A DNA stretch of 64,000 nucleotides from an uncultured Clostridium sp. GTDB lineage: Bacteria; Bacillota; Clostridia; TANB77; CAG-508. Made by a program: the position numbers and the translations under genes. Under the pieces are notes generated by a model, which worked only from the letters and a program-made list of their open reading frames with translations, was not told the origin of the DNA and did no database searches. Below, piece by piece: positions 1-64,000 of the stretch (positions within the stretch are counted from its first letter, which is position 1; the number at the start of each line of letters is the position of its first letter). The DNA is taken from positions 1 through 64,000 of the forward strand of contig CAOKMF010000006.1 of NCBI GenBank assembly GCA_948469655.1. The letters run 5' to 3'.

Positions 1-112
1 TTCCATTGTCTGCGGTCGCTCTTACTTTATACCATCCTGTTCCATATTTTTCTATTTCGAATCTTTGTTCTTTTTCTAGCCCGCTTGTTCTTGTTTCTTT
101 TTCTAGTACTCC
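1..112 (-). pseudogene. Detached fragment of duplicated surface-protein gene
   Basis: This stretch is almost identical to 4387-4500, an internal part of the large prepilin-like surface protein at 3048-5078. On the minus strand it encodes residues such as TSGLEKEQRFEIEKYGTGW. It lies out of frame with the upstream prepilin part (103-467), because roughly 250 bp present in the other copy are missing between them. No CGG codon lies at the joint, so the frame is not rescued by the rule that repairs other genes here. It continues off the left edge of the window. Confidence 0.65.
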
Positions 113-467
113 TCCTTGATATATCCTTCTATGCTGTCTTTTGCTTCTTCTCCTCCTTCTATCTGTACTTCTTTTATGAAGTCTGTTTCTTCTCTTAATC
201 CTTCTGCTATGTCTCCGTAGTGTTGCTGTTTTTCCGAAGTACTCCCTCTGCTACAATCGTTGCTCTTACGTTTTGTTCTATTCTTTCTTCATATGCCTTT
301 ATCTTATGCTGCTCTGCTGCATCTGCTGATGTTCCTATTATTCCTTCTTTTCCTGTTATTCCTTGTATTGTTACTGCTGATAGTATTACTAGTATTATTA
401 TCATTACTAGTAATGCGATTAGCGTTACTCCGCTTTCGCTTTTCTTGTTTGGTCCCACTTTGTTCAT
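103..467 (-). CDS. Prepilin-like surface protein, truncated duplicate
   Basis: About 120 aa after two CGG +1 sites (234-236 and 215-217). The N-terminus has a short basic leader and then SGVTLIALLVMIIILVILSA, the type IV prepilin or pseudopilin cleavage and helix motif (cleavage expected near the SG/V junction). It is nearly identical to the start of the 674-aa protein at 3048-5078, and both CGG sites occur at the same positions in that copy. It differs by an internal deletion that shifts the frame, so translation stops at 103, and the downstream homologous sequence (1-112) is out of frame. The product may be a short pilin-like protein, or this may be a decaying duplicate. An HTH gene and a palindromic repeat lie upstream, as in the second copy. 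Confidence 0.6.
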
Positions 468-584
468 TTAAATTCTTTCCTCCTTTTCTTTGGTTTTTTC
501 TATATTCTTAAAATTAATATCTCTTTAAAAATTTGCCCTATAAATGATATATTTTCTCTTCTTTTGCGAATACTATTTCTATAC

Positions 585-669
585 ATATCTCCTTATATTT
601 GGAAACTTAGAATGCCAAAGTCAAACCAAACAAAACCAAACATTCTAGTTCCCAAATATAAAGAGATAT
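585..669. repeat. Palindromic repeat, copy 1
   Basis: Inverted arms of about 28 nt (starting ATATCTCCTTATATTTGG and ending CCAAATATAAAGAGATAT) flank a loop rich in CAAACCAAA. A second copy lies at 5303-5386. The loop is conserved between copies, while the arms differ by paired changes that preserve the hairpin. Each copy lies upstream of a prepilin-like gene and close to a small HTH gene. It could be a structured RNA, a protein-binding site or a small non-autonomous repeat. Confidence 0.6.
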
Positions 670-808
670 ATTAAATTTATTATTTTTATACCTTATTATA
701 AGTATACGTTTGAAACGGTATATGATTTATTATATCGTTTCGAACGTATAATTTCAAGACGTAATTATTTTGATATTCTTAATTTATAATTTCTAATGGG
801 GTGAAAGT

Positions 809-1069
809 ATGAGTAAATTTGAAAAAAATAGTGTTGGTAATTATTTATTGAAAGTTGATGGGGATATTATTTTTAAATTAAAAGAAGTTATTGATAAAAA
901 TAAAATTACTAAATATCACCTTTCTAAAATTACAAATATTAGATATGATACTATATGTAATTATTGTACAGGAAATGTTTCATTAATTAATACAGAATAT
1001 TTAAAAATTTTTTGCTCTGTACTTGATTGTCAAATAGCTGATATTATTGAATTTAAAAAAGAAAGCTAG
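809..1069 (+). CDS. Small XRE/Cro-type HTH regulator
   Basis: 86 aa. A helix-turn-helix of the compact Cro/CI type spans roughly residues 20-75 (ITKYHLSKITNIRYDTICNY contains the recognition helix). The start ATG follows GGGGTG at a good distance. It is transcribed divergently from the prepilin-like gene at 103-467, with a palindromic repeat between them, so it may control that gene. The same HTH-next-to-surface-protein arrangement occurs at 5388-5586 and 13525-13774. DNA-binding is inferred from the fold pattern only. Confidence 0.7.
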   Translation: MSKFEKNSVGNYLLKVDGDIIFKLKEVIDKNKITKYHLSKITNIRYDTICNYCTGNVSLINTEYLKIFCSVLDCQIADIIEFKKES

Positions 1070-1091
1070 AGATATAAAATTCTCTAGCTTT
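1059..1091. terminator. Bidirectional intrinsic terminator
   Basis: Hairpin AAAGCTAGAG / CTCTAGCTTT with an A/T-rich loop, located between the convergent HTH gene (ends 1069) and the CDF transporter (ends 1109). Confidence 0.65.
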
Positions 1092-1108
1092 AAATTATAT
1101 ATGGTCTA

Positions 1109-1985
1109 TTATTCTGTATAAGGGTTTACATGTACCATGCAATGTTTTACAAATTCTATGTTTTTTTCTATAGATGTATGAATATTTTCTGCAATTTCAT
1201 GCGTCTCAGTTAATGTTTTTTCTCCGTCTGCACTTATTTCTACATCTACATATATCTTGTTTCCAAATTTTCTAGTCTTTACCTCATCAATTCTCATTAC
1301 TCCGATTTTGCATATTTATTATATTATATATCTTGTTTACAGTCTCTTCATCACATGCTTCATCAGTTAATTCTCTTACTGTATTGATAAATATTTCTAC
1401 TCCTGCTTTTACTATAAATATTGATATAATTATACTTGCAAATGAATCTAAGATTAAAAAGCCCATCCTTGCGCCAAGTATTCCTATAAAGCTTCCGTAC
1501 AGAAGATAATGCATCTGACCTATGATGCCAAGCATCTGCCATTACTGCATTTGAATTTATCCTTTTTGCAACTTTTCTTGTGTACCAATACATTCCCTCT
1601 TTTACAGCTATTGAAACCACAGCTGCAATTAGCGCCATAATTCCTGGTATCTCAAATTCTTTATATGCACCGTGAAGCGATATTTTTTATTCCTGATATT
1701 CCGAACCCCAATGCCTGTTATTGCAAGAATTACAGCAAGTATTATAGATGCAACACATTCAAATCTTTCATGTCCATATGGATGCGATTTGTCTGATTTT
1801 TTATTTGCAATTTTAACGCCTATTATTACAATTATAGAGCTAAGCACATCTGATGCTGAGTGTAAAGCATCTGATATCATAGCAAATGACGCAGATACTA
1901 TTCCTGCAATCAGTTTAAGCACTGATAATATAAGATTTATAAATATACTCATTTTAGATACTCTTATAGCTTCTTTTTCTTCCAT
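1109..1985 (-). CDS. Cation diffusion facilitator (CDF) family metal exporter
   Basis: 290 aa when four CGG +1 sites (1701-1703, 1670-1672, 1495-1497, 1302-1304) are read as Gly; read literally the gene is in five pieces. CDF proteins export divalent metals (Zn, Co, Fe, Mn) by proton antiport. The family pattern is complete: TM segments, the metal-site motif SDALHSASD in TM2, HPYGHERFE, then ADAWHHRSDALSSVG in TM5, and a C-terminal cytoplasmic metal-sensing domain. The start MEEKEAIRVSK follows AAAGGGA. The corrected joints give typical CDF residues such as SSVGSFIGILGARMG. Substrate metal is not predictable. Confidence 0.88.
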
Positions 1986-1989
1986 TTCT

Positions 1990-2112
1990 CTATCCCTTTC
2001 TAGTCTAAAACAATTTAAGCTCTCTATGGAATTCATCCCACAGAGAGCTCTGTTGCCATTTGGCCCGGCTTTATTTTGCCTGATACTTTATTATATTATT
2101 ATTTTATATTTT
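1990..2112 (-). promoter_or_regulatory. Possible structured leader of the CDF gene
   Basis: The 5' leader contains a strong hairpin (GAGCTCTCT...AGAGAGCTT) preceded by GCCGGGCC and GGCAACA blocks. This GC-rich structured segment stands out in AT-rich DNA directly upstream of a metal exporter. Metal-sensing riboswitches (NiCo/czcD class) occur in this position in Firmicutes, but I could not match the full consensus by eye. Confidence 0.3.
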
Positions 2113-2119
2113 TAGTTCT

Positions 2120-2902
2120 TTATATCTCTACTGCTTTTACAATTAGTCTTTGTTTGCCACCATTTGTACAAGTAATTAGAGTTATTTCTCTTTTCCCATT
2201 TGTATGCTGAGTTGTACAGCTTGTATCTTCTGGTTCTACAACATATCTTGTATATACTTTATATGTAACTGTTTTTTTTCTAGGTAACTCTGTAAGCTCG
2301 CAAATATCATCTATCGCAATTCCTGGTAATTTTCCAAACATTTTTCCGTTTTTATAATTATGACCTGCTATTACATAATTTCCCTCTTGGTTTGGTTTAG
2401 GTCCCCATATTCTATTTAAAGATATTTTTAATAATTCTTCTGATGTATCCGATAGTACAGGATATTCTATGCCAAGTCTTGGTATTTTCAAAATAGCTTC
2501 TGTATAATAACTTTTTCCGTCAGGTGCAACTGCTTCTACCATAGTAGATGTTTCCCCTGGTGATAAAAGGTGCGATAAATTTACTTCTTGATTTTCATTT
2601 CCACCGTCTGCTAATGCTTTTACAATAATTACATCATCCTCAACAGAAATTGTTGTATTATCTACTTCTTCAATAGGTAGCCCTGCTAGTATCTCTTGTG
2701 ATACTTCTTCACTTTTATTTCTATCATATTCTGCATATACGCCATAAGAAAATAACACACATGCCAAAAAAGAAGATAAAATGAAGTTAAATTTATATAG
2801 CTTCTTTTTCTTCTTAAAATCTGGTGTCATAATTACTTTGTCCGTAACTAGTATTTGGTTAATACATCTTTTGTTTTGTTTTTTCATAATATGATTATAC
2901 AA
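2120..2902 (-). CDS. Class D-type sortase
   Basis: Up to 260 aa; a start at MKKQNKR or MTPDF is also possible. Sortases are membrane-bound cysteine transpeptidases that attach LPXTG-type proteins to the cell wall. It has an N-terminal TM segment (about residues 38-58), a spacer, then the sortase barrel with the catalytic His in VIAGHNYKNG, Cys in ITLITCTNGG and Arg in KQRLIVKA. No in-frame CGG is present. It lies just upstream of the terminator of the prepilin-like gene and may serve surface proteins encoded nearby. Confidence 0.88.
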   Translation of the reverse strand: MYNHIMKKQNKRCINQILVTDKVIMTPDFKKKKKLYKFNFILSSFLACVLFSYGVYAEYDRNKSEEVSQEILAGLPIEEVDNTTISVEDDVIIVKALADGGNENQEVNLSHLLSPGETSTMVEAVAPDGKSYYTEAILKIPRLGIEYPVLSDTSEELLKISLNRIWGPKPNQEGNYVIAGHNYKNGKMFGKLPGIAIDDICELTELPRKKTVTYKVYTRYVVEPEDTSCTTQHTNGKREITLITCTNGGKQRLIVKAVEI

Positions 2903-2997
2903 TAGCCTTTATATATTTTCAAGATATTTTTTTAAAAAGAAAAAATTGGCATAAAAGATTTTATTAAAAGTAAATAAAAATTTTAGTTTTTGTTTTC

Positions 2998-3036
2998 AAA
3001 AAAATCTAGAGTCAAATTTAATCAAATTTGACTCAT
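2998..3036 (-). terminator. Intrinsic terminator of the surface-protein gene
   Basis: On the minus strand GAGTCAAATTT-GATT-AAATTTGACTC is followed by a T-rich tract, just after the stop codon at 3048. Confidence 0.75.
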
Positions 3037-3047
3037 TTTATTATATC

Positions 3048-5078
3048 TTAATCTATATCATGTACTGTCAATTTAGTATTATTGAAATGGGAACAGTAGT
3101 AATGTGCCCCTACAACTCCATGCGCACATGACCTCGTCATATTCCCAGACCCACCACAAGTAGGACATCTTGTACACGCTTTTCCAAAGTCAAAAGAACC
3201 ATAGTACGGAGGGTTAAAAAACCTATTTTTGCAAGAATCGCATAGCCTAACACTGGTTCCCCAACTCTGTTCGCATGTTGCCCCACAACTAGAACAAAAG
3301 ACGTCGTTATAACGGCAAGTATCTCTTACTTGTCCGGCACGCCGAGCATCCGTCAGTGCGATAAGAAGCTATAGATCTATATTTAAGTGTGTGGTAAGTA
3401 CCTGCTCCTTTGCATGAACTACATGTTGAGGTATTTCCCCCCAGACATCTATTAGTATAACAAATTTCTTTTGTTGTTGCTGATACCGGCACTGTATCTT
3501 CATCTAATCCTGCATTGTTATATATTTTTACTACTATATTGTCATATGCTGTTTTTGGTGATAGTCCACTTATTGTTATCGCTCCTGTTTCTTCTTCTGT
3601 TTCTCCTTTTTTCTCTCCATTTATATAACATTCATATTTCGCTATTTCTGATATTTCGTCTTTTGCTCCTGTTACTATCGTAAAGCCACTTGATGTTATA
3701 TTTCTTACTGTTGGTGTTCCGCACTTCTGGTGCTGTCTCATCTTTATATACATTTACTGTTTTTGCTGGTGACCTGTTTCCTGCTTCGTCTATGGCTTTT
3801 ACTGTAATAGCGTATTCTCCATCTGTTTGTACTTTTATACTTGTGTTTATATCGTCTACTCTTTTTAGGTTTGTTATTATTTTGTTTGTTTTTAGGTTCT
3901 TTACTTCGTATTCATATCCTATTATTTTTCCGGCTTCCTCCTGGGTCATTTGCTATTACTTTTATTTCTCCGGTTTGATATTATCCATGTTTTTTTATTT
4001 TTGTCTGTTTCTCCTTTTGTTCCTTCTAGTTTTAGTTCACTTATTTCTGGTTTTATATTGTCTAGTTTTATTGTTTTGTTTGCTTCTTTTGATTGGTATC
4101 CTCTTCCGTCTTCTGCCCATATTCTTATTTCTGTTATTCCTGTTTTTGTTATTTCAAAGCTTGCTGTTTTTCCTTGTATTACTTTTTCTCCTGTTTCTGC
4201 ATTTGCTCCTGTTAGTGTGTAGTGTATTTCTTTTGCTGATGGACTGTCTGTTTCTATTTTTACTGTTATTTTTTCTCCTTTATACCATCCGTTTTCTCCA
4301 TCTGGTTTTGCTGGTTCGTATGTTACTTCTGGTATTTTTAGTACTTCTGATAGGTTTATTGCTTTTACCCATGCTATTTTTGTTTTTCCATTGTCTGCGG
4401 TCGCTCTTACTTTATACCATCCTGTTCCATATTTTTCTATCTCGAATCTTTGTTCTTTTTCTAGCCCGCTTGTTCTTGTTTCTTTTTCTAGTACTTCTCC
4501 TTTGTATATTAGTTCCATTTTTGTTATTTTTCCTTTGCTTATGCTTGCTGTACTATATATACTTGCTACACTTATTTCATATCTTGCTTCTATTTTTGGA
4601 TAGCTTTCTAGTATCTTGTCTAGTCCTTCTTCTCCTTCTTTGTCTTTTTCTTCTTTTCCTATGTATTCTACATCTACTATTCCATATATTCCGTTGTAGT
4701 ATACTTGGAATATGTATCCGTCTAACGTTGTTACATAGATATATCCTTCTATGTCTTCTTCTTTTCCGTCTATTTTTACTTCTTTTATGAAGTCTGTTTC
4801 TTCTCTTAGTCCTTCTGCTATATCTCCGGAGTGTTGCTGTTTTTCCGTAATACTCCTTTTGCTACAATCGTTGCTCTTACGTTTTGTTCTATTCTTTCTT
4901 CATATGTTGCTATTTTATGCTGCTCTGCTGCATCTGCTGATGTTCCTATTATTCCTTCTTTTCCTGTTATTCCTTGTATTGTTACTGCTGATAGTATTAC
5001 TAGTATTATTATCATTACTAATAACGCGATTAGCGTTACTCCGCTTTCGCTACGTTTGTTTGGTCTCCATTTGTTCAT
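3048..5078 (-). CDS. Large prepilin-like, Ig-like/FN3-type surface protein with Cys-rich end
   Basis: 674 aa with six CGG +1 sites (4845-4847, 4826-4828, 3970-3972, 3930-3932, 3719-3721, 3334-3336). The N-terminus is a type IV prepilin-like leader and helix (SGVTLIALLVMIIILVILSA). The body has several beta-sandwich-like repeats typical of Ig-like or fibronectin-type surface domains (for example EITVKIETDSPSAKEIHYTL, YAITVKAIDEAGNRSPAKTV, TAYDNIVVKIYNNAG). The last ~150 residues are rich in CxxC pairs, suggesting zinc-ribbon-like or disulfide-linked modules. The start ATG is at MNKWRPNKRSESG. A prepilin helix on a long repeat protein suggests an outward-facing filament tip or adhesin. A truncated copy lies at 103-467 and a decayed relative at 12857-13515. 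Confidence 0.75.
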
Positions 5079-5302
5079 TGTTTGATTTCCTTTCTTTGGT
5101 TTAAAATATATTTTTAAAATTAATATCAGTTGTTTTCTTAAGGATATTTTATAATAGCCTGTGTCATTATCCTTATCGAACACGCAAGAATTGTTATATT
5201 ACAAAGCATTCAAGGTAAATCATTGAAGATTAGGCTTGTGCCTGTCTAAAATAATTTATCCGCAGAATAACGTAGTAAAATGACGAATTTGTGCGTTCCT
5301 GT

Positions 5303-5386
5303 ATATCTCCTTATGCTTGGAAGCATAAAATGCAAAAGTCAAACCAAAAAAACCAAACATTCATGCTTCCAAACATAAAAAGATAT
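5303..5386. repeat. Palindromic repeat, copy 2
   Basis: Second copy of the repeat at 585-669. Arms TATCTCCTTATGCTTGGAAG and CATGCTTCCAAACATAAAA flank the conserved loop AAGTCAAACCAAA. It sits between the prepilin-like gene start (5078) and the 3' end of the small HTH gene (5388). Confidence 0.6.
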
Positions 5387-5387
5387 T

Positions 5388-5586
5388 CTAATTTATCTGT
5401 AAAAGCTCATTTACATCTATATTCAAAACAGCTACAATTCTTCCAAATTCTTCTGCAGATAAAGCTCTTTTATCATTTAATGATGCATTTAATTTTGGTG
5501 TAACTATCCCGTGTTTTTTCTGATAAATATACTTGACTAATGTTATTTTCAATTAAATATAGCTTTATTCTCTTGCCTATGCCCAT
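5388..5586 (-). CDS. Hidden small HTH regulator (needs CGG +1 site)
   Basis: 65 aa only if the CGG at 5509-5511 is read as +1 (CGGG to GGG). Literal reading stops soon after. The protein starts MGIGKRIKLYLIENN and continues SQVYLSEKTGIVTPKLNASL to LNIDVNELLQIN, a compact Cro/CI-type HTH of the family used by small Clostridial regulators. A weak RBS (GGAAGTGG) precedes ATG 5586. It is the first gene upstream of the large surface protein and is separated from it by the palindromic repeat. Confidence 0.72.
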
Positions 5587-5760
5587 GCCACTTCCCCTTT
5601 CTTGCTTCAGTTTTTCTGAAATTAATTATATAATATTTCATTTATTCTGAAATGTCAAGACTTTTTTTGACAAAACCTTCAGTTTGCCTGAATGTTCATG
5701 TTTACTTTTAAAAAAATGTATGATAAAATAAATTTATTCTAAATTTTTTGAGAGGTAAAA

Positions 5761-6135
5761 ATGTTTTTAAATATAAAGATAAAAGAGGCTAGACTTGAAA
5801 AGAGAATGACTCAAAAAGAGCTAGCAAATAGGTTGACAAGTTTAAATAGGAAAACATCTAACACTGCTATTGCAAATTGGGAGTCTGGTTTAAATAGTCC
5901 AGATGTTGAGACTTTACAATTGATTTGTAAGATTTTAGATAAAGATGGTAATTATTTTTTTGATAATAATACGCCAGATAACATCTGTGCCTCTAATATG
6001 ATAATTTCTAAATATGGAGAAAATGTAGAAGAACTTTTAAATAATTATGCTAGATTGAATGATTTAGGAAAGAAAAAAGCAAATGAAAACATTAAAGATT
6101 TAACAAAGATTTCTGAATATGTAAGAGGAAAATAA
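5761..6135 (+). CDS. XRE-family transcriptional regulator
   Basis: 124 aa. The N-terminal ~65 residues form a Cro/CI HTH (TQKELANRLTSLN..TSNTAIANWESGLNSPDVETLQ). The C-terminal part is helical (ENVEELLNNYARLNDLGKKK) and probably mediates dimerization, as in ImmR or SinR-type regulators. RBS GAGAGG precedes the ATG. It is divergent from the HTH gene at 5388-5586 and could repress it. No in-frame CGG. Confidence 0.82.
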   Translation: MFLNIKIKEARLEKRMTQKELANRLTSLNRKTSNTAIANWESGLNSPDVETLQLICKILDKDGNYFFDNNTPDNICASNMIISKYGENVEELLNNYARLNDLGKKKANENIKDLTKISEYVRGK

Positions 6136-6145
6136 TATAATAAAT

Positions 6146-6181
6146 AGGACAGATTTGTAATTAACAAATCTGTCCTATTTA
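6146..6181. terminator. Bidirectional terminator
   Basis: ATAGGACAGATTTGT-AATT-AACAAATCTGTCCTATTT between the convergent XRE gene and ispG. Confidence 0.8.
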
Positions 6182-6192
6182 TTATATCTATT

Positions 6193-7256
6193 TTAAATCA
6201 TATCTAATATTTCTTGTTTTAAGACTTCCACAATTTTTTCTTGTGGAACTTTTTTTATTACTTCTCCTTTTTTAAATAAAAGTCCTTCTTTTATTCCACC
6301 GTGCAATTCCAATATCTGCTTCTCTTGCTTCTCCGTGGTCCATTCACTCCGGCACCCCATTACTGCAACTGTAATATTCTCTTCTATTCCTTGAAGAAAG
6401 CTTTCTATCTCTTTTGCAATTGGTATTAGCTTTATTTGCGTTCTGCCACATGTAGGGCAAGATATAAGTGTTGGAGATTTTTTATACAATCCACAGTTTT
6501 TAAGAATCTCTTTTGCAACTTTTACTTCATTTATTGGATCATCTGATAGTGATACTCTTAAAGTATCTCCTATTCCTTCTCTTAGTAAAATTCCGAAGTC
6601 CTATACTTGATTTTATTGTTCCTGAAAAAGCAGTACCCGCTTCTGTTATTCCTATATGAAGTGGGTAATCACAGGTTTTACTCATTTTTTCATATGCTTC
6701 TATACACAAATCTAAGTTCGTTGCCTTTAGTGATATACATATGTCATGAAAATCTAGGTCTTCTAGAATTTTTATATGCTTTACTGCGCTTTCTACCATT
6801 CCTTCTGCAGTAGGTTTTCCATTATATTTATCTAATATTTCTTTTTCAATAGAGCCAGAATTTACACCTATTCTTATTGGTATTTTCTTTTCTTTGCAAG
6901 CATTTACAACTGCTTCCACTCTATCTCTACTACCAATATTTCCAGGATTAATTCTTAATTTATCCACTCCTGCATCAATTGCAACTAAAGCTATTTTGTA
7001 ATCAAAATGAATATCTGCGACTATTGGTATATGTATCTTTTCTTTTATTTCCTTAATCGCCCTTGCATCTTCTTCATCAAGACATGCGACTCTAATAATC
7101 TCACATCCTACTTTTTCTAAGCTTAATATTTGTTCTACTGTTTTATCTACATCTTTTGTTAAAGTATTTGTCATAGATTGAATAACAACTTTATTTTCTC
7201 CACCAATAGTAATATTACCGTACTTTGATTTTTCTTGTATTCTCCCTTTTTGTCAT
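6193..7256 (-). CDS. ispG: 4-hydroxy-3-methylbut-2-enyl diphosphate synthase (flavodoxin)
   Basis: 352 aa with five CGG +1 sites (7218-7220, 6593-6595, 6349-6351, 6333-6335, 6299-6301). IspG (GcpE) reductively opens MEcPP to HMBPP in the MEP isoprenoid pathway using a 4Fe-4S cluster. Visible landmarks are [13 protein letters not shown] at the start, the TIM-barrel segments [14 protein letters not shown] and [10 protein letters not shown], and the cluster-binding Cys residues in [11 protein letters not shown] and in [17 protein letters not shown]. The latter segment contains two CGG sites and a third follows in GIAGG. ATG 7256 is followed by [13 protein letters not shown]. It follows mutS by 24 nt. 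Given its usual essentiality, five successive +1 events imply very efficient decoding. Confidence 0.93.
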
Positions 7257-7280
7257 TATATCCATCCTTTCTTACTCGAT

Positions 7281-9901
7281 TTATGATGCAGATTCCTTCA
7301 AACGAACTAAAATATTCATAGCATCAATTGGAGTAAGCTCATTTACATTTATCTTATCTAATTCATGAGCAATTTCTGCAATCTTATAATTATACATATC
7401 AAGCTGCCTGGCCGATACTTTCTTTTCTTCTTTTTCTAAATTTTTCTCTCCAAGCATACTTTTTCTTTCTAAGCTTTTTAAAATATCTTTTGCATTTTTT
7501 AATACTTCCTTTGGAACTCCTGCAAGTTTTGCAACATGTATTCCATAGCTTTCGTCCGTTCCACCTGCTACGATTTTCCTTAAGAAAATTACATCTTCTC
7601 CTTTTTCTTTTACTGCAACTGAGTAATTTTTAACTCCATCTAAGGTCTCTTCTAATTTTGTAAGCTCATGATAGTGAGTTGCAAAAAGAGTTTTTGCTCC
7701 GCATTTTTCTTTATCTGCAACATATTCTGCAACTGCCCAAGCGATCGAAAGTCCGTCATATGTAGATGTTCCTCTTCCTATTTCGTCTAATATTACTAGG
7801 CTATTTTCGGTCGCATTATTTAATATATTTGCAACTTCCATCATTTCTACCATAAATGTACTTTGTCCTTGGCTTAGGTCATCTGAAGCTCCGTACTCTT
7901 GTGAAGATTTTATCTACCACACCAATTTTTGCAGAGTCTGCTGGTACAAAAGAACCTATTTGTGCCATTATAGTAATTAGAGCTACTTGTCTCATATATG
8001 TGGATTTACCTGCCATATTAGGTCCAGTTATTATTCCGAAGTCTACTATCATTTTCATTCATATATGTGTCATTTGGGACAAAGCTTCCGCAAAGACATC
8101 ATTTTTTCTATTACTGGATGTCTTCCCATTTTTATATCTATCTCTCCGCTATTATCAACTGTTGGCCTTACATAGTTTAAATCTTCCGCCACTTCTGCAA
8201 ATGAAGAAAGTACATCAAGGCTTGCTATTATTTCTGCTGTTTGCTTGATTCTTTGTATTTCATTTGCAATTTTGTCTCTAATTTCTAAAAATAGTTTATA
8301 TTCTAAACTAACTAGCTTTTCTTCTGATCCGAAGTATTGTATCTTCTATTTCTTTTAGTTCTTCTGTTATATATCTTTCTCCATTTGTTAATGTTTGTTT
8401 TCTAATAAATCTATCAGGTACAAGGCTTAAATTTGATTTTGTAACTTCAATATAATATCCAAAGACTTTATTAAAACCTATCTTTAAATTCTTTATTCCA
8501 GTTGCATCTCTTTCTTTTGCTTCTAGGTTTATAAGCCAAGTTTTTCCGGTCAGTACTTGCTGATTTTAGTTTGTCTACTTCTTCATTATATCCCTTCTTT
8601 ATAATATTTCCGCTCTGTTATTGTAATTCCTGGTTCTTCTATTATTGATTTTTCAATTAATTCATATATATCTTTTAGTTCATCCAAATTTTCATATATA
8701 TCTTTTAACATTACAGAATTTGTACTTTCAAGTACTTTCTTAAGTGCTGGTAGTTTTTGAACAGATGCCTTAAGTGAAAGCATATCTCTTGCATTTGCAT
8801 TTCCAAAAGCTATTTTTCCGTGCGATTCTTTCTATATCGAATATTTGCTTTAAACTTTCTATTATATCTCCTTTAAGCATCATATTTGTTTTTAGTTCAT
8901 TTACTGAGTCTAATCTTGCATTTATCTCGTCTATATCTAAAATTGGGTCATTTATCCATCTTCTTAAAAGTCTTCCCCCCATTGATGTTGAAGTTTTATC
9001 CAGCACCCAAAGAAGAGTTCCTTTTTTACCTTTATCTCTCATTCTTTCTGTTAATTCTAGGTTTCTTCTTGCATTTATATCAAGTGCCACATATTTTTCT
9101 ACTTTATAAATCTTTATTTCATCTATATTATCTACTTCACCTTTTTGTGTCTCTTTTATATATGCTAAAAGTCCTGCTATACTAGAAACTGCAAAAGTCT
9201 TTTCTTCTAGATTTTTTAATGCTTCTTTTCCATCTCCTATAATATTATATTTTTCTTTTAAATTGTTAATGTTAATCTTGAAGTTTTCTTCCCCAAGATT
9301 TGATATATAGCAGTCTATTCTTTCTCTTATTTTTCCTATTTCATTTTCACTTAAGTATAACATTTCATTTACTACAATTTCAGAAGGTCCATACCTTGCA
9401 ATTTCGTCTAATAACTTTACGAAATTATTTGTGGATTTTATTTCTGTACTAAGAAATTCTCCTGTTGATATATCGCATACAGAAATCCCAAAATATATCC
9501 CTTGTTTATATATTGACATTATATAGTTATTTTTCTTTTCTTCTAGTAAGTTGTCTTCTAATACTGTTCCAGGAGTTACTACCCTTATAACTTCTCTTTT
9601 TACCATTCCTTTTGCTTGTTTTGGATCTTCTACTTGCTCACATATTGCAACTTTATATCCTTTTTCTATTAGTTTTGCAATATACATATTTGCTGCATGA
9701 AATGGGACTCCGGCACATTGGTGCTCTTTCTTTCTGTCCACAGTCTTTACCTGTAAGAGTTATTTCTAATTCTCTTGATGCTGTTTTTGCATCTTCAAAG
9801 AACATTTCATAAAAGTCACCTAATCTATAAAATAGTATACAGTCTTTGTATTCTTCTTTTGTATCTAAGTAATGCTGCATCATTGGGGTGTATTCTGCCA
9901 T
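7281..9901 (-). CDS. mutS: DNA mismatch repair protein MutS
   Basis: 870 aa, the usual MutS length, after eight CGG +1 sites (9710-9712, 8818-8820, 8610-8612, 8546-8548, 8329-8331, 8088-8090, 8036-8038, 7891-7893). Read literally it is split into many short frames. MutS recognises mismatches and uses ATP to recruit MutL. Seen: mismatch-binding domain with the Phe-X-Glu region ([16 protein letters not shown]), APMCGVPFHAA, lever/clamp regions, ATPase Walker [12 protein letters not shown], Walker [16 protein letters not shown] and FATHYHELT. The start at 9901 follows GGTGG and abuts miaB (ends 9904). In each case the skipped C restores a conserved Gly or a neutral Gly position. Confidence 0.95.
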
Positions 9902-9903
9902 TT

Positions 9904-11284
9904 CTATTTTTCCACCTTTCCTTGTAAATACCACATATGATCTTCTGTAATTATAACTTCTACCGTCTTATCTATTAGTTCGTCTTCACCTTCAAAAATA
10001 ACTACTTTATTCGTCTCTGTTCTTCCGAGTTAGCATATCTTTATTTGTCTTGCTTCTTCCTTCTACTATGATTTTTTGCTTAGTTCCAATATATTTCTTG
10101 TTATTTTCTGGTACCTGGCTTTCTACAAGTTTTTTTAATCTATCAAATCTTTTATGCTTTATTTTTTCATCTATCTGGTCTTCCATTTTATCAGCAGGTG
10201 TTCCTTTTCTTCTTGAATATATGAACATATATACTTGTTCAAATTTTACTTTTCTTACAACGTCTAATGTATCTTCAAAATCTTCTTCTGTCTCCCCTGG
10301 AAACCCTACTATTATATCTGTTGAAAAGACTGCTTCTGGTATTTCTTTTTTGATTTTATCTACTAATTCTAAAAAACTTTCTTTTGTATGTTTTCTGTTC
10401 ATCCTTTTAAGTATGTTTGTACTTCCTGACTGAAGTGGCAAATGTAGTATTTTGCAAACCTTTGGACTTTCTTTTATTGCTATTATTACATCATCTGTAA
10501 AATCTTTTGGGTGAGGCGATATAAATCTTATTCTCTCTATTCCTTCTATTTTTTGCACATCTTTTAGAAGGTTTGAAAATTTATATCCATTTCCACCATT
10601 GTATGAATTTACATTTTGACCAAGCAAAGTTACTTCTTTGTATCCTTTTCCTGCGAGTTCCTTTATTTCTTTTAAAATGTCTTCTGGATTTCTGCTTCTT
10701 TCTCTTCCCCTTACATATGGAACTATGCAGTATGTACAATAATTATCACATCCATACATGATTGTAACAAGTGCTCTTATATTGTCTTCTCTTTTTATTG
10801 GAATTCCTTCATAGATGTCTCCATCTATATCTAATACATCTTGCACTTTTTCTTTCTTGCAAAGTGATTTGTACAAATCTTCTGGGAATTTATTTATTGT
10901 ATGTGTGCCAAATATTATATCAAAGTATGGGTAGCTTTTATTTAATTTTTCTTGTATGTGTTTTTCTTGCATCATACAGCCACCGATAGCAATAATTGCT
11001 CCCGTTTCTTTTTTGTATGTTTTCAGTTCTCCTAAATTTCCAAATAGCTTGTCTTCTGCATTTTCTCTTATACAGCATGTATTAAATACAATTAGGTCAG
11101 ATTTCTTAGGGTTATCACATTTTGTGTAACCCATTTTTTCTATCATTCCTGAAAGCTTTTCAGAATCATTTTCATTTAACATACATCCCATTGTTAGGAT
11201 ACTATATTTTAAGTCTTTTCCTTCATTTAATTTGCGAACTTTATCTATATATTCATTTTCTTCTTTAAATTCTAATATTTCCAT
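9904..11284 (-). CDS. miaB: tRNA-2-methylthio-N6-dimethylallyladenosine synthase MiaB
   Basis: 459 aa with one CGG +1 site (10025-10027). MiaB is a radical-SAM methylthiotransferase that modifies A37 of tRNAs reading UNN codons. UPF0004 domain with three cluster Cys ([32 protein letters not shown]), radical-SAM motif [16 protein letters not shown], then a C-terminal TRAM domain. Without the +1 event at LT-CGG the TRAM domain is lost. With it, the protein continues [20 protein letters not shown], the typical MiaB ending. It lies directly downstream of pyrB (20 nt) and upstream of mutS. Confidence 0.95.
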
Positions 11285-11304
11285 CTGTTCTTGTTTTCTC
11301 TTTC

Positions 11305-12207
11305 TTAGTCTCTATCTAATACTTGTAAAAGTAGTGCCATACGTACATATAGTCCATTATGTGCTTGCTCAAAATAGCATGCTCTTGGGTCATCATCTAC
11401 ATCTGTGCTAATCTCGATAACTCTAGGTAATGGATGAAGTAAAATTGTGTCTTTAGAAAATGTGTCTAATACTTCTTGGTTTATTATAAATTCTTCTTTT
11501 CCAAAGTCTCCTTCAAATCTTTCTGCTTGAATTCTAGTATGATACATTACATCTAGGTCTTTTGGAAGTTCTCCAAAGCTATTACACTTTTTATATTCTA
11601 TTCCTTTTCCTTTTAACATTTCTATGTATTCTTCAGGAAGTGCAAATGCTTCTTTACTTAAACCATATATTTCAATATTTTCAAATAGTGATAAAAGTTT
11701 TATAAGTGAATGTATTGTTCTTCCATGTTTAAGGTCTCCTAAAATTGCAACTTTTAAATTACCCAGTCTTCCTTTTTTCTCTTTTATTGTATAAAGGTCT
11801 AAAAGTGCTTGTGTTGGGTGCTCTCCTTTTCCTGCTCCTGCATTTAGTATTGGTATTTTTTCTACACTTGCAGCTTCCACTGCTGATGTGTCTGATTTAT
11901 GTCTTATTACCATTGCATCTGCATATCCTGCAATAACTTTTACTGTATCTTCTATTGTTTCTCCTTTTGCAGCTGAAGAAAATTCTCCCGCATTTTCTGT
12001 TGTAATTATTTTTGCACCAAGCTTTAATGCTGCTGTTTCAAATGATAATCTTGTTCTTGTACTTGGTTCATAAAACATTATAGCAATTATTTTATCATCT
12101 AATTTATTTGCATATTTTTTTGGATTTTTTTGAATTTTAGAAGTTAACTCAAATAATTCTTCTAGGCTTTCTTTTGTGTATTGATCGCTACTTAATACAT
12201 GTTTCAT
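11305..12207 (-). CDS. pyrB: Aspartate carbamoyltransferase catalytic subunit
   Basis: 300 aa, full length. It forms carbamoyl-aspartate in pyrimidine synthesis. Seen: carbamoyl-phosphate loop FYEPSTRTRLSFETA, KGET, VIRH, HPTQALLDLYT, GDLKHGRT and the C-terminal HPLPR. No pyrI (regulatory subunit) is adjacent. No in-frame CGG. First gene of the pyrB-miaB-mutS-ispG cluster; the upstream 140 bp probably hold the promoter. Confidence 0.96.
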   Translation of the reverse strand: MKHVLSSDQYTKESLEELFELTSKIQKNPKKYANKLDDKIIAIMFYEPSTRTRLSFETAALKLGAKIITTENAGEFSSAAKGETIEDTVKVIAGYADAMVIRHKSDTSAVEAASVEKIPILNAGAGKGEHPTQALLDLYTIKEKKGRLGNLKVAILGDLKHGRTIHSLIKLLSLFENIEIYGLSKEAFALPEEYIEMLKGKGIEYKKCNSFGELPKDLDVMYHTRIQAERFEGDFGKEEFIINQEVLDTFSKDTILLHPLPRVIEISTDVDDDPRACYFEQAHNGLYVRMALLLQVLDRD

Positions 12208-12353
12208 TTTAGGTTCTCCTATCTATTACAATTTTTTTAATTATATTACAAACTACTCTTAATTTCAACTTTTTTATATGTTTTTATCACTTTTTTATGC
12301 TACTTTCATAATATATATTAAGCATTTAGCTTAGGAAAGGATGATAAAAGAAA

Positions 12354-12818
12354 ATGGAATATGAAAATAACAAAGAAAAATGCCCTATCGTAGAAGTAGA
12401 TGGCTTTATTGAAACTGGTAAACAATTTGATATAGAAATAAACTTACCTGAAGATGAACGTAATGTAATATATGGTATAATAAAAGATTGTTATCAAGAA
12501 CCAGTAAGAGATGCTGTTGTTAAGCTTGTAGAATTAGATTGTGATAAAGGTGAAGACGTTAGAAAACCTGTATCTCATACTTTTACAGATGAATATGGTG
12601 AATTCGTATTTGGACCTTTATGTCCTGATAAGAAATATGCTATTGATATCTGGGCTAACAAAGTTAGAAATATGAAGATATGTGCAAAATGCTCTAGAAA
12701 GGGTAAATGCTTAAAAGGTGTAAAGATGGATCAATGTGATAAATATATTGAAAAAAATCCATGCAATATAAAAGACGAAGAACCTGATTGTGGATGCAAT
12801 ATGCCACCTCGTGGATAA
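12354..12818 (+). CDS. Cys-rich protein with carboxypeptidase-regulatory-like domain
   Basis: 154 aa without a signal peptide. Residues 35-105 resemble a carboxypeptidase regulatory-like beta-sandwich (YGIIKDCYQEPVRDAVVKLV, then FTDEYGEFVFGPLCPDKKYA). The C-terminal 50 residues carry many Cys (ICAKCSRKGKCLKGVKMDQC, CNIKDEEPDCGCN) that could form cross-links or bind metal. Related small Cys-rich proteins of sporulating Clostridia are often spore-coat components, but this is inference. The RBS AGGAAAGG lies upstream of the ATG, and a terminator follows at 12824. Confidence 0.6.
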   Translation: MEYENNKEKCPIVEVDGFIETGKQFDIEINLPEDERNVIYGIIKDCYQEPVRDAVVKLVELDCDKGEDVRKPVSHTFTDEYGEFVFGPLCPDKKYAIDIWANKVRNMKICAKCSRKGKCLKGVKMDQCDKYIEKNPCNIKDEEPDCGCNMPPRG

Positions 12819-12823
12819 TTTTT

Positions 12824-12853
12824 AAGACTCCCGAAAAGGGAGTCTTGTTTTAT
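12824..12853 (+). terminator. Intrinsic terminator
   Basis: AAGACTCCC-GAAAA-GGGAGTCTT followed by GTTTTATT after the Cys-rich gene. Confidence 0.85.
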
Positions 12854-12856
12854 TGT

Positions 12857-13515
12857 TATCATAAGTTTATATTGGTTGAATATCATAATGGTCATCATCG
12901 ATTTTCATAATTTTACATGATGATGTTGGTATTGTAACAAATGGACGAAAACTTAGATCAACATTAGATACATTGAGCATATTGCTGAACGACTTAGAAC
13001 CCAAATCGCGGGCGCCGGTCCTACCTCCACTGACTAAATCAATATAATATGTATATCGGTTAGCGCCAACAGTATTATCCAGACATCTCCTACCAAGACT
13101 ATAAGCAGGAAACCAGTCATCGGCTAATAAGGAATATGATACGACTAACTCAAAATACCTCTCACTAACCCAACTCGTTGCCCTGTCACTATAAGAATAA
13201 CTAGTTCCACTTCCATTACTAGAATGTCAGGTACCTTTATTTGCCGCTGTCTGCCTTGTTGAAACCTGAACTATATCAGAAAGTGATAAGTTTCTTACAC
13301 CTAATATCCTTATATACTTTATTTATATAATTCCTAGCACAGACAGCATCAGTCTGTACATGGTGAGTTCCGATGATCTGCATTCCAACCATAAGTTACT
13401 ATTTCATTTGTGCTTTCTGCTTTTTTTTGCTGTTATTTCTCCTGTGTTTGTTATCCATGTGTATGCACTTGATGCACTTTCTTCTGTTCTTCCTTTTGTT
13501 CCTTCTATTGTAATG
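12857..13515 (-). pseudogene. Decayed C-terminal part of an Ig-like surface protein
   Basis: The minus strand encodes pieces of a protein related to the surface protein at 3048-5078: ITIEGTKGRTEESASSAYTW and ITNTGEITA match its LKLEGTKGETDKNKKTW region. The frame is broken at an A-run near 13430, again later, and by a TGA stop. These lesions are not at CGG codons, unlike the repairable genes. One CGG (13370-13372) does fit the +1 rule (NADH-GTHHVQ). It has no start, so this is a remnant, and it supplies an internal control showing what real decay looks like here. Confidence 0.6.
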
Positions 13516-13524
13516 AGGTAAAAA

Positions 13525-13774
13525 CTGAAAAAGTTTAATGAAAGGCTTAGAGAACTTAGAAAAGAAAAAGGGCTTACTCAAGTTAATCTTGCAAAAGAAT
13601 TATTTATAGACCAAAGAAGCTTATCATTTTATGAATTAGGAAAATATGAACCGAATTTGGATACATTAATAAGGATATCTATCTTTTTTGATGTATCTAC
13701 TGATTATTTACTTCGGATTGACTAATATAAAAAATAAGCCTTCATTGCCATATGAAAGCTTATTTTTTTATTAA
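13525..13774 (+). CDS. XRE-family regulator (needs CGG +1 site)
   Basis: 82 aa starting at CTG 13525 after TGAGGT; an ATG is not available in frame. It is a classic Cro/CI HTH (FNERLRELRKEKGLTQ, SLSFYELGKYEPNLDTLIRI) ending STDYLL-G-LTNIK. The CGG at 13714-13716 must be read +1 to give the DYLLGLT hallmark of this family. Literal reading gives LLRID and stops. This is a clear example on the plus strand, showing that the CGG effect is not strand-specific. It lies beside the decayed surface-protein remnant and converges on spo0A. Confidence 0.8.
13729..13770. terminator. Bidirectional terminator between XRE gene and spo0A
   Basis: AAAATAAGC-CTTCAT...ATGAAA-GCTTATTTT with T-tracts on both sides. 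It overlaps the last codons of the XRE gene and follows the spo0A stop on the minus strand. Confidence 0.75.
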
Positions 13775-13783
13775 CATTTTACT

Positions 13784-14603
13784 TTATGCAGATTTTAGCT
13801 CTAGTCTTATTTTGTCTCCGTATCATTGCAATGAATTCCGAATTAGTAGGTTTTCCTTTTGCTGCTGAAACAGTATATCCAAATATGCTTTCAACTGTTT
13901 CTCCATCTCCCCTACCCCATGCAACTTCTATTGCATGACGAATTGCTCTTTCTACACGACTAGGTGTTGTTTTGTACCTTTTGGCTATTTCTGGATAGAG
14001 CTGTTTTGTTATTTGATTTATTATATCTATATCATTTACTACCATCATTATTGCTTCTCTTAAATATTGGTAACCTTTAATATGTGCAGGTACACCAATT
14101 TCATGAATAATATTTGTAACTAATGCTTCTAAATTTTCTGCTTCATTTTTCCTATCAGGTAGAATTTCTATGTATGGTGTTTTTAATTCTTTGCTAGCTG
14201 TTATACTTTTGAATGTTGCTGGTTTATAAAACTTAAGTTCTTTAATTCTCCTAATAAGTAAATCAATGTCGAAAGGTTTTACTATATAATACTGTGCACC
14301 AAGTTCTATTGCTTTTGTAGTGATTTTATCTTGTCCTACTGCTGATAAAACTATACATAATGGTTTTTTGTCTATATCAGAACTTTTTATCTTTTCTAAT
14401 ACTCCTAAGCCATCTAGTCTTGGCATTATAACATCCAAAATTGCTACATCAGGTTTTGTGTTATTTATCATTTCTACAGCTTCCATTCCATCTTGTGCAA
14501 TACCAATAACCTCCATCCCTTCTTCTTTTTCAATACAATTTGTTAAGGTTCTCGCAAAATCAACATTATCATCTGCTACCAAAATCGACAATTTTTCTTT
14601 CAC
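13784..14603 (-). CDS. spo0A: Sporulation master regulator Spo0A
   Basis: 272 aa with one CGG +1 site (13818-13820). N-terminal receiver with acidic pocket (VADDN), phospho-Asp in [13 protein letters not shown], switch Ser/Thr (VLSAVGQ) and Lys (IVKPFD). C-terminal Spo0A DNA-binding domain ([46 protein letters not shown]). Read as Arg, the CGG near the end gives a non-homologous tail. Read +1 it gives [14 protein letters not shown], matching the conserved Spo0A C-terminal helix (IADKLRLE in relatives). The gene shows that the organism is, or recently was, spore-forming. Confidence 0.96.
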
Positions 14604-14762
14604 TTTTTAAATTCCTCCTTTGTTAAGATTTGTAAATTTTTTCCATTTTTGTATTATAGTCCTTTTTCCAATTTTTGGCAATAGATTTTTAGAAAATTTA
14701 TTTAATTTTATTGTTTTTTTACAACTTTCTTAAGGCGGATTTTATCACATTTTATCATACTT

Positions 14763-16636
<1,874 letters not shown>

Positions 16637-16792
16637 AATTAATATTTTCCTTTCAGTATCATATATCTAATTATACAATATTTATAAGATGTAATCAAAG
16701 TTTTTTGGTATTTTTGTAATATTTGTAAATTCTTCCTAATATACATTAGTAAAGTTAATTGTACAAACATTTATTGTGTGGAGGTTAAAAAC

Positions 16793-17994
16793 ATGGAAAA
16801 TTTAAGCTTATATCAGGATATACAATCTCGAACTGATGGCGATATATATATTGGAGTTGTAGGTCCTGTTAGAACTGGAAAATCGACATTTATAAAACGA
16901 TTTATGGACTTACTTGTTATTCCAAATATTGAAAATGAATACAAAAAGGAAAGAGCTCAAGACGAGTTACCTCAAAGTGCTGCTGGTCGTACTATTATGA
17001 CGACAGAGCCAAAATTTGTTCCAAATGAAGCCATCGAGATTACTTTAGGAGATAACATTCGCTTTAAAACAAGATTGGTTGACTGTGTAGGCTATTTAGT
17101 AAACAATGCCATCGGATATTTAGAAGACGACGTTCCAAGAATGGTAAAAACTCCTTGGTCTGATGAAGAAATCCCTTTTGAAACTGCAGCTGAGCTTGGT
17201 ACAACAAAAGTTATTTCCGAACATTCTACAATTGGAATTTTGGTTACAACTGATGGAAGTATCACAGATATTCCAAGAGAAGATTATATTAAAGCTGAGG
17301 AAAGAGTTGTGTCTGAACTTCAGGCTTTAAATAAACCTTTTGTAATTGTGTTAAATAGTGAAGACCCTTCTTCTTCATATACTCTTGAACTTGCAAGAAA
17401 ACTTGAAGAAAAATATGGTGTATCTGTACTTCCTACTGACTGTTCTAATTTATCTATAGATGATATTAATGACATGTTCGGTAAATTATTATACGAATTC
17501 CCAATAGAACAAATGAATATTTCTTTACCAAAATGGGTAGATAGTCTATCTGACGAACATTGGCTAAGAAAAGAAATATTTAATGAAATAAAAGAAGCAT
17601 TTAGTAATATTTCTGTTTTAAAGCAAATAAATGATAGTTTATCTAGTATAAAAAGTACTGAAATAATTGAAAGTTCTTCTCTTACAGAAATAAACCTTGG
17701 TAATGGTAATGTCAGCATTTCTATCACTTTAAAAGAGCATTTATTCTATCAGGTATTAACTGAAATGACAGGTGTTTCAGTAGCTGACGAGGGTGATTTG
17801 TTCTCTTGCCTTACTTCTCTTGCTGAGACTAAGAAAGAATATGATAAAATTGCATATGCTTTAGAAGAAGTTAAAGCTAAAGGTTATGGAATAGTTACTC
17901 CATCTGCTGAAGAATTGATTTTAGATGAGCCTGAAATGGTAAAACAAGGTTCTAGATATGGAGTTAAATTAAAAGCAAAAGCACCAAGTATACA
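16793..17994 (+). CDS. spoIVA: Stage IV sporulation protein A, 5' part (interrupted after codon 400)
   Basis: SpoIVA is an ATPase that polymerizes on the forespore surface and forms the basement layer of the spore coat. Start ATG 16793 follows GTGGAGG. Seen: Walker A GVVGPVRTGKSTFIKRF, ARAQDELPQSAAGRTIMTTE, LVDCVGY, EHSTIGILVTTDGS, NHWLR-like DEHWLRKE, ending KLKAKAPSI-H. At 17993 the sequence switches to the conjugative element and the native frame runs on for ~58 unrelated codons to 18166. The missing 92 codons are at 53434-53712. The exact match of KAxAPSIH|MIR to the family shows that the break is a clean insertion. Confidence 0.97.
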
Positions 17995-19605
17995 CATAGA
18001 AAGCCCGAAACAGATGCTTTTTTTATCCACCTCAGACAATTCTAAGTCGAAGTGGAATTTTATTTTTAGTCCTATATGGTTTTTATCTATCTGTGTAACT
18101 TTTATATTACTAATTTTATTATGTACAAACTCTTGTGTTATTTCAAAATTATCAAATTTAAAATAATCCTTTATTCTCTGATTGTTTTTTTCTATTTCTT
18201 GTCCTAACCTATCATTTTGAATATCTATTAATTTGCTTTTAAGCTCTACAATATTATTTTTATATTCAGCATTTAACTCATCAAATTCGCTCTCATCAAT
18301 TTTATTCAATGAATATAATTTCACAAGATTTTTTTTGCTTTCTTCTAACTCTTCTATTTGCTTTTCTATAATACTACAATCTACACTTGCTTTTCTATTC
18401 TTTTTGAGAATTTCATTGTTTACATTTATCATGTTTTTAATTATTTTATTCTTATTTTCAATCATTTCATCAAAAACATCTTTTAAGATCTGATTTAGTT
18501 CATTAGTTGTAAGATAAGTATTAGTTATACAACCCTTGTTGCCACTTCGAAGATATTCGGAGCATCCCCAATATTCTTCAGGAGATGTTGGTCTATATTT
18601 CCTTCGCCAATATAGTTTCCCATCATGACTACATATAAGTAAATTAGAATACATATAACGATTAGTCCAACCTGTTCCTTCACTTGTATATCTATTATGT
18701 CTTTTTTTTCGAATCTCATTGCATTTTTCCCACAATTCCTCATCTACAATCTGTGGCACAATATCCTCTGTTGTCTTATAATTAACCCATTCTTCTTTTG
18801 GCAGTTCTACTCGTTCTTTAGTTAAGAAATCTATTACTTCTGTTTTCTTGCCACAATAAAATCCTTTATATTTTGGATTTTCAAGTATTCCCTTTAACGT
18901 CGAATAACTAAGTGGCGTTCCACTTCTAGACATCATTCCCTCTTGTGCAAGTTGTTTGGATACACCTCTTATTCCAATATTACCTGTTGCATATAATTCA
19001 TAAGCCCTTTTGACTATTTTAGCTTCATTTTCGTTTATTACTAATGTACAGTTGTTTTTTTCATATCCCCATATAACATTATTCCCCAAGACTCTGCCTC
19101 TCTCTATTGACCTGTTAAACCCAAATTTAGTTCTTTCTGATAGTCTTCTACTTTCATCCTGTGCTAGTGATGCCATAATAGTTAGTCTTAGTTCTCCCTC
19201 TTGATCTAATGTATTTATGTTATCTAATTCAAAATATACTCCTTTTCCTCTTGCAAGTAAATCTCTTGTAATTTGTAAAGTGTCTAGTGTATTTCTTGCA
19301 AATCTACATACTTCCTTTGTTAGAATCAAATCATATTTATCATTTTGCCCATCAAATATCATATCGTTAAAATCATTCCTTTTCTTAGTAGATGTTCCTG
19401 TAATTCCATCGTCTGTATATCCCTGAACAAATGTCCATTTTGGATTTGATAATATTTTATTTTTGTAATACATATCTTGATTTTCTAGTGAATTCTTTTG
19501 TTGTTCTTTTTCTGTAGATACTCTTGCATAATATGTAACTCGTAGTGGTAAGTCATAAATCGTTTTGCCTGACATTAATGCTTTTCTAATTTCATAAATA
19601 TTCAT
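17884..19605 (-). CDS. Large serine recombinase A, reading across attL
   Basis: 573 aa in the integrated form, start MNIYEIRKALMSGKTIYDLP after GGAGG. Resolvase domain with the nucleophile Ser in YYARVSTEKEQQ, then the recombinase domain (GVSKQLAQEGMMSRSGTPLS), zinc ribbon (LLICSHDGKLYWRRK ... GCSEYLRSGNKGC) and coiled coil. The last 35 residues are encoded by the antisense of spoIVA beyond attL. In the excised circle the frame runs instead through attP into 53435-53319, giving a different 37-residue tail that ends before a terminator. The tail therefore reports integration state. Likely catalyses integration and excision with recombinase B. Confidence 0.93.
   Translation of the reverse strand: MNIYEIRKALMSGKTIYDLPLRVTYYARVSTEKEQQKNSLENQDMYYKNKILSNPKWTFVQGYTDDGITGTSTKKRNDFNDMIFDGQNDKYDLILTKEVCRFARNTLDTLQITRDLLARGKGVYFELDNINTLDQEGELRLTIMASLAQDESRRLSERTKFGFNRSIERGRVLGNNVIWGYEKNNCTLVINENEAKIVKRAYELYATGNIGIRGVSKQLAQEGMMSRSGTPLSYSTLKGILENPKYKGFYCGKKTEVIDFLTKERVELPKEEWVNYKTTEDIVPQIVDEELWEKCNEIRKKRHNRYTSEGTGWTNRYMYSNLLICSHDGKLYWRRKYRPTSPEEYWGCSEYLRSGNKGCITNTYLTTNELNQILKDVFDEMIENKNKIIKNMINVNNEILKKNRKASVDCSIIEKQIEELEESKKNLVKLYSLNKIDESEFDELNAEYKNNIVELKSKLIDIQNDRLGQEIEKNNQRIKDYFKFDNFEITQEFVHNKISNIKVTQIDKNHIGLKIKFHFDLELSEVDKKSICFGLSMCILGAFAFNLTPYLEPCFTISGSSKINSSADGVTIP
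17990..17998. other. attL, left junction of the element
   Basis: The spoIVA sequence ends AGTATACA here and the element begins CATAGAAAGCCC. The only bases needed at the crossover are CA (17993-17994), shared with 53434-53435. A 2-bp core is what large serine recombinases use. Confidence 0.85.
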
Positions 19606-19687
19606 ATAAACCTCCAAAATCTTTAAATATACTTGTGTTCTAACTCTGTTAGACCCTATTGTCAAGATGTTTGGAAGTTTTTGAAAA

Positions 19688-19709
19688 AGAAAAAAGTCCA
19701 TTAGGACTT
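19688..19709 (-). terminator. Intrinsic terminator after recombinase B
   Basis: On the minus strand AAAGTCC-TAAT-GGACTTT runs into T-rich sequence just past the recombinase B stop, separating it from recombinase A. Confidence 0.7.
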
Positions 19710-21341
19710 TCAACTTGCTTTTTTTTGCATATCTATGTATTCAATTACTTTTTGCCTTCTATATAATAAACTTACAGTGATTCCTACTTTTAAAATAATT
19801 TCTAATTTTGCCATTTCGTTATTATCTACTTTTTCAACTATTATTTTTTGTAAAATTGTATCTATAAGTTGGCTTGGCATTCCCTGATGAAATTCTATGT
19901 CTTTTTTAAAACTTTGCCTTAGCAGTTCTTTCTTTTCATTAAGAACGTTCATATCTCTTGCCTTTATTAAAATATTACATTCTTGTTCTAATCTTTCTAT
20001 TTTAGTATTATATACATCATTTTCTTCTTGGAATTCTTTTTCATCAATTAGGTCTGTTGTATATAACTTTATTAGCTTTTTCTTTTCTTTTTTTAATTCT
20101 TCAATTTTATTCCTTGTTCTATTGATATCATTTTCCGATGAACAATCTTGCATACAAGACATACTCTTTTCTAAAAGTTTCTCTATAAATTCCTCTTTAT
20201 GTATAAATAATTCATCAAATACTTCTTTCAAAATTTTATCTAATGTTTCTGTATATATATTTACATTATCAGTACACCCGTCTAGTCCTTTCTTTTTATA
20301 TAATGCACATTGCCAAAATTCTTTTCCTCTATTGGCTGATCTCCAATAGCTCTGTCCATCTTTTTTGCAGAATATTTTTCCTGAATATTTATATTTATTG
20401 TTATACCCTGATGACGAACTTTTTGCCCTTTCACTTCGTTCTTCGAATATTTCTTTGCACCTTTCCCACGTTTTATCATCAACTATTTGTGGCACGACAT
20501 CTTCTTTTGCTTTATATTCAACAATTTCGTCCTTCCCCAAATTTACTCTTTGCTTGGTCATGAAGTCTATTACTCTTGTTTTGTTCCCTGAATAAAACCC
20601 TTTATATTTAGGATTAGTCAAAATATTTTTTATTGTAGAATAAGCAAAAACTTCTCCTTTTCTTGTGTATATTCCTTCTTTTGCTAGTTCTTGACCTATT
20701 CTTCTTATTCCCACCTCTCCTGTTGCGTATATTTCATATATTCTTTTTACAATTTTTGCTTCTTCTTCGTTTAATTCAAGTTTACATTTGTTTTTTTCAT
20801 AGCCCCATATAGCATTGTTGCCTAAAACTCTTCCTTTTTCTATTGCTCTACTAAAGCCAAACTTTACTCTTTCTGATATTCTGCGACTTTCGTCTTGTGC
20901 TAGTGATGCCATTATAGTTAGTCTTAGTTCTCCTTCTTGTTCTAATGTATTAATATTATCTAGCTCAAAACAAACTCCTTTGCCTTTAGCGAGTAAATTT
21001 CTTGTAATTTGCAATGTGTCTAGTGTATTTCTTGCAAATCTGCATACTTCTTTTGTTAAGATCAAGTCATACATATCATTTAATCCATCACTTATCATAT
21101 CATTAAAATCATTTCTTTTTCTCGTCGATGTACCTGTTATTCCTCTGTCAGTATACCCATTAACTAGTGTCCAGTTAGGTTCTGCTAATATTTTATTTTT
21201 ATAATATGTATCTTGATTTTCTAGTGAATTTTTTTGTTCTTCTTTTTCGGTAGATACCCTTGCATAATATGTAACTCTTAATGGCAAATCATAAATTGTT
21301 TTACCTGACATTAGTTCTCTTCTTATGGTATATAGATCCAT
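19710..21341 (-). CDS. Large serine recombinase B
   Basis: 543 aa; ATG follows TAGGAGGA. A paralog of recombinase A: both begin with RxxLMSGKTIYDLPLRVTYY and share the catalytic ARVSTEKE. Recombinase domain (GIRRIGQELAKEGIYTRKGE), zinc ribbon with Cys pairs (IFCKKDGQSYW, CALYKKKGLDGC) and a C-terminal coiled coil (EELKKEKKKLIKLYTTDLID). Paired serine recombinases in one element may act as a heteromer or divide integration and excision. No in-frame CGG. Confidence 0.94.
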   Translation of the reverse strand: MDLYTIRRELMSGKTIYDLPLRVTYYARVSTEKEEQKNSLENQDTYYKNKILAEPNWTLVNGYTDRGITGTSTRKRNDFNDMISDGLNDMYDLILTKEVCRFARNTLDTLQITRNLLAKGKGVCFELDNINTLEQEGELRLTIMASLAQDESRRISERVKFGFSRAIEKGRVLGNNAIWGYEKNKCKLELNEEEAKIVKRIYEIYATGEVGIRRIGQELAKEGIYTRKGEVFAYSTIKNILTNPKYKGFYSGNKTRVIDFMTKQRVNLGKDEIVEYKAKEDVVPQIVDDKTWERCKEIFEERSERAKSSSSGYNNKYKYSGKIFCKKDGQSYWRSANRGKEFWQCALYKKKGLDGCTDNVNIYTETLDKILKEVFDELFIHKEEFIEKLLEKSMSCMQDCSSENDINRTRNKIEELKKEKKKLIKLYTTDLIDEKEFQEENDVYNTKIERLEQECNILIKARDMNVLNEKKELLRQSFKKDIEFHQGMPSQLIDTILQKIIVEKVDNNEMAKLEIILKVGITVSLLYRRQKVIEYIDMQKKAS

Positions 21342-21365
21342 ATTAGAATCCTCCTAAGTAAAATC

Positions 21366-21518
21366 TTATATACTATTTATAATGTAATCTTTCATTTTAT
21401 CATCTATAATGCCTTGTTCTCTTGCTGAATTAATCAAGTATATGCTTAATCTTTCAAGAATTGATTTTTCAAATTTTTCTATTATCTTATTATCAATCTT
21501 ATCAAATATTTTTTCCAT
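21366..21518 (-). CDS. Small ORF upstream of recombinase B
   Basis: 50 aa: MEKIFDKIDNKIIEKFEKSI then LERLSIYLINSAREQG and a short tail, predicted helical. RBS AGGTGG precedes the ATG, and it ends 25 nt before recombinase B, so it is co-transcribed. Its small size and position make it a candidate recombination directionality factor or recombinase partner, but I recognise no family. Confidence 0.55.
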   Translation of the reverse strand: MEKIFDKIDNKIIEKFEKSILERLSIYLINSAREQGIIDDKMKDYIINSI

Positions 21519-21576
21519 CTTGTCCACCTCTGTTAATGTATATTGACAAAACTCAAAAATATTACATTAATTTTTA

Positions 21577-22008
21577 TTACCATGCTATTTTCTTAGGCAC
21601 ATCATATCCTGCTGTTATATTCTTCTTTAAAACATAATTCTTTTTACTTTTATCATATTCATATACTGATGTATTCCAATCCCTATATGATCTATTGCTG
21701 ATACTGCTTGTTTTTGAAAGTTCTCTACTTGCTTGTTCATGTTGTGCTTTTAAATACAGGTACTCTAACTCACTATTATTACGTTTATTTTTTATATATT
21801 TTATAGTATCTATTTTATTATTTTTTTTGCTTTCTTGTTTTCTTCTTGCCTTTTCTTTTAGGTATCTTTCATCTTTCGAAACAGTTCGTGATACTATATA
21901 TTTAGAAATTTGTAATTTTTCTGCAATATCTTTTTGTTTCAATTTATCAATAAAATACATTTTTAATATTTGTTCATTCAATTTTAAATAACACTCTCTT
22001 TCGTGCAA
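21577..22008 (-). CDS. HTH DNA-binding protein
   Basis: 143 aa starting at TTG. Residues 8-45 form a helix-turn-helix (KQKDIAEKLQISKYIVSRTV) resembling sigma-region-4 or resolvase-type HTHs. A long basic linker follows, with a Trp/Tyr-rich C-terminal part (SYRDWNTSVYEYDKSKKNYV). It probably regulates the recombinase operon just downstream. No clear RBS is visible, so the start is uncertain. Confidence 0.6.
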   Translation of the reverse strand: MHERECYLKLNEQILKMYFIDKLKQKDIAEKLQISKYIVSRTVSKDERYLKEKARRKQESKKNNKIDTIKYIKNKRNNSELEYLYLKAQHEQASRELSKTSSISNRSYRDWNTSVYEYDKSKKNYVLKKNITAGYDVPKKIAW

Positions 22009-22057
22009 CTTTTTACTAACAGCTTTTGGGCATAAAGACTTAAATAGAGTGAATGCT

Positions 22058-22216
22058 CTATTTGATTTCTAAATTTTTCATTGCTTCTTTAAAGTTTTGT
22101 TTGTTTAGTGGTTTGACCTTTTTATATTTTCTCTTCTTTTTTAATCTCTCTATGATTTCTCTAACAAATACACCCAAAGCAAAAGAGATTAAAAAAACTA
22201 TAATATACTTTAGCAT
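22058..22216 (-). CDS. Small single-TM protein
   Basis: 52 aa: one hydrophobic segment (LKYIIVFLISFALGVFV) followed by a strongly basic tail (ERLKKKRKYKKVK). It starts right at the stop of the preceding gene (22218), with the RBS AAAGGAG inside that gene, so the two are translationally coupled. Function unknown. Confidence 0.55.
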   Translation of the reverse strand: MLKYIIVFLISFALGVFVREIIERLKKKRKYKKVKPLNKQNFKEAMKNLEIK

Positions 22217-22217
22217 T

Positions 22218-22473
22218 TTATTTTTTCTCCTTTGCCATGAATTTTGCTAGTTTTTTTACTTCACTATTTCCGAAATTTTTCATAAAACATTTTGATTTCA
22301 CTTTGAATTGTTTTATCGTTTATTTCTGCTTTGCTATGCTTCAGAGTTTTAAATGTCAATTGAGCATATGCTGTTATAAGTTCTAATTCTAGTGTATTAG
22401 TATCATTTGTTTTTTTCGTTTCTTTTACGTTTTTGGTTTCAACTATTGGCTTTAATTCATTTCTCGTGTCCAT
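22218..22473 (-). CDS. Hypothetical element protein with CGG +1 site
   Basis: 84 aa with a CGG +1 site at 22270-22272. Literal reading gives FRK and stop. The +1 reading gives FGNSEVKKLAKFMAKEKK and ends exactly where the next gene starts. Predicted alpha-helical, charged. It lies in the small-gene operon between the sigma-like factor and the recombinases, the position of Tn916-type regulatory genes. Function unknown. Confidence 0.6.
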
Positions 22474-22554
22474 AACATACTTCCTCCTTTTTTTAGTTTC
22501 TATATATTAAGAACACGACAAAAATTTCAAATGTCGGATTTTTGAAAAAATTTT

Positions 22555-22722
22555 TTAATTTTTTCTATTTCTACTCAAATTTCTAAATATCAAAAATATT
22601 ATTTCTTGTCTCAAATCCTCGTCTATTTTGCCACTTATATACGCATTTTTATCTATTAAATTTTCATAATCATTTATTATTTTTAGTATTTCTGAATCTG
22701 TTAAATCAAAATTATTAAACAT
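22555..22722 (-). CDS. Small helical protein next to sigma-like factor
   Basis: 55 aa: MFNNFDLTDSEILKIINDYE then NLIDKNAYISGKID and a basic end. It starts 4 nt after the sigma-like gene stop. In Tn916-family elements a sigma-like gene is paired with a small helical gene in just this way, so I infer a regulatory partner; the family was not identified. Confidence 0.5.
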   Translation of the reverse strand: MFNNFDLTDSEILKIINDYENLIDKNAYISGKIDEDLRQEIIFLIFRNLSRNRKN

Positions 22723-22725
22723 ATT

Positions 22726-23202
22726 TTAATCTTCTCCTTTTATTAATCCCTTTACAATTTTTTCTTGTGCTCGATTTCGTATTATAGATATTGTTTCTCT
22801 GTGAAGATGCATTATTTTTGCTGTTTCATTAATGGACTTCTGCTTTTTATATAAATAAAAAAGCACTTCTTTTTCTTTTAAAGATAATGCTTTTACAATA
22901 TTATATAACTTATGATCCGAGAATGTTCTTTCAAATTCTATTGCAGAATCAATCTCCTCTTGACATCTTTCTAAAACAGCATCAAGTACATTTTCACCCA
23001 TACTAGACATATTTTCGTCATTGAATATTACCATATCATTTAGATAATGACGATTTCTCTCAATATACTTATTTTTTGCGGTCATTACAATTCTCTTTAA
23101 ATATAATTTTTCTTCTTTTGATAATTCCTCCTTTAGATAGTCTTTTCTTTGCATTTTTAATTTCTCCAATCTTTTTAGATTAGACAAATTTCCGAAAGCC
23201 AA
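22726..23202 (-). CDS. Sigma-70-like regulatory factor
   Basis: About 158 aa (a TTG start is assumed). The C-terminal region is a sigma region 4-type HTH (SLKEKEVLFYLYKKQKSINE, TAKIMHLHRETISIIRNRAQ). The N-terminal part has helical region-2-like character. Conjugative transposons often carry such ECF-like regulators that switch on transfer genes. The start lies in AT-rich DNA without a clear RBS. Confidence 0.7.
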   Translation of the reverse strand: MAFGNLSNLKRLEKLKMQRKDYLKEELSKEEKLYLKRIVMTAKNKYIERNRHYLNDMVIFNDENMSSMGENVLDAVLERCQEEIDSAIEFERTFSDHKLYNIVKALSLKEKEVLFYLYKKQKSINETAKIMHLHRETISIIRNRAQEKIVKGLIKGED

Positions 23203-23541
23203 AGAAAGCTATTCGGTTATATATTTTTTTAATTAATTAGATTTTGTCATGTCATAATTTCCCTCCAAAAAAATAAAAGTCTGTTAATTAAAGTAAAATA
23301 TTTTCACATAATCTTTTGTACTTTTTTATTATCTCATGTGAATTAATATACTTTCTTTAACCTTACAGACCTTTGTCTTCACTAGAAATAATACAACTTT
23401 TTGTTTTGGTTGTCATAAAATACGCAAAAATAAGCATTAATATTAAAAAATACTCTAATTAAAAGATTTTTTCATGAAAATAGGAACTTCAAATTGCAGT
23501 TCCTATTTTATATTATTATTAAGTTTAAATATGTTTTACCC
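23203..23541. other. Non-coding promoter/terminator region
   Basis: About 340 bp without a credible gene. It holds a strong hairpin AAAATAGGAACT...AGTTCCTATTTT (23476-23508), the terminator of the gene ending at 23542. The rest is AT-rich and probably contains the sigma-like gene promoter. Confidence 0.55.
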
Positions 23542-23838
23542 TTAAAGATTATAATCCTTTAATATTTGTTCAGTCTTTTCTATTAGTTCATTATACTCTT
23601 TTACTGTCACTCCCTTTTCCTTTAATTTTTTATTTTGCTTTGTTATATTATTTTCATAATATAACATTAATTCATCATCTAATAAATCAAACTCATAACC
23701 AGTATAAAGTTTATCCATTATTTGTATGTTCAACTTTTCTAATACTTCAATATTTTTTTCTTTAAAATATTTTTTTACTTCAATAAACTCTTTCTGTTTA
23801 TACTCTTCGTGCCATTTTTCATAATTAAAATTTCTCAC
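23542..23838 (-). CDS. Hypothetical protein
   Basis: 98 aa, charged and mostly helical (MRNFNYEKWHEEYKQKEF, EVLEKLNIQIMDKLYTGYEF, KGVTVKEYNELIEKTEQIL). No TM, no Cys. Divergent from the XRE gene at 23967. No family recognised. Confidence 0.5.
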   Translation of the reverse strand: MRNFNYEKWHEEYKQKEFIEVKKYFKEKNIEVLEKLNIQIMDKLYTGYEFDLLDDELMLYYENNITKQNKKLKEKGVTVKEYNELIEKTEQILKDYNL

Positions 23839-23966
23839 TAAAATTCCCTCTTTCGTATTATTTTTTTAATTATAACACTATTTTATATTTTAGGCTAGTG
23901 AATTAGCCTATATTTTTTTAAAAAATTGATATACTATTTTCAAATTATTTTATAAAGGGGAATATT

Positions 23967-24212
23967 GTGAATATATCAGATGCAATTAATCAAAGAATTA
24001 GATATTTTATGCGTAAAAACAATTTAAACTCTCTATGGGATTTATACAAAACAACTGGTGTCCCTAAAGCTACCATAAATGCCCTATTAAGTTCTCGAAA
24101 AACTAGTGTACCTAAAATTACAACTCTTATACAAATATGCAGTGGTTTAAACACTAATTTAAAAGATTTTTTTAATGATGATATTTTTAAAGATATAGAT
24201 GATAATATATAA
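23967..24212 (+). CDS. Cro/CI-type repressor of the element
   Basis: 81 aa. Compact HTH (LNSLWDLYKTTGVPKATINA, TLIQICSGLNTNLKDFFNDD). RBS AAAGGGG precedes a GTG start. It is divergent from the gene at 23542 and upstream of the Spo0A-like gene, a typical position for an element repressor. Confidence 0.72.
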   Translation: MNISDAINQRIRYFMRKNNLNSLWDLYKTTGVPKATINALLSSRKTSVPKITTLIQICSGLNTNLKDFFNDDIFKDIDDNI

Positions 24213-24346
24213 AGTATACTTTATTTCGTTATACAATAAAACGAACTTGTCTTTTTTTCCCTTTTTTTGTCTTTCACTATTATTTTATTTTATTGTATGA
24301 TAAACTGATTAAGATTATTTTATACATTATATTTTAGGAGGCAATT

Positions 24347-25063
24347 ATGCTTAAAGTGATAATTGCTATTGATAATGATATTTTGTATAACAGCTTATCT
24401 CAAATTGCATTACAATCTAAAGAAAAAATCGAAGTCACAAAAGAATCTCCTGACAAATTACATTCTATAATTTGTAAAAACAAAAGGGAAAATTTGATAA
24501 TATTGGACTCTTTCACTTCAGTTACTTTTTGCCTAAATATACTGAAGAATTTAAATATAAATAAACAAAATGTCATTATCTTGGTAATTGATTCTAACTC
24601 AATGTCCAATATTTATAATAGTAAATTTCATTTTCCTAGAAATAGTAATTACGATTCTTCTTTAATTGATATTGTAAAACTAGTTTCAGATTCATTAAAA
24701 GTATCTTTAGAATTAGAACAAAATATTGACCAAATTTTATGGAAAATAGGATTAACTTCTTATACTAAAGGAACAACATATATAAAAGATGCAATTTTAC
24801 TTTCATATAATAATCGTAGATTACTACTTGAAACAAGAATGCTTATAAAACACGTTGCTACTAAAAATAATATTGAAAATGATAAAGTAGTACGTTCAGA
24901 CATGGACAGAGCTTTAAATAATGCAATTGACTTAATTAACACAGATACAATTTATAATATTTTTGGAGATGATTATGATGGTAGAAAAATTAGTTTAAGA
25001 TACTTTATTGATTTATGTATTCGATTTCTAGAAAAGCAAAGATATAGCTGTATAAAAAATTAA
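24347..25063 (+). CDS. Spo0A-like regulator (degenerate receiver plus Spo0A-type C-terminal domain)
   Basis: 238 aa; RBS TAGGAGG. Residues 1-115 look like a degenerate receiver (VIIAIDNDILYNSL, NLIILDSFTS keeps an Asp in the phospho-site position). Residues 125-235 align by eye with the Spo0A DNA-binding domain: IDQILWKIGLTSYTKGTTYI against chromosomal [18 protein letters not shown], then DKVVRSDMDRALNNAIDLIN against the [18 protein letters not shown] helix. An element inserted in a sporulation gene carrying a Spo0A-type regulator suggests that it reads or alters the sporulation decision. The match is by eye and needs a profile search. Confidence 0.65.
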   Translation: MLKVIIAIDNDILYNSLSQIALQSKEKIEVTKESPDKLHSIICKNKRENLIILDSFTSVTFCLNILKNLNINKQNVIILVIDSNSMSNIYNSKFHFPRNSNYDSSLIDIVKLVSDSLKVSLELEQNIDQILWKIGLTSYTKGTTYIKDAILLSYNNRRLLLETRMLIKHVATKNNIENDKVVRSDMDRALNNAIDLINTDTIYNIFGDDYDGRKISLRYFIDLCIRFLEKQRYSCIKN

Positions 25064-25233
25064 ATTAGGAACTACCTTCTTAGTTAGTAGCTCCCTCATA
25101 ATAAATTATTTGTATAAGAATAACTGCCACATTCTTCTTATACTATATATTAAAACACTTATGTGTATTAATATCTATTTTATGATTTATTATACTGCAA
25201 GAAACAGATAATACACAATATTAACTGTATTTT

Positions 25234-25518
25234 CTAAAACTTATTATAGTCTTTATTCCAACTTGATTTTATTTCTTGTTCTATTTCTGTTAATGTTATA
25301 TTTTTTTCAATGTATTCATCTCTGCATTTATCAATACATAAACATATATTTTGTATAGCACAATATGTATAAAATTCAATAGACTTTTCTTTTGCCAATA
25401 CAAATGGTTGTTTTAAATAAAAAAGCTCTAGACTTAATGTATTTAAATCTGTTAATTTTTTTAATTCAAATTTATTAACTTTATTATTTACTGTCTCTAA
25501 TATTTCTCTATAATCCAC
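25234..25518 (-). CDS. Hypothetical protein
   Basis: 94 aa, helical (MDYREILETVNNKVNKFELK, YTYCAIQNICLCIDKCRDEY). Two close Cys-containing turns. Convergent with the Spo0A-like gene; a small hairpin (25066-25094) lies between. No family recognised. Confidence 0.5.
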   Translation of the reverse strand: MDYREILETVNNKVNKFELKKLTDLNTLSLELFYLKQPFVLAKEKSIEFYTYCAIQNICLCIDKCRDEYIEKNITLTEIEQEIKSSWNKDYNKF

Positions 25519-25814
25519 TTTCTATCACACTCCTAAATTACTATAGTTCTCTAATCTTATTTAATTATTATTCTTTATGATAAATTATTTGTATTAGATT
25601 AACTTTCAAATTCTTCTTGTATTATATATTAGATGCTTACGTGCATCAATATCCCTATAAATATCTATTTTATTGTTTATTATAACATAAAAATAAATAA
25701 CACTCAATACAGTTGACAAAATAATATTAATATAACCTTAGTATGTATTTAAAGAACTACTGCAATCTAAAAGTATTATTGATATAATAAATAATATTAT
25801 ATCAGGGAGATAAA

Positions 25815-26092
25815 TAAAGAATGAGAATTATTTACTAAAAGATATTATTAATGTTGCAAATAAACTAACAGGAAAACCAATACTAGAAAAACAATCATTA
25901 GAAAGAATTATTAGTCCATTAACATTTTACCAGAAAGTTTTGCTAATAATTACCTTTATATGTTGTTTAATCAATTTAATAAAAGTCTATTGCTTGATAT
26001 AATACTCCTACTAACAATATTTGTGGGTGGATTTGCATTTCATATATTATGGGAATATCCCATATATAGTCATTCTAATTCCTATCGCTTCT
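25815..26092 (+). pseudogene. Remnant of a membrane protein C-terminus
   Basis: The plus strand shows ENYLLKDIINVANKLTGK and ISPLTFYQKVLLIITFICCL, then after a frame change FVGGFAFHILWEYPIYSHS. The last segment resembles the C-terminal end (GGFLFHLLWE) of integral membrane glycosyltransferase-like proteins of Firmicutes. No start, several stops, no rescue by CGG. From 25519 to 26497 nothing else coding is seen. Confidence 0.4.
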
Positions 26093-26404
26093 ATATGTAG
26101 TCAAAAATATTTTCAATTTTATAAAAATAAAGTATAAAAAATGTCTTTTGATAATAATGTAAAACAGCTATATTGTGGCATATATCTTTTCAAAATGGTA
26201 TATAGACGGTCAAAGTTTTTTATCTTACTACAAAAGTACTTCAATAATTTTTTATGTCCGTTATGATTTATATTGATAGTTGCTTGCTTTTTATTATATT
26301 TCTATTTTTCTTTTTTATATACTTTTTTAACTGTTTTATGTATTTATAAATTTATTTAAATATTTTTACCTTTTATTCTTATAAAATCAAAAAATATAAT
26401 AATT

Positions 26405-26433
26405 CGGAGTTACTTAATAATCAAGTAACTCCG
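26405..26433. terminator. Strong hairpin terminator
   Basis: CGGAGTTACTT-AATAATC-AAGTAACTCCG, 65 bp past the stop of the secreted-protein gene at 26498. Confidence 0.65.
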
Positions 26434-26497
26434 AGCATCAGGAGAGTAATTTATTGTTTATGTTTTAAAACTACGAAACTAAGTATTCAAGTATAAC

Positions 26498-27088
26498 TTA
26501 GTTGTAACCTCTTGTCGATACGACCATTTTTACAGACACATCATTGTATGCTGAAATTGAGTCATATTCAAAATGGAATGTCCGTCCGGTCGCCGCCATG
26601 ATGTAAAAGTAGTCCGAATTATACGTCTGTTTACCTTGGTGAACATCGCCAGTAGCACCAATCTGACCCATCGAGCCCATCAGCTTTATCTGCGCTCCAA
26701 TTGCCGGATTGCTTGCCGATATAAGCGTTGCGCCCCATTTTACGCGCATAACATCATCCGCAACAGACCAATCCTGACCTCTCATCGTAGATCTAAAAGA
26801 CGCTGTACCTAATGGAAAGTCGGGCCGATCGTTCGGAATGGTCACGTACAGAGACAACGGATCTGCAGACATATCACATGTGAGAACATAGATGTCTTCC
26901 CCTTCTGCTTCCGTTTCAGTCATTCCTAAAATTTCCAATGCTTCTTCGCGGGACAAATCCGATTCCTCAATCGGTACCAGATCCGGAGCCTCGCTCTGCG
27001 ACTCCTCGGCTGCAAAAGCAACAGACGGAATTGACATTGTCACACACATTACCATTGTCAAAAATAAGCTAAAAAAACGTTTTTTCAT
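26498..27088 (-). CDS. Secreted protein of foreign base composition, with CGG as Arg
   Basis: 196 aa. Clear signal peptide (MKKRFFSLFLTMVMCVTMSI ... AFAAEE), then an acidic linker and a beta-rich domain (TGRTFHFEYDSISAYNDVSV). It is visibly more GC-rich than its neighbours. Two in-frame CGG codons (26825-26827 in NDRPDF and 26582-26584 in TGRTFHF) fit Arg, and the frame continues uninterrupted. Under the +1 rule it would terminate shortly after residue ~88. RBS AGGAGG is present. It therefore looks like recent cargo from a standard-code donor that is not adapted to this host. Confidence 0.75.
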   Translation of the reverse strand: MKKRFFSLFLTMVMCVTMSIPSVAFAAEESQSEAPDLVPIEESDLSREEALEILGMTETEAEGEDIYVLTCDMSADPLSLYVTIPNDRPDFPLGTASFRSTMRGQDWSVADDVMRVKWGATLISASNPAIGAQIKLMGSMGQIGATGDVHQGKQTYNSDYFYIMAATGRTFHFEYDSISAYNDVSVKMVVSTRGYN

Positions 27089-27319
27089 GAAAAGTCCTCC
27101 TTATGATGTTTGTAGCTCTCCTGACTTCTCCATCAAGCTAACTATTCAGTTCGCTCTCTTGGAAAACGCGAAACAAAATTGCAGTTTTACATCTTATTTT
27201 ATACCTAGTTTACGTAGATTCAGTAAAATGACAAAAAAAGACAAAAAAACAATAAATTTTTTAATACAATATTTCACTGTTTAAATTAATTTGAATTTTG
27301 TTGCACATTTATAGTTCTC

Positions 27320-28028
27320 TTAATCAACAACTTCTATTGATTTTATCTCTAATGAATATGAGCTTACGTCCAAATTTTTATACTTAACTATCACTCTTTT
27401 ACCGGACTGATTCAACCTGCTGTAAATTACCGATTATCTCTGTTTCATCAGTAATGCTAAACTTCAAAACAAATGGCAGTTTATAAATTTTATCAGAATA
27501 TTCATATCTTATATATAATTCATCAGGTTCGTTAGGTAATGAATAGTATTCTGCAACATAGGCTAATGTATTTTCATTTCTTAATGTCTCTTTCTTCATA
27601 TCTTCATAATCTTTTGCTTTCAATACGATAATTGGATTATTTTTTGTATCAAAGTAGTCATCTTCAAGCATATTATACGTTATCAAATCGCCTTTACAAA
27701 TTAATATATCCCCATAATGAATATAATTTGTATTATATTCTTCAGATGTGTAATAATCTATACATTTTTGCTGTTTATTTCTAATTATGGCTCTTGTATA
27801 TTCTGGCATTTCAATTCCACTTTCGCCAAAGTGTTCACCATTATATATATAAAACCTATTTTCGTTGTCAAGTTCCATCCTACCTTGTATTGTTATATCT
27901 TTTTTGATGTTTGATATGTTATTTGATTTATTGTTATTCATATTGATAATTATATTAAAAATTATCAATCCAAGTAGTACTATTGTTGATAAAATAACAC
28001 AAATTATGATAATACTTTTTTTCCCCAT
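27320..28028 (-). CDS. Membrane-anchored extracytoplasmic protein with CGG +1 site
   Basis: 235 aa with a CGG +1 site at 27402-27404. Literal reading ends VESVR-stop. The +1 reading adds VGKRVIVKYKNLDVSSYSLE and IKSIEVVD. N-terminal TM segment (SIIIICVILSTIVLLGLIIF) then a beta-rich domain with Tyr-rich strands. RBS AAAGGAG upstream. No family recognised; probably cargo on the cell surface. Confidence 0.6.
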
Positions 28029-28271
28029 ATAAATACATCTCCTTTCTTTAAATTTTTATACTATCTTTATATATACTATAGTTATTTGTCTATTTCTTTA
28101 TTTTGTGCCTTTATTATATCTTAAAAATATATTATATGTCAATACAATATATTTTTACTCTTTTACTCTTCAAGCTACTTTTACTCAATTTTATACTTTT
28201 CTTTATATGTAAAAATCAGAATTTATAAATATAAAATAAAAGGTACAGAATCCCTACACCTTTTACCCATT

Positions 28272-28580
28272 TTACATTAGGCATTGCAATATAAATCTAA
28301 CAATATCTTTTACTCCTGTTTTATAATACTGTTCATAATATATGCTTTGCTCAATATTACATTTGTCACTGTAATTAGAAAGCACTTCTACTATTAATTT
28401 TAGCTTTTGTTTATCAGTTATATTTACTGTTAATTCTGCCATTAATTTTGCATATGCTTCTTCTCTCTTTTCTTTTGTAGTTTCTAATTCTTTATTAAAA
28501 TCGGCTGTCTTTATTACTCCTTTGTCCTCACGATACAACCAAAGAACTTGCAAAGTTTCATCATCTTTTAAATTTTCCAT
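28272..28580 (-). CDS. Hypothetical protein
   Basis: 102 aa, helical (MENLKDDETLQVLWLYREDK, LMAELTVNITDKQKLKLIVE, YYEQYYKTGVKDIVRFILQC). RBS GGAGG. No in-frame CGG, no recognised family. Confidence 0.5.
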   Translation of the reverse strand: MENLKDDETLQVLWLYREDKGVIKTADFNKELETTKEKREEAYAKLMAELTVNITDKQKLKLIVEVLSNYSDKCNIEQSIYYEQYYKTGVKDIVRFILQCLM

Positions 28581-28599
28581 ATCTACACTTTATCCTCCT

Positions 28600-29054
28600 C
28601 TTCCACAGTGTTTGTGTCATGCTAACTCTGTTTATGGATAATGTCAACCTTTTTCACAAAAATTTTAAAAGTTCTTTAAACCCTGAATTTTAGAGAGAGC
28701 AAAATGGCGTAGTATCCCCTTATGTTCAAAAATAATACACCATTTAATTAATAAACCCCTCATTCCGTCGCTTCGCTGATGGCAGTCTAGTATGCAGAAT
28801 CTCTTCTACTGCAGATGCTGTTTTTTAACTTTGTGCATCCTTGCCCACACTTTTTACATCTACATATCCTCTAACAAGTTTTGCCTCCTGAAACTCTTTT
28901 TTTATTGTGAGTATATGTTACAAAATCTCACTTACGCATTTTGTATAAATAGGCTGTTTATACTAATACGAATGAATTTTACTGCATTGGCTCATAACAC
29001 CTGTCACTTTTATTTTTACAACGAGTTTACGGCATCTCTCGTTTTTTGCACGAA
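28600..29054. other. Non-coding segment with small hairpins
   Basis: About 450 bp with no convincing gene. It contains hairpins such as GTATAAA...TTTATAC (28945-28965) and AACGAG...CTCGTT (29019-29043) and is slightly more GC-rich than flanking spacers. It could hold an RNA gene or a scar of a deleted gene. Confidence 0.35.
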
Positions 29055-29097
29055 AAAACACCTATAAGATTTTGTGTAAACTTATAGGTGTTTTTTT
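29055..29097. terminator. Bidirectional terminator
   Basis: AAAACACCTATAAG-ATTTTGTGTAAA-CTTATAGGTGTTTTTTT, 15 nt past the stop of the ArdC-like gene. Confidence 0.8.
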
Positions 29098-29111
29098 ACT
29101 GATATTTAAAT

Positions 29112-29867
29112 TTATTCAAATTCTTCTTCATCTTCTTTTTTATTTTCGTTAGCATTTATCTTTTCTTGTGATTTAAAATCGCTTACAAAGTAATTAGTAA
29201 ATTTTTGCATATACTTTAAACTTTCTTTTAATGTTTTATCTTTTTTGTCCTTTGCCCAATTGCAAATATCATCGAAATTATAATTTCTTGTATTAAGTTT
29301 TAAATTTTTAGTTACAGCAAATACTGCTCCTGTTACTTCTATTTGAACTTGTTTGTTATATTCTTCTATATTTTTATTTTTAGAAGAATCATTCTGTCTT
29401 GTATTATTTTTTATATCAATTATTATTTTTTCTAGCTTGTCTCTTGTACTTTCATCAGCTTTGGTTTCTATACCTCTTCTTTCACACATACCTTTTAGTA
29501 TGTTTTCAATATATTCCTTCGATTGTGCTTTATTCTGCTTTATACTTTTATCTGTTTGACTTATATCATATACTTCATCTAATTTAAATTCTAATTCTCC
29601 ATTTACTTTCTTTATAATTTTTAATGGCTTTTCTCCGGCTTTAATATTAATTCCTTTAGTTTTAAACTTTTCTTTACTTGCTATTAAATTTAATTCATCT
29701 CGCTGTTTTCTTAATAGAAGTACATTATTATAACTTACATTATATAATTTTGATAAAGTAGTTAAGAAGTCTTTCATATTATCTTCATTTGCAAATGTAT
29801 CTTTCGCCAATTGGTTTGTACTTTTTAATAGTCCTTGTATTTCTTCGTCTATTTTAATCATCTCCAT
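29112..29867 (-). CDS. ArdC-like antirestriction/ssDNA-binding protein with EEEFE tail
   Basis: 251 aa. Residues ~35-85 resemble the ArdC N-terminal (DUF1738) domain: SKLYNVSYNNVLLLRKQRDE then KTKGINIKAGEKPLKIIKK. Residues ~180-240 resemble the degenerate zincin-like part of ArdC/LtrC proteins (QIEVTGAVFAVTKNLKLNTR, FDDICNWAKDKKDKTLKESL). It ends KKEDEEEFE, the tail shared by other element proteins. ArdC of plasmid pSa is related to the TraC primase region transported during conjugation, so a secretion-linked tail fits. A terminator follows directly, so here the tail cannot be serving as an RBS for a next gene. Confidence 0.6.
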   Translation of the reverse strand: MEMIKIDEEIQGLLKSTNQLAKDTFANEDNMKDFLTTLSKLYNVSYNNVLLLRKQRDELNLIASKEKFKTKGINIKAGEKPLKIIKKVNGELEFKLDEVYDISQTDKSIKQNKAQSKEYIENILKGMCERRGIETKADESTRDKLEKIIIDIKNNTRQNDSSKNKNIEEYNKQVQIEVTGAVFAVTKNLKLNTRNYNFDDICNWAKDKKDKTLKESLKYMQKFTNYFVSDFKSQEKINANENKKEDEEEFE

Positions 29868-29886
29868 TTCATTATATTATTTATAC

Positions 29887-29906
29887 GAGAGCTCTTTCGA
29901 GCTCCC
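29887..29906 (-). terminator. Intrinsic terminator of the adhesin gene
   Basis: GGGAGCTC-GAAA-GAGCTCTC just past the adhesin stop codon on the minus strand. Confidence 0.65.
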
Positions 29907-29910
29907 TATT

Positions 29911-32900
29911 CTAGAAACCTGTTCTTGGCAATTTCTTCAAATCAAATTTTTTCTTATACACCTTAGTTGTATGATCGTCCTCATCCCATACAAGATACCC
30001 CTTATTGTATCCTTCAATTCTTGTTTTATTTGTAAATGTATCATCATTTTTTACATCATTGTGTACTTTTACAAATATATATGGGTTGACAACTGATTCG
30101 AATCCTACATCTACTGTTCCAAAATCTGCTTTAAATTCCGTAATAACTTCGCCATCTTCTAATGCTATATTAGAAAAGTCAATATAATTATTTACTTGTG
30201 TATTTAGATTTTCTGCTAATAATCTATAATCATTTAAATTTGTTTTATAGTAGACATTATAATTTAGGTCTTGATTATATGTTCCTGTTATTAGCTTTTG
30301 CATTTTTACATAGTCTGTTGGTAAATAATCATACCAAGTAAAATTACTAAGTGCTACATTCCCTGTGTTTTTAATATGGAAATTGTAACGTATCTCTTCA
30401 TTAGCTGTTGTTTGAATAATTCCTGTTTTTTCTATATCAACATCAGGAATTATTGGCTCATCTATCATTGTTACCTTTTGAATTTCTCCAGTATTTTCTA
30501 CTTTAAATTTTATGTCTGTTGCCTTAAGAAAACCGTTTGGTGCAATTTCTTCTCTTAATGTATAAATTTTTCCTGCTGTCAAGCCTTCAATTTTATGTGT
30601 TTTTCCTCCTGATACCCATGTATCTATACAGTTATCATCTTCGTCTGATATAGATAATGTTGCACCTTCGATTTCATTTTCTCCTGTAATAGCTTTTTTT
30701 GATATTTCTATTAAAGTTGTCTGATTTTCGATATTTAAATTTATAACATATTCTTTTGTTGTTGTATCCTTCTGTTCAAATATAACTTCATATTTTGTAT
30801 TATCCAGTACCGCTCCGTCTATTGTTGCTACTTCTTTTAGTGAATATTTTCCCATCCAAATGTTATCAATTGTTAGAGTTGCATCTGAGTTTAAGTTATA
30901 TTTTCCTATCACTGTCCCTTTGCTATATACAATGCTTCCATCGCTATAATCAATAATATCCTCCTCAGCCGTAATTTCAAATGCTATTTTAGTAAAATCT
31001 ATTTCATCAATTAGTGATATATCTACATCTTCTCTTAAATTTACCTTTTTTGTTAGTTTTAAAGTTCCTTTAGGTTGTGTGTTCTTTGCTACAACTGTTA
31101 TCCATGCATCATAATCATCATCGTATTCTAATGTTTCATTGTTATTATTAACTTCAAAAACCAATTCTTCGTCTAATTCAGTAAATCCAACTGGAACTTT
31201 AGTTTCTTTTAATTTTAATATTCCTGCTTCAACTTTTGTTTCAGTTACAACGCTTCCTGTACTATCAGTTTTCCAAGTATCAAAATATTTATTTCCAACC
31301 TTACATTTTATTTTTTCCCAATTACTTGTTTCTTCATTTAGTCTATATAATTCAAATTCTGCATTTGAATAAGTTACAAGTTTTCCTGTTATTTTATCTT
31401 GTTTTTGCAATTTTAGATATGATTTAAAAGGTGTATCATTTTCAACCAATTCCAATATAGGTGTTCTACTATCTTGATTTACTTTAAAATAAAACTCTTT
31501 AACTTTGTTTATTTCTGATGAAGGTGTATAAGTCTCATTTCCGAGTATATTCTCCATAAGCTAACAAGTTTGATATTGCATGCCCATTTGTACCGTGTTC
31601 TAATTACTGCATATTCGTCATCTGCAAATTCTTCGATGTGTTTTAATGCTTCTTCAAAACTTCCATAATGTTTAACATATTTTGATAGTATTAGTGTAAA
31701 TTCAGCATTTTCAACCACTTGTGCAGTATCGTTTGTGTCTGTTGTTACTTTTATTATTTCTACTGGTGCTTTTTTTACTGTATTTGCAACAGTTCCTTCT
31801 ATTTCAATTTCTGCTGTTGTACTATCTTTATATAAGAATTCGTAATGATATATAGTTTCGTCCTTTGTGTAACCTTCAGCTACTCTTGTTTCTTTTGTAT
31901 AAAATTTTCCGAAGTGGCAAACCTGTAAGTTTGTTTCCTTTTATATTCAATTCAGCTCGTGTTTCTGTATTAACTATTCTAATACTTGCAACTCCATAAC
32001 TATTAAATAAAAATGTCGCTACTTCGTCATCTTTTGAAAAATATTTTACTGTTCCTTTTGCATTATATATATCTTCTTCTGCAAATAACGTATATCCTGT
32101 CCCATTCAATGTTGCATCTCCGTGATGGCTTTCATTTATTATTCTGTCTTTATTTCCTGTTTCTCTATCAACTTTTGTTAACGTTAAACTTCCGTGTTGG
32201 CTCTTTGTCTGCTATTGTTTTATTTGTAGTTTTTCCTGCTTCTATTTCTACTTTATATGATTTCGTGTCCAATAGATATCCGTATGGTGCTATCCTTTCA
32301 GAAATTGTATAGATGCCAGCTTTTAAATTTTCAACTAATATTTTCCCATTTCTTACTGTAACATCTTCATTATATGCTTGTCCATTTGTAATATTAAATA
32401 CTGCTCCATCAATTAATTCCCCATTTGAATTTAATTTTTCTAGCTCTAATTTGCCTTTTGCTTCTATCTCAAAATTAAGTCTCAATGTTATTGGGTCATT
32501 ATAGTTTAGTGAATATAACTGATCTTGAACATCACTTGCAAAAGAAAAATATATTGTAGTGTCATCATCTTGTGTTCCTTCTTTAATTAGTCCCCAACTT
32601 TCAAACATAGAATCTGTTATTTTATAGCTTTCTAAATTGCAGTCCTCACTTACTGTTATCGTCATTGTATTTTCGCCTTTGTTGTGCTGTAATCTAATTC
32701 CTTCTATTGTTTTATCCATAGTATTGTAACTTGAAAATACACCATTCGTATCTCTCAACATTTGTGCTTCTCCTGTTTTTAAGGTTACTGTCGTTCCATC
32801 AAATGATGGTCTTTTCTTCATTTGTGCTATTTTATTATTTACATCATTTTTAAATGAAATATATTCATTTTGAACACCTGCATCTACAAACGTTGCACTG

Positions 32901-33414
32901 CTTTGCCCCAGTACTTCCCAAATGGCTTGCTGAGTAAAAGCATATTGCTTTAGTGCGTCATTTGCTAAAACTCCATTTGAGCCATAGCTACCTCTGCTTT
33001 GATACCATCCGCAAAAAGCGACTTTAGCTGCTTGAAGTAATCTTTCGTCAGAAGGCTTACCATATGTTCCTTGGTAATTAGTTCCGTGTCTGAAAATGAA
33101 CACCGGTTCTCTGCACAGAAAACTATAAGTCCATCTCCGTTACTAAAATTCCAATTTTGACCTTTTAAAAGTATTCTTCTTGTTACAATTCCATTTTCTC
33201 CTCCATTTGCTGGATCTGTTGTTTTAATTCTAGTTGCATATTGACGTGCAACAAATGTGTCGCTTCCGCTTCCACTTATTGTCTGATTTGCTCCACATAC
33301 AACTGGCTGTATTATTCCAAATATTGTTATAAATAATATAATCATTGTATAAATTTTCTTTAATTTTTTTGTTATTCTTAACATTTTTCCTCCTTCTCCA
33401 TGAAAAAAGAACAA
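29911..33414 (-). CDS. Cna-B-domain LPXTG adhesin with six CGG +1 sites
   Basis: 1165 aa with CGG +1 sites at 33103-33105, 33084-33086, 32192-32194, 31909-31911, 31593-31595 and 31541-31543. Signal peptide (TMIILFITIFGIIQPVVCGA); thioester-like N-terminal region (FCAENGVHFQTGTNYQGTYG, then QYAFTQQAIWEVLG); several Cna-B/SpaA-like domains (KLELEKLNSNGELIDGAVFN, GIYTISERIAPYGYLLDTKS, TLKLTKKVNLRED, SISDEDDNCIDTWVSGG). It ends KKFDLKKLPRTGF and stops. The usual hydrophobic anchor after LPXTG is absent. The first two CGG sites restore the segment between signal peptide and adhesive domain. Probably anchored by the sortase at 34130, for host or mating-cell contact. Confidence 0.85.
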
Positions 33415-33443
33415 GTTATGAACTTGCTCTCATTTATGCTTAT

Positions 33444-34077
33444 TTAATTTTCTTCTATTCTAAAATAAAAATCTAGTGTTATCATGCCACATTTAGGGCA
33501 ATTCCAGTTTTGGTAACCGTAAGGACAATTTGCATCATATTCATCGTCATCTACCTCGTTGTTTACTAATTTATCACTCCATAATTTTTGTAGAGATTTA
33601 TAATATTTTACTGCTTCCTCTTTCGTATTAAACCATTTCTTTGAATTTCCGACTGGCATTTGATGTTTATCATTTGTGCATTGTTCTACTTTATTTCCCT
33701 TTGTTTGTTCTACTTCTTGCTTTGTCTCCTGCACCTCTGATTTTGTAACAACTGGTTGTTTCTCCTTCTTTTGTTCTTGTACTTTATTTTCTTGTGTCTT
33801 TTGCTCTCCTTTTTTTGTTTCTCCGATTACTTGTTATTTCATTATTGTTAGGTATTATTTCTTTTGATACTTCTTCTTGAGAATCTGTGTGCTCCTCTAC
33901 TTCATCATTATTATTTTGTTCTTCATTTTGTAACTCACTATGTTGTTCGCCTTCATTATTATTTTGAATTGCCTGTGCCATTTCTTTCGAATTACTTCTT
34001 GTTACAAAAAAAACTACTAAAGATGCTAACACTAAAAGCAATATTATTATATATGTTTTCTTCATAATAAAAATCAA
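33444..34077 (-). CDS. Membrane-anchored charged protein with C-terminal zinc-ribbon-like end
   Basis: 210 aa with a CGG +1 site at 33823-33825 joining two frames. N-terminal TM (TYIIILLLVLASLVVFFV), long Glu/Gln/Asn-rich stalk, then a folded end (WFNTKEEAVKYYKSLQKLWS, ANCPYGYQNWNCPKCGMITL) with four Cys. The +1 joint reads SN-GETKKGEQKTQENK. Located between adhesin and sortase. Function unknown, possibly a surface stalk protein. Confidence 0.6.
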
Positions 34078-34129
34078 CTCCTCTTTTTGTTTCTATTTTA
34101 ACTCTGTTTAGTCTTATTTACAAGTGCTT

Positions 34130-34678
34130 TCAGGTTATTTCTGTCGCTTGAACACAAAGTCTTTGACTGCTTTTATTATTTATACAAGTAATCAAAGTAA
34201 GTTTGTTTTCTTCTGTATTTTCTAATAGACTCCAGTCTGTTTCATATATTACTTGAATATTATCTACTTTATATTGTCTTGTGTAAAACTTAGTTTTATA
34301 TGTAAGAACATCACCTCCTTCAAGCTCGTTTATTCTTGCAAAATAGCTGTATTTATTTCCTCTATTATGACCTGCTAATCCAATGTTACCGTCATAAGTT
34401 GCTGTACCTTCAATATGCCCTATATACTCTTTTAAAATTTGATTGTTGCTTCCTTCTTTTACTGTCGCTTTTAGTCCAATCTTATCAATAGTTAATATTC
34501 CAAGCACATCATCCTCTAGAATATTTTCTTCTTTGTCATAAGTAATATTTTCAAATTCAGGATCGGTTGTAATTTCATCTTCAGATACTAATTCGTCATT
34601 ATAAATGAAAAATTTATATATTAATGCGAACATAACTGCTATTACAATGCTAATTCTGAATATTTTTATTTTTTTCAT
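34130..34678 (-). CDS. Sortase of the element (class D-like)
   Basis: 182 aa. N-terminal TM, catalytic His in GLAGHNRGNKYSYFARI, Cys in LTLITCINN and Arg in SSQRLCVQA. Encoded beside the LPXTG adhesin, it presumably anchors that protein. Similar sortases occur at 2120-2902 and 55066-55619. No in-frame CGG. Confidence 0.9.
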   Translation of the reverse strand: MKKIKIFRISIVIAVMFALIYKFFIYNDELVSEDEITTDPEFENITYDKEENILEDDVLGILTIDKIGLKATVKEGSNNQILKEYIGHIEGTATYDGNIGLAGHNRGNKYSYFARINELEGGDVLTYKTKFYTRQYKVDNIQVIYETDWSLLENTEENKLTLITCINNKSSQRLCVQATEIT

Positions 34679-34687
34679 AGCTTCCTC

Positions 34688-35719
34688 CTACACATTAATT
34701 TCAAATTCTTTATCTTCTATGTGATATATAAATTGCCTATCAAAATACTTAATAGTTACATTAGTATTTCTTAGTTCTTTATATATTGAATCAGACAAGA
34801 TAATTTTAAATTTATTACTTGTAATTCTTAATATTGTAATGTCTATCATAGGATTATTTTTATTAATATGTTGTTTCTTCACTAACCTAGCACCACCATT
34901 TGAAGTATAATTATATACTTTTACGTTCTTTCTTCTTAAAATAATAATCCCACTGAATATTATAATTCCACTTGTAGTCGTAGCAATGATAGGAACTGCA
35001 ATTGTATTATCCGCTTCTTGTAGAATCTCTTCATAAGTTAGTTTATATGTTATGGATTTTATCTCTTCTTTTTCTATTGTTCCTTTATATATTACTGTTG
35101 CTTTATAATTTTTTATAACATTTCTTGTTTTTATTGCTTCATAATGCATAATCCCATTATAAGTAAGTGGTACGTCAGCCCCTCCTATTTTTTCTGTTGT
35201 ATTAACCTTCCATTCAGGTGTTATTAAGTAATATGTTGTTCCATTTTCTTGTATTTCTTTTGGTATTTCGTTCAATTCATTTTGTGAAACATTGGTATAT
35301 TTTTTATCTATTGTTTCTTTGTACTGTTTTTTATAGCTTTCATTTACTGATATTTCTAATGAATCATTTTGTATTTTTAAAATACCATTGTAACCATCTT
35401 CGCTTATTTGCTTATCACTTTCAAATGCATTTAATACTTCAGTTTTATTATTTGTAGTTACAATTAATTCTTCTACTATTTCCTTGTCCTTAGTTAACTT
35501 TTCGTTATTCTTTGTTTCTTTTATATTGCTCAACTTATATGTAACTTTATCAGATACTATCTCATTTTTTATAGAATTTTTATAAATATTTGCTTCTTCA
35601 ATTGCAATAGTTTCCTGCTTTTCTATAACTTTTAGTGCTTCATTTTGTTTTGCCCCACAAGGAAAACTTATACTTATTACGATAAACATTATTAAACTTA
35701 TTATTTTTATTTTACTCAA
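34688..35719 (-). CDS. Secreted/membrane protein of the conjugation cluster
   Basis: 343 aa from a TTG start inside the preceding stop region. The RBS GAGGAGG is formed by the Glu codons of the upstream gene tail. Signal-like N-terminus (IISLIMFIVISISFPCGA), extracellular middle domain with a VTYKLSNIKE type repeat, TM near residue 255 (TSGIIIFSGIIILRRK), and a C-terminal cytoplasmic beta domain (PMIDITILRITSNKFKIILS). No family recognised; topology suggests a mating-channel accessory protein. Confidence 0.55.
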   Translation of the reverse strand: MSKIKIISLIMFIVISISFPCGAKQNEALKVIEKQETIAIEEANIYKNSIKNEIVSDKVTYKLSNIKETKNNEKLTKDKEIVEELIVTTNNKTEVLNAFESDKQISEDGYNGILKIQNDSLEISVNESYKKQYKETIDKKYTNVSQNELNEIPKEIQENGTTYYLITPEWKVNTTEKIGGADVPLTYNGIMHYEAIKTRNVIKNYKATVIYKGTIEKEEIKSITYKLTYEEILQEADNTIAVPIIATTTSGIIIFSGIIILRRKNVKVYNYTSNGGARLVKKQHINKNNPMIDITILRITSNKFKIILSDSIYKELRNTNVTIKYFDRQFIYHIEDKEFEINV

Positions 35720-36374
35720 ATTCTTCCTCCTCTTCTTCTTCCTTCCCCTTTGCATTATGCTTTGATTTGTTTTTGGTATTTTTATTTAAAAATTCCTTTA
35801 TGTTGTCTTTTGTATTATTTTTTTGATTAGCTTTATTATTAGATTTTGCTTTTTCTTTATTGTTTACTTTTAAGTTCTTCTTTTCATTTTCTTGTGTGTC
35901 TTTCTTTAGTTCTTTGTTGATAATTCCTTTTTTATCATCCTCTAGTTCCTTTTCTTTTTGTGTTTCTTGTTCTTCATTAGTTTTCACCTCTGCTTTTTCT
36001 GCTTCCTCTTTTAATTTTTTTGTGTTATTATTGTTGGCATTCATTTGTTCTTCCTTCTTATCTTCTACTGCTTCTTCTTTTAGATTAACTTTTATTTCTT
36101 CTGCAATACTTGTTTTATCCTCTTGTACATTTTCTTCTACAATATCCTTAGTTTCTTCTTGGATATTATCTGTTTTTTCTAAATTTATCTCTTTGTTCTC
36201 TTGCTTCATATTTTCGCTCGTTTCTTCTCTTGTAACTTCTTGACTTCTCAAATCATTTTGTATTAAGTCAATAATATAACTTTTCAATGTTGTCCTAGTT
36301 CCAAAACTTAACAAACGCATTTTAATTTTTCTATCCAAATCTTCGCTTATTTGAACTGCTAATGTTTTACTCAT
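35712..36374 (-). CDS. Ribbon-helix-helix-like protein with long charged tail ending EEEFE
   Basis: 220 aa. The N-terminal 45 residues resemble an RHH/CopG-type DNA-binding domain (MSKTLAVQISEDLDRKIKMR). The remaining 170 residues are Lys/Glu/Asn-rich low complexity, ending GKEEEEEEEFE. The tail codons double as the Shine-Dalgarno of the next gene. RHH proteins in such elements often act as relaxosome or partition-like factors. The shared tail hints at transport or a common binding partner. Confidence 0.6.
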   Translation of the reverse strand: MSKTLAVQISEDLDRKIKMRLLSFGTRTTLKSYIIDLIQNDLRSQEVTREETSENMKQENKEINLEKTDNIQEETKDIVEENVQEDKTSIAEEIKVNLKEEAVEDKKEEQMNANNNNTKKLKEEAEKAEVKTNEEQETQKEKELEDDKKGIINKELKKDTQENEKKNLKVNNKEKAKSNNKANQKNNTKDNIKEFLNKNTKNKSKHNAKGKEEEEEEEFE

Positions 36375-36391
36375 ATTTTCTTTTTCCTTTC

Positions 36392-37099
36392 CTATTTCAA
36401 ACCAAATATTTGAAATACAACTTCTCTTAATTCTGAATTTAGCAAAATCGTTATTCCAATAGAAGTTAATATAAATATTGCAATATACCCTATTAATTTT
36501 ATTAACCTAGTTATTGCTTCTAAAATTAACGCAAAAAAATAAACACCCTTAGGTTGCTCTAAAACCAAACTTTGACTAGATGTTGTTTGTATTGTATTTT
36601 TACTATTTTGTTTGTTTGTTTCTAATACTTTGTTTTGCTTAACCTTTGGGATTTTTTTATTTTTTATTTCTTCTATCTTTTCAAATCTTTTTGCTTCTTT
36701 CTTTTGTATTCCTTCCTCTGATAACGCTTTTATTAGCTGTCTTTCTATTTCTAACTCATCTGTTTCATTTATAATGTTATATATATCCTCATTGTATAAT
36801 CCTGTTAACAGCCTACTTTGATTATCTATACCTTGAGCTAAAATTACAATTCTTGTACTAATATGTAATTTACTAAAGTTAGAAATACTTTCTAAAATTT
36901 CATTTTCTGAATCTTCTAAACAATCAATTTCTATTATAAATTGCTTTACCAGATTAAAATTAACTTTTGTTTCTTTTAAAAATTGACTCACATTAGTCAT
37001 CTTTTGTCTTTCATATAATATCAATATATTTTGATTTTTACATATTTTCTGAATTAATCTTGCTGTATTTTCTGTAGCAATATAATTTAACATATCCAT
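36392..37099 (-). CDS. Conjugation-cluster membrane protein
   Basis: 235 aa. The N-terminal 120 residues look like an alpha/beta receiver-like fold (NILILYERQKMTNVSQFLKE, HISTRIVILAQGIDNQS) as in CpaE-type proteins. A charged linker follows, then two TM segments near the C-terminus (VYFFALILEAITRLIKLIGY, IAIFILTSIGITILL). Function unknown; position suggests a role in channel assembly. Confidence 0.5.
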   Translation of the reverse strand: MDMLNYIATENTARLIQKICKNQNILILYERQKMTNVSQFLKETKVNFNLVKQFIIEIDCLEDSENEILESISNFSKLHISTRIVILAQGIDNQSRLLTGLYNEDIYNIINETDELEIERQLIKALSEEGIQKKEAKRFEKIEEIKNKKIPKVKQNKVLETNKQNSKNTIQTTSSQSLVLEQPKGVYFFALILEAITRLIKLIGYIAIFILTSIGITILLNSELREVVFQIFGLK

Positions 37100-37105
37100 C
37101 CCTCC

Positions 37106-37303
37106 TTAATCTAGCCATTCCTCTTCGTATGGCACATTGTAAATTTTATTGCCTGATTCAAAATATGTAATATTATCTGCTTTATTATTATATTGTTTTT
37201 TCCCTAGTTTCCAAAATTTGTTATTACATACTACTAATACAATTAGTCCAAATAGAACAACAAAGTAAAAAACTAACTCTTTTTTATTATGTTTTGTATT
37301 CAC
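37106..37303 (-). CDS. Small single-TM protein
   Basis: 65 aa; TM segment LVFYFVVLFGLIVLVVC followed by a soluble acidic end (YNVPYEEEWLD). Overlaps the next upstream gene by 4 nt (ATGA-type coupling). Function unknown. Confidence 0.5.
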   Translation of the reverse strand: MNTKHNKKELVFYFVVLFGLIVLVVCNNKFWKLGKKQYNNKADNITYFESGNKIYNVPYEEEWLD

Positions 37304-37758
37304 TCTATTACTAGTTCCTCCTCATCTTCATAGTATTTTTTATAAAATTTATCAAATTGCTTATCTGCTTTATACTTTAATAATTCTTCACGTTCTAATT
37401 GTATAAAAACATCATTGTCAAAAACTTTTACTTTTCTAATTTTTTTGTTATTTTTTTGCAAATCAACTAATCTATCAATTATCTCTGCTCTGAACTTTTG
37501 ATTAATTTTATTTAAAAAACATCCATATGTAGTGAGTAATGGTTGTTCGATTTTATTGTCAGGTATATACATTGATATATTTACTGCATTTAGACATCTA
37601 TAAGACTCTAACATTATAAAATCAGCAACATCATCTTTTCTTATTTGATAATTATCTCCATTAGAAGTTTCTACAAATAGAAAACCTTCATTTTTTATAA
37701 TATTTAGCATTTCTTCCTTTGAATATGTTTTGTATCCATTTATTTTATCTTTTCCCAT
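37300..37758 (-). CDS. Hypothetical conjugation-cluster protein
   Basis: 152 aa, soluble alpha/beta (YKTYSKEEMLNIIKNEGFLF, NKIEQPLLTTYGCFLNKINQ). The acidic C-terminus YEDEEELVIE is a weak version of the element's Glu-rich tail. No family recognised. Confidence 0.5.
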   Translation of the reverse strand: MGKDKINGYKTYSKEEMLNIIKNEGFLFVETSNGDNYQIRKDDVADFIMLESYRCLNAVNISMYIPDNKIEQPLLTTYGCFLNKINQKFRAEIIDRLVDLQKNNKKIRKVKVFDNDVFIQLEREELLKYKADKQFDKFYKKYYEDEEELVIE

Positions 37759-37772
37759 ATTTATATTCCTTT

Positions 37773-38331
37773 CTAACTTTCATAAAACAGGTATGGTGCA
37801 GGATCTATTTTTTCTCCATTCTCTGTTCTAATTTCAAAATGCAAATGGTCACCTGTAGATTTTCCTGTACTCCCCTGTATTCCTACAACTTGTCCTACTG
37901 CAACTTTTTGACTTATAGTCACTTGTATAGAATTTTCCTTCATGTGAGCATAAAACGTATAAAATATTTTGCCATCTTCATTTGTATGTTTTATTTCTAC
38001 GCAGTTACCATACCCATTTTGTTTTCCTGAAAATGTTATTTCTCCATCCATTACAGACATGATTTTGCTGTCTTTAGTTCCCACTAAATCTATTCCATAA
38101 TGATGTGAAGTTACAACTCCGATTTGCTTCTCTGTTTCCAAATCCACTTGTTACCTTTATGAAATTTTCAATAGGTATTGGGAATTTCCCCTTATATACA
38201 ACATTTATTATTTCACTTTTTCCATGTGTAGTACTTACGATTAATTCTTCGTTTTCTTGCATGAATCCTGCACACATAATCAGAATAAATATTATAATTC
38301 CTATTACTAGCGATATTATTTTTTTACTCAT
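37773..38331 (-). CDS. M23-family peptidoglycan hydrolase of the secretion module
   Basis: 185 aa with a CGG +1 site at 38119-38121. N-terminal TM (SLVIGIIIFILIMCAGF), then the LytM/M23 fold. The +1 event restores NREANGVVTSHHYGIDLVG, the zinc-ligand HxxxxD motif, and HLHFEIRTENGEKIDP supplies the HxH. Such hydrolases open the cell wall for the conjugation channel. Its 5' end follows virB4 with an 8-nt overlap. Confidence 0.88.
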
Positions 38332-40112
38332 TGTCCTCTATCCTCTCAAATTTCTTATCTAATATCTTTAGTTCTTGTTCGTCAATATGTATGGTAGCAT
38401 ATATTTTCCTTATACCTGCAGATAATAAGCATTCTCCTCGCTTAGCATTATATATTAGTTTTGTTTCCTTCTCTGTAAGTTTAAACACTTCTTGAATATC
38501 CTTTAGGTCTTGCCCATCACATTTGAAGAACATTTTATATGTTGCATTTGCAAGTAAACTTTGCCCATATAACTTGATTTTTTCATTTAAGAAATCCTCA
38601 ATTGACTGTGTTATAACTACTATACTACTATTATATTTTCTTGCTCTTTTACTTATATTACGCACATATTCTAAAGTCTGTATAATATTAGGATCTACCA
38701 GTACATGACACTCATCTGCAATTAACATTGTTTGCTCATCTACATTTTTGCTTAAAATATCCCAAGAATAAGACATTATATTATAATACTGAGCTCTTTT
38801 ATATTGAATCTGAAATTTATGCATTTGGCTTGTATTGAAAACTGTTAGTTTTGTATCAATATCAATATTTGTATGACCATTCCAAATTGTTGATGACTGA
38901 CCAATTGAAATTGGCCTGATTAATGACAATAGTTTTTCGTAGACCTCTTTTGGATCTTTCTTGTTTTTTCTTAGAATTAAAAAATACAAATCCTCCATTA
39001 TTGGAAAATCTGTATTTTTTAGTTTATTAATGTCAGTTTCTTTTGTAATGTTAAACTTTTTATATAACTCCTCAAGTAATAGTTCTAATGTTGCAAATTC
39101 TATATCTGTTAAATTCTGATACAATATCTCAAAGAAAGTATGTAAAAATTGAAAATGTAATGAAAGTGAATTACTTTCTTTTCCATCTTCTCTATTTACT
39201 CTAACTTGTAATGGATTTAATATTCCACCATCTGCCCCTCCACTACAATTGATAACTTTACCACCAATCCTACTGCATAAATAAGAATATTCATCTTCTG
39301 GATCTATAATAAATACCTTAGTTTTGGGTATTTCATTATATATTAAATGCTTTACTGCCATACTTTTTCCTGATCCCGAACTTCCAACAACTACCATATT
39401 ACTGTTGCCTCTGTTATTATCTTTAAGCCATAAATTAAATATAATAATGCCCCCATTTTGATTCACCCCTAAATAATACCCTTTTTGATCTATAAATGTA
39501 TTTGTATTAAATAAAAATCCACCTGTAAATGAGCTAGTTAATATATTTCTTTTAAAGTAATCACTCAATTCTGACTGTATTGTAAAAAATGGTGCTACTG
39601 CCTTATATCCTGACTTAAGTAAGTAATTTGTAAGTGGTCTCATTTTTAATTTATGTTTTCTTACTTCTCTTTCCACTTCTTTACATTTTTTCATTAATTC
39701 TAACTCTTCTTCTGCAGATACTAAAATATATATGGTTAGATAATGTACTACTTCATTATTATTTATCATTCTACTTATAATGTCGCTTGCTTCTTTTACT
39801 TCCATCTCTCGAAGTTGTCTTGTAGATTCATTCTTTGCAAGTTTTGAAAGTCCTGATGCATCTCTTATTCTACTATCTAAACTTTCTACTAATTCTGCAT
39901 TGTCTGTTGGCTCAATATTTATAGAGAATATTGCCTCTATATTATTTACTAAATCTCCTAGCCACCCCATATCAACATTACTTGGATAATGTACTATTGT
40001 ATATACTTTTGAGAATCTATCTCCTAGATATATTTTATTTCTATCAAATGTAAATCCTCCGAACAGGTGTAATTAAATCAATTAGCTCGTAATTTGTTTC
40101 TTGTTTTTTCAT
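38324..40112 (-). CDS. VirB4-type conjugation ATPase
   Basis: 595 aa with a CGG +1 site at 40059-40061 near the N-terminus. Start MKKQETNYELIDLITPVG-GFTFDRNKIYLG, then the typical SKVYTIVHYPSNVDMGWLGD. Walker A VVGSSGSGKSMAVKHL, FIIDPEDEY, Walker B MLIADECHVLVD, and QSIEDFLN. VirB4 powers assembly of, and substrate movement through, the type IV channel. The start codon overlaps the methyltransferase stop (TAATG). Confidence 0.93.
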
Positions 40113-40807
40113 TAAATTTTACCTCTTTTCTCCATTGCCTCTGCTATTCTGCTTTTAGCAATTTTGTAATATTCTTCGTTTATTTCAAATCCAATAAACC
40201 TTCTTCCTTTGTTTATTGCACCAACAAGTGTTGTTCCTGATCCTGCAAAGCAATCTAACACGATATCGCCCTTTTTACTTGAATTTTCTATATGATTTTC
40301 AATAAATGGCATCGGTTTAATCGTTGGATGTTTATACTTCTTTTTATCTGTTTGATTTACTCCCGATATATAATACTTATGCTTTGTATGATAGTTTCCA
40401 TACAATTTTACTCCTCGTTCACGAGCGAAAATTATATATTCTGTGTCAGGCAGATAAATATTATTTGTCAACGGGCTTGGATTTTGTTTATGCCAAGTTA
40501 ACACCTCGTAATTACAGCTTTTATTTGAAAAATACTCTAAAAGTTCTTGTATCTGCCTTTTAGAGCAATAAATGTATATATTTATTTTTTTCATTTTCTG
40601 CATTAATAAATCCAATACCTTTAAATCAAATCCATCTTTTAATCCTAACAATTCATTTGCATAGTTATTAAATGTTGTTGCATTTTTTACTTTGTTTAAG
40701 TCTAGTTTGTATGGTGGATCTATAATAACTAAATCAATGCTATGGTCATCTAGTAATTTCAGTCCTTCCATACAATCCATGTTATATATTTCATTTGTTT
40801 TAAGCAA
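40112..40807 (-). CDS. DNA methyltransferase (N6-adenine or N4-cytosine, beta-type order)
   Basis: 231 aa. The catalytic motif IV DPPYKLDL precedes the SAM-binding motif LDCFAGSGTTLVGA, the beta-class order. Also visible are TIKPMPFIENHI and a C-terminal target region. No partner nuclease is adjacent, so it is an orphan enzyme that may protect the element from restriction. Embedded in the secretion operon and overlapping virB4 by one base. metK in the same element could supply SAM. Confidence 0.9.
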   Translation of the reverse strand: MLKTNEIYNMDCMEGLKLLDDHSIDLVIIDPPYKLDLNKVKNATTFNNYANELLGLKDGFDLKVLDLLMQKMKKINIYIYCSKRQIQELLEYFSNKSCNYEVLTWHKQNPSPLTNNIYLPDTEYIIFARERGVKLYGNYHTKHKYYISGVNQTDKKKYKHPTIKPMPFIENHIENSSKKGDIVLDCFAGSGTTLVGAINKGRRFIGFEINEEYYKIAKSRIAEAMEKRGKI

Positions 40808-41432
40808 TTTTTCTCCTTTCTCTTAATTTTACGATATTATCACCATAATTCGTTCCTTCTTTTCTTGCAAACTCTGGTATAGTAAAACTCTTAACTAAAA
40901 GTATGATGTCTTTTTCCTTTAGAATCTCAGCATCTAGTTCACAATTTCTAAATCTAGTTATCCAGGTATTTGCTCTTTTATTTATTTCTGTTTCGAAATC
41001 CTCCGAGTTTTTTACCCATACTAATAGGTAGAATTCATTTTCTATAATATTTTTATCAGCTACCAAATTGCTTGTAAATTTAATCCTTTGTTCGATAATT
41101 TTTGTACTTATATCATCATTGCAAGTTTTTTCTAGTTCTTCTTGTTCGTGAATATGCTCTGAAATATCTACTGTTCTTGGTATTACTAATATTTTATATG
41201 GATTTTGCTCGTTCGAAAATTCTAAGCTCATTAAATCCATTTTTGTTTCTAGTTCTTCTTCTGATAGAAGATCAACATTAATTGGATTTACTTTAATAAA
41301 AAGAATTATCTCACCATCTAATGTAGTAAGATAATTCTTCTCTTTTGGTATGTCTTTTATATTTAAAAACTCATTTAATGATATTTTATTTTTACTTCTT
41401 ATTTTATCTAATATGTTTATTATAAAAATCAC
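40800..41432 (-). CDS. TraC/VirB4-N-like conjugation protein
   Basis: About 210 aa from a GTG start near the PrgI stop (an upstream ATG at 41480 is possible). Alpha/beta protein with LTTLDGEIILFIKVNPINVD and NEFYLLVWVKNSEDFETEIN, resembling the N-terminal domain of VirB4-like proteins found as a separate gene between PrgI and VirB4 in Gram-positive elements. No Walker motifs. Inferred scaffold of the channel. Confidence 0.6.
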   Translation of the reverse strand: MIFIINILDKIRSKNKISLNEFLNIKDIPKEKNYLTTLDGEIILFIKVNPINVDLLSEEELETKMDLMSLEFSNEQNPYKILVIPRTVDISEHIHEQEELEKTCNDDISTKIIEQRIKFTSNLVADKNIIENEFYLLVWVKNSEDFETEINKRANTWITRFRNCELDAEILKEKDIILLVKSFTIPEFARKEGTNYGDNIVKLRERRKIA

Positions 41433-41733
41433 CTCTTCTATACTTATACTCTCTTTGCATAAGATTATATTTAATAACATTTTTTATCATGTCTACCATT
41501 GAAAAGTTATTTTGTCCCTTGATTAATGATATTACACTTACTACAATTGCACCTAATACAAAAAATGTTGGAATTAAACTTTGATGTGTAAATAAATATA
41601 TTATATATGCCACAACAGATGCTACTACTCCTACAATTATTGTTTTTATTAATTCCGACATTCCATATCCATCAAAAAATTCTGTTTTCAGTTTTATCTC
41701 TGTTGGTATTTTAATTGTTTTTTTATCTACCAC
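41404..41733 (-). CDS. PrgI-family inner-membrane channel protein
   Basis: 109 aa from GTG 41733, with a strong RBS GGAGGAGG 7 nt upstream. Typical PrgI start VDKKTIKIPTEIKLKTEFFD, two TM segments (IIVGVVASVVAYIIYLF, IPTFFVLGAIVVSVISLI) and a basic end (MQREYKYRRGDFY). Read with the standard code it appears fused to the upstream gene; CGG +1 reading separates them. PrgI forms part of the VirB3/VirB4-like channel base. Confidence 0.82.
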   Translation of the reverse strand: MVDKKTIKIPTEIKLKTEFFDGYGMSELIKTIIVGVVASVVAYIIYLFTHQSLIPTFFVLGAIVVSVISLIKGQNNFSMVDMIKNVIKYNLMQREYKYRRGDFYNKHIR

Positions 41734-42312
41734 CGATTCGCACCTCCTCCGTGCTCCATCTCCACCATTATTAGTAAAACTCTTTGACTGTTCTTTTATC
41801 TTTTGATATTCTGCGTATGTAGATTTTGATGGAAATATACATCCTTCTGAATCTCTGTAATATTCTACTTTTGCATAGAATCCTTTCCAAAAGCCTTGAC
41901 ATTCTCCAAATGGTCTTAAATAGCTTATATTCTCCACCATATTGCCACCTATATTTATTCCATAAGCTTCACTTAAGGGCTCACTATCTGACATTGATAT
42001 AATTTTTTTGTTTGTATCTGTTACTACATATCTTCTGCCATCAATGTTTACTACTTCTCGCCCTTGACAATCTTTGTCCTCAATTTTTCCAAATGTCATT
42101 TCTATATTTGTACCATCTGTTATTTCTACTGTACTGCCAAAATAATACTTTGGTATTTCTACCAATGTTAATGATAATGTTATGAGTACAGTTGCAATCA
42201 TTAAATGTTTTGCAAGTTTTAAGTATTTCGCTTTATTGTCTACATCTGTAGCTGTTTTTATCATTAAAATAACAAACATTATTCCTGCTATTGTTATTCC
42301 TAAATTTCTCAA
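41723..42312 (-). CDS. Membrane protein of the transfer channel, ends at two CGG +1 sites
   Basis: 195 aa with CGG +1 sites at 41749-41751 and 41733-41735. Two N-terminal TM segments (GITIAGIMFVILMIKTATD, HLMIATVLITLSLTLVEI) and an extracellular domain with two Cys (CQGREVVNIDGRR, GECQGFWKGFYAKVEYYRDS). With +1 decoding it ends NNGGDGAGGGANGGR at a stop just inside the PrgI start. With CGG as Arg the two proteins would fuse. No named family recognised. Confidence 0.65.
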
Positions 42313-42338
42313 TATTTCTATTATACTTCTTAATGTTT

Positions 42339-43185
42339 CTATCTTCTTCCACCTCCAAATCTTGGTATTAATGACCTAACTGACCTTGCTGTATTGCCTA
42401 GTGAATTTATAGGATTTCCACTTGGTCTTATCATATATTTGCCTAGTATCATTGGTGTATTGGTAGATATTATTGCAATTGCTATACCATAAATTAAATG
42501 ACCATTTGTTAATGTTAAAATTGATAAATTAAGTAATGCTAATTGCACAACCAATGTAAATGCCGTCATTAGAAAGTTTCTAATATATTCAGGAAATACC
42601 CCTTCGTCTGAGTTTAAAAGTCCGGATACTTGCGAATGGTATGCCTAGTCTCATTACTAGCATCTCAATTCCTTTCATAATAAATTGACAAATTAAAATA
42701 AGCCATACAATAAGGAGAACTAAGCAAGCAACTGCTGTAAAGATGCCTCCTCCCATATTTCCTGTTAGAGTTTCTGCGAGATTAGTTCCTTGAATTTGTA
42801 TTGTACTTAAAATACTATCTAAAAATTCCTGTACTATTCCAACAAAGATATAATATATTTCTTTAAAACAAATCATTATTATTACTGCTTTAAGCATACC
42901 AATACATAATGAAAATGGATTTTGTTCTGCATCTCCTTCTTTCATCATAAAGTATGTTTTTATTGCTTTTCCTATAAAAACTATTACAAGCAAAAATATT
43001 GCATAATTAAATACAGTTTCATATATATTGTTGAAATTTATATAGTTTCCATCTGCAACCTTAATTCCACCAAGTTCTCGTTCTATAAAAAATACTAAAC
43101 TTGTCATATTTTTAAATAAAGAATTAAGTGTTGCCTCCGATCCTATTATAAATTTCTCAATTAGTTCTACAAGCATATCTGCCAT
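42339..43185 (-). CDS. VirB6/TrbL-like polytopic channel protein
   Basis: 281 aa with a CGG +1 site at 42622-42624. Multiple TM segments (AIFLLVIVFIGKAIKTYFMM, IFTAVACLVLLIVWLILICQ) and the typical end of this family (LTLTNGHLIYGIAIAIISTN). The +1 joint reads PFASI-GLLNSDEGVFPEYI. The VirB6-like protein forms the inner-membrane channel. Upstream of the 41723 gene and downstream of the VirB2-like gene. Confidence 0.78.
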
Positions 43186-43211
43186 CTTTTATCACCTCTA
43201 CTTACTTTTCT

Positions 43212-43568
43212 TTATTTATAGAAAGATAGAATTGCATCTATAAGTGCTAAACCACAAGTTATTAAAACCATACATATTAATGTAGTTTTGATATTTTGCA
43301 TATTTCTTCTTCTTTCTCCCTCATCATTAGTTTTTAAACAATATACATAGTAAATAAAATATCCACCACATATTGTGATTCCTATTCCAACAAGCCAACT
43401 TATAACTGCATCAACTAATTTTTCTGTGCCCTGCACAAGTTTTGTACTTTCCAAACTTCCTGCATAAGCTACTTGGTTAATTGTAATTAATAGAATCACT
43501 GCTAAAACAACTACTTTTAAAATTACTTTGCCTATATTTTTTAATTGTTCTTTTTTATTCTTCATCAT
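43212..43568 (-). CDS. VirB2-like pilin/channel subunit
   Basis: 118 aa from the ATG pair after GAAAGGG. Signal-like segment (VILKVVVLAVILLITINQVA, cleavage near YAGS), then two TM helices (AVISWLVGIGITICGGYFIY, LICMVLITCGLALIDAIL) separated by a short basic loop, the layout of VirB2/TrbC-type subunits. Overlaps the virD4 stop. Confidence 0.68.
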   Translation of the reverse strand: MMKNKKEQLKNIGKVILKVVVLAVILLITINQVAYAGSLESTKLVQGTEKLVDAVISWLVGIGITICGGYFIYYVYCLKTNDEGERRRNMQNIKTTLICMVLITCGLALIDAILSFYK

Positions 43569-45500
43569 TACCCTTTCCATCCATAACCTCTAGGTTACTT
43601 CTTATTTTATCTATATCATAAAAATCATCATCGCTATCCTTGTATTTATTCCAAATGTCCCATATTTTGATTTTTGTAAATTCTCTGATTTTTCTTTTGT
43701 TTTCTCTGTCTATTCTTAAAATCTGATTTTCTTCTTTTGTTCCCATACCATTTAATTTATTGAAGTACATTTTTGAAATATCTGGCACATATAAAAGAGC
43801 AGGCGGTTTGCCTGCTACCATTACTAAAACATAAGGATTTTCTATTCTAAGAACTTCATCAGGTGTAAGTAGTTTTCTTGATATAAGACTCATACTACTA
43901 CTCGAATTGTCATACTTTATATTTGTATTACTACTTTCACCATATGCTTGACAAGTATAAGTTCCAAGCTTGTCTGAAACTTTTGTTGCTGTATCAATGT
44001 TACTTGTTTTTAGATACATCCACACACAATTATCCATAATATTCTGTGCTCCTTCTTTTCCGTATCTCTCTTCTATTTGTGCAAAACTTTGCAAACAAAT
44101 TATAAATCTTATGTTTCTTCCACGAGATACTGTTAGCATACTTTGAAATGTGTTTATTTTAGTAAAGTTCGCAAACTCATCTAAAATAAAGTTCATTCTT
44201 ATATTTAACTCGCCTCCTTGCTCCCTGCTTGTCTCTACAAGCGAAGTATAAAGTTGCTGTACAAGTATGCTTCCAAGTTTATGGTATGTTTCTCTATCAT
44301 CAGGTAATAAAACATAAATAGCTGTTTTTTTCTTTGCAAAATCTCTTAAGTCAAAATCTGATTTTTGTGTATTGTTTGCAACATATTCATTTATAAACAT
44401 TTGCAATGTAGAAAGTGCTGCAGCGACAAAACTTCCTCTTGTTTTACTTGGAGCTGTTCCGAGCCACTGCAAAGAATTTCTTGATAGGATCGTTCGCTTC
44501 TTTTGTTTCCATGTATTTATCAATTAACATTTCTCCTTCGTCATCTTTTTTGAACATCTCTGCAACAAAATAGTAGGCATTTGCTAATGTCTGATATTGT
44601 CTCCTGCCTTTGTTCTCTAATACTACTGCCATAATTGCTGTTTTAATTACAGACTGTTCTCCATTTTTCCATATAGGTTCTGTTTTATCATTACTTTCTA
44701 CGAGAATATTTACTATATCATTTATAAGACTTTCTGCAAGTGGAATATTGTCATCTTCCACTGCATTTATAATAATATCTAAATAGTTATACCAGTTACT
44801 CTTTAAAAAATTGATATAATCTAATGCTATTACGTCATAACCAAGCTCTCGCAATTTTTCTGCTGTATATAAATATAATTCTCCCTTAACATCACTAATA
44901 AACATATTTTCACCGAGCTAATCCAAGCATTGTAATAGTTGGGATAATTATTGAGCGACTTTTTCCTGATCCTGAGCTTCCAACCAATAGCAAATGCAAA
45001 TTATCGTCTATGTAATAATATTTTTCAATGTTGTTCTCCTTTTCGAAATTAACTATTACTCCACCTGAATCAAAAACACTTTTTTTATAATTTTTATTTG
45101 AATCAATAATGTTACATTTAAATATTTTATTATAATCCTTTTTATCTAACCACCATGATGTTCCATGTTGTCCTTCACCCACATATTTTGGGACTTCTAT
45201 TTTGTCTGTTAGCTTTATTTGATCGCTATGATAAATATTTTTTGTCTTATTTGAAAATAGCAATAAAAAAGATGCTACAATAATCTCTAATACCATAAAG
45301 ATTATTAGCACTCTTTTATTTGTAAGTAATGTTGTAACTATTGATTCTATATTAATTTGTAATAAGTCATTAAAGTTATTACTTAATATAAAGTGTAGGC
45401 TTACTGAAAAATATGCACATACAAATACACTAAATATTAATGCAATTACTATTAATATTCGTCTGTTTATTTTTATTCTCCTTTGTTTGGAACTCTGCAT
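43555..45500 (-). CDS. VirD4-type coupling protein
   Basis: 647 aa with two CGG +1 sites (44913-44915 and 44459-44461). Two N-terminal TM segments, VPKYVGEGQHGTSWW, Walker A LLLVGSSGSGKSRSIIIP, then GLA-GENMFISDVKGELYLY across the first site and AVA-GTAPSKTRGSFVAA across the second, both conserved in this family. Walker B-like FILDEFANF and QSFAQIEERYG follow. Coupling proteins bring the relaxase-DNA and protein substrates to the channel. Without the +1 events the gene is in three pieces, the first ending in CGG-TGA. Confidence 0.95.
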
Positions 45501-45644
45501 TCCTTTACTTGTGAAATTTAATAATTAAACTTAATTACTATCTTCCGCTTACTTTACTTATTGTTATTCTAAAGCTATATATTTAATTTTTGTTTATACA
45601 TAAAAAGTATCTACTAATTTTATAAATGCTTTTCTACAATTTTT

Positions 45645-45773
45645 CTATATTTCTTCTATATTTTCGCTTTCTTCTACATATTCTAAGTTTTCAAAATTGT
45701 CATTTATACATTTCTTAAATTCTTCTTTTTGCTCTTTAAAATCTTTTGTATTTTCTTCTTTCTTGCAATCCAT
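45645..45773 (-). CDS. Small acidic protein
   Basis: 42 aa from ATG after AGGTGG: MDCKKEENTKDFKEQKEEFK, ending in an acidic YVEESENIEEI. Follows the relaxase gene. Its tail is Glu-rich but lacks FE. Function unknown. Confidence 0.4.
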   Translation of the reverse strand: MDCKKEENTKDFKEQKEEFKKCINDNFENLEYVEESENIEEI

Positions 45774-45840
45774 TTTACCACCTACCTTCCTTTTTATATT
45801 AATACATATTTTATAATAAATCAATATGATTAAATATTTT

Positions 45841-47079
45841 TCATTGTTCATTTTGCCAATTCAAATAAGAACTATTCTTTTTGCGTATTGCCAATTCTTT
45901 CTTTGCTTGTTTTGATAAATTCTTTTTATATTTAACTTCAAATTTTCTAATATATTTTTCCTGTTGCCTTGTAGAAAAATATATACAATTAAATATTTCC
46001 CAAATTAAGTCTCTACTATAATTAACATACCTCGCTTGTGAATATTCTTCGTGTTCATTTAATAATATTCTTTCAAGATTTAAAACCTGATTTCCTATTA
46101 TTTTTAAAATTTCAATTTCAGCTTTTTCCTTTTCTTCTTGCTGTGCCTTCTGTATTCTTTTATTATCCTGATATTTGAAAGCAACAATTTTTTGTTTTGC
46201 TAAAATATAGTTTGATTTTTCATGTTTACAATCTATTGACATTTCTATAATTTTATTGGATATATCATTTACTCGTTTAATAATATTTGGATATTTTTTT
46301 AAATATTGATATTTAATACTTCCTTGTGTGTTTTTTAATTCTGCTTTTAGTAATAAAAGGTCTTTTGCTATTTGTTTTAATTCTTCATCTTTTAATGTTC
46401 TTTTTATTAATTTTTTATTTGAAAAATCCTTTTCATACTGCAACATATCTTTCATAAACTTCGGATCTGAGCTTACATTTTTTAATTTCTGCAATAATTG
46501 ATTTTTTTCAATTATTCCTTTTTTGGCAATATCTTTTTCTTTATATAGCTCTATTAACTCTTCTTTAAATATTACGTTTGTATATTCATGTCTCATCTCA
46601 TTAATTCTATTATAATCAATATAATAGTTCATTTTATCCCTTTGTTTACTCCATACCATAACTTGTAAATGTGGATGTCCACTTTCTAAATGAACTGCTC
46701 CTGTGTATTGTATATCTTCATATTTTATATTCATCTTTTTAGCAAGACTAACTAATTTGCTGTCAAACATCTCTTTCCATTTATCCTGTGTATCATATCC
46801 AAATCGAACTGCATCATATTCGTCAAGTGATATTGTACAACGATAAATTGGGATTTTGTTTTCTGCTAAATTAATTATGTGTCTATTAATTGGCTCTATA
46901 TTTTCCATCTCTTGTATATTTTGAAAACCTTCAATTTTTCCAAATAAACCATGATTTGTATTTTTATTTCTTATTGCATATTCACTATATGCCAAATAGT
47001 TTGTATAGTTTTTGTGTTTGAAAAATGTTGTTTTCTTATTAGGATTAAAACTCTCAAAAAGAAATACTACATTATTCAT
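45841..47079 (-). CDS. Relaxase, MobP/MobL-type
   Basis: 412 aa. N-terminal relaxase domain with Tyr residues near the start (HKNYTNYLAYSEYAIR) and the metal-binding motif HLESGHPHLQVMVWS. The C-terminal two-thirds is helical and basic. It nicks oriT and pilots the strand. Start overlaps the accessory gene at 47072, and a hairpin-rich oriT-like region follows upstream at 47565-47680. No in-frame CGG and no EEFE tail. Confidence 0.88.
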   Translation of the reverse strand: MNNVVFLFESFNPNKKTTFFKHKNYTNYLAYSEYAIRNKNTNHGLFGKIEGFQNIQEMENIEPINRHIINLAENKIPIYRCTISLDEYDAVRFGYDTQDKWKEMFDSKLVSLAKKMNIKYEDIQYTGAVHLESGHPHLQVMVWSKQRDKMNYYIDYNRINEMRHEYTNVIFKEELIELYKEKDIAKKGIIEKNQLLQKLKNVSSDPKFMKDMLQYEKDFSNKKLIKRTLKDEELKQIAKDLLLLKAELKNTQGSIKYQYLKKYPNIIKRVNDISNKIIEMSIDCKHEKSNYILAKQKIVAFKYQDNKRIQKAQQEEKEKAEIEILKIIGNQVLNLERILLNEHEEYSQARYVNYSRDLIWEIFNCIYFSTRQQEKYIRKFEVKYKKNLSKQAKKELAIRKKNSSYLNWQNEQ

Positions 47080-47533
47080 TTCGATATATTTCTCCTATTG
47101 TATAAAAATCATATAAGTCTTTCTTTGTCATATTTTCCGTATCATGATTAATATAATAATTTGCTTTTTTACGAGCATTGCTGAGTATAGAAATAAATTG
47201 TTTACTCATATCATCTCCCAATAATTTTTGAAAGACTTCTCCTAATAAATATGTATTAACAGCACTTGTTCTTAGATATTTTGCATTTATTTTTCGCTGT
47301 GATTTTATAAATGGATCTAGCTTTGCATCTAGCATACTATCTAATTCTTTGATTATAAGATCTAAGTTATCTTTATATATTTGTAAATTTAACTCTTTAT
47401 CAATTCCACTTTTTATAATATCTGATTCATATTTTCCCTGTTTGGTTGCAAGCTTTTGTAACATTTTCTTTTTATATTTTGGAATTCTTACTACAATTGT
47501 AACTAATTTATTCTCCTCTGTTTTTTCCTTCAA
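47072..47533 (-). CDS. Relaxosome accessory protein (MobC-like)
   Basis: 153 aa. The N-terminal part resembles an RHH-like mobilization protein (NKLVTIVVRIPKYKKKMLQK). The C-terminal part is helical. It sits between oriT and the relaxase with a 4-8 nt overlap, the expected place for an oriT-binding partner. Confidence 0.7.
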   Translation of the reverse strand: MKEKTEENKLVTIVVRIPKYKKKMLQKLATKQGKYESDIIKSGIDKELNLQIYKDNLDLIIKELDSMLDAKLDPFIKSQRKINAKYLRTSAVNTYLLGEVFQKLLGDDMSKQFISILSNARKKANYYINHDTENMTKKDLYDFYTIGEIYRNE

Positions 47534-47564
47534 CTTTTCCTTCTTTCTTCTCCTGCTAAGAAAT

Positions 47565-47680
47565 CAAAATTGCCACAGCAATTTTGCAGGATCAGGGCGA
47601 TATCTCATCGCCCTATAACAGCCTAAAAGCGTGGCTTTTAGCGAGATACGCATTATTTTACTAGATATCAAATAGATATC
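47565..47680. other. Probable oriT of the conjugative element
   Basis: Four inverted repeats in 115 bp: AAAATTGC/GCAATTTT, GGGCGAT/ATCGCCC, CTAAAAGC/GCTTTTAG and AGATATC/GATATCT. On the minus strand ATCCTGC lies beside the first repeat, matching the core of nick regions of MobP-type relaxases (RP4: ATCCTG|C). It is upstream of the accessory gene and relaxase and is more GC-rich than neighbours. Confidence 0.68.
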
Positions 47681-47681
47681 T

Positions 47682-47912
47682 CTAAACTTCTTCCTCTTCT
47701 AGTTCTTCTTGACTAACTATCTCAACATAGTCACTTATAATATTTAAAGCTTCATCATAGCTCCCTGATTTAGTTATTTTTTCGCACATTTCTTTTGCTT
47801 CTTCTCGCATCCCATTTCTTTTTAATATCTTTGATGCAATCCCCATTAGATTAAAAATATTTCCATCTTCTCCAATTAAAGCACACTTTGGTTTTTTAAG
47901 TTCTTTATTCAA
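47682..47912 (-). CDS. Small repeat-domain protein, paralog of next gene
   Basis: 76 aa from a TTG start overlapping the previous stop; RBS supplied by that gene's Glu codons. Its core (CALIGEDGNIFNLMGIASKI, SGSYDEALNIISDYVE) is a second copy of the C-terminal domain of the 47905 protein. It ends QEELEEEEV, a weak acidic tail. This domain is common in Clostridial elements; function unknown. Confidence 0.6.
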   Translation of the reverse strand: MNKELKKPKCALIGEDGNIFNLMGIASKILKRNGMREEAKEMCEKITKSGSYDEALNIISDYVEIVSQEELEEEEV

Positions 47913-48483
47913 ATTCTTCTTCCTCCTCTTCTTCTTGATTTCTATCAATAGTTTCAACATATTCATTTATAACATCTAAAGCCTCATCATAACTATATGA
48001 CATTGTTGCTCGCTCAATCATTTCCCTTGATTCATCAAACATATTATTTTTCTTTAATGTTTTTGATGCTAGTCCTATTATTTCAATCATACTACCACCT
48101 GCTTCATGAATGTTACATCTTGGCTTTTCTTTTCCACTATTAAATTCTTTTTGCTTCTGATCCATATTTCGCATTTTTTCTGAAATATCCAAAAACTTTA
48201 ATGCAACAGGTTTGAATCTTCCATATTGAAAATCATTTCTCATTTCATACATCATTAAATGTATTATTTCACTTATTTGATTAGAATTTAATGGTCTTTC
48301 TTCAACTTCTTTTATTTCTTTTTGTTGCTCAGGTGTACCAAAACATAAATTTAAAGGTGTATCACTTACATATCCTAAAGCCATTATACTATGAGCCATT
48401 GCCTCTCGATATTCTGTATCCAAATTAGCATCATAAGTTGCATCTCTTATATCATTTATTCTAACTTTTTTTATTTTTGACAT
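47905..48483 (-). CDS. Element protein with repeat domain and EEEFE tail
   Basis: 192 aa. Helical N-terminal part (MSKIKKVRINDIRDATYDAN), then a domain shared with the 47682 gene (CNIHEAGGSMIEIIGLASKT, YSYDEALDVINEYVE), ending RNQEEEEEEEFE. Upstream of oriT. The tail codons again double as the RBS of the next gene. Function unknown. Confidence 0.6.
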   Translation of the reverse strand: MSKIKKVRINDIRDATYDANLDTEYREAMAHSIMALGYVSDTPLNLCFGTPEQQKEIKEVEERPLNSNQISEIIHLMMYEMRNDFQYGRFKPVALKFLDISEKMRNMDQKQKEFNSGKEKPRCNIHEAGGSMIEIIGLASKTLKKNNMFDESREMIERATMSYSYDEALDVINEYVETIDRNQEEEEEEEFE

Positions 48484-48502
48484 TACAATAACCTCTCTTT
48501 TT

Positions 48503-49216
48503 CTAATATTCTAATTCTTCTTCACTTTTTTCGCTCTCATTTATTTCTTTTAACAACTCTTCTTCATCTTGATACCCCAAATAGTATAAAGCTGATTCTA
48601 TTGGTATATATTCTTTTATTATCTCTGAATATGTATCTTCATCCGCTTTTCTCATTTGTAATACACTAAGTGATTCTGTCTCATTAGTATCAACATTTAG
48701 AAATAATTTAAATTGAATATTTTGATCGTATTGTTCCTTAATATCATTATAAATTTTACTATTACTTTCATAAAATTCTAAGATATCATCTTTGTCGGTA
48801 TAAATATATTCCATTTTGGTTTTAGTATATTTTGTTTTTTTATTTGTAATTTCTTTTATTGCTTTTTTCTTTATCATCTCTATAAATTTAAATGGCTCTT
48901 CTAATGCTTTAATTTTTGCAGTATTTCTATATTCAATGTCATCCCATTTACTACCAATTCTTAGAAATACATATCCATTTCTAGTTTTACTTAAATATTC
49001 TTCAAATTGTTGTACCGCTTCAAATTCTTTATAATACTTTAAACTATCTAGTTGTATTAATATGCAACTATTTCCATCCTTTTTGAACTCTTTTATTATT
49101 GCATTATCCGGAAGAAGTAAGTCGTTGCAATCAATAGAACTTGCTTTATTTTTTTCTATCATAGATAAGTAATCTCGTTTTGTTATTGAAATTCTTAAAT
49201 CGCTATAATATCCCAT
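48503..49216 (-). CDS. Hypothetical element protein (GYYSD-type)
   Basis: 237 aa. Starts MGYYSDLRISITKRDY, a signature seen in many plasmid and conjugative-element proteins of unknown role. Alpha/beta fold with GYVFLRIGSKWDDIEY. Ends SEKSEEELEY, an acidic but divergent tail. A palindromic leader (49244-49268) lies just upstream. Confidence 0.55.
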   Translation of the reverse strand: MGYYSDLRISITKRDYLSMIEKNKASSIDCNDLLLPDNAIIKEFKKDGNSCILIQLDSLKYYKEFEAVQQFEEYLSKTRNGYVFLRIGSKWDDIEYRNTAKIKALEEPFKFIEMIKKKAIKEITNKKTKYTKTKMEYIYTDKDDILEFYESNSKIYNDIKEQYDQNIQFKLFLNVDTNETESLSVLQMRKADEDTYSEIIKEYIPIESALYYLGYQDEEELLKEINESEKSEEELEY

Positions 49217-49243
49217 ATATTTATCTTCCCTTTCTGAATTCTC

Positions 49244-49268
49244 TCACACAAGAATCGATTTTGTGTCA
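49244..49268. promoter_or_regulatory. Palindromic leader motif, copy 1
   Basis: TCACACAAGAATCGATTTTG followed by TGTCATTTTTATT. Related motifs occur at 49985-50009 and 53205-53226, each 20-100 nt upstream of an element gene start. Confidence 0.45.
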
Positions 49269-49303
49269 TTTTTATTTTAGTATAAATTTACACATCCATA
49301 AAA

Positions 49304-49960
49304 TTATTCAAATTCTTCTTCATCTTCATTTTGTTTTGTTAATTGTTTATCCAAATCAAAAATTTCTGTTTGCATTATCAATCCATAATCTGTTTGCCTT
49401 CCACCATTTTCATTGCAGTAATCCTCGCCTAATTTAGATAAATCTATATAATCCATAATATCATCAACAAAAACTTCGCCGTCTTCAATTATTCTTCTTC
49501 CATAATTCTCTGGAAGTTTAACATCACTATAAAGCGTAAAGCTATCTAAATGACTTGCATACTTTTCTGCATCTTTTATGTTTGATATTTCTTCGCTTTT
49601 CATTTCTAAGACTGCTAATAATTTCTCTCTATCTTCTTCATTTAATGTATTTATAATAGCAAATATTTGTTTAATATCTTGATATGGTGTTGTATATCCT
49701 AAATTTGTTGCCTTATCTATTATATTTAAAATTTCTCTTGTCATCTCTTTTGAAAAACTATAATTTTCTGTATCAATTACTTCACATTTTAATACATGAG
49801 TACCTTGAATCGATAAATTATTATAATCTAATCCTAAATATTTAAAATCTCGTTCTAATTTTTCTGTTTCCTTAGGAATTCTTATCACGATTTCTCTATA
49901 ATCTTCATTTTCTTCGTACTCATGTTTATTAACTATATTAAGTTTCATTTTTAATCCCAT
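49304..49960 (-). CDS. ArdA-like antirestriction protein with EEEFE tail
   Basis: 218 aa from ATG 49960 after AGGAGG. The middle and C-terminal part (KYASHLDSFTLYSDVKLPEN, YGRRIIEDGEVFVDDIMDYI, then DLSKLGEDYCNENGGRQTDY) resembles ArdA, an acidic DNA mimic that blocks type I restriction. It ends KQNEDEEEFE. ArdA must act at once in the recipient cell, so a transport tail would be useful. The next gene is ~90 nt away, so the tail is not its RBS. Confidence 0.55.
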   Translation of the reverse strand: MGLKMKLNIVNKHEYEENEDYREIVIRIPKETEKLERDFKYLGLDYNNLSIQGTHVLKCEVIDTENYSFSKEMTREILNIIDKATNLGYTTPYQDIKQIFAIINTLNEEDREKLLAVLEMKSEEISNIKDAEKYASHLDSFTLYSDVKLPENYGRRIIEDGEVFVDDIMDYIDLSKLGEDYCNENGGRQTDYGLIMQTEIFDLDKQLTKQNEDEEEFE

Positions 49961-49984
49961 TACTTTCACCTCCTAGAATTCTCT

Positions 49985-50009
49985 TGCACGAGAATCAATT
50001 TTGTACCAT
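49985..50009. promoter_or_regulatory. Palindromic leader motif, copy 2
   Basis: TGCACGAGAATCAATTTTGT followed by ACCATTTTTATT, upstream of the ArdA-like gene; weaker symmetry than copies 1 and 3. Confidence 0.4.
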
Positions 50010-50046
50010 TTTTATTATTTTTTAGTATCGTTCTACATCGATGAAA

Positions 50047-50310
50047 TCACTCAAACTCTTCTGTTGTTTCACTTTCAATATTATTTTGTTTTCCTTTAGC
50101 AACATAAACATTTTTTCCTTTTTTGTCATATACATAAACTCCTAATTCTTTAGTCAGAGCATCTTGTAAATATTCACTTTTATATTCTTCTGCATACTTT
50201 TTTGCAGTTTTTAGATCATGTGTACCTGCTAATAATCCTCCATTACTATTTCTTACATAATATTGTGTATTTGGATACATTTTCATTATTTGGTCTTGTG
50301 TAAAACTCAT
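50047..50310 (-). CDS. Small element protein with EEFE tail
   Basis: 87 aa, alpha/beta (YYVRNSNGGLLAGTHDLKTA, KELGVYVYDKKGKNVYVAKG), ends ESETTEEFE. The core resembles the second half of the 50379 protein, which also ends in YIAKDYENEETEEIE. Function unknown. Confidence 0.55.
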   Translation of the reverse strand: MSFTQDQIMKMYPNTQYYVRNSNGGLLAGTHDLKTAKKYAEEYKSEYLQDALTKELGVYVYDKKGKNVYVAKGKQNNIESETTEEFE

Positions 50311-50378
50311 ATTTTTTATTCCTTCTTTCTGCTTTTCTTTTTTTATTATTTTGTTTTAATTTTTAGCATTATAAAAAG

Positions 50379-50771
50379 TTACTCAATTTCCTCTGTCTCT
50401 TCATTTTCATAATCTTTTGCTATATATATTTTTTCTGATTCTCCTTCTATCTCGACCCATACTTCTGAACTATCGCAATTTCTCATATATTCTTTTTTCT
50501 TTTTTTCTGCAAAAACAATTGCTTGATTTAATGTAGAGAAACTTCCAAGAACTTCAAGCTCTTCATTTCTAACTAGATACCAAATATCTTCTTGTATATT
50601 TAGTTTTACATCTTTCATAATTTCTTTTACAAGGCTTATTTTCTCTTTTGTCTCTTTCCATTGTTTAACATACTTTTCTTTAGGTGTATTCATTAACCAA
50701 TCCTTTGAATAGCAAAATAGATTATGACATAAAATATCTTCAAATTCTTTTAATAAATCCATTTTATTCAA
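50379..50771 (-). CDS. Small element protein with EEIE tail
   Basis: 130 aa from TTG 50771 or ATG 50762. Similar layout to the 50047 protein: FSTLNQAIVFAEKKKKEYMR then VWVEIEGESEKIYIAKDYEN and a Glu-rich end. It ends EETEEIE, a variant of the EEFE tail. Overlaps the upstream DUF3560-like gene. Function unknown. Confidence 0.55.
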   Translation of the reverse strand: MNKMDLLKEFEDILCHNLFCYSKDWLMNTPKEKYVKQWKETKEKISLVKEIMKDVKLNIQEDIWYLVRNEELEVLGSFSTLNQAIVFAEKKKKEYMRNCDSSEVWVEIEGESEKIYIAKDYENEETEEIE

Positions 50772-51480
50772 ATTCTACGTTCTCCTCTTCTTCATTCTTT
50801 TTATTTAATACATTTACAATTAAATCTTTTGTTACAAAAACAGTTCTTTTGTTAAATTCTCTTTGCCAAGCTCCTTCATATCGTGACCAATGAAATCCAT
50901 TGTCTTTTAATGCTTGTCTAATCTCATCACTAGGCTTATCATCAAATAATAATTGGATTCTATTTATGTCTTTATTATGAATCGCCTTTCCACCTTTAAA
51001 CTCTATATTATGAAACTCTAAATTTTCTTGTTCTTCTAGTCGTTTTATTCTTTCTTTTGTGCTTCTTATCCTTGCCCCTATATTTGTAAGTTCCCATGTC
51101 GAATGTTCCCTTGCTTTAATACTTGCTCTTTCATTTTCTAACCTTTGTAATTTATCTTTCAATTTTTCAATTGCATTTGGATCGTCATTATAAATTACCG
51201 TGCTACTTTGTGCTGACTCTGCTCGGTCTTTATAATATTTACTTTTTTTATCTTCTTCAATTGATCTTCTAATATCTTCCCAAGCTCTCTCGTGCAATCT
51301 TCTTGCTTTTTTTTCTGAATGATGACCTCTTATTATTGGTTGTCCGGGTGTTGACATCAAAATTCTATTAGCTGTAGAATTACTATAATCTAACGATCTC
51401 TGCTTTGCTTTTTCTGAATATTCATTGTACCTTGCTATTCTCTTTTGTTTTCTTTCTTCATAGTCTAATCTTCCTCCCAT
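50764..51480 (-). CDS. DUF3560-like protein with VEFE tail
   Basis: 238 aa. The N-terminal half matches the DUF3560 pattern seen in plasmids and conjugative elements (SYSEKA-like YNEYSEKAKQRSLDYSNST, PGQPIIRGHHSEKKARRLHE). A coiled coil follows and a C-terminal domain (FHNIEFKGGKAIHNKDINRI, DNGFHWSRYEGAWQREF). Ends NEEEENVEFE. Function of the family unknown. Confidence 0.7.
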   Translation of the reverse strand: MGGRLDYEERKQKRIARYNEYSEKAKQRSLDYSNSTANRILMSTPGQPIIRGHHSEKKARRLHERAWEDIRRSIEEDKKSKYYKDRAESAQSSTVIYNDDPNAIEKLKDKLQRLENERASIKAREHSTWELTNIGARIRSTKERIKRLEEQENLEFHNIEFKGGKAIHNKDINRIQLLFDDKPSDEIRQALKDNGFHWSRYEGAWQREFNKRTVFVTKDLIVNVLNKKNEEEENVEFE

Positions 51481-51504
51481 TTTTCACTCCTTTCTCAATT
51501 AAAA

Positions 51505-51568
51505 AAAAGACTTTGCAAAAGTTTTGTTGCATTCTAACTCTCTTTACATTCCTTTTGCAAGTCTTATT
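51505..51568. terminator. Long hairpin between element genes
   Basis: AAGACTTTGCAAAAG ... CTTTTGCAAGTCTT between the 51564 gene stop and the DUF3560-like gene start. May be a terminator/attenuator. Confidence 0.5.
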
Positions 51569-51932
51569 CAAATTCTTCTTCATCTTCTAGGCTCTGATAA
51601 TCTTTTACTCCTTTTGGGTCATATTCTTTTAATTTTTCAATGTCAAAAACAACACGATCATATTTCCCCATATTATAATTAACTGTACAGACTACTTTCT
51701 TTATAATTCCTTCTTCGATCAATTTTTTCTCAAGTCCACAATCCTTTGTGATTGAACTAATAAATGCCTCATTTTTATCAAGAGAATAACCACCTAAATT
51801 AACTGTTATATCTCCATAAAAATCATTTTTCGTGTTAGCAGTTACTGCTAATCCTTCATTAAATATATAGTGTTCTACATTTAAAAATAAAGTTTTTTTA
51901 TTAAATTTTAAGGTTTTTCTATTTTTTTCCAT
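51564..51932 (-). CDS. DUF4313-like protein with EEEFE tail
   Basis: 122 aa. Beta-rich small protein (NEGLAVTANTKNDFYGDITV, NLGGYSLDKNEAFISSI) resembling DUF4313 proteins of conjugative elements. It ends QSLEDEEEFE. No gene starts within 80 nt downstream. Function unknown. Confidence 0.6.
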   Translation of the reverse strand: MEKNRKTLKFNKKTLFLNVEHYIFNEGLAVTANTKNDFYGDITVNLGGYSLDKNEAFISSITKDCGLEKKLIEEGIIKKVVCTVNYNMGKYDRVVFDIEKLKEYDPKGVKDYQSLEDEEEFE

Positions 51933-51987
51933 TTTATTTTTCTCCATTCCTTATATAATGATTTTTAATAGTTTTGAAGTCTATTTC

Positions 51988-53103
51988 TTATATTTGTACA
52001 ACTTCTTCCCAAGTAAATCCTTCTCTTCCAAAATGCCCATAATTTGTTGTTTTACTATAAATTGGCTTCTTTAGATCTAGATATGTAACAATACCATTTG
52101 GAGTTAAATCAAACTTTTCTTTTATAAGCTTTATAATTAACCCTTCTGAAATTTTATTTGTTCCAAAGCAATCTATATAAATTGATAATGGTTTTTCTAT
52201 TCCAATACCATAAGACATCTGTATTTCACATTTTTGTGCTAGTCCATTTGCAATAACACTTTTTGCAATATGTCTTAGCATATATGATGCCGATCTATCA
52301 ACTTTGCTTGCATCTTTTCCTGAGAAAGCTCCGCCTCCATTTCTTGCAATTCCTCCATAAGTATCAACTGCAAGTTTTCTTCCTGTAAGACCTGTATCTG
52401 CAATAGCTCCTCCAATTACAAATCTTCCTGTTGGATTAACGTAAAATCTAGTATTTGCATCTATCATATCAGGATTTACAACTGCAAATACAACTTTTTT
52501 CAATAAATCATTTTGCAAAGTTTCTATGTCAATGTTATCTAAATGTTGTGTAGATATAAGAATTGTATCAATCCTTATTGGCATATCATCCATATACTCT
52601 ACTGTTACTTGAACTTTTCCATCTGGCTTTAGATATGGAATCTCTCCTAATTTTCTTACATCAGCTAATTGCTTTGAAATTTTATGTGCAACACTTATTG
52701 GATATGGCATATAGTCCTCTGATTCATCTGTAGCATATCCAAACATAATACCTTGATCTCCTGCCCCTCCAACATTTACTCCAATTGCTATATCATTACT
52801 TTGCTTTGTAATATTTATATCTATATTACAAGTTTTATAATCCATAGTAGTTTTTTCATCATCGTATCCTACTTCTTTTAGTTTTTCCCTTACTATACTT
52901 TCAATATCAATAATAGCATTTGATGTTATTTGTCCCGCTATTGTTACTTTATTATTTGATATAAGAGTTTCAACTGCAACTCTTGAATTTTCATCTTGCT
53001 CTAAGCAAGCATCTAAAATTGAATCTGATATAAAATCACATACTTTGTCAGGATGCCCTTCTGTTACAGATTCACTTGTTAAAAAATATTTTTTATGTCC
53101 CAT
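51988..53103 (-). CDS. metK: S-adenosylmethionine synthetase carried by the element
   Basis: 371 aa, a little shorter than typical MetK (~390-400). ATP- and Met-binding motifs TSESVTEGHPDKVCDFISD, GGAGDQGIMFGYATDE, GGIARNGGGAFSGKDASKVD and RSASYMLRHIAKS are intact. It makes SAM from Met and ATP. A housekeeping enzyme as conjugative-element cargo is unusual; it may feed the element's DNA methyltransferase or supplement the host. First gene inside attR; a palindromic leader motif lies upstream at 53205-53226. Confidence 0.93.
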   Translation of the reverse strand: MGHKKYFLTSESVTEGHPDKVCDFISDSILDACLEQDENSRVAVETLISNNKVTIAGQITSNAIIDIESIVREKLKEVGYDDEKTTMDYKTCNIDINITKQSNDIAIGVNVGGAGDQGIMFGYATDESEDYMPYPISVAHKISKQLADVRKLGEIPYLKPDGKVQVTVEYMDDMPIRIDTILISTQHLDNIDIETLQNDLLKKVVFAVVNPDMIDANTRFYVNPTGRFVIGGAIADTGLTGRKLAVDTYGGIARNGGGAFSGKDASKVDRSASYMLRHIAKSVIANGLAQKCEIQMSYGIGIEKPLSIYIDCFGTNKISEGLIIKLIKEKFDLTPNGIVTYLDLKKPIYSKTTNYGHFGREGFTWEEVVQI

Positions 53104-53204
53104 ATCTTTTCAAACCTCCATTCTTTACTTTTTCTCTATATTAGACATTTATCATATTTCTCTATAACTAACTTTTACACTGCCTCACACTCCTTTCTCC
53201 ATTC

Positions 53205-53226
53205 GCACGACGTTCGATTTTGTGCC
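53205..53226. promoter_or_regulatory. Palindromic leader motif, copy 3
   Basis: GCACGACGTTCGATTTTGTGC followed by CGTTTTTATT, upstream of metK; related to 49244-49268 and 49985-50009. Confidence 0.4.
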
Positions 53227-53274
53227 GTTTTTATTTCTACTCGGACAAATTACTTAACTCGTTTTTTCTAATAC

Positions 53275-53305
53275 AAAAAGAGTAGCTACATTTAAAACTA
53301 CTCTT
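53275..53305 (-). terminator. Terminator of recombinase A in the circular form
   Basis: On the minus strand AAGAGTAG...CTACTCTTTTTG follows the alternative recombinase stop (53319) by 13 nt. In the integrated state it is separated from the recombinase gene. Confidence 0.72.
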
Positions 53306-53318
53306 GTAATTATTAAAT

Positions 53319-53435
53319 TTAATCTATATCAAAATCAATCTCGTATTTGATCTCCTTAGTAGTATGCATTCTTCCTGCTCCTAGCTGACCACCTTTTCTT
53401 AAAAAAATATGTGTCTGTTTTGAGCGTATCATGCA
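53319..53435 (-). other. Native 3' end of recombinase A, detached by integration
   Basis: In the excised circle the recombinase A frame crosses attP (ATG-TGC) and continues here as MIRSKQTHIFLRKGGQLGAG then RMHTTKEIKYEIDFDID and stop. The frame matches exactly through the CA core. This segment has no start of its own in the integrated form. Confidence 0.85.
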
Positions 53436-53439
53436 TATG
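53431..53439. other. attR, right junction of the element
   Basis: ATGCATATG: the CA at 53434-53435 is the shared core. Immediately right of it the spoIVA frame resumes (H-MIRAD). The SpoIVA frame is restored when joined to 17994. Confidence 0.85.
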
Positions 53440-53712
53440 ATAAGAGCAGATATTACAACAGAAGTTTCACCAATTGTTGGATCTGAAAGACAATCAGAAG
53501 AACTTGTAACTTCTCTTCTTTCTGAATTTGAAACAGACCCTAAGAAAATTTGGGAGTCTAACATTTTTGGTAAGAGCTTACACGAACTTGTAAATGAAGG
53601 ACTACAAAATAAATTATATAGAATGCCAGAAGATGCTCAAATGAAACTTCAAGAGACACTAGAACGTATTGTAAATGAAGGCAGTGGTGGCTTAATTTGT
53701 ATTATTCTTTAA
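53434..53712 (+). CDS. spoIVA: Stage IV sporulation protein A, 3' part (92 codons)
   Basis: Encodes HMIRADITTEVSPIVGSERQ to ETLERIVNEGSGGLICIIL, the conserved SpoIVA C-terminus (SEELV, KIWESNIFGKSLHELVNEG). This end is needed for membrane/SpoVM interaction and coat anchoring. It has no promoter of its own and is useful only after excision joins it to 16793-17994. A chance ATG at 53431 exists. It is followed by a terminator at 53727. Confidence 0.97.
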   Translation, partial: HMIRADITTEVSPIVGSERQSEELVTSLLSEFETDPKKIWESNIFGKSLHELVNEGLQNKLYRMPEDAQMKLQETLERIVNEGSGGLICIIL

Positions 53713-55045
53713 AATTTTTTGGATATGCAGACTGTTTAGAAAAAGCGGTCTGCTTTTTTTCTTTTTACTTAGAATAAAAATTATTGAGATTGCAAATATA
53801 AATAAATCTGCTAAAAACAATTTGATAAAAAAGTGGTCATTTCCGCGTCCTTGGAAGCTTTTTTTCTTCTTTAGCTACGTTAGGTTTGGTAATACTATCA
53901 TTTACTGTTTCTTTTACTTCTGTATCTTCTTTATTTGATTCTTCTTCTTTTATTTCTTCTTTATTTTCATCCTCATTTTGTTCTTTGTCAGCTAGATTAG
54001 GTTTTTTATTCGTTTCCTCTTCGTCTTGCTTTCCATCATCTGGCTTTTCAGGTTTGTCTACTTTATCTTCACCATTTTCAGTATCTTCTATTTTTTTATG
54101 TGTGAATATAATGCTTTCTGCATTTTCTTCGTATACCCCATCTTCATATATTATATATTCACTTGAAGCTTCTTCTGGTGTCTCTAGATTATCCAAATAA
54201 CCTACTGCTCTGAAGATTTTTTCATCTTTGTATTTCCCTGTAATGTGAACTTCCATTTCAAATTCTAAGTCTTTATATTCATTTGGTATCATTATTTTAA
54301 AAACATTTTCATCAGGTTTAAATTCTGTTTTATTTTCTTCACCATTCTGAGTTGTAACTAAATAATTTTCAAGATTTTTTGCCACTATGGATACATCATA
54401 TCCTAAAAAATTATCTCCTTCTTTTGTAACTTTATATTCTAGTGAATAATAATTGGGGTTGATATCATCTTCATTAAAACCTTTGATATTTGTAACTCTT
54501 ATTTTTCTTGGCATTCTATTTATCTCTTCTGTTTTTTCTTCCAATATCTGTGGTACAGCATTCATTATTTTTTTAGCTCTTTCCTTTAATGTATCTTCTA
54601 TACCTGTTTTTATATTATAGTGTTTACTTACTTCCTCTGCAGAATAATTATGTATATAGCAGTCTATTGCAATTTTTGTTGCAATATATAAATCTTCTTC
54701 ATTATTTAATCCATATTTTTTTATATTTTCTTGTTTATTACCATTTTTTATTATTTTTATAAAATCGTCTCTAGTATTTAAATCTTTTTCTGTCATTCCA
54801 GAATTTATTTTGTTTAAACTCTTAGTCTTTGGTCCTACTTCATACATATATATACCACCTGCTAAATATCTAGTAATTGATATATCTTCCCATATATCTT
54901 CATCAGAAGATATCTCAATTGCTCCATCTAATTCCGTAATTCTCGTTCCTATTATATTAAAATTTGCACCTTCTGTTAATGCTTGTACACTAGTACCAAA
55001 GATAAGCATTATCATTATAAATATTATAAATATCCTTTTTTTCAT
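53692..55045 (-). CDS. LPXTG-anchored surface protein; anchor depends on a CGG +1 site
   Basis: 450 aa with a CGG +1 site at 53843-53845. Signal peptide (MKKRIFIIFIMIMLIFGTSV), a helical domain with YIATKIAIDCYIHNYSAEEV resembling thioester (TQXA)-type adhesins, and a long Glu/Lys/Asp stalk. Literal reading ends LPRTRK-stop. The +1 reading gives LPRTG-NDHFFIKLFLADLF, then IFAISIIFILSKKKKSRP, a complete sorting signal with hydrophobic span and basic tail. The 3' end overlaps the end of spoIVA by 21 nt on the opposite strand. The sortase gene lies directly upstream. Confidence 0.85.
53727..53760 (+). terminator. spoIVA terminator
   Basis: GCAGAC-TGTTTAGAAAAAGCG-GTCTGC followed by seven T residues, 15 nt after the spoIVA stop. 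Confidence 0.85.
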
Positions 55046-55065
55046 TTTTAATTTTCCTTTCATTT

Positions 55066-55619
55066 TTATATTTTTTCTTTTCCTATAACACACCTTCTAT
55101 AATCTCTTTTCCCTTTTTCACATGTTATTAGTGTTATTGTATTTTCTTCTGTATTTTCTAATACTTCTACATTTGTTTCTTTTATTATTTTACTTTCGAA
55201 AACTTCGTATCTCCTTTCTCCCATATTTGTAATATATATTATTTCTTCACCATTTTTAAGGTCTTTAATTTTCCCAAAATAGTGAGCATATGAGCCTTCA
55301 TTGTGTGATGCAAGTGCGACATTTCCGCTTCCATAAAGGTGTTTCTTCAAAGTGTCCGAACAAAGTATTTTAAAATTTCCGGTCCTGTTCCTTCTTTTAT
55401 CTCTGCTTCAACATTCAAACTTGGAATTACAATCATACCAAGTATTCCATCTTTAAATACTGGCTCCTCTTGCACCTTTTCGTCTATATTTTCCTTCACA
55501 TTTTCCAATTCTTGCTTTATTTCTTGTTCTCTGCTTCTAAAACTTGCATACTTAAAAGATGTGATAACTCCAGAAAAAGCACACAAAAATAATAGCAAAA
55601 CAATAATTGTTTTTTTCAT
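55066..55619 (-). CDS. Sortase with two CGG +1 sites
   Basis: 183 aa with CGG +1 sites at 55356-55358 and 55325-55327. N-terminal TM (MKKTIIVLLLFLCAFSGVIT), then the sortase fold: GMIVIPSLNVEAEIKEGTG, FVG-HFEETPLWK-GNVALASHNEGSYAHYF (catalytic His in ASHNEG), and Cys in TITLITCEKGK followed by RRCVIG. Both +1 events lie in the catalytic His region. In an operon with its LPXTG substrate. Confidence 0.9.
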
Positions 55620-55804
55620 AAATATTCCTCTTTTTAAATTTTGGTATTTTTTAAGAATAATTTTGATAATTCTTTGATTGGCAAATGGTTGCCATTTTTG
55701 ATTTTAAATTTTTACAAGAATAATAGAAAAGATAATTCTTGTGATTTGATTTTTATTATATTAACATGGTTTCTTTTAAAAATCAATAGTTTTTTTAAAA
55801 ATTT

Positions 55805-56597
55805 TTATTTATTTTTTCCTTCATGATATTTGTATATTAAACTTGATATATTTCTTATTACATCTTCATAATCTCCATTTCCATGTTCTGTAAGAATTAT
55901 TAGGATATATGGATTATCACATAAAAATATTCCTACATCATGAAAATACTTATTAGAATAACCATATTTATGAAGATTTGTAACATTATCTATTTTCATA
56001 TAGTTCCCATAGTCATTTATAAAATATGATTTTAGCTTTTCATTTTCTTCTATCATAGAATAAAGTTTTTTCATGTAAATCATTTGGTCTTCTATGCTTG
56101 TGTCTCCGAAGTTTCCTTTTCTTTGCAAAGTATTTTTTGCTCCTAACTGAATACCATATTCTTTTAAGTTTTCTCTTCCTATATATTTCATCAAATACTC
56201 ATGTGCTTTATTATCACTTACAGATATAGCTTTTTTTATATAGATTTCTATTTCTTCTGTTACAAGTTTTTTATCATATAAATATATAGCATCCAAAGTT
56301 TTTATTAAACTTGCTCCATAGTAAATTTTTTCTCTATTATAATAAAAAGTATTTTGGGTTTTGATATCATAATATCCTATACTTACTTTATACCTTCTAT
56401 CATTTATATAATTTGTTATTTGCTCTTTTTCATATTCATCTATGGTATTTTCTACATATGATATATTTAAAGCTTCTTGAAAATTATTAGTTTCTACATT
56501 TTTTTGAATAATTATTAATTTATTTTTCAGGACAAAACCGAAATATAAAAATTAGATTTAAAAATACTAGAAGTAAAATTTTGTTTTTTGATTTCAT
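55805..56597 (-). CDS. Class A beta-lactamase-like serine hydrolase
   Basis: 263 aa with a CGG +1 site at 56538-56540. The +1 event joins an N-terminal TM (ILLLVFLNLIFIF-GFVLKN) to the enzyme domain. The active-site SxxK is in YYGASLIKTLDAIYLYDKK, SDN in AISVSDNKAHEYLMKYIG, and a KTG-like HGNGDYE. Read literally the SxxK Ser lies outside any frame with a start. Membrane-anchored members of this family often lack beta-lactamase activity and may act on peptidoglycan. RBS upstream of ATG 56597 is weak. Confidence 0.78.
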
Positions 56598-56687
56598 TTA
56601 CAACATCCTTATAATTAAAATTTTTCCCCCATTTTAATTATTTTTATATAATAACATGTTTTTTTGTTATTTGCAATACAAAAAAAT

Positions 56688-56725
56688 AACTAGGCACTTT
56701 AGAGTTTTCCCTAAAGTGTCTAGTT
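56688..56725 (-). terminator. Intrinsic terminator
   Basis: AACTAGACACTTTAGG...CTAAAGTGCCTAGTT followed by ATTTTTTT on the minus strand, after the 56764 gene. Confidence 0.75.
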
Positions 56726-56763
56726 ATGTTAGAATATAGTCGGCACAAACTATATTTCTAAAC

Positions 56764-57303
56764 TCAATCTCTCATGCTCTCATTGTCATGCATGTCGGTT
56801 GCGCCGTCTAAGTATATGACGACCACTTCTGAATCGGTCCAATACGGAAGGATATCATTCCATATTACATCATCGATGTGTTTTATTGCTTCTTCATTAT
56901 CGCTAAAGTATGGAACTACAACCTTAAGCCTCATATTTGATGCAGGCTTTAGCTTTTCATCTGATGCATCCCACAAATCGGAAACCAGTACTATTCTATT
57001 GTACTCTTCTGCAACTTGGTTTAGCGAAAACCATAATTTACTTGAGTCAAGCTCTACTCTATTTGTAGTATCGGTCTCTGATAAATTATATAAAATTTTA
57101 TCTACTTCCACTGCAAATGTTTTTTCCATACTTTTTGACCTATCGAAAATGTATAATGGATTAACATCTATCCCTTCTACTATTTCTCGATAGTACTTAG
57201 GAAGGATTGTTCCTTCTTTTGCCTGTGCGTAATTAGGCACAAAAAAAGCCATAATTACGGCTGTTACAAGTAGGCCTACTCTGAACCGATTAGATTTCTT
57301 CAT
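56764..57303 (-). CDS. Secreted protein of foreign composition, CGG used as Arg
   Basis: 179 aa. Signal peptide (FRVGLLVTAVIMAFFVPNYA, cleavage near AQA-KE), then an alpha/beta domain with VIYLDGATDMHDNESM and YIFDRSKSMEKTFAVE, reminiscent of a von Willebrand A-type fold (DxSxS-like DRSKS). Higher GC than its surroundings. One CGG (57286-57288, SNRFRV) must be Arg; +1 reading would stop it within a few codons. Likely a recent arrival. RBS GGAGG. Confidence 0.65.
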   Translation of the reverse strand: MKKSNRFRVGLLVTAVIMAFFVPNYAQAKEGTILPKYYREIVEGIDVNPLYIFDRSKSMEKTFAVEVDKILYNLSETDTTNRVELDSSKLWFSLNQVAEEYNRIVLVSDLWDASDEKLKPASNMRLKVVVPYFSDNEEAIKHIDDVIWNDILPYWTDSEVVVIYLDGATDMHDNESMRD

Positions 57304-57481
57304 TTTTCTTCCTCCAAAACTGTTTTCTTTGTAATTCCTTATACAAGCATCTGTGCCAATACTTGCAAGTTCAATACAAAATGAGGTGATAATGAACCTT
57401 TCAACTCATCTTATGTTTTTAATTGTAACATAATTTCATATAAATATCAAGAAGTTTACCTATAAATAAAATATATAAAAG

Positions 57482-57520
57482 TTAAGCTGGTGACTTTAGT
57501 AAAATCTGTCACCAGCTTAA
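57482..57520. terminator. Hairpin terminator
   Basis: TTAAGCTGGTGAC...GTCACCAGCTTAA directly after the HAD gene stop (minus strand). Confidence 0.7.
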
Positions 57521-57523
57521 CAC

Positions 57524-58288
57524 TTAGTACAAAGATAAATCTCGAAGCAATGCATCAAGCATTTCTTCATATTTTCCGGTTCCAAACCGATGAGATGGCT
57601 CATATCCTCCTTTAAACTTATGATTGCCTACTACATAGTCTTTGGAAAACTCTTGAGTCTTTAGTAAAATCGGCAAATCATTGTCAGAGTCTCCAAGTGC
57701 ATAACAATTAGAAATTGGTACATTTAACATTTCAGAAACCCATTTCATACCATTTGCTTTGTCAACAGAACTAATCATAATATCAATTGCATCTCTGTTC
57801 TCAAAGTATTTAAGTTTATCATGCGGAAGTGTCTTCCAACATTCAAAAAACACATTTAGTATGTATTCCTTGAGCTTCATGTCCTCATTCCAAAATGGTG
57901 TAGAGACAAAATCATTTGCCTCTCCATTTGGAGACCAAAAAATATCTTTTGGTAACTGCTTACGCATGATTTGCATAAAAGTCCGAAATTGTTCAAGTTC
58001 TTCTTTAGTAAAGTGAATAATTGAACATCCTTCTTTTGGTGGCATAGTAGTTCCTTTGTAGAGAACAGATCCTGTTGAGCCAAGAATCCAAGCTCCATTT
58101 GTTTGCCATTCAGTAGTTGCACCTGTCATATATGCACATGGTTGTGCTGTGCAATATATGAATTTTGTGTCGAGAGTACTTAATGAAATAATCTCATGAA
58201 TTAATTCCTTGACCCGTTCTCTCATTGGTTCTCCCGGTGTTCGCAAAGTATTATCAACATCTGCGAATATTATGACTTTTTCTTTCAT
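57524..58288 (-). CDS. HAD-superfamily (Cof-type) hydrolase, CGG used as Arg
   Basis: 254 aa from ATG after AAAGGAGG. HAD motif I VIIFADVDNTLRTPG, motif III KANGMKWV and motif IV GDSDNDLPIL, with a C2-type cap domain. Probably a sugar-phosphate phosphatase. Three in-frame CGG codons (58214-58216, 57983-57985, 57587-57589) fit Arg (RERVKE, EQFRTF, SHRFGT) and the frame is intact, so it breaks the CGG rule. Composition differs from chromosomal neighbours. It would be truncated early if CGG always shifted in this cell. Confidence 0.85.
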   Translation of the reverse strand: MKEKVIIFADVDNTLRTPGEPMRERVKELIHEIISLSTLDTKFIYCTAQPCAYMTGATTEWQTNGAWILGSTGSVLYKGTTMPPKEGCSIIHFTKEELEQFRTFMQIMRKQLPKDIFWSPNGEANDFVSTPFWNEDMKLKEYILNVFFECWKTLPHDKLKYFENRDAIDIMISSVDKANGMKWVSEMLNVPISNCYALGDSDNDLPILLKTQEFSKDYVVGNHKFKGGYEPSHRFGTGKYEEMLDALLRDLSLY

Positions 58289-58438
58289 ATAGTATTGCTC
58301 CTCCTTTGCACTAGCCATATAGATATAATCTACATGGGAAATTTTAGATTTTCAACTTACTTTGAGTAGCACAATTATATCATCATAATATGTTTATGTC
58401 AATTTGTTTTTTCGTGGTGACATTTTTTCAAAATTATC

Positions 58439-58467
58439 TTGACAGTAACTATGAAATGTGCTAATAT
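58439..58467 (+). promoter_or_regulatory. Promoter of tRNA-Leu
   Basis: TTGACA (58439-58444), 17-bp spacer, TAATAT (58462-58467), 20 bp upstream of the tRNA. Confidence 0.7.
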
Positions 58468-58487
58468 ATATACTGTTCAATATAAAT

Positions 58488-58571
58488 GCGGATGTGGCGG
58501 AACTGGCAGACGCGCTGGTCTTAGGAACCAGTGTCAACGACGTGGAGGTTCGAGTCCTCTCATCCGCACCA
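58488..58571 (+). tRNA. tRNA-Leu (anticodon UAG)
   Basis: 84 nt with encoded CCA. Acceptor GCGGATG/CATCCGC, D-arm, anticodon stem CTGGT/ACCAG with loop CTTAGGA (anticodon TAG), variable arm, T-arm with GGTTCGAGTCC. A class II tRNA with an ordinary 7-nt loop, so not the decoder of CGGN. Confidence 0.95.
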
Positions 58572-58614
58572 ACGACGTATCTGTTCGAACTAAATTGAAC
58601 AGAATTGATACAGA

Positions 58615-58650
58615 AATCAATCAGAAAATAAAATCTGGTTGATTTTTTTG
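58615..58650 (+). terminator. Terminator after tRNA-Leu
   Basis: AATCAATCAGA...TCTGGTTGATTTTTTTG. Confidence 0.7.
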
Positions 58651-58701
58651 TTGCTTAAAAACAATATTAAAATCATCCAAACGAAAGGATGGTGTTAAAA
58701 A

Positions 58702-58971
58702 ATGCAGATAATTAAGCAAGAACTAGAATTTGAGGAATGTCTAAAACAGAGACTTGAATTTATATGTGAGTTTTCAAAAGTTACTCCTACCTTTATCAAT
58801 GGTAGCATTAGAAAATTAGAGAGAACTAATCTTACATATATTGAGCCACATAGAGTGATTATCAAAAATATTACTTTTTTAGTTTTCAATTATTCAAATG
58901 ACATTTATATTACTAACTTGACTAAAAAGATTAAATTATCAGAGTTAGAAGAATATTTGAAAAATATATAA
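58702..58971 (+). CDS. Hypothetical protein
   Basis: 89 aa; RBS AAAGGATGG. Helix-rich start (MQIIKQELEFEECLKQRLEF), then beta strands (RVIIKNITFLVFNYSNDIYI). No family recognised. Between the tRNA and the recombinase of the smaller element. Confidence 0.5.
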   Translation: MQIIKQELEFEECLKQRLEFICEFSKVTPTFINGSIRKLERTNLTYIEPHRVIIKNITFLVFNYSNDIYITNLTKKIKLSELEEYLKNI

Positions 58972-58981
58972 TTGTAAATAT

Positions 58982-59009
58982 TTGACATTTCTTAAAATCG
59001 TAGTATAAT
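58982..59009 (+). promoter_or_regulatory. Promoter of the second element's recombinase
   Basis: TTGACA (58982-58987), 16-bp spacer, TATAAT (59004-59009). A hairpin AAGAGATGTCA...TGATGTCTCTTTTTG at 59117-59160 lies in the leader and may attenuate transcription before the recombinase start. Confidence 0.7.
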
Positions 59010-59178
59010 ATAATCAATAAAAATTTATATTTACTCGGCAAGAGTTATATATATGAGTACTTTGAAAAGATTATATTATATTGCATTATTATATTTTAGT
59101 TTATGATAAATGGATTTAAGAGATGTCAATGGTACTCGTGTACTTTGATGTCTCTTTTTGTTTTATAAGGAGGTTTAA

Positions 59179-61110
<1,932 letters not shown>

Positions 61111-61210
61111 CGTGGCACGTTTTGTTTTTACGAAGTAAAAATGAAAGTGGCGATAGCTAATTTGAATAAATTTTAGCTCTGTGAGATAAAATTTATTGCC
61201 TCGCAGAGAC

Positions 61211-61262
61211 CCCATGTTATGATAGTATGTCATAACATATAGGGGGTTAGGACTTGTGGCAA
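61211..61262. other. oriT-like region of the mobilizable element
   Basis: Perfect inverted repeat ATGTTATG-ATAGTATGT-CATAACAT followed by ATAGGGGGTTAGGACTTGTG. This type of sequence lies directly upstream of Mob/Pre relaxases of mobilizable elements. Confidence 0.7.
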
Positions 61263-61306
61263 AGCCAAAGTCCTGTGCTACGAAGAAATTTCAAAGGAGG
61301 GATTCT

Positions 61307-62685
61307 ATGGAGCAAGAATTAGCATATTCTTTTCACTTGGGTAGTGATAAAAACAAAAGTAAATTAGCAAAGAAAGTTGCAAAAGAAAATGTATCTGGTA
61401 CTACTTCTCTATCTAATAATGCAATTCAAAATGCAAAAGATTTATCAGATGTAAACAAACACAATTTAAGAGATTATGATAATCAAAGAGAACTAATTAG
61501 AACAATATATGGGACAAGTGATATTGTAAATGATGTTAAACAAATATATTTAGAAGAATTTGAACAAGCTAGAATTGAATATAACAATAAGCAAACTAGA
61601 AATGATAGAAAAATAGATAATTACTTTACAAAAGTATGTGAATCTCAAAATGATATTGCGTGTGAAATTATAATAGAACTTGGAGATATGGACTTTTGGA
61701 ACGATAAAGATGAAAGATATAGATTTAAAATGGTTGATGTTTATAATTAGCAAGTAAAAGATTTAATAAAAATTATTCCAGATTTTAAGATAGCAAATGC
61801 AACAATACATTTTGACGAAACTTCTCCTCATATGCACATTGTAGGTGTTCCAGTAGCTTTAAATTGTACTAGAGGAATTAGAAAACAAGTGGGAAAAAGT
61901 AAATTGTTTACAAAAACAACACTTACTGAAATACAAGATAAAATGAGAAATGCTTGTATTAAGTCATATAACAAGTTTTATGAAGTTAATACTAGACTAA
62001 AACAAAAGCAAAAAGGCAGAAATCAAGACATCAATGTTAATGATATGGGCAATTATAGAGAAATTAAGAAACAACTAGCTAAAAAAGAACAAAAACTTGA
62101 AAAAGCTAATACTCAAACTAAAAAGCTTGTAAAGATATAGATAAAATTTTAAGCAATTTAAAACCTACTAAACTAAACAAAAATAATATGGTTATTTCAA
62201 ACGAAGATGTCCAAAAAATCAAAAATTACACAAATGACGTAAAAGATATTACCAAAACTGTTAGAAATGTAAATGACTTAAATATGGCTATTAAAGATTT
62301 TGAACATTCTGCTTTTGAAATAGAAAGGGAAAATCGTTCACTTAAATATGAAATAGAACTAAAAGATAATGAAATTAACAGTCTAAAAAATGAACTATCT
62401 ACTAAAGACAAGATTATAGGCAGATTACAAGCTGAAAAAGAAAAGATAAAACAAGAATTACAGAAATTTAAAGGATTTTGGCATAGTATTATGAGCCATT
62501 TTCACAAAAGAATTTGCTATGATAAAGATAATAACTATAAAATTGTTAGTGATGACCTATATAAAAATGGCATATTCGATAACAACGATAATGAAATTGC
62601 AAATAATATTGCTAGAAGAGTAACTATACCAGATGAAAACAAGCAAAATAAGAATAAAAAGAAAAATAATGATACTAGATTTTAA
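61307..62685 (+). pseudogene. Decayed MobV/Pre-type relaxase
   Basis: Start MEQELAYSFHLGSDKNKSKL after AAAGGAGGG. Family motifs HNLRDYDNQRELI and, after an in-frame TAG (61748-61750), QVKDLIKIIPDFKIANATIH then FDETSPHMHIVGVPV (the HxDExxPHxH metal site). A second lesion, a one-base frame change near 62137, separates the C-terminal coiled coil (DIDKILSNLKPTKLN). Neither lesion is at a CGG codon. The element has probably lost autonomous mobilization, unless the TAG is suppressed. Confidence 0.8.
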
Positions 62686-62700
62686 AAGGAGAAAAAAGTT

Positions 62701-62997
62701 ATGGGAGAAAACAAAGTTGAAGATGTAATAAATATAATTAAAAATATGGATATAAAAGACAAATTAAGACTTGGAATTTGCTTAACTACAAGTGATTGGG
62801 CTAATATTTTATACAATAAAACTGAAATGTATGAAAAATTTGATACTATGCTAAAAGAAGTAGACGAAGAATATAGAACAACATTGATAAACTTTGCAAA
62901 ATATAAACTTGTAATGTTTACAATGGCTAAAATTATGGAGATGAAACAAGTCGAAAGAAATAAAATTGGTTTATTTTTGTTTAATAATATTAAATAA
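62701..62997 (+). CDS. Hypothetical protein of the mobilizable element
   Basis: 98 aa; RBS AAAAGGAG. Helical (VEDVINIIKNMDIKDKLRLG, WANILYNKTEMYEKFDTML). Follows the relaxase by 15 nt. No family recognised. Confidence 0.5.
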   Translation: MGENKVEDVINIIKNMDIKDKLRLGICLTTSDWANILYNKTEMYEKFDTMLKEVDEEYRTTLINFAKYKLVMFTMAKIMEMKQVERNKIGLFLFNNIK

Positions 62998-63113
62998 TTA
63001 TTAAAAGTATTTTTAATGTTATGTGTAAGTGGTATTTTTTATTTTACATAATTTGATTTTTAGTGTTTTATGTGATATAATTAAAATAGATTAAAATTTA
63101 GGAGGAATGCTTT

Positions 63114-63371
63114 ATGAAAATTAAACAACACGGAACAATTCCTAATTGGGAGCTTGATGTTACCTGTAAAAATTGCAATGCAATCATTACCCTTGAGGGA
63201 GCAGATGATATGTATGCAAAATCTCACCCTACTGGAAAAATGGATGGAATATATGTTGACTATGGTCCAAGAACATTCCACTGTACTTGCCCAGAGTGTG
63301 GAAAGGAAATCAAGGTTGCTTCCAAGAGCATAAGAGAAGATATAAAGTCAAAAGTGAAAACTAAAAACTAA
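63114..63371 (+). CDS. Small zinc-ribbon-like protein
   Basis: 85 aa; RBS AGGAGG. Two CxxC pairs (VTCKNCNAIITLEGADD and FHCTCPECGKEIKVA) that could bind one zinc. No family named. Confidence 0.6.
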   Translation: MKIKQHGTIPNWELDVTCKNCNAIITLEGADDMYAKSHPTGKMDGIYVDYGPRTFHCTCPECGKEIKVASKSIREDIKSKVKTKN

Positions 63372-63388
63372 AGCTTATCTTATGTAGA

Positions 63389-63427
63389 AAATATCCCTTA
63401 TCATTATAATGAATGGTAGGGGATATT
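63389..63427. terminator. Hairpin terminator
   Basis: AATATCCCTTATCATT-ATAATG-AATGGTAGGGGATATT after the zinc-ribbon-like gene. Confidence 0.65.
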
Positions 63428-63897
63428 GCATATTTTTTAACTATTTTATTATAAGATTATTGCAATTTATAAAAAATATGATATACTTTAATAAATTGAT
63501 TGATATTTGTATCAATCGTGAGGAGAGCCAAAAAAAAGTTGTAGATAACTACGCCAACGGCACCAGTGTAAGAAAACAGAGATATGCATTCTCTGTTTTT
63601 TATCATTTTTTCTGTTAAAAGTATGCAATAGTAATGCAATAGATTTATTTATTATTAAATCTATATGTTGTTTCCAATTTAGTTACCCTTACATATAAGG
63701 AGTATGGCTATCATTTCGACGCACCATGCTTTTATCATAGAAATACTTAAATAAAGATATAACGAGTTACTTTCGCAAAGTTAGAATTATTTATCTTTTT
63801 GTCACTTTTGGAAACTTTTGGTATTTTCGACATTTTTCTTAGTTTATTTGTGTTATAATTTTTGACGTTGTACTAATGAAAAAAAGGGGGATTTAAA
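63428..63897. other. Non-coding stretch with one terminator-like hairpin
   Basis: About 470 bp. A hairpin AAAACAGAG-ATATGCATT-CTCTGTTTTT at 63573-63601 looks like an intrinsic terminator on the plus strand. No gene with good coding character is seen; the last 100 bp likely hold the promoter of the gene starting at 63898. Confidence 0.55.
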
Positions 63898-64000
63898 ATG
63901 CCTATTGCAGGAGAAAGCATTGGCTCTGTTCACATTAATGTATATGAAACTCCATCTGGGGAAACTTTTTTCTATCTTAATGCAGATAATGAAAATGTAT
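63898..64000 (+). CDS. Partial CDS, unknown protein
   Basis: Starts MPIAGESIGSVHINVYETPS after AAGGGGG and runs off the window. 34 residues visible, beta-like. Cannot be identified. Confidence 0.55.
   Translation, partial: MPIAGESIGSVHINVYETPSGETFFYLNADNENV

Follow-up and report, generated by a model that had tools for sequence, protein, structure and literature searches.

A Spo0A-like protein as the probable dedicated switch of the recombination operon in a conjugative element inserted in spoIVA

Introduction

Why would a conjugative element that interrupts a sporulation gene carry its own relative of Spo0A? The DNA analysed here, a stretch of 64 kb from an uncultured Clostridium sp. that we call the window, raises this question at positions 24347..25063 (+), an open reading frame of 238 aa whose ATG start is preceded by a good ribosome-binding site, AGGAGG. 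The original prediction, made from the sequence of the window, described the product as a Spo0A-type regulator and proposed that it could sense the sporulation programme, trigger excision or transfer, or hold off sporulation by competing for 0A boxes. At issue is whether such a protein acts on the sporulation of its host or on the element itself.

Results

The element and its insertion site

We found spoIVA to be split in the window, with its ATPase and middle domains read from 16778 and its C-terminal domain at 53482-53709; the domains of the gene stand on both sides of the inserted DNA, which bears out the claim that the element blocks spoIVA. The insertion spans 35 kb (17996..53436, ends approximate to ~2 bp), and its relaxase, coupling protein, recombinases and defined ends identify it as an integrative conjugative element. 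As read from the sequence, the junctions at 17996 and 53436 fit a two-base crossover (AT), and joining the flanks across the element leaves the spoIVA frame uninterrupted (..PSIH-MIRADITTEV..). Profile matches revealed a large serine recombinase (19710..21341, -) and a second one, a listed open reading frame reaching the element's left end (17884..19713, -). The conjugation genes comprise a MobP3-type relaxase (45841..47079, -; E 1.2e-35, 123.7 bits against a cut-off of 150), a VirD4/TraG coupling protein, TrbL and a TraG-type ATPase. An element from a different genus (locus L144, genome G165) is also inserted in spoIVA, and its recombinases are 69-77% identical. The window element further holds an S-adenosylmethionine synthetase gene within its right end (51988-53103, -) and a SpaA-type surface protein (29911-31557, -) with the C-terminus KKLPRTGF, apparently sortase-anchored, homologues of which occur in other elements of the set.

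A Spo0A_C protein that is not a Spo0A orthologue

The original prediction named a profile search and a structure prediction as its checks, and both came out in its favour. The Pfam profile Spo0A_C (PF08769) matched aa 127-224 of the 238-aa protein (24725..25018, +) with E 1.3e-7 and 32 bits, above the gathering score of 25 bits, and phmmer recovered the solved Spo0A DNA-binding domain (1lq1/1fc3, E 3e-5 and 3e-4). In the AlphaFold model, the C-terminal part reached a pLDDT of mostly 80-94 and its fold paired with the Spo0A-DNA structure 1lq1 at Z 16.1 over 106 residues; 1lq1 and 1fc3 both stood at Z 16.1, the rows that followed were unrelated at ~Z 6, and a Foldseek search with the predicted fold gave E 8.6e-5. 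Profile, solved-structure search and predicted fold thus agree on the Spo0A-type C-terminal domain that had been seen by eye. The score against the Spo0A equivalog TIGR02875 was 38.8 bits, below the cut-off of 200. In the Pfam search, the chromosomal Spo0A of the window, taken for comparison (13779..14603, -), scored 153 bits and has a Response_reg match as well. The 238-aa protein is a member of the Spo0A_C family and not a Spo0A orthologue.

The degenerate receiver that had been predicted in front of this domain was indeed observed (24347..24700, +). No Pfam match to Response_reg was obtained for the protein at E<=1, and the receiver-like beta-alpha order of the N-terminal half was modelled at a pLDDT of about 55-74, below the C-terminal confidence. 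When the protein was aligned with Spo0A and the relatives, the phospho-acceptor Asp was the only receiver position kept throughout; from the functional set (acidic pair, Asp, T/S, Lys), the window protein retains Asp54 (24506-24508, +) and the second acid of the pair, and has lost the first acid, the T/S and the Lys. Because the receiver is so degenerate, control of the Spo0A-like protein by the host phosphorelay appears unlikely.

The recognition helix has changed as well. By alignment and model it occupies residues 179-196 (24881..24934, +), where VVRSDMDRALNN stands in place of the canonical Spo0A sequence; two alignments position the helix indel differently, which leaves the residue pairing uncertain, and no alignment restores the canonical sequence. 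The residues of this helix that we take to touch the bases are those presumed from the 1lq1 work. A candidate reading in which the canonical Arg is kept was rejected, since it rested on a gap in the phmmer alignment and the multiple alignment moves the indel.

Distribution of the family

Proteins of this kind are widespread in the order. The genome of the window (1.39 Mb draft, 80% complete) encodes four Spo0A_C proteins, at least one is present in 56 of 57 relatives, many of which have two to eight, and most genomes sampled in the order carry additional non-Spo0A members, many of them on mobile elements. The subfamily of the window protein (50-60% identity over most of the length) was found in roughly 24 of 390 genomes of the family. 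These are spread over many genera, and no other sampled genome from the genus of the window has a copy, a pattern that a mobile gene would be expected to show. A contig search for this subfamily returned twelve named loci; each came from an uncultured bacterium, and Clostridia was the label of most. The class-wide PF08769 search yielded, among the matches listed, only strong, canonical copies. Plasmid homologues of the 238-aa protein were absent at E 0.01, the phage search gave no close relative and one weak match of canonical type, and IMG/VR scans with four different Spo0A-like proteins returned no match.

Several further arrangements were noted. A second or third Spo0A-related protein lies near the first in several of the elements at L127, L137, L138, L140 and L142. 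Spo0A-like proteins of another large group (cluster 22, about 207-248 aa) are often encoded divergently from a small secreted protein (about 135-144 aa) with an FSFKGT...GLSGGS motif, a pair present in seven loci (L002 1495-2711, G000:C3; L072, L075, L078, L082, L083 and L085). At L004 1842-3032(-), an ORF that reads as a radical SAM N-terminal part with a receiver-like domain behind it adjoins another Spo0A-like gene of the same genome.

A conserved module opposite the recombinase operon

Divergent from the Spo0A-like gene, the relatives have an operon led by a homologue of the window's sigma-70-like regulator (22726..23202, -; 158 aa with a region 4 HTH, sigma70-ECF superfamily E 3.3e-6), its conserved divergent partner. 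This gene is followed by homologues of a conserved 69-aa protein (22264..22473, -) and of a 143-aa HTH/sigma-region-4-like protein (21577..22008, -), the latter recognised from profiles as well as from its homologues, and then, where the neighbourhood was readable, by serine recombinases. A Spo0A_C gene is directly divergent at 18 of 21 sigma-like homologue loci, the three exceptions being the window, where the Spo0A-like gene lies 1.1 kb off, a truncated locus and one other. In the wider set, a sigma-like gene was found divergently within 1.5 kb of 47 of the 88 unique divergent Spo0A_C genes, a count made at a loose threshold.

The window is atypical in that two extra control-region genes separate the iteron array described below from the Spo0A-like gene. 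One encodes a 98-aa protein (23542..23838, -) whose homologues adjoin the same module in L137 and L138, and the other a Cro/CI-type HTH_26 protein (23967..24212, +; E 1.9e-7) for which homologues were also found. A sigma-A-like promoter of the Spo0A-like gene itself, TTCACT-17-TATGAT, was recognised by eye at 24273..24301 (+). The position opposite the recombinase-leading operon is conserved, in the window at 1.1 kb with two genes between. For the proposal that the protein could trigger excision or transfer, this position lends plausibility to the part concerning excision, which the regulator would be placed to control through the adjoining recombinase operon.

A 10-bp iteron array at the recombinase promoter

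Upstream of the sigma-like gene we observed four 10-bp iterons, AAAATACGCA AAAATAAGCA TTAATATTAA AAAATACTCT (23417..23456, +), as a candidate operator; in the repeat-lag test, lag 10 was the best among lags 6-24, with a score reached by 2 of 500 shuffles. The array abuts a putative promoter of the sigma-like/recombinase operon (23388..23416, -; -35 ATGACA 23411-23416, 17 bp, -10 TATTAT 23388-23393), which was read by eye and has a layout common to the relatives. The intergenic regions of the relatives likewise carry, by eye, a sigma-A-like promoter close to ATGACA-17-TATRAT on the strand of the sigma-like gene, with two to four 10-bp iterons (AAAATCAGCA, AAAATCGGAA, AAAATACGCA) immediately upstream of its -35. 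Compared with these, the window array is weaker, having two good units and two degenerate ones, and it has stayed beside the recombinase promoter despite its distance from the Spo0A-like gene. Such a tandem pair of iterons has a single occurrence in the 64 kb of the window (23417-23456) and, across 22 related loci, is found essentially nowhere but in this intergenic region. Both in the window (23360-23390) and in the relatives, the presumed leader of the sigma-like transcript includes a conserved ACAGACTCTTGTCC block together with an inverted partner, AGTCTGTAAAA.

The 10-bp period is associated with the Spo0A-like genes. The best upstream repeat lag was exactly 10 in 41 of 78 divergent Spo0A-like genes, as against 4 of 36 canonical spo0A genes and 10 of 150 background regions, these being counts over sequences that are not independent of one another. 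With divergent intergenic regions as stricter controls, lag 10 was best in 46/88 versus 6/39 and an array of z>3 was present in 56/88 versus 5/39; among the control regions with strong 10-bp arrays, two are near Spo0A-like genes and carry AAATAGGAAA units, which weakens the control. At least one array with z>3 was detected in 17 of 23 protein clusters, and no significant array was seen for over one third of the Spo0A-like genes in divergent arrangement.

The AAATAGGAAA units were seen as iterons at the divergent promoters of large secreted repeat proteins (L093 4230-4536 and L092 3366-3778). These sites sit 2-4 kb from a Spo0A-like gene and resemble the iterons of L093's own Spo0A-like gene; they are possibly a second target of the Spo0A-like protein.

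The iteron unit varies with the protein cluster (AAATCRGMA; GGGCGAAAAA; TTGTATAGAA; GGAATTTTTTA). Over 28 modules, iteron similarity correlated with the identity of the Spo0A-like protein when that of the sigma-like protein was held (partial Mantel 0.44, p 0.0005), versus -0.02 (p 0.58) for the sigma-like protein with the Spo0A-like protein held. Consistently, mean iteron similarity was 0.75 between modules with Spo0A-like proteins of the same cluster and sigma-like proteins <30% identical, and 0.48 where the clusters differed and the sigma-like proteins were >50% identical. The case from co-variation is strong without being conclusive, since the iterons, which are AT-rich, have a gene on either side, and hitch-hiking with the nearer one could yield part of the correlation. 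Other proteins of the element, such as the HTH_26 protein and the 143-aa HTH protein, could also bind the array.

These data bear on the view that the gene is a decaying, functionless duplicate of spo0A, the array being the site of another protein, an origin or a transfer site. The degenerate receiver would fit such decay, as would the stop codons that break the copies of some relatives. It is nevertheless very improbable, as most copies of the subfamily are intact with many invariant positions across 13 sequences, the gene keeps a near-constant position opposite the sigma-like gene, and the array co-varies with its product.

Host 0A boxes and the link to sporulation

Spo0A of Bacillus and of Clostridioides binds the core sequence TGTCGAA (PMC3485338). 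Exact copies were present in the whole window at 14267, 51097 (within an ORF) and 63826, and none of them lies near the recombinase or transfer promoters of the element, where the original prediction had suggested looking for 0A boxes. With the recognition helix replaced and the core missing from these promoters, the proposal that the protein holds off sporulation by competing for 0A boxes found no support.

The broader idea that the protein manipulates host sporulation, competing or pairing with host Spo0A to delay or trigger it, draws on the presence of the Spo0A_C domain, on the location of the element in spoIVA and on phages of the gut virome that carry a truncated spo0A with the effector domain only (PMC10294663), homologues that are discussed in such terms. 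In one phage example (MT838085), we observed a near-canonical helix, VERAIRNAIE, and, by eye, an upstream region without an iteron array. The helix of the window protein departs from the canonical sequence that the host Spo0A keeps and the phage copy nearly keeps, and the element's own promoters in the window lack a 0A box. Moreover, the putative operator is local and unique in the window, and pairing would have to use a receiver region that is in part among the least conserved and least confidently modelled portions of the protein. Manipulation of the host is thus improbable, and a role within the element is the preferred reading.

A different picture emerged from the relatives. Most close relatives carry a perfect 0A box, TTTTGTCGAA, next to the array and ~90-115 bp before the start codon of the Spo0A-like gene, at a position that is near-constant in the subfamily though much of the region has diverged, and TGTCGAA occurs within 400 bp upstream of 32 of 78 divergent Spo0A-like genes versus 84 of 1093 background ORFs. 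It is conceivable, then, that the module is above all a sensor of the host programme, in which Spo0A~P on a box with the clostridial Spo0A core (PMC3485338) times transfer or excision to the entry into sporulation and the Spo0A-like protein forms a second arm. Against this, the box is absent from the window copy, from the other spoIVA element (L144) and from L154, is TGTCAAA in L149, and did not appear in modules L163-L178, which are more distant; the Spo0A-like protein might equally bind it. We consider sensing as the main function rather unlikely, even if, for the relatives, it is more likely that the box is read by host Spo0A than by the Spo0A-like protein, because the host helix is invariant and the helices of the divergent proteins are varied. 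The proposal that the protein senses the sporulation programme accordingly stays plausible only for relatives with a perfect box, which the window copy lacks. Since the box is missing there, the window element bears no sign in its sequence of direct coupling to sporulation, and its link to sporulation, as far as the sequence goes, is limited to the origin of the protein and the insertion site.

Discussion

Taken together, these results suggest, with a probability that we put at about 0.62, that the window protein arose by duplication and re-specification of Spo0A and works as a dedicated switch of the element's excision/recombination operon. In the mechanism that we propose, subunits of the Spo0A-like protein would bind the iterons side by side along one face of the helix, an arrangement for which Spo0A-type domains are suited because the 10-bp phase is close to one helical turn. 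In the 1lq1 work, the Spo0A DNA-binding domains reportedly occupy tandem 0A boxes that are spaced by about one turn of the helix. Once bound, the protein would activate the promoter and thereby the expression of the sigma-like factor, the further HTH proteins and the recombinases. The position just upstream of the -35 is an activator site at sigma-A promoters, as at Spo0A-activated promoters, and the placement of the array directly upstream of the -35 is our reason for favouring activation over repression; the protein is thus probably an activator of the recombinase operon. Switching would proceed without phosphorylation by the host phosphorelay and could be set by the level of the Spo0A-like protein or by a partner. 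In most close relatives, host Spo0A~P may feed in as a second input, because a perfect 0A box flanks the array.

More tentatively, and at slightly less than even odds, this order of gut Clostridia may have seen Spo0A radiate into dozens of paralogues, many of them on conjugative elements and each with a co-evolving 10-bp iterated operator, much as with the immunity repressors of phages; some elements would have a host 0A box that couples mobility to the sporulation decision. If confirmed, this would mean that mobile elements have on many occasions captured a developmental master regulator and re-specified it as a switch of their own, and the matching operators would make its DNA code readable by comparison. 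Counts of sporulation genes that are based on the Spo0A_C domain would then overstate Spo0A, and the Spo0A-like switch would provide a testable connection of sporulation with conjugative transfer.

In the open-licence literature, we found no account of conjugative elements with Spo0A-like regulators, nor of iterated operators for such proteins, and several known systems invite comparison. With Spo0A (TIGR02875), the window protein shares the two-domain layout, the C-terminal fold (Z 16.1 to 1lq1) and the phospho-acceptor Asp, whereas its receiver is degenerate, its linker is shorter, its recognition helix is replaced and its proposed operators are 10-bp iterons rather than TGTCGAA. Tn916-type elements contain the divergent pair orf7/orf9, in which a Cro/CI-type protein stands opposite a sigma-70-like gene. 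In both cases, the control end of a conjugative element has a sigma-70-like gene with a regulator gene in divergent orientation to it; in contrast to the Cro/CI-type protein of Tn916, the divergent gene of the window is Spo0A-derived, and its sigma-like gene leads to serine recombinases. The phage effector domains (PMC10294663, MT838085) are likewise Spo0A_C on mobile DNA, but they come without a receiver, whereas the window protein retains a remnant of the receiver and its helix is altered. Finally, the skin-type elements in sigK of B. subtilis and C. difficile (PMC5025042) are serine-recombinase elements that interrupt a mother-cell sporulation gene, and excision of the window element would likewise rejoin its host gene, spoIVA, in frame. 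Unlike the skin elements as portrayed there, the window element is conjugative (relaxase, VirD4, TrbL), and a programmed, skin-like excision from spoIVA may be worth considering.
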